Shown piece by piece: positions 1-19,093 of a stretch of 19,093 nt of DNA. Position 1 is the first letter of the stretch. Each line of letters begins with the position of its first letter. This stretch comes from Bacteroidia bacterium. GTDB taxonomy: Bacteria > Bacteroidota > Bacteroidia > Bacteroidales > P3. The translations under genes and the position numbers were made by a program. The DNA lies in NCBI GenBank assembly GCA_025999775.1, contig BNXT01000010.1, positions 1 through 19,093 on the forward strand. Direction: 5' to 3'. The notes beneath the pieces are model-generated. The model searched no databases. It was not told the DNA's origin and saw only the letters and a program-made list of their open reading frames with translations.

Positions 1-293
1 ACAATGAACAATGAACAATGAACAATGAACAATGAACAATGAACAATGAACAATGAACAATGAACAATGAACAATGAACAATGAACAATGAACAATGAAC
101 AATGAACAATGAACAATGAACAATGAATAATGAACAATGAACAATGAATAATGAACAATGAACAATGAACAATGAACAATGAACAATGAACAATGAACAA
201 TGAACAATGAACAATGAACAATGAACAATGAATAATGAATAATGAACAATGAATAATGAACAATGAACAATGAACAATGAACAATGAACAATG
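1..293. repeat. 7-bp tandem repeat array (ACAATGA)n, about 42 units
   Basis: The heptamer ACAATGA repeats without a phase break from base 1 to 293, and the last unit is ACAATGG. Five units carry a C-to-T change (ATAATGA) and start at 127, 148, 232, 239 and 253. The array touches the left edge, so its full length is unknown. On the plus strand every frame meets TGA stops. On the minus strand the period-7 sequence has no stop codon and would read as a repeated seven-residue peptide (SLFIVHC), which I take as a by-product of composition, not a gene. Short runs of the same heptamer recur near 9028-9074, 9186-9210, 9648-9670 and 10731-10747, so it belongs to a dispersed repeat family of this genome. 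Confidence 0.97.
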
Positions 294-380
294 GATTTTT
301 GAGACGCATAAAAACTCCAAACTCAACTCTTCACACGCCACACTCATTTTCGCGCCCTGTTGAAAAAAAATTAAAATTGG

Positions 381-413
381 TTGACCAATATATAAAAAAA
401 TTTTGTACCTTTG
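381..413 (+). promoter_or_regulatory. Bacteroidota-type promoter upstream of the porin operon
   Basis: The -7 element TACCTTTG at 406-413 matches the Bacteroidota consensus TAnnTTTG exactly. A TTG at 381-383 lies 22 bp upstream, slightly longer than the usual 19-21 bp; a second TTG lies at 377-379. No better exact -7 match was found between here and the porin start at 860. Transcription would begin near 420. Assignment to the porin is inferred from direction and the lack of another gene between. Confidence 0.6.
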
Positions 414-535
414 CAAAAATCAGTTACAATCTTGTATGGATAATGCGTTTTTTAGATGGTATGATAGTTGGGTGTTGTGTGCCGGTTTTGTTGATAACTT
501 TTCAACAAAAAACTTGGTTATGTCCGAAATTTTGT

Positions 536-592
<57 letters not shown>

Positions 593-765
593 CCAGCGCA
601 ATCCCACCCACCCCTATGCTATAAAAAGCACAAAGTTAAGATTTTTTTTGAAACTAACAATATTGCTCGTCTCATTTTTCAGAGCAATCACATCGAAATT
701 AATAGCAGTGTGTAAGGTTGGTTTCAAAAAACAAGGATTCATTAATTATTTTGCACAAGTGTCAA

Positions 766-831
766 GGGTGCATTTTAATTTGTCGTTTTTCCCGTTAGGG
801 AATACACAAAACTACAAATTGAAATGCACCC
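766..831 (+). promoter_or_regulatory. Large nested hairpin in the porin 5' leader
   Basis: The arms at 766-783 and 814-831 are inverted repeats matching at 17 of 18 positions (GGGTGCATTTTAATTTGT against its near reverse complement). The 30-nt loop contains a second hairpin, TTCCC-GTTA-GGGAA, at 788-801. The 3' arm ends 28 nt before the porin ATG. The inner TCCC-N4-GGGA core recurs in other intergenic repeats of this window, so this may be a REP-like element, a cis-regulatory RNA structure, or a repeat recruited as one. No terminator-like T-run follows. Confidence 0.75.
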
Positions 832-859
832 AATTAATTAATATAAATCAAAATTAGAC

Positions 860-2287
860 ATGAAACAATTAAGATCAATTCGAAATGTATTTTTAACGGT
901 AACTTTCTTGTGCGTTGCAAGTGCCACCACCACCGTTTTTGCGCAAGAACAAAAAGGTGATACCGATGTGCGTTATAATCAGTATGGTGTAAAAGTAGAT
1001 CATTTTCCTTTAAATTCTGAAGCTCAGAATAGTATCCTTGTGATAGAAAACAAGGAAAAAGGATTTAAATTCTGGATGGATAATCGGGTACAGATGGACG
1101 GCGCTACGTATTTTGGCATTCCCGACGGTTACACACCAATGACAGGCGGCGTAACGATGCGCCGTGTACGTATGGCGGTAAAATCGCAAATAAGCAAAGA
1201 TTGGTATGGTGAAATTGACCTCAATTTTTCTAATGGCGTATTTGAATTAGAAGATGCTATTATTCACTACACAGGTCTTAAAGATTTTAAATTTTCTGCC
1301 GGTAACTTTAAAGAAGATTTTTCGATGGAAGAAACAACTACATCGCGTTACACTACTTTTATGGAACGAGCGATGGTCATTTCCACGTTTGCTCCCGGTC
1401 GTCACATAGGCGTAAGCGCACGTTGGCACCGCAACTGGCTGCGGGCTTCAGCCGGCGTTTCGTGGCAACTAATTGACAATGCCGACACAAAGTTCAATGT
1501 TGACGAATACAACAAAATCGGCAATGAAATCGGACCTAACTTTACAGGAAAAATTGTGTTTATGCCTTGGGAATCGCAGGTAAACTACGGGTTGCATCTT
1601 GGATACAACGTTTCGTATCGCTCGCCCAAAAAAGTTGATGATAATGTTTCCAACGGCTCGGCAGCGCCTCGCGGCTACAACGGCAATTATTTCAGCACAA
1701 GAAACACCACAGCAATTAACCGCACAAAATATATTTCGGCAGAATACTACGGAGTAAAATATGACTTGCTTCACGGATTTGAATTGGCTGGCTACTACAA
1801 AGGCTTTCGTTTTGCAGGCGAATATATTCTTAACGACAGCTATATGGACAAAAACTCCACACTATTAAACGTTAGCGCCGACACAAAACATTTTTCGGGT
1901 TTTTATGCACAGGCATCCTATCTGCTCTTTGGCGGTATTCAACGTTATGACAGTGAACAGAGCGAATTTACGCAACCCACGCGCGGTAAAAAATGGGGCG
2001 ATATTGAATTAATGGCTCGCTACGATTATTTGACGCTCAATAGCGCCGATATCCATGGCGGCGCAGGCGAAAATTATACGTTGGGTGTCGTTTATCACAT
2101 CAATAATAATGTGAAAATTTTGGTCAACTACCAATACTCACACAATGACCGATATGCCAATAACAAAGGCAAAGCTATAATTGGACGCAAAGCCGATGGA
2201 ACTCCTACGAGTAATCCGCTTTTAGCTGTTAGTCAGCTCGGCGCACGTTTTCAGGCGTTGCAATGCCGTATAGAAATAGATTTTTAA
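860..2287 (+). CDS. OprO/OprP-family (phosphate-selective type) outer-membrane porin
   Basis: A 475-residue outer-membrane beta-barrel predicted to let small anions across the outer membrane. Residues 1-28 form a signal peptide (basic start, hydrophobic core, VFA cleavage site). The body has the pattern of the Porin_O_P family: RRVRMAVKSQISKDWYGEIDLNF near residues 97-120, then a LEDAIIHYTG segment and a SAGNFKEDFSMEE segment, followed by many alternating aromatic/polar strands. It ends in IEIDF, with the terminal Phe typical of BAM-recognised barrels. The family name comes from Pseudomonas phosphate and pyrophosphate porins, but Bacteroidota members are rarely tested, so specificity for phosphate is not shown. 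It is the first gene of the same-strand cluster to 8999 and lies behind a long leader with a microsatellite and a hairpin. The ATG at 860 is the only start that keeps an intact signal peptide. Confidence 0.88.
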   Translation: MKQLRSIRNVFLTVTFLCVASATTTVFAQEQKGDTDVRYNQYGVKVDHFPLNSEAQNSILVIENKEKGFKFWMDNRVQMDGATYFGIPDGYTPMTGGVTMRRVRMAVKSQISKDWYGEIDLNFSNGVFELEDAIIHYTGLKDFKFSAGNFKEDFSMEETTTSRYTTFMERAMVISTFAPGRHIGVSARWHRNWLRASAGVSWQLIDNADTKFNVDEYNKIGNEIGPNFTGKIVFMPWESQVNYGLHLGYNVSYRSPKKVDDNVSNGSAAPRGYNGNYFSTRNTTAINRTKYISAEYYGVKYDLLHGFELAGYYKGFRFAGEYILNDSYMDKNSTLLNVSADTKHFSGFYAQASYLLFGGIQRYDSEQSEFTQPTRGKKWGDIELMARYDYLTLNSADIHGGAGENYTLGVVYHINNNVKILVNYQYSHNDRYANNKGKAIIGRKADGTPTSNPLLAVSQLGARFQALQCRIEIDF

Positions 2288-2320
2288 CAACAATTGAATA
2301 TTTTAATAAACACAATAAAA

Positions 2321-4075
2321 ATGAAAATTATGAAAAAGATCCTTTATGTTACAGCAATATGCTGTATGGTGATCACAACTATCAGTTGTGTGAAAGACAA
2401 ACCTATCACACCACCGGAAATGACAGATTCACCTGTAAAGCTAAACGAAGCTTATTCAAATGGAGACCGCTCAACGTATGGCGCTATCGACTGGGTAGAA
2501 TTATACAACAATTCTGGCGAAGCCGTGGATATCAGCGGTTATATGCTCTATGATAAAGCCGATAAGATTGAAAAAGTAATAGTGCCGGTAGGAACAATAC
2601 TTGCAGCAAGAGGATTTTTTACAATTGATGTTGACGTTGTAGGAGGCTTTGGTTTGAGTAGCGGCGGCGATATGGTATATATGGAAGATAATGCCGGAAA
2701 TTTGATAGACCAAATTGAATTTGGCGCACTTACTCCCGAACAGTCGTATGCCCGTAATCCCGATGGCTCTGATACTTTTAAAATACAGACGCCTACCCCC
2801 GGAATATCTAACAATGGCGCAGTTGTAGCGCCTTCTGTAACAAATGTGGCACACACCCCTGTATCTCCCACAAATAATGAGGATGTGGTAATATCGGCAA
2901 CGGTTACAGCCGGCGAAGGAACAGTATCGTCGGTAAAATTGAAATGGACATTAAATACTACCGCACAAACAGATATTACGATGACAAACAGTGGGGATGT
3001 TTATTCCGCCACGATCACTCGTCAGGCAGCAAATGCTGTTATTGCTTATTCTGTGGAAGCGCTCAACAGTGTGGGCGGAACAACAACTACTTCTTCCGGA
3101 ACTTATACGGTAAGAGATGCTGCGGTTGTTGATTATACAGGATTAGTAATCAATGAAGTGGATGGTAACGGAAAATTTGTAGAGCTATACAATAAAAGCG
3201 CTGCAGCCATTTCATTAGCAGGAGTTACTTTGGTGAAGAATGAAACGGGCACTTGGTGGACAGGTGGCGCTGTGAGTATTGCTGCCGGAGGATTTTATAC
3301 GATTGCACAAACCGGACAAACTCCTACAGGCGTTAGCGAATCGACCGGCAATGGTGGTATCTCGTCAAAACAAAATTTGAAATTTGAACTTAAACAACCG
3401 GATGTAACCACAGTGATTGACCAGTTTTTACGTACAAATGGAACTGCGTTGGGCGATGCTGTAACGCCTGCGTATGATGCAACAACCCCGAGATATTCAT
3501 TCTCTCGTTGTCCCGATGGAGGTGCATTTGGATTGGCAGTACCATCATGCAATGCGGCAAATCCTACATTACCTGTCGGACCAATTGCAACCGACGGCTC
3601 TACGGTTGATTATACTCAATTAGTAATTAACGAAATTGACGGTAACGGTAAATTTGTAGAAATATACAACAACGGAGCGGTTGCTGTTTCGTTGACGAAC
3701 ATTACGCTGTATAAAAATGAAACCACACTTTGGTGGACGGGTGGCGCAGTAAGTATTGCTGCCGGAGGATTTTATACGATTGCTCAAACCGGACAAACTC
3801 CTGCAGGCGTTAGCGAATCTACCGGCAATGGTGGTATCTCACCGAAAAAAACGGTTAAATTCGAAATGAGAGCGCCTAATGGATTCTATATAGATGCCTA
3901 TGCCCGTTTAAAAGCTGATGGCATATTGGATGCCGATTGTACTCCAGATTATGGCAGCGGAACAAAATATTCATTCTCTCGCTGTCCGGACGGGCTGGGG
4001 ACGTTTGGATTAGCAGTCCCATCGTGTAATGTGGCAAATCCGGCAACAGCAGTAGGAGCTATTGTTACAAATTAA
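2321..4075 (+). CDS. Surface lipoprotein with three lamin-tail domains (LTD)
   Basis: A 584-residue predicted secreted lipoprotein. ATG 2321 (or 2330) is preferred over the upstream TTG at 2294 because it opens directly into a signal peptide ending in TTISC, with Cys23 as probable lipidation site. Domains in order: LTD1 at about 40-160 (KLNEAYSNGD, WVELYNNSG, GYMLYD, ending ARNPDGSDTF); an Ig-like domain at about 165-265; LTD2 at about 270-411; LTD3 at about 430-573. LTD2 and LTD3 are recent duplicates, each ending with an SRCPDG...PSCN pair of cysteines that could form a disulfide. LTDs in bacteria occur on secreted or surface proteins, often with phosphoesterases or nucleases; here no enzyme domain is fused. 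It starts 33 bp after the porin stop, suggesting co-transcription. Its exact role is unknown; a surface binding partner of the porin is a guess. Confidence 0.85.
   Translation: MKIMKKILYVTAICCMVITTISCVKDKPITPPEMTDSPVKLNEAYSNGDRSTYGAIDWVELYNNSGEAVDISGYMLYDKADKIEKVIVPVGTILAARGFFTIDVDVVGGFGLSSGGDMVYMEDNAGNLIDQIEFGALTPEQSYARNPDGSDTFKIQTPTPGISNNGAVVAPSVTNVAHTPVSPTNNEDVVISATVTAGEGTVSSVKLKWTLNTTAQTDITMTNSGDVYSATITRQAANAVIAYSVEALNSVGGTTTTSSGTYTVRDAAVVDYTGLVINEVDGNGKFVELYNKSAAAISLAGVTLVKNETGTWWTGGAVSIAAGGFYTIAQTGQTPTGVSESTGNGGISSKQNLKFELKQPDVTTVIDQFLRTNGTALGDAVTPAYDATTPRYSFSRCPDGGAFGLAVPSCNAANPTLPVGPIATDGSTVDYTQLVINEIDGNGKFVEIYNNGAVAVSLTNITLYKNETTLWWTGGAVSIAAGGFYTIAQTGQTPAGVSESTGNGGISPKKTVKFEMRAPNGFYIDAYARLKADGILDADCTPDYGSGTKYSFSRCPDGLGTFGLAVPSCNVANPATAVGAIVTN
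3253..3840 (+). repeat. Internal duplication in the LTD gene (111-bp near-identical copies, 477 bp apart)
   Basis: Bases 3253-3363 and 3730-3840 match at 105 of 111 positions. Five of the six differences are synonymous and one changes Thr to Ala. They are the most conserved part of the LTD2 and LTD3 repeat units, offset by 477 bp (159 codons). Flanking parts of the two units are clearly diverged, so the core is either constrained or was homogenised by gene conversion. Confidence 0.93.
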
Positions 4076-4097
4076 AAAAATAAATTCAAAAGAACAA

Positions 4098-4135
4098 AGT
4101 AAAGGAGCCTAAACCGATGTTTGGGCTTCTTTACT
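4098..4135 (+). terminator. Strong hairpin after the LTD gene: terminator or attenuator
   Basis: A 16-bp stem (4098-4113 with 4120-4135, two G-U pairs) closes a 6-nt loop. It lies 22 bp after the LTD stop codon. The downstream sequence ACTTCTTAATAAA is only weakly T-rich, so termination may be partial. No clear TAnnTTTG promoter was found before the next gene at 4182, which favours read-through or mRNA processing over a full stop. Confidence 0.65.
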
Positions 4136-4181
4136 ACTTCTTAATAAAAAACAAAATCATAAACTTCAAAAAATAAAAAAA

Positions 4182-4826
4182 ATGGCAAAAGAAGAATTAA
4201 AAATCGGGGAAATTTCAAAACCTCGCTTTGAGTATCGTTCATTTGGACGTTGTTTTAAAAAACAAGCCGAACGCATGGCGCGTTTATCGGTACCCGTTCC
4301 CGAAAAAGTATGGGAGCGCAAATCGATAGAAACCTACATTGTGAGCCGCACCAACGATGTGAACAACACCAAAATCCGAGACGGGAAAATGGACATCAAA
4401 ACATTTGTGCAAAATGTAGATGGCTTTGAACAATGGAATCCGCTGATGAAAGGCGAATTTCCAATAAGCGCCGAAGTGTTGAAAAAAGAAGTGTTTCCGG
4501 CATTTAAGGTAAATAATCTACCCGAATTGACACAAGCAACATACACGCTCGAAGAATTTTTGACTATCATCAAAAACCACCCCGACTTGCAGGCTGTAAC
4601 AGTAGAAAAACTGCGTTTCGGCTATATGGTGAATGACACTATTTGCGAAACAGGAGATGTTTATATCAACGGCGCAAAAGTTGTTACTATCAATTCCGAA
4701 TCAACCGAAGTGGAAGATTTGAAAAAAACAGTAAAAGACGTTAGCTTGGAAGGCGTTGAAAATATCAACTATCTGCAAGCCATCAAACGTGTAATAGGAA
4801 TGATTGATAAACCATTAGCAAATTAA
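4182..4826 (+). CDS. Conserved protein of unknown function resembling a divergent CYTH domain
   Basis: A 214-residue cytoplasmic protein without signal peptide or membrane segment. I do not recognise a named family with certainty. The middle resembles the strand pattern of CYTH (triphosphate tunnel) proteins: ETYIVS at 50-55, KIRDG at 64-68 and MDIK at 70-73, followed by FEQWNP. This is the acidic/basic alternation expected of tunnel strands, but the canonical N-terminal ExExK is absent. The C-terminal third carries YINGAKVVTINSEST and ends in a helix (INYLQAIKRVIGMI). The gene sits 3 bp before a bona fide CYTH gene, and genes from here to 7653 are tightly packed, so the two products probably act together or as a pair. 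Alternative: an unrelated conserved protein with chance similarity. The start ATG at 4182 follows an A-rich leader typical of Bacteroidota. Confidence 0.72.
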   Translation: MAKEELKIGEISKPRFEYRSFGRCFKKQAERMARLSVPVPEKVWERKSIETYIVSRTNDVNNTKIRDGKMDIKTFVQNVDGFEQWNPLMKGEFPISAEVLKKEVFPAFKVNNLPELTQATYTLEEFLTIIKNHPDLQAVTVEKLRFGYMVNDTICETGDVYINGAKVVTINSESTEVEDLKKTVKDVSLEGVENINYLQAIKRVIGMIDKPLAN

Positions 4827-4829
4827 GTC

Positions 4830-5297
4830 ATGGCACAAGAAATAGAAAGAAAATTCTTAGTAGAAGGCGATTTTCGCCCTTTTGTATCAAAATCAACCCG
4901 CATTGTACAGGGATATTTGTCATCAGTTCCGGAGCGCACGGTGCGTGTTCGCATTAAAGGCGTAAAGGGATTTTTAACCATCAAGGGAATTGGCAACGAT
5001 TCGGGCGCATCGCGCTTTGAATTTGAAAAAGAAATTACCGTAGAAGAGGCAAACGACTTGCTAAAAATATGCGAGCCGGGCGTTATCGACAAAGTGCGCC
5101 ACTTGGTAAAAGCAGAGCCTTATACCTACGAAATTGACGAATTTCATGGCGAAAACGCAGGCTTGACTGTAGCTGAAATAGAATTGCCCGACGAAAACGC
5201 CACATTCGACAAACCCGCCTGGTTGGGCGCAGAAGTAACCGGAGACAAGCGTTATTATAATTCTATGTTAATGAAAAATCCGTTTACTAAATGGTGA
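4830..5297 (+). CDS. CYTH-domain triphosphate tunnel protein, probable inorganic triphosphatase
   Basis: A 155-residue single-domain CYTH protein. The signature ExExK is present as E4, E6 and K8 (EIERKF). It is followed by basic residues R39, R41 and K52 (VRVRIKG...LTIKG), acidic FEFEKEI near 63-69, KVRHLV, and AEIELPDE, all expected strands of the tunnel. Family members bind triphosphates with divalent metals; short bacterial members such as NeuTTM hydrolyse inorganic triphosphate, while class IV adenylate cyclases share the fold. The length and lack of a CHAD domain favour the short bacterial triphosphatase group. It starts 3 bp after the preceding stop and overlaps the next gene by 7 bp, indicating translational coupling. 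Confidence 0.88.
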   Translation: MAQEIERKFLVEGDFRPFVSKSTRIVQGYLSSVPERTVRVRIKGVKGFLTIKGIGNDSGASRFEFEKEITVEEANDLLKICEPGVIDKVRHLVKAEPYTYEIDEFHGENAGLTVAEIELPDENATFDKPAWLGAEVTGDKRYYNSMLMKNPFTKW

Positions 5298-6049
5298 GAA
5301 AAAATACTCTATTCGCATTTTTGTTGCTATCTGTTTTATTTCAGAGTTGTCTCTCAGATGATTTTACACCGCTTGTTATTGATGACGCTGAAAAAGAATA
5401 CACAGATTATCAAACCACAGTCTCCGAATTATCGGGACTGTGTTTCACAAAAAACAAGGCGTCATTTATGGCGGTGAGCGATAGAGGTATTATTTATGAA
5501 ATAAGTAAAACAGATTTTAAGGCACGGAAATTACCATTTTTAGGCACAAACGATTTGGAAGGTATCACCACAAACACTGCCACAGACGAAGTTTACGTTA
5601 TTGACGAAGCCGAAAACACGGTTTACAAATTGTCAGCCGACGAAAAATCGCTTACGCGAGTGGTAAAAATCAACATTCCCAATCCGGTACATAACAAAGG
5701 GCTGGAAGGTATTTCTTACGGCAACGACACGCTTTACATCGTCAATCAGGCAGAGCCGACACGATTGGTAAAATATTGCCTTACGACCAAAACAACTGCT
5801 TACATTGACGTTGCATTTGCAGACTATTTGTCGGATATTTGTTTTGACGACTCCGACAATACGCTGTGGATTGTGGATAGTAAAAGTAAAAAAGTTTTTC
5901 ACTGCGATTTGAAAGCGACAGTTCTCGGCACACAACCGATTGCCTACATTGCACAAGCGGAAGGAATTGCCGTAGATAGAGCAGCCGGTTATATGTGGAT
6001 TGGTTGCGACATTTCGTCTAAATTATATAAAATAAAAATAAAACTGTGA
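5291..6049 (+). CDS. SdiA-regulated-family beta-propeller lipoprotein
   Basis: A 252-residue lipoprotein. The signal peptide ends LLLSVLFQSC with Cys20 as probable lipid site. The rest shows repeated propeller blades typical of the SdiA-regulated family (E. coli YjiK-like): ELSGLCFTKNKASFMAVSDRG, GTNDLEGITTN, NKGLEGISYGNDTLYIVNQ, LSDICFDDSDNTLWIVDS and AEGIAVDRAAGYMWIGCD. These LEGI and SDI motifs recur at about 45-residue spacing. The biochemical role of the family is poorly known; its fold is related to phytase-like esterase propellers. It overlaps the CYTH stop by 7 bp and abuts the transporter start, so it belongs to the operon. ATG 5291 is used; GTG 5294 is a possible alternative one codon later. 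Confidence 0.82.
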   Translation: MVRKNTLFAFLLLSVLFQSCLSDDFTPLVIDDAEKEYTDYQTTVSELSGLCFTKNKASFMAVSDRGIIYEISKTDFKARKLPFLGTNDLEGITTNTATDEVYVIDEAENTVYKLSADEKSLTRVVKINIPNPVHNKGLEGISYGNDTLYIVNQAEPTRLVKYCLTTKTTAYIDVAFADYLSDICFDDSDNTLWIVDSKSKKVFHCDLKATVLGTQPIAYIAQAEGIAVDRAAGYMWIGCDISSKLYKIKIKL

Positions 6050-7653
6050 TGAGTACAGTAGATATAAATAAAGTTTTTGACCCGCTCGATATGAATAATT
6101 ACCGTATTGAGCAATTGCCGCACCGACCGAAAAGTGGCTTTGAGCGTTGGATGGCATACCTCGGTGGTCCTTTGGCTATTTTAGCGTTTATTGCACTTTA
6201 TTGGTTTGTTGATATTCCATTCTTGAATCATTTTAATCCGGAACGTCTTACCGGCGATGCGGTAGCACGTTTTGCAAAATTAGGTTCCACCGAATTTTTG
6301 CGCATCAACTATGCCATGCTGGCTATTTTTTTAGCTGCCATTATATTATGGATAACCGAAGCCGTGCCGAATTATCTAACCTCGTTGTTTGTAATTATCG
6401 GTATGGTGCTTACCGGCGTTACGTCAGAAAAAACGGCGTATGCGCAACTGGGGCACCCTGTAATGTGGCTGAATATTTTATCGTTTGTACTGGCAAGTAT
6501 GTTGGTAAAAACGCAGGTTGCAAAACGGTTTGCGCTGTGGTTTGTAGTACATTTCGGAAAAAATGCCACGAGGATATTTTTCAGCTTCATTGTCATCAAC
6601 ATTGTGTTGTCGGCATTTATTTCGGCAACTACTGCAAAAGCGGCAATTTTACTCCCGATTTTTATGGTCATCGCTGCAATATACGGAGCCACAGGCGGCA
6701 AGAACAAAAATAATTTCGGACGAAATATTGTGTTGCAAAATCTTTTCCAAATCAATATCGGAGCAAGTGGTTTTATGACAGGCTCCGGCGCCAATCTGCT
6801 GGCTGTTTCCATCATTGTCGGCGCAGGCGCCACACTGGGTTATCAGGAATGGTTTGCGGTGGCGTTTCCGCTGTCGTTACTCATCATTATTATTGGTTGG
6901 ATAGTCGGCACAAAAATCATGTTCCCCTTGAAAAAAGAAGAACAGGTACCGCAAATTGAAGGAGGAATGCAGCGATTGAAAGAAGAGTTGCAGAAAATGG
7001 GGAGCATGAAAAAAGACGAATATAAATCTATTGTTATTTTTATGGGCGTGTTGTTCATGTGGGCTACCAAAGGATACCTGCACAATATAGGCGAAACGGC
7101 AGTAGCTTTTATAGGCGCAGTAATTGCACTGATTCCTTACGGTATCGGCATTGTGAAATGGAACGACCTTGATATTCCGTGGCATTTGATGATTTTCTCG
7201 GCAGGCGCCTATACGCTCGGCGCAGGATTAGATGCCACCAATCTTGCAGGAACGTCGATTGACGCCATTTTTAATTCGTTAGGAATTTCAGAAAGTACGC
7301 CATTTGGGGTGTTATTTGCCATACTTACCGGCGCTATGATTTTCAGCGCATTGCTGTTTCAATCCAAAACCATGCGCACCTTAATTTTTGTACCTATTGC
7401 CATAGGCACTGCGCAAAAATTTGGTTACCCGATAATGAGCCTGGCGTTTCCGGTGGCGTTGCTTATCGAACACGTATATGTATTGCCATTCAACAGTAAA
7501 CCGGCTGCGTTGCTCTACACAACTGACCAGTACAGTTGGGCAGACACATTCAAATATGGTATCGCAATGATGATTATTTCGTGGCTGCTAATGTTTGTAT
7601 GGGGCGAAACAATGTTGAGATGGCTTGGCTATATGCCAAACGGAGTATTTTGA
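6049..7653 (+). CDS. SLC13/DASS-family anion transporter
   Basis: An inner-membrane secondary transporter of 534 residues with about a dozen hydrophobic segments. Family marks include WITEAVPNYLTSLFVI near residue 104-119, the SATTAKAAILLPI motif (counterpart of the N-T-A-T-A-A motif that binds sodium and substrate in DASS proteins), GASGFMTGSGANLLA, and a second half with QSKTMRTLIFVPIAIG and FNSKPAALLYTTDQ. DASS proteins move dicarboxylates, citrate, sulfate or, in yeast Pho87/90 relatives, phosphate, generally with sodium or protons. The SNT motifs are altered from the dicarboxylate type, so the substrate is uncertain. The ATG at 6049 overlaps the previous TGA by one base (TGATG); a GTG at 6046 would add one residue. 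Confidence 0.87.
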   Translation: MSTVDINKVFDPLDMNNYRIEQLPHRPKSGFERWMAYLGGPLAILAFIALYWFVDIPFLNHFNPERLTGDAVARFAKLGSTEFLRINYAMLAIFLAAIILWITEAVPNYLTSLFVIIGMVLTGVTSEKTAYAQLGHPVMWLNILSFVLASMLVKTQVAKRFALWFVVHFGKNATRIFFSFIVINIVLSAFISATTAKAAILLPIFMVIAAIYGATGGKNKNNFGRNIVLQNLFQINIGASGFMTGSGANLLAVSIIVGAGATLGYQEWFAVAFPLSLLIIIIGWIVGTKIMFPLKKEEQVPQIEGGMQRLKEELQKMGSMKKDEYKSIVIFMGVLFMWATKGYLHNIGETAVAFIGAVIALIPYGIGIVKWNDLDIPWHLMIFSAGAYTLGAGLDATNLAGTSIDAIFNSLGISESTPFGVLFAILTGAMIFSALLFQSKTMRTLIFVPIAIGTAQKFGYPIMSLAFPVALLIEHVYVLPFNSKPAALLYTTDQYSWADTFKYGIAMMIISWLLMFVWGETMLRWLGYMPNGVF

Positions 7654-7667
7654 TTTACTATTTATTA

Positions 7668-7698
7668 TTGAATATCTACTAACTTACGTCTAACTTTA
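7668..7698 (+). promoter_or_regulatory. Possible internal promoter before the DUF4010 gene
   Basis: TTG at 7668-7670 is followed after exactly 20 bp by TAACTTTA at 7691-7698, one base from the TAnnTTTG consensus, 21 bp before the ATG at 7719. It could give the last gene independent expression in addition to operon read-through. Confidence 0.4.
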
Positions 7699-7718
7699 TA
7701 ACTATGTAAAACAATAAA

Positions 7719-8999
7719 ATGGAACAATATATACATATTCCCGACAATTATATACAGCTATTTTTGGTGCTGGCATTTTCGTTAGTGATAGGACTATCGC
7801 AAAGGAAATTACAATTGAAGAACGATGAGCACGAACCGTTTTTCGGCTCCGACCGCACTTTTGCTTTAATCGGAATTTTGGGTTACATACTTTATATTAT
7901 CGACCCGATAACAAAAGTTTTTTGGGGTTGCGGCGGAATAGGACTTATGTTTTTATTGAGTGTTAACTATTATTTCAAACTGTATCACATGCGTCGATAC
8001 GGGCTTACGTCTATTATTACGGCTTGTATTACTTACTGTATTCCTACATTGGTGATGACGCAACCGATTGAATTTAGTTTGCTGGTATTGGTGATTGTGT
8101 TGCTGCTGACCGAAATGAAAGAAACTTTTATTTCAGTAGCCAGCCGTATGAACAACGACGAATTTCTAACGCTGGCAAAATTTATTATTATTGCCGGCAT
8201 TGTGTTGCCTATCTTGCCGAACGAGCGGATTTTTGCAAATATAAATCTTACACTGCGTAGTGTTTGGTCGGCAACAGTTATTATTTCGGGAATGTCGTAT
8301 GCAAGTTATTTGTTGCAAAAATTTGTGTTTCGCGGCTCGGGATTGTTGGTTTCGGGTATTCTTGGCGGATTGTACAGCAGCACGGCAACAACGATTGTGC
8401 TGTCGCGCAAAAGCAAAAAAGCTCCCGATTATTTAAATCATCGTTACAGCGGCGCAATTATAACCGCTATTGGAATGATGTTTATTCGCATTGCCATATT
8501 GTTGTTGATTTTCAATACGCCATTGTTTTGGCATTCGTGGTATCTCTTTTTAATAATGACAGCCGTTACCACAACTGTCGGTTTAGTGGTTTATTATTCC
8601 AAAACGCCAACGCCGGAACAATTGAAACAGGTTGAAATTGTAGATGACGACAAGAATCCGTTGGAATTTAAAGTAGCGTTGATTTTTGCTGCCCTGTTTG
8701 TGCTGTTTACGCTGATAACGCACTACACCATTAAGGAATTTGGCACGCAGGGATTAAAAGCATTGTCGTTTGTAGTTGGTATTACAGATATTACGCCATT
8801 TATCGTCAATTTGTTTCAAGGCGATTTCGTTGTATCCGGCTCATTGGTAATTGTGTCAACGTTCATTGCCACGTTCAGCAATAACATTATGAAATTAGGA
8901 TACGCACTTGTCTTAGGCGCAAAAGCAAACAGAAAACCGCTGCTTATATGGCTTGGAATAGTAAGCGCTGTTAATGCAATTTTATTCTTCTTCATGTGA
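7719..8999 (+). CDS. DUF4010 / MgtC-SapB-like integral membrane protein
   Basis: A 426-residue polytopic membrane protein. The N-terminal part matches the MgtC pattern (FSLVIGLSQRKLQ...GSDRTFALIGILGYI), where the usual G-L-x-R-E is replaced by GLSQRK. The C-terminal DUF4010 part has GSGLLVSGILGGLYSSTATTIVLSRKSK near 205-232 and LVLGAKANRKPL at the end. Function of DUF4010 proteins is unknown. MgtC itself is a virulence membrane protein linked in Salmonella to phosphate signalling, magnesium starvation and ATP synthase control. It lies 65 bp behind the SLC13 gene on the same strand, with a possible promoter of its own, and closes the cluster. Confidence 0.83.
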   Translation: MEQYIHIPDNYIQLFLVLAFSLVIGLSQRKLQLKNDEHEPFFGSDRTFALIGILGYILYIIDPITKVFWGCGGIGLMFLLSVNYYFKLYHMRRYGLTSIITACITYCIPTLVMTQPIEFSLLVLVIVLLLTEMKETFISVASRMNNDEFLTLAKFIIIAGIVLPILPNERIFANINLTLRSVWSATVIISGMSYASYLLQKFVFRGSGLLVSGILGGLYSSTATTIVLSRKSKKAPDYLNHRYSGAIITAIGMMFIRIAILLLIFNTPLFWHSWYLFLIMTAVTTTVGLVVYYSKTPTPEQLKQVEIVDDDKNPLEFKVALIFAALFVLFTLITHYTIKEFGTQGLKALSFVVGITDITPFIVNLFQGDFVVSGSLVIVSTFIATFSNNIMKLGYALVLGAKANRKPLLIWLGIVSAVNAILFFFM

Positions 9000-9027
9000 T
9001 ATAAATTTATAAAGTACCTTAAATCCG

Positions 9028-9074
9028 CAATGAATAATGAATAATGAACAATTAACAATTAACAATGAATAATG
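9028..9074. repeat. Degenerate heptamer run (AATGAATAATGAACAA type)
   Basis: About six degenerate copies of the same ACAATGA/ATAATGA heptamer that forms the array at 1-293, some with a TTAACAA variant. Further short runs occur at 9186-9210 and 9648-9670. Confidence 0.85.
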
Positions 9075-9093
9075 GTGTGGAGTGTGAAGTTAC

Positions 9094-9121
9094 CGGTCGT
9101 TGAGCGTAGCCGAAACGACCG
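9094..9121. repeat. Short palindromic repeat (CGGTCGTT...AACGACCG)
   Basis: An 8-bp perfect stem, 9094-9101 with 9114-9121, encloses the 12-nt loop GAGCGTAGCCGA. The sequence is of the small palindromic repeat type seen scattered between genes in many Bacteroidota genomes; that comparison is from memory, not from a search. Confidence 0.7.
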
Positions 9122-9137
9122 AACATCATCTTCAATC

Positions 9138-9180
9138 GTCTGAACTAGGATTTATAGGATTAAAGGATTGGCAGGATTTG
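9138..9180. repeat. AGGATT-type dispersed repeat, copy 1
   Basis: It begins GTCTGAACTAGGATTTA and continues with repeated AGGATT words. A second copy lies at 10780-10820 in the same orientation, starting GTCTGAATTAGGATTTA. Both copies sit in intergenic spacers next to TCCC-N4-GGGA palindromes, so they behave as parts of a shared composite repeat. Confidence 0.8.
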
Positions 9181-9216
9181 AAAATAATGAATAATGAATA
9201 ATGAACAATGGATTTT

Positions 9217-9404
9217 AGAGGTGCTATTCATGTCCCGTTAGGAACAAAATGTTGGTAGAAAACGACTATCCGTGCCTCTAAATCCCGTAAGGGATGGCAT
9301 GTAAAATCAGCTATTCTAACGGTTTTTACAGGTCATCCCTATGGGATTTTCTTTTGATGACAACGATTTTTCTACCAACATCACCTCCCTAACGGGAGGT
9401 TTCA
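9217..9404. repeat. Nested palindromic element A
   Basis: Outer arms ATGTTGGTAGAAA at 9249-9261 and its exact reverse complement at 9369-9381 enclose an inner imperfect palindrome (about 9280-9308 with 9324-9352). Four TCCC-N4-GGGA or near cores occur at 9233-9243, 9282-9295, 9335-9347 and 9383-9400; the last is a perfect 7-bp stem with TAAC loop. No ORF and no transposase is present. It looks like a non-autonomous, MITE- or REP-like element or a structured RNA. Confidence 0.75.
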
Positions 9405-9436
9405 TTTGTTTATTATTCATTATTTAGTTTCGGCAT

Positions 9437-9558
9437 AGTAGATTTTGCGTTAAGCGAAGAAGTTTGTAGAGGCGTGAAAATGCAAACTGTTTGAGCAGGC
9501 GTAGCCTGTGAGTTTTTGCATTTTAGCCTCGTAAAACTGCGTAGTAGCAAAATATACT
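9437..9558. repeat. Nested palindromic element B
   Basis: Outer arms AGTAGATTTTGC (9437-9448) and GCAAAATATACT (9547-9558) pair at 11 of 12 positions. Inner arms lie at about 9469-9488 and 9512-9530 (GAGGC...TGCAAAC with GTTTTTGCA...GCCTC), and a central hairpin CAGGC-GTA-GCCTG at 9496-9508. The whole 122 bp can fold as one long stem. Confidence 0.72.
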
Positions 9559-9563
9559 CAGCC

Positions 9564-9647
9564 TTGATTTTTTCTTTTGTTACTTTTCTTTTGTATCAAG
9601 ACAGAAGGAAAAGTAAGAATAAAAAGGCTATTGACAAGAAAAATCAA
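9564..9647. repeat. Palindromic element C (TTACTTTTC...GAAAAGTAA)
   Basis: Inner arms TTACTTTTC (9580-9588) and GAAAAGTAA (9608-9616) are exact inverted repeats; outer arms at about 9564-9575 and 9637-9647 (TTGATTTTT with AAAAATCAA) pair as well. It is immediately followed by a heptamer run. Confidence 0.65.
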
Positions 9648-9717
9648 TGAACAATGAACAATGAACAATGTGGGGGAATTTCTAATTTTCTAAATTCCTA
9701 AATTAAAAATTATTTTG

Positions 9718-9725
9718 TATATTTG
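9718..9725 (+). promoter_or_regulatory. Candidate -7 element upstream of the BspA-like gene
   Basis: TATATTTG matches TAnnTTTG exactly and lies 27 bp before the ATG at 9753. No clear TTTG -33 element is visible about 20 bp upstream, so the call is modest. Confidence 0.45.
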
Positions 9726-10050
9726 TGAATCGGTTAATAATATTTATCTATTATGAGAAAAATTTCATGTATTCTAACAGTCGTCCTAATGGTGGGCATA
9801 ACGACGGCTAACGCACAAACAACGTGGGACTGCGGTAGCCCTAATGCCTCGGATGTAGTAGCCACCCTAAACATCGCCGACAGCACCCTCACCATCAGCG
9901 GCACAGGGGCAATGCAAGATTATTCTTTCTTTGTTTTCGCTCCTTGGCATGCTGACCGCTCTGCTATTAAGACAGTAGTCATTGACGATGGGATTACACG
10001 CATTGGGGATTAATGCTTTTTACAATTGCGGCTGGCTTACTTCCGTTGCC

Positions 10051-10319
10051 ATTCCGAGCAACATTGCAAGCATTGGGAGTTATGCTTTTAGAGAATGCAG
10101 CGGACTTACCTCTGTTCCCATTCCAAGCAGCGTTACAAGCATTGAAGCCGGAACTTTTTACCAATGCAGCGGGTTAATGCACATTACCATTCCAAGTAGC
10201 GTTACAAGCATTGGAAATAATGCTTTTTCCTATTGCCGCAGACTTACTTCCATTACCATTCCAAGCAGCATTACAAACATTGGAAATAATGCTTTTGGCG
10301 GATGCCCAGTACTTATCTC
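10051..10319 (+). repeat. Four 69-bp LRR-coding tandem units
   Basis: Units spaced exactly 69 bp encode BspA-like LRR_5 repeats of 23 residues. Shared words include CATTCCAAGCAGC and TTACAAGCATTGG. Near-identity between units makes the tract prone to unit gain or loss. Confidence 0.85.
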
Positions 10320-10540
10320 CGTCACTTGTCTTGCTACTACGCCACCATCACTGGGCAATGATAATTTTAATAGGATTAGCTCCGACACACTATATGTACC
10401 TGCCGATGCATTAAACACTTACAACGCAAATAGTAATTGGAATAGCGTCTTTGGAACAATACGTGCTCTACCCAACGCGGCTACCGTGAAAGAAGCGCAA
10501 CTCGTTCGCAAATTGTTCGTTTACCCCAATCCCGTCGTTA

Positions 10541-10572
10541 ATGGAGAGTTGAGAGTTGAGAATGGAGAATTA
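10541..10572 (+). repeat. Dispersed repeat (GGAGAGTTGAGAGTTGAGAA type) inside the sorting-domain coding sequence
   Basis: A GAGAGTTGA/GAATGGAGAA word run, typical of intergenic junk repeats in Bacteroidota, is read in frame as NGELRVENGELK between the YPNP motif and the EIYNVNG strand of the sorting domain. Its identity as a mobile repeat is from recollection of such sequences; the internal periodicity is visible directly. Confidence 0.6.
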
Positions 10573-10617
10573 AAGGCGGGGGACAAAATAGAGATATACA
10601 ACGTGAATGGCGTTCTC

Positions 10618-10645
10618 GTAGGGGCAAGGCGCGCCTTGCCCTTAC
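10618..10645. repeat. Perfect GC-rich palindrome inside the sorting-domain coding sequence
   Basis: GGGCAAGGCGCGCCTTGCCC at 10622-10641 is an exact 20-bp palindrome, and pairing extends to 10618-10645 with one G-T. It is read in frame as VGARRALPL. The sequence stands out in base composition from its AT-rich neighbours. Confidence 0.85.
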
Positions 10646-10779
10646 AAACCACCATTGATATTTCGCATTTGCCCGCAGGTGAGTACATTCTGAAAATAGG
10701 GAATAGGACAGCGAAAGTGGTGAAAAGATAATGAATAATGAACAATAGGGGTGGGGGGGCTGCCTCTGAATTTGCAATT

Positions 10780-10820
10780 GTCTGAATTAGGATTTACAAG
10801 ATTTTAGGATCTGCAGGGGT
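10780..10820. repeat. AGGATT-type dispersed repeat, copy 2
   Basis: It begins GTCTGAATTAGGATTTA, matching copy 1 at 9138 except for one base in the first 17, then diverges. Both are followed at some distance by GTGCTATTC and a TCCC-N4-GGGA palindrome. Confidence 0.78.
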
Positions 10821-10850
10821 TAAAAAAAGTTTGAAGTGCTATTCTAAATT

Positions 10851-10881
10851 GCCAACATCCCTAACGGGAAATGATGTTGGC
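10851..10881. repeat. TCCC-TAAC-GGGA hairpin with GCCAACAT/ATGTTGGC arms
   Basis: Arms 10851-10858 and 10874-10881 pair perfectly over 8 bp; the inner TCCC-TAAC-GGGA core (10858-10869) is an alternative stem. The CCAACAT plus CCCTAACGGGA words are shared with element A at 9375-9398. It may also act as a terminator for the gene to its left, but no T-run follows. Confidence 0.7.
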
Positions 10882-10901
10882 AGGAAAATTGTTACAATAT
10901 T

Positions 10902-10933
10902 TTTGGTGTTTTCAAAAAAAAATCGTACTTTTG
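10902..10933 (+). promoter_or_regulatory. Bacteroidota promoter of porE
   Basis: TTTG at 10902-10905, a 20-bp spacer, then TACTTTTG at 10926-10933 exactly match the sigma-ABfr-type consensus TTTG-N19-21-TAnnTTTG. It lies 21 bp before the ATG at 10955. Confidence 0.8.
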
Positions 10934-10954
10934 CAGAATATTTAAAGCATTTTT

Positions 10955-12895
10955 ATGAAGAAACTATTGTTTTTTTGTGTTACGTTGCTCTGCGTTACGT
11001 CCTTGTTTGCGCAAAAAAAGCTTTCGTCATCATCTCAGAAAGCCATTGAGTTATTTTACCAAGGATTGGAAAATTACGATCGCAAAGAGTATGTGCGTGC
11101 CATGACAAGTCTGTATAAAGCCGTTACCGAAGATCCGAAGTTTGTTGAAGCTTATTTGGTTTTAGCAGAAGTATGCGAGAGTGCGGAAAAGAATGACGAA
11201 GCGATCACCGCTTATCGTCGAGTCGTCGTCTTGAATCCCGATCTTCATCCACGCGCGTTGTATAATTTGGGCGACCTCGAATTTAAACAAGGACTGTACG
11301 AAGATGCCGAAAAACATTTGGAAGCCTATCTGAACTATGACCTGCAATCGGAGACGTCCAAATACAAGGCTTTTGAATATTTGGAAAAAACACGCCGGGC
11401 TATCGTACTCAAGGATAACCCCGTACCGTTCAATCCGAACAATATGGGCGACAGTATCAATAGTAAATTTGATGAATATCTACCGGCTTTAACGGCTGAC
11501 GGTAAGACATTGATCATCACGCAACGCAGTTGGACTACCGATGAGGTGTCCAATATCACCATACAGTACGAGGATTTTATCATCAGTCGTTACGACGACA
11601 ATACCAAGCAATGGAGTAAAGCCGTCAAAATGCCGGAACCCGTTAATAGCGCTGATAACGAAGGCGCTCAGAGCATTTCTCCGGACGGACGCTATTTATA
11701 TTTTGCAGGGTGTAATCGCCGAGACGGTTTAGGGAGTTGCGACATCTATGTCTCTAAACGACAAGGCAACCAATGGGGCAAACCGTTTAACCTCTACGAA
11801 CCCATTAACAGTCGCCATTGGGAATCGCAACCCAGCATTGCATCGGACGACAAGACGCTGTTCTTTGCCAGTTCACGTCCCGAAGGCAGCCGTGGCGGCA
11901 CCGACCTTTGGATGAGCGTACTACAAGATAATGGGACATGGTCGGAACCTATCAATTTAGGTGATAGCATCAATACACCCGGTAACGAAAGTTCGCCGTT
12001 TATTCACTTTGATAACCAAACGCTCTATTTCAGCAGTGATGGGCACGGTGGCATGGGCGGTAAAGACTTGTTCTACTCCAAACTGCATCCCGACGGCTAC
12101 TGGACAACACCGGTCAACCTTGGTTATCCCATCAATACTAATCAAAATGAGATCAGCCTGATTGTTAATTCTACCGGTGAAACCGCCTATATTGCCTCCG
12201 ATAGAACAGGTGGTAAAGGCGGACAGGATATCTATTCCTTTGAACTCTACGAAGAAGCGCGCCCACTCGCTGTTAGCTACGTAAAAGGTAAACTTTTTGA
12301 CGCAGAAAATCAATATCCTATTGAGGGCAAACTTGAGATTATCAATCTACGTACCGGAAAAATCGTTGCCGGCGCTACGTCCGACCCGAAAACAGGCGAT
12401 TTCTTGGTTACTTTACCAACCGCAGAAAGCTATGCCATCAATGTATCTAAAGACGGCTACCTGTTCTACTCCGGCAATTTTGAAATGAATAATGACAAAA
12501 ATGCACTCACACCCAAAACGGTGGATATCCCCCTACAAAGCGTCAACGTAGGAGCCACTATGGTACTGAACAATATATTTTACGATCCAAACCAGTTCAA
12601 ATTAAAAGCCGAATCAAAAACTGAACTTGACCGTTTAGTGCTACTCTTACAAAAAAATTCAAAACTCAAGATTGAGATTAGCGGACATACAGACAATACC
12701 GGCAGCGAAAACCTCAATATCGCTTTATCGGAAAACAGAGCTAAATCAATCTACGATTACCTCATCGAAAATGGTATTGATTATCTGCGGCTCACTTACG
12801 TTGGTTATGGATTTAGTAAGCCAGTAACCAGCAATGATACGGAAGCCGGACGAGCCCAAAACCGTCGTACAGAAATCAAAATCTTGGAAAACTAA
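10955..12895 (+). CDS. porE: PorE-like T9SS envelope protein (TPR, PD40 propeller, CRD, OmpA)
   Basis: A 646-residue exported protein. Domains in order: signal peptide (1-19, ending SLFAQ); TPR repeats at about 30-145; PD40/WD40-like beta-propeller at about 165-430 with blades such as ALTADGKTLIITQR, SISPDGRYLYFAG, TLFFASSRPEGSRGGTDLW, TLYFSSDGHGGMGGKDLFY and AYIASDRTGGKGGQDIYSF; a carboxypeptidase regulatory-like domain at about 440-525; and a C-terminal OmpA domain at about 540-646 with GHTDNTGS...LSENRAKSI, whose Asp and Arg bind diaminopimelate of peptidoglycan. This is the architecture of PorE of Porphyromonas gingivalis, needed for type IX secretion. The symbol rests on domain order; other TPR-PD40-OmpA proteins occur in Bacteroidota. 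I see no clear lipobox, unlike the reported lipoprotein PorE. It has its own consensus promoter and is followed after 11 bp by a ureohydrolase gene. Confidence 0.85.
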   Translation: MKKLLFFCVTLLCVTSLFAQKKLSSSSQKAIELFYQGLENYDRKEYVRAMTSLYKAVTEDPKFVEAYLVLAEVCESAEKNDEAITAYRRVVVLNPDLHPRALYNLGDLEFKQGLYEDAEKHLEAYLNYDLQSETSKYKAFEYLEKTRRAIVLKDNPVPFNPNNMGDSINSKFDEYLPALTADGKTLIITQRSWTTDEVSNITIQYEDFIISRYDDNTKQWSKAVKMPEPVNSADNEGAQSISPDGRYLYFAGCNRRDGLGSCDIYVSKRQGNQWGKPFNLYEPINSRHWESQPSIASDDKTLFFASSRPEGSRGGTDLWMSVLQDNGTWSEPINLGDSINTPGNESSPFIHFDNQTLYFSSDGHGGMGGKDLFYSKLHPDGYWTTPVNLGYPINTNQNEISLIVNSTGETAYIASDRTGGKGGQDIYSFELYEEARPLAVSYVKGKLFDAENQYPIEGKLEIINLRTGKIVAGATSDPKTGDFLVTLPTAESYAINVSKDGYLFYSGNFEMNNDKNALTPKTVDIPLQSVNVGATMVLNNIFYDPNQFKLKAESKTELDRLVLLLQKNSKLKIEISGHTDNTGSENLNIALSENRAKSIYDYLIENGIDYLRLTYVGYGFSKPVTSNDTEAGRAQNRRTEIKILEN

Positions 12896-12906
12896 CCCTT
12901 AAAACC

Positions 12907-13908
12907 ATGTACGACCCCAATGGTATTGGTCTTCCTAATGGAAATTTTTTTGGGTTTCCTTATTCTATCGAAGAGTCCGACCTTATTCTTTTGTCGGTGC
13001 CGTGGGATGTTACGACATCCTGCCGTCGGGGCGCTGCCCTCGCTCCCAAAGCCATATTAAACGCATCCTTACAACTTGATTTCTTTGATTTTGACGTACC
13101 GGAGGCTTGGCTAAAAAAAATTGCCACAGAGCCTATTAACCCTCAAATCACAGCGGCAAACACCACCTATAGAGCGGTTTCCGAACATGTTATACACCAA
13201 CTTGAAAGCTGGCTTCAACCAGAGCCGGACGACCTTTCCAAGGTCAATAACGCCTGCGAAGTAGTCAATAACTACGTCTTTAAGACTTGCCAAAACTATC
13301 TGCAACAGGGCAAAACAATCGGTCTGGTCGGTGGCGATCACAGTACGCCTTTAGGTCTTATACAAGCGCTTTGCGAGGTTCACGACCACTTCGGTATTTT
13401 ACATTTGGATGCACACGCCGATTTACGTGAGGCTTACGAAGGGTTTACGTACTCGCATGCGTCGATCATGCATAATGTTTTGCTATTGAAAAACGTACAA
13501 ACACTTGTGCAAGTAGGACTTCGGGATGTTTCTCCTAATGAAATGCACCGCATTGAGAATGACGACCGTATTGTTTGTTTTTCCGACTATGCCCTTAAAA
13601 ACGGTACTTTTACCGGCTACAGTTGGCAAGAGCAGTGTCAAACCATTATCCAAGCATTGCCGGAAAAGGTTTATATCAGTTTCGATATTGATGCGCTTTC
13701 GCCCGAAAACTGCCCTCACACAGGCACGCCCGTACCCGGTGGACTGAGTTTTTATGAAGCTGTTTTTCTCTTAAATACACTCAAAAAAAACGGTAAAACC
13801 ATCATTGGTTTTGACCTTTGCGAAGTAGCGCCGACACCCAACGATGAATGGGATGCTAATGTAGGTGCAAGAATACTCTATAAACTCGCTGTGCAAACGT
13901 TAAGTTAA
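12907..13908 (+). CDS. Arginase/agmatinase-family ureohydrolase
   Basis: A 333-residue cytoplasmic enzyme of the ureohydrolase superfamily, which hydrolyses guanidino groups (arginine, agmatine, formiminoglutamate and relatives) with two manganese ions. All metal ligands are visible: H145 in GGDHS, D168, H170 and D172 in DAHADLR, and D260 and D262 in FDIDALSP. The typical PVPGGLSF segment and ...DLCEVAP near the end are present. The N terminus (FFGFPYSIEESDLILLSVPWDVTTS) fits the Bacteroidota arginase-family group often annotated as formimidoylglutamase or agmatinase; substrate cannot be told from the sequence. It is likely co-transcribed with porE (11-bp gap). Its stop is only 5 bp from the end of the convergent amidase gene. 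Confidence 0.88.
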   Translation: MYDPNGIGLPNGNFFGFPYSIEESDLILLSVPWDVTTSCRRGAALAPKAILNASLQLDFFDFDVPEAWLKKIATEPINPQITAANTTYRAVSEHVIHQLESWLQPEPDDLSKVNNACEVVNNYVFKTCQNYLQQGKTIGLVGGDHSTPLGLIQALCEVHDHFGILHLDAHADLREAYEGFTYSHASIMHNVLLLKNVQTLVQVGLRDVSPNEMHRIENDDRIVCFSDYALKNGTFTGYSWQEQCQTIIQALPEKVYISFDIDALSPENCPHTGTPVPGGLSFYEAVFLLNTLKKNGKTIIGFDLCEVAPTPNDEWDANVGARILYKLAVQTLS

Positions 13909-13913
13909 TTTTG

Positions 13914-15122
13914 CTACTTTCTTTGCAATCTCAGAGCTTCATTTATCGTAATGCGTTCATCACCTAAGAACGCCACGACAAAGGCATCTTCATAGCCCAA
14001 TTTTTGGACTTCTCGCAGGATAGAATTCGCTTCTTGTAACGTTTGCGCTTCCCCTGCCGTATAGCGGTAAGCGCCTTTGTAAACATAGCGCCATACTTTA
14101 CTGAGATGTTGAAATTCAGTACTATTCAACGGTATCGCTTGTGATGAGGACGTGAATTGAACCCTAAAAATAACCATCGACGGCGCTGAGGCTTCCCTAA
14201 ATGTAGGTTCCGTACCAACGTGATTATCATACGTTGGAGAGGGTGGCATAACGTTTGTAGGCATGTTGTTTATAGGTGTGAAATTAGGTGCAAAAGCGGA
14301 ATTTAATGTGGAGTCCCCCGTTTTATCGACGGCGTATTTATATTCCCTGAATGCCTCAAATAAGGCGGTAACAATTCTTGCTTGTCCTTCGTCGGAATTC
14401 ATAAACCGTTCCTCCTCAGGGTTATTGATAAACCCAATTTCCGTGAGGACGCTGGGCATCGTAGCGCCGCGTAGCACCAAAAAACCTGCTTGTTTAACGC
14501 CCCTATCCATGTAATCGACCCGCGCACCCATACATCTTTGGATAGACGCCGCGTAGTTCAGACTTTGCGCAAGATATTTATTTTGCGAATTAGCAAAGAT
14601 GATATACGATTCCGGTGATCGCGGGTCAAAACCATCGTACAACTCATCGTGGTTTTTTTCCATAAGAATCGCTGCATTTTCTTTTTGAGCCACCGCCAAA
14701 TTGTCCTCGGTTCTATGTAAGCCCATCACGTAAGTCTCAAAGCCGCTCGGCAATGCCCGACGAGGATCTATCTCGCTTGAATTACAGTGTATAGACAAAA
14801 ATAAATTGGCTTTATTGGCATTTGCCATCTGCGGACGTTGCCACAATTCCAGCGATATGTCATTGGCGCGCGTATATATCACTTGTACGTCTTTAAAATT
14901 ATCGGCTATCATGTTCCCCAATTTTAAAGCTACGGATAGCGTGATGTTTTTTTCGTCGGAAAACCGTCCTTGTGCGCCGACATCCGTACCACCGTGTCCC
15001 GGATCAATGACAATACGGGTTAGTTGCGGACCTGCCATAACGCGTCCACCCGCTATAATCAAAGCCATAACGACGGCATAAAAAACAACGCTACAAGGTG
15101 AAATGCGATTAAAACAGTTCAT
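13914..15122 (-). CDS. N-acetylmuramoyl-L-alanine amidase with C-terminal SPOR-like domain
   Basis: A 402-residue exported zinc amidase (Amidase_3 family) that cuts between MurNAc and the peptide stem of peptidoglycan. N-terminal hydrophobic segment 12-26 acts as signal peptide. Zinc ligands are H43 (DPGHGG), E57 (SDEKN) and H112 (SIHCNS); the catalytic Glu is E228 in LTEIGF. An insertion at about 134-190 between H112 and E228 is usual in Bacteroidota members. After a Pro/Asn-rich linker (about 265-315), residues 318-402 resemble a SPOR domain (VIFRVQFTSSSQAI...YRYTAGEAQTLQEA...YEDAFVVAF), which binds denuded glycan at division sites. It is divergent from lptD with 58 bp between starts. Confidence 0.9.
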   Translation of the reverse strand: MNCFNRISPCSVVFYAVVMALIIAGGRVMAGPQLTRIVIDPGHGGTDVGAQGRFSDEKNITLSVALKLGNMIADNFKDVQVIYTRANDISLELWQRPQMANANKANLFLSIHCNSSEIDPRRALPSGFETYVMGLHRTEDNLAVAQKENAAILMEKNHDELYDGFDPRSPESYIIFANSQNKYLAQSLNYAASIQRCMGARVDYMDRGVKQAGFLVLRGATMPSVLTEIGFINNPEEERFMNSDEGQARIVTALFEAFREYKYAVDKTGDSTLNSAFAPNFTPINNMPTNVMPPSPTYDNHVGTEPTFREASAPSMVIFRVQFTSSSQAIPLNSTEFQHLSKVWRYVYKGAYRYTAGEAQTLQEANSILREVQKLGYEDAFVVAFLGDERITINEALRLQRK

Positions 15123-15138
15123 TTTATGTTTTTTTTTG

Positions 15139-15146
15139 TAACTTTG
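15139..15146 (+). promoter_or_regulatory. -7 element of the lptD promoter
   Basis: TAACTTTG matches TAnnTTTG exactly. A start near 15153 would give a short leader to lptD. No clear TTTG is seen 20 bp upstream. It faces the amidase -7 element as an inverted repeat (GTAACTTTG...CAAAGTTAC, 15138-15146 with 15163-15171). Confidence 0.6.
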
Positions 15147-15162
15147 TAAGTTAGACCCTTTG

Positions 15163-15170
15163 CAAAGTTA
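15163..15170 (-). promoter_or_regulatory. -7 element of the amidase promoter
   Basis: On the minus strand this reads TAACTTTG, an exact consensus match, placed 41 bp before the amidase ATG at 15122. It is the mirror image of the lptD -7 element. Confidence 0.6.
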
Positions 15171-15180
15171 CGAAATTTAA

Positions 15181-17802
15181 TTGATTATTCCACTTCCATT
15201 GAAGAAAAAATTTTTCTTACGCTGTTTGACTCTCATGATAGTCGCCCTGTGCAGTAGTTTGCACGGAGGCATCCTTCACGCGCAGACAAACGATACGCTG
15301 CCTTCGACGGACTCTCTGCAACTGCTGACGGATACCGCTGTTGTTGTTCCAAAAAAAGTCTCAAAGAACGCCATTGAAGCGCGTGTGGACTACAAAGCAA
15401 AGGATTCTATCACCTTCGATTTCAAGAATAACAAAGCCTATCTCTATAATAAGGCGCAGGTAAACTACCAGAGCATACAATTGGAATCCGGTGAAATATC
15501 CATCAATTTCCTCAATCAAGAGCTTCGTGCCATTCCAATCACAGACACTGCCGGGGGTACTTCTCAGATACCGCATTACCACGATCAAACACAAGATTTT
15601 GATGCCAACGAGATGATTTACAATTTCAAATCCGGAAAAGCTAAGGTGAAGAATATCGTAACCAAAGAGAATGAGCTGTTTGTTCACGGTCAGACCCTTA
15701 AAAAGATGCCGGATAACGTTACTTATAGCCATATTGCGCGTTTCACGAGTTGCGATCTCGAACATCCGCATTTTTACATTGTTACCAAACGCGCTAAAAT
15801 CATTCCGAACGACAAGATAGTTACCGGCGGAGCCATGCTGTTTCTCAATGATATGCCAACACCTCTGGCTTTGCCGTTTACATTGATACCCAATTCCATA
15901 AAGAAAGTATCCGGTATTCTTTTTCCAACGTATGGAGAGAGCCAGCGACAAGGTTTTTTTCTTCAAAAAGGCGGGTTTTACTGGCACGTCAACGATTATT
16001 TATCTTGGACAATCACCGGTGATATTTTTACTCGCGGCGACTGGACAGTATCCAATGCCATACGGTACAGAAAGCGCTACAAATTTAACGGTAATCTCAA
16101 TGTTGAGTACGGGCTTCTGCAGAATTCCGACCCTATTGATGTAAATTACAGTCGTAATAAATCATTAAGCGTATCTTGGCAACATATACAGGATGCCAAA
16201 GCTAATCCTAACAGTGTGTTTTCTGCTAATGTTAGCTTTTTTAATAGATCCTCTCAGACCTATAACACCGATCTCGCTAACGTATTTCAAAACCAGTCCA
16301 ATTCAAGCATTTCTTACTCTCGTAATAAATTGTTTGGATTGTTTAATTTCACTTCATCCGCTTCTTTAAACTACAACGTCAATACCTCGCGTATGGATGC
16401 CAGTTTGCCTTCCACTTCTTTGTCCTTACTTCAACCTATCTATCCATTTCGCAGAAAATCACGGATAGGCGACGCCAAGTGGTACGAAAGTTTTAAAATA
16501 ACCTATAATCTGGTCGAACGCAACGATGTTTCTACAGCCGATACTTCATTTTGGACTAAAGAAAATTTTGCGAATATGAAGACCGGCATTAAGCACAATG
16601 TCTCATCTGGTATGGACATCAAATTATTTAAGAAATTTATCAACTGGAATCACACTGCCAACTACCATGAATACTGGTACACCAGCATGACAGAGAAGGG
16701 GTTCTTTGACACGACCAACACAGCCCAATTGATATCTGAACGGAGAAACGGTTTTTATACCACGCGTGATTATGACTACGCATCATCACTCAGTACCACG
16801 CTGTATGGGATGTTAAATATGCCTCGTTTTTTCTTGCGTGCGGTACGCCATCAGATGCAGCCAAGCGTCAGTTTCTCCCTACGTCCGGATTTCTATACCT
16901 ATCAATCCGGTTATCGTTACTATCGTGATAGCTTAAATCGGGAGTTTCGTTACAATATTTATGAAGGGATGCCCAATGGTAATCCCTCCGGCTATAAATC
17001 GGGCAATATAGGTTTATCCATATCCAACACGCTCGAAGCTAAATTACGTGATAAAAAAGACACGGTAACAGGGGAGAAAAAGATCAAGATTTTAGAGGCT
17101 TTTTCTATCGGGACATCCTACAATTTAGCGGCAGATTCCATGAATTGGGCGCCGATTTCAATTAACGTCCGTACGATGCTATTTAAAAAATTACAAGTGA
17201 ATTATTCATCCAGTTTTTCGATGTATGCCCGCGACACCGTAGGTCGGCAAATCAATAAATATGTATGGAAAGAAGGCGGAATCAGAGCCTTACTCAAAGA
17301 AACCGAAAGAGTGAACCTGAGTTTGAGTTGGTCATTAAGTCCACCCGGCAAAGACGGTAAAGAAACGCCGCCACCCACTGTTCACGTGCGACAATCACCC
17401 TTTTCGGATGACCTGCAATTCATCACCGACCGCACCGATTTCTCCATACCCTGGTCTTTAACGCTAAGCTACTCTTTTCAATACAATATAGTGTATGACC
17501 AAGCTATGACCCGTCATTACAGACAAACCTTAACCCAAACCCTCAATGTATCGGGTGATATAACATTGACCGAAAAATGGAAAATTGCTATGCAATCCGG
17601 TTTTGATTTTAGAGAACGAAAATTATCAACAACGTCCTTCAGTTTTAAACGAGATTTACACTGTTGGCAGATGTCGTTCAATTGGGTACCTTTTGGCAAT
17701 TACAAAGAATGGAGCTTTTCCATTAAAGCTAATTCCAGCATGTTATCGAGTGCACTCAAGTATGATAAGGCTCATTCATACTTAGAAAATAGCTATCAAT
17801 GA
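15181..17802 (+). CDS. lptD: LPS-assembly outer-membrane protein LptD (Bacteroidota type)
   Basis: An 873-residue outer-membrane barrel that inserts lipopolysaccharide into the outer leaflet. A TAA at 15178-15180 closes the frame upstream, and the first ATG (about 15235) falls inside the signal peptide, so translation must begin at a non-ATG codon: TTG 15181, or TTG 15199, which would give the tidy signal peptide MKKKFFLRCLTLMIVA...LHAQ. Residues about 70-120 form the OstA-like periplasmic domain (SITFDFKNNKAYLYNKAQVNY). A conserved junction follows (IPNSIKKVSGILFPTYGES), then aromatic-rich barrel strands to the C terminus. Length fits Bacteroidota LptD. The short Tyr-rich C terminus ends YLENSYQ. 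It is divergently transcribed from the amidase, and an LPS/peptidoglycan pair is a sensible envelope context. Confidence 0.87.
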   Translation: MIIPLPLKKKFFLRCLTLMIVALCSSLHGGILHAQTNDTLPSTDSLQLLTDTAVVVPKKVSKNAIEARVDYKAKDSITFDFKNNKAYLYNKAQVNYQSIQLESGEISINFLNQELRAIPITDTAGGTSQIPHYHDQTQDFDANEMIYNFKSGKAKVKNIVTKENELFVHGQTLKKMPDNVTYSHIARFTSCDLEHPHFYIVTKRAKIIPNDKIVTGGAMLFLNDMPTPLALPFTLIPNSIKKVSGILFPTYGESQRQGFFLQKGGFYWHVNDYLSWTITGDIFTRGDWTVSNAIRYRKRYKFNGNLNVEYGLLQNSDPIDVNYSRNKSLSVSWQHIQDAKANPNSVFSANVSFFNRSSQTYNTDLANVFQNQSNSSISYSRNKLFGLFNFTSSASLNYNVNTSRMDASLPSTSLSLLQPIYPFRRKSRIGDAKWYESFKITYNLVERNDVSTADTSFWTKENFANMKTGIKHNVSSGMDIKLFKKFINWNHTANYHEYWYTSMTEKGFFDTTNTAQLISERRNGFYTTRDYDYASSLSTTLYGMLNMPRFFLRAVRHQMQPSVSFSLRPDFYTYQSGYRYYRDSLNREFRYNIYEGMPNGNPSGYKSGNIGLSISNTLEAKLRDKKDTVTGEKKIKILEAFSIGTSYNLAADSMNWAPISINVRTMLFKKLQVNYSSSFSMYARDTVGRQINKYVWKEGGIRALLKETERVNLSLSWSLSPPGKDGKETPPPTVHVRQSPFSDDLQFITDRTDFSIPWSLTLSYSFQYNIVYDQAMTRHYRQTLTQTLNVSGDITLTEKWKIAMQSGFDFRERKLSTTSFSFKRDLHCWQMSFNWVPFGNYKEWSFSIKANSSMLSSALKYDKAHSYLENSYQ

Positions 17803-17854
17803 TGATATTGAAAACACTATGTCAAGCATTGTAACTGACGAAATGAAAAAAATA

Positions 17855-17886
17855 TTTGTTTTGTTGCAAATTTTTGCGTAACTTCG
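17855..17886 (+). promoter_or_regulatory. Promoter of the phosphohexomutase gene
   Basis: TTTG at 17855-17858, a 20-bp spacer and TAACTTCG at 17879-17886 (one mismatch to TAnnTTTG) lie 30 bp before the ATG at 17917. The 114-bp gap after lptD otherwise holds nothing recognisable. Confidence 0.6.
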
Positions 17887-17916
17887 CTAAATGATTTTTG
17901 AATAAAAGAGCAAAGA

Positions 17917-19093
17917 ATGACACTTATTAAATCCATTTCAGGTATTCGCGGAACTATCGGTGGTTTGACCGGTCAAGGTCTTACACCCATAGACTTGGTG
18001 AAATTTACAACGGGCTATATATTGTTTGTGAAATCAAAACTGCCCCAAAAACGGCTCACTATCGTAGTTGGACGCGATGCTCGCATCTCCGGCGATATGG
18101 TCAACCATATTGTTGTGGGCACGTTATTAGGCTTAGGTGTTGACGTGATTGATATTGGGTTGTCAACAACGCCAACCGTCGAATTTGCTGTTACAGCAAA
18201 GCAAGCCGACGGTGGTATTATCTTGACCGCCAGCCATAATCCGAAGCATTGGAATGCGCTGAAATTACTCAATGATAAGGGCGAGTTTTTGAGCGCCGCA
18301 GATGCTAACAAACTGCTACACACAGCAGATAACCTAACCGACGTACAGTATGCCAATGTGGACGCTTTAGGTTCCTATACAACCGACGATACCCTAATAC
18401 AGCAACATATCAAGGCAATCTTGGATCTGGAATTGGTGGATGTACAAGCTATTAAAAAAGCAAAATTCAAAGTAGCTCTTGACGCTATTAATTCAACGGG
18501 CAGTCTTTCGGTACCACCGCTATTGGAGGCGCTTGGCGTTGTCACCACCGTATCGCTCAATGCCACGCCTGACGGACTTTTTGCGCATAATCCGGAGCCG
18601 CTGACCGAAAATATCCAAGACTTGTTAGACTATGTGGTGAAGGAAAAAGCGGATGTAGGCTTCGCCGTAGATCCGGATGTTGATAGGCTTGCTATTGTCT
18701 GCGAAGACGGTGCGCCGTTTGGCGAAGAATACACCTTAGTCGCCGTTGCCGACTATGTGCTGCAACATCAAAAAGGAGCCACCGTCTCTAATCTCTCATC
18801 AACACAGGCTTTACGCGTCATCACAGAGCAGCATAAAGCTTCTTATTTTGCCTCCGCCGTAGGTGAAGTCAATGTTGTAGAAGCTATGAAGGCACATCAT
18901 GCCGTGATTGGCGGCGAAGGCAATGGCGGCGTGATTTATCCCAAATTGCACTATGGACGCGACGCCTTAGTGGGCATTGCCCTGTTCTTGTCCTATCTTG
19001 CCAAAGCTAAAAAGAAATGCTCCCAATTGCGATTTTCCTACCCTAATTATTTTATGGCAAAAAAGAAAATAGTACTGGACGAAACTATAGCTC
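17917..19093 (+). CDS. Phosphoglucosamine/phosphomannomutase, truncated by window edge
   Basis: The first 392 residues of an alpha-D-phosphohexomutase; the gene runs off the right edge, so the C-terminal phosphate-binding domain is missing from view. Starting at ATG 17917 it reads SISGIRGTIGG. The catalytic serine loop is TASHNP with S106, the magnesium loop is DPDVDR at 252-257, and the sugar-recognition loop is GGEGNGG at 332-338. Bacteroidota members of this type are annotated as phosphoglucosamine mutase (GlmM, supplying UDP-GlcNAc for peptidoglycan and LPS) or phosphomannomutase; the two cannot be separated safely here. A GlmM role would fit the lptD and amidase neighbours. Confidence 0.9.
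   Translation, partial: MTLIKSISGIRGTIGGLTGQGLTPIDLVKFTTGYILFVKSKLPQKRLTIVVGRDARISGDMVNHIVVGTLLGLGVDVIDIGLSTTPTVEFAVTAKQADGGIILTASHNPKHWNALKLLNDKGEFLSAADANKLLHTADNLTDVQYANVDALGSYTTDDTLIQQHIKAILDLELVDVQAIKKAKFKVALDAINSTGSLSVPPLLEALGVVTTVSLNATPDGLFAHNPEPLTENIQDLLDYVVKEKADVGFAVDPDVDRLAIVCEDGAPFGEEYTLVAVADYVLQHQKGATVSNLSSTQALRVITEQHKASYFASAVGEVNVVEAMKAHHAVIGGEGNGGVIYPKLHYGRDALVGIALFLSYLAKAKKKCSQLRFSYPNYFMAKKKIVLDETIA

Follow-up and report, generated by a model that had tools for sequence, protein, structure and literature searches.

What does a row of seven genes do that joins an outer-membrane porin, lipoproteins, two tunnel-type proteins and an inner-membrane carrier? We explored this question for positions 860 to 8,999 of the window, the whole stretch of Bacteroidia DNA analyzed here (19,093 nucleotides), where an earlier note, made from the letters alone, had proposed a seven-gene system for anions or (poly)phosphate. 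The reading that we favor, at a probability of roughly 0.48, is a Bacteroidota operon for phosphate acquisition and homeostasis. In the open-licence literature we did not come across any account of a cluster with these genes.

Gene Content of the Window

All seven genes lie on the forward strand, and positions and profile matches agree with the families originally named for them. The row opens with a 475-aa OprO/P-type porin (860..2287, +; PF07396, E 1.6e-34, 120.2 bits against a cut-off of 20.9), with an N-terminal signal sequence recognizable by eye, and a triple lamin-tail lipoprotein, here LTD (2330..4075, +; PF00932, E 1e-35, three stretches), with a lipobox ending in ISC (by eye). CYL follows (4182..4826, +), a 214-aa protein from an unnamed family, by eye devoid of a signal sequence, with a predicted TTM fold and predicted to be non-hydrolytic; it is succeeded by a CYTH protein (4830..5297, +; PF01928, E 2e-11). 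A SdiA-regulated/phytase-like propeller lipoprotein, regarded here as accessory (5291..6049, +; PF06977, E 6.7e-17; PF13449 Phytase-like, 2.1e-10), precedes a DASS/SLC13-family carrier (6049..7653, +; PF00939, 3.8e-54, score 184.9 against a cut-off of 27; TIGR00785, 208.2 against 198.6), which belongs to a lysine-type subfamily (K197, K440, and K484). The last gene encodes a DUF4010/MgtC-like membrane protein (7719..8999, +; PF13194, 6.1e-52), a lineage-specific neighbor whose MgtC stretch scores 27.6, under the cut-off of 31.4. The 3-bp gaps or overlaps ascribed to genes three to six can be read from the sequence: CYL and CYTH are 3 bp apart, CYTH and the SdiA-type gene overlap by 7 bp, and the latter overlaps DASS by 1 bp, given a DASS start at the ATG at 6049. 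A consensus scan placed a terminator-like hairpin of 17 pairs with a T-containing tail between LTD and CYL (4098..4135, +), the longest stem in a scan of positions 300-10000 that gave 15 hairpins against 10.5 expected. Because this hairpin separates LTD from CYL, the window cluster may be two transcripts.

Around the cluster, a heptamer repeat (ACAATGA/CAATGAA) is present in about 42 copies at positions 1-293, with short arrays behind the cluster (9028-9074 and 9645-9670), and a perfect (AC)26 dinucleotide run occupies 538-589 in the porin upstream region. Positions 9753-10731 encode, in two overlapping frames, a leucine-rich-repeat protein of the BspA type that carries a type IX sorting tail and looks interrupted. 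From 10955 to 17802 lie genes for a PD40/OmpA-domain protein with TPRs, an agmatinase-like protein, an amidase, and what by eye is a large protein of outer-membrane type; no connection of these genes to the cluster was seen.

A Conserved Five-Gene Core

The genes co-occur beyond this genome, as a neighborhood survey and a presence/absence test both indicate; the first outcome named as refuting the proposal, adjacency in this genome only, is thus clearly contradicted. A search of named genomes with an alignment of CYL yielded at least 548 relatives among 595 candidates; the best 80 loci were kept, that is, the closest relatives, from Bacteroidales and some Chitinophagaceae, many of them close kin, so that kinship inflates the counts. 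Among these best 80 of at least 548 loci, the neighbors of CYL on the same strand and in the expected place are CYTH (77/80), DASS (74/80), LTD (73/80), and porin (72/80), with the full five-gene core in 64. Where these loci leave room on the contig, CYTH is never absent (0/75), and DASS, LTD, and porin are missing from 1 of 70, 4 of 74, and 2 of 69, respectively; one of the two porin-less loci (L016) has a cut-off porin slightly too far upstream. The SdiA-type and DUF4010 genes are found in just 5 and 2 of the best 80 of at least 548 loci, which rules out an obligatory system of seven genes, as first conceived, and leaves a core of five. Further SdiA-type genes occur in L091, L092, and L095 and, outside the class, in L108, L110, and L111, and further DUF4010 genes in L093 and L094.

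The test used 295 Bacteroidales genomes drawn evenly, with cut-offs of E<=1e-90 for CYL and E<=1e-60 for DASS; six more genomes with weaker CYL matches do not enter the count. Of the 295, 35 have CYL and 37 have DASS; 34 have the two together, 33 of them on a single contig, and 257 have neither (Fisher p 6e-40, ignoring descent). The single genome with CYL alone (G431) is 78% complete, and in the three with DASS alone (G437, G441, and G474) the matches are incomplete or close to where a contig begins. CYTH is broader, with 181 of the 295 genomes matching at E<=1e-25; the 43 best CYTH genomes include all 35 with CYL, at a cut chosen afterwards.

Across 148 genomes of the phylum, CYL matches (E<=1e-3) occur in eight, one of them the window's genome and another close to the limit; the other six are all outside the class. 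There the arrangement differs: L110 and L111 read CYL-CYTH-DASS-DUF47-PiT-porin-LTD-SdiA-LTD, L106 and L107 start likewise without a recognized LTD or SdiA, and L108 reads CYL-CYTH-p485-DASS-porin-LTD-SdiA-LTD. CYL stands without CYTH or DASS in L109 (9 kb read), CYL-CYTH without a recognized transporter of the set in L121 and L122, and CYTH alone in L125 and L126. Because the same genes recur in another order outside the class, there is good evidence for a joint function. Many of the best 80 of at least 548 loci being close kin, one could argue that the genes are neighbors by descent only, with no functional link; this explanation is largely refuted, both by the recurrence of the set in a different order and by its joint presence and absence across the 295 genomes. 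That porin-LTD-CYL-CYTH-DASS is inherited as a conserved unit is, in our judgment, practically certain.

Behind DASS, L018 (12012-13448) and 45 other loci encode p485, a protein of about 485 aa that probably has two membrane helices and for which one or two scanned sequences gave no family over cut-off and no clear fold match. In L091 (656-3406) and L096 (3565-6363) a protein of 916-932 aa, with no family over cut-off, directly follows DASS. According to record titles, the carriers of the cluster are rumen, other gut and oral bacteria; some are presumably of termite or digester origin.

Two Tunnel Proteins, One Apparently Non-Hydrolytic

The CYTH protein is a true member of its family, as had been supposed: besides matching PF01928, it displays the full tripolyphosphatase-type motif set, with E-x-E-x-K, basic tunnel residues and E-x-E all present, and E4, E6, K8, Y29, R39, R41, K52, K88, R90, E116, and E118 are invariant in 67 sequences. 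The nearest solved structures are 3typ/2fbl (E 1.2e-15 and 2.5e-15), and the closest solved relative, with motifs aligned, is NE1496 of Nitrosomonas europaea, an inorganic tripolyphosphatase of the CYTH superfamily that we take to be NeuTTM. Unlike NE1496, the window protein adjoins CYL within a transporter operon; PPPi cleavage is its likely, predicted activity.

CYL is more divergent. Its predicted structure is the eight-stranded tunnel fold of the CYTH/TTM superfamily, which bears out the first guess that gene three is CYTH-like, despite the lack of any Pfam or NCBIfam family over cut-off; aligned with the operon CYTH by hhalign, it reaches a probability of 0.15%. On the predicted model, CYL is a triphosphate-tunnel protein from a family without a name in Pfam or NCBIfam, with 3220 relatives at E<=1e-3. 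Compared with known TTMs (ThTPase, YgiF, AtTTM3, and VTC tunnel domains) it has no detectable sequence similarity and two altered motifs: R-x-E17-x-R19 in place of the N-terminal E-x-E-x-K, in 16/16 CYL rows, and E173-S-T/V175 toward the C-terminus, also in 16/16, the E-x-E metal pair being absent (register inferred). Three genomes (L002/L010, L003/L008, and L007/L009) have a tandem paralogue, 32-40% identical, immediately in front of CYL. Across the 14 rows of paralogues, R, L or F takes the first place of the N-terminal motif, and E173-S-E175 is kept throughout where the last strand ends (register inferred). Thus E173 is invariant in 30/30 rows, CYL and paralogue together, and R15 and T/V175 in the CYL rows, in a register that is provisional. 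From the predicted model and the loss of motifs, we lean towards a CYL that binds without cutting. A triphosphatase role fits CYTH, whose motif set is complete; the second protein of the pair, CYL, looks non-hydrolytic.

Two other roles were weighed for this pair. The top VIA matches of CYL are thiamine triphosphatases and its first Foldseek match is a putative adenylate cyclase, as if CYL and CYTH acted on thiamine triphosphate or on a nucleotide signal controlling transport; yet many TTMs tie with these matches in Z within 1, the operon CYTH groups by sequence with NE1496, and a CYTH enzyme from Nitrosomonas europaea is described as a specific inorganic triphosphatase (PMC3440374). An organic triphosphate system is thus highly improbable. 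The operon might instead make polyphosphate, with CYL as the subunit that polymerizes or handles chains, much as VTC tunnel domains do in yeast, and with the co-encoded Pi carriers as its supply. CYL, however, has by eye neither a membrane part nor an SPX-like domain, the E173 register is provisional, and PPK1 is already present in 27/35 CYL genomes; we consider a polymerase unlikely.

A Lysine-Type DASS Carrier

The carrier shares family models and full-length profile matches with DASS/SLC13 proteins such as NaCT, NaS1, VcINDY, DiT1, and yeast Pho90, but its signature motifs are replaced by lysine-bearing ones. S192-A-T194-T-x-K197, S439-K440, and N482-S-K484-P are invariant in 82 sequences, with T441 in at least 95%, and the alignment puts them on or next to the SNT, SNx, and PPN motifs in the solved SLC13 chains NaCT, NaDC3, and NaS1; the carboxylate/sulfate-type SNT motifs of both repeats are not kept. 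The subfamily appears discrete, since in the 295 Bacteroidales genomes no DASS match falls between E 1e-60 and 3e-87. Pho90 is absent among the sequence matches of this carrier. The solved relatives among the matches listed carry carboxylates or sulfate, and an ordinary dicarboxylate or sulfate uptake cluster, with an incidental CYTH pair, would be in line with the family models. The invariant SATTxK, SK, and NSKP motifs, the adjacency of CYL and CYTH, and the phosphate-related neighbors described below all speak against it, so that this reading is very unlikely; by its motifs, the carrier does not look like the plain dicarboxylate type that would have undone the original proposal. The three invariant lysines would fit a more highly charged anion, and it is reasonably probable that DASS carries phosphate or phosphate chains.

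Phosphate-Related Neighbors and Possible Regulation

The link to phosphate, stated for the individual families in the earlier note, gains support from the neighbors of the cluster in its relatives. Among the best 80 of at least 548 loci, DUF47 (PF01865) lies upstream of the porin in 43 and PiT (PF01384) in 44, with families checked on L015. In roughly half of these loci the operon thus starts with a DUF47-PiT phosphate transport pair; unlike in other such pairs, most PiT proteins here end in a coiled coil plus a LuxR-type HTH, and their genes stand ahead of porin, LTD, CYL, CYTH, and DASS. The PiT family also includes sulfate carriers. Neither DUF47 nor PiT stands beside the cluster in the window or in near relatives with room (L011, L017, and L035); a single PiT is encoded elsewhere in the window's genome, which is 61.78% complete. 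A member of the window's family, L093, has a gene for an NptA-type Na/Pi carrier, PhoU domains included, in the interval from DASS to DUF4010, and in L109 a Ppx/GppA gene begins 11 bp behind CYL. A PhnD-like binding protein (PF12974) and an sCache histidine kinase are divergent from CYL in L109 and L111, the latter also with a sigma-54 regulator, and by eye similar genes occur in L106, L107, and L110; this is likely a regulator set outside the window's class. Operon-type CYTH proteins without CYL adjoin a remote DASS relative (L124), a PiT-like protein (L127), or p485 (L128). For comparison, the Bacteroides fragilis PhoB regulon includes a porin of the O type and a phosphate/sulphate permease (PMC3547664): PhoB dependence is described there for the permease, PPK, Ppx, and the 'polyphosphate-selective porin O' BF0375, which rises 3.55-fold. 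Several observations weigh against the link: in the same table a second O-type porin, BF2289, is down 3.16-fold under limitation, the window and the near relatives named above lack an adjacent DUF47/PiT, CYL-CYTH (L121 and L122) or CYTH (L125 and L126) stands apart from these transporters, and PPK1 is not enriched in CYL genomes (27/35 against 165/260, p 0.13). Overall, the operon is very probably phosphate-linked.

A plainer version of this link is an orthophosphate importer, in which DASS and PiT carry Pi only, no phosphate chain crosses the membrane, and CYL and CYTH set uptake by sensing the tripolyphosphate or polyphosphate inside the cell and shortening it. The neighbors PiT, DUF47, and NptA belong to Pi systems, L129 (G264) reads DUF47-PiT-CYL-CYTH and lacks an adjacent DASS or porin (CYL match partial, E 7e-4), and the SLC13 relative Pho90 of yeast is a Pi carrier (PMC13394699). 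Conversely, two or more inner-membrane Pi carriers per operon would be redundant, and the DASS lysine motifs are distinct from known DASS structures. We regard a Pi-only importer as possible but rather doubtful.

The fused PiT points to how the operon may be regulated in relatives. A coiled coil and LuxR-type HTH (GerE in L015, whose fused gene spans 4072-5820) follow the permease in 43/49 scored PiT proteins (by profile), and CWCTACA is found upstream of DUF47 in 40/48 regions, with 92 sites against 2.5 in shuffles; spacings pile up at 32-33, 55, and 87-88 bp (e.g., L018, L024, and L071). Upstream of other genes the motif occurs in 59/1074 regions, 26 of them a coding artefact before p485. 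It accompanies 39/43 operons with a PiT HTH against 1/6 without, kinship not removed. An extended motif matches six times in 10 genomes, once in each of six, with one match in the reversed control; five of the six lie at this operon and the sixth (L143) by unrelated genes. A looser paired motif gives eight matches in 8 genomes, seven at this operon; as the reversed control also matches seven times, it is the place and not the number that supports an operator. In the window no CWCTACA lies near the porin. From these sequence patterns, an autoregulated permease-regulator is a fair guess for PiT-HTH.

Two other operator candidates were set aside: one upstream of p485 (26/47), where nearly all sites fall inside the coding sequence of the DASS C-terminus, and a CTACA repeat at 11 bp, with two occurrences only in 1.44 Mb. 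More generally, the region upstream of DUF47 has 50 5-mers repeated at 11 bp, where shuffles give 15.9 (sd 4.5); for the porin upstream region the figures are 18 and 23.0.

A Proposed Model for the Operon

In the favored model of phosphate acquisition and homeostasis, phosphate anions would enter via the O/P porin and be held or guided by LTD, with the SdiA-type lipoprotein where present, before the lysine-type DASS carrier, joined by PiT in loci that encode it, moves phosphate across the inner membrane. In the cytoplasm, CYTH would cut tripolyphosphate, and CYL would bind phosphate chains without the usual hydrolysis and report or gate. The substrate is probably phosphate, perhaps with short chains; that chains themselves are imported is a less likely suggestion. 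Doubtful as a whole is the most elaborate version, cross-envelope import and sensing of short inorganic polyphosphates, in which porin, lipoproteins, and DASS import, CYTH cuts, CYL acts as the chain receptor and founds a new family of non-hydrolytic tunnel proteins, and the PiT-LuxR fusion is a membrane-bound phosphate sensor on the operon's operator in Bacteroidia.

To our knowledge, no bacterial phosphate-chain importer has been established. CYL has thousands of relatives, and no Pfam or NCBIfam model scores it above cut-off. In this operon, one tunnel protein predicted to be catalytic and one that seems non-hydrolytic are tied to phosphate-related components of the outer and inner membranes, which makes chain import and the cellular role of CYTH tripolyphosphatases directly testable.
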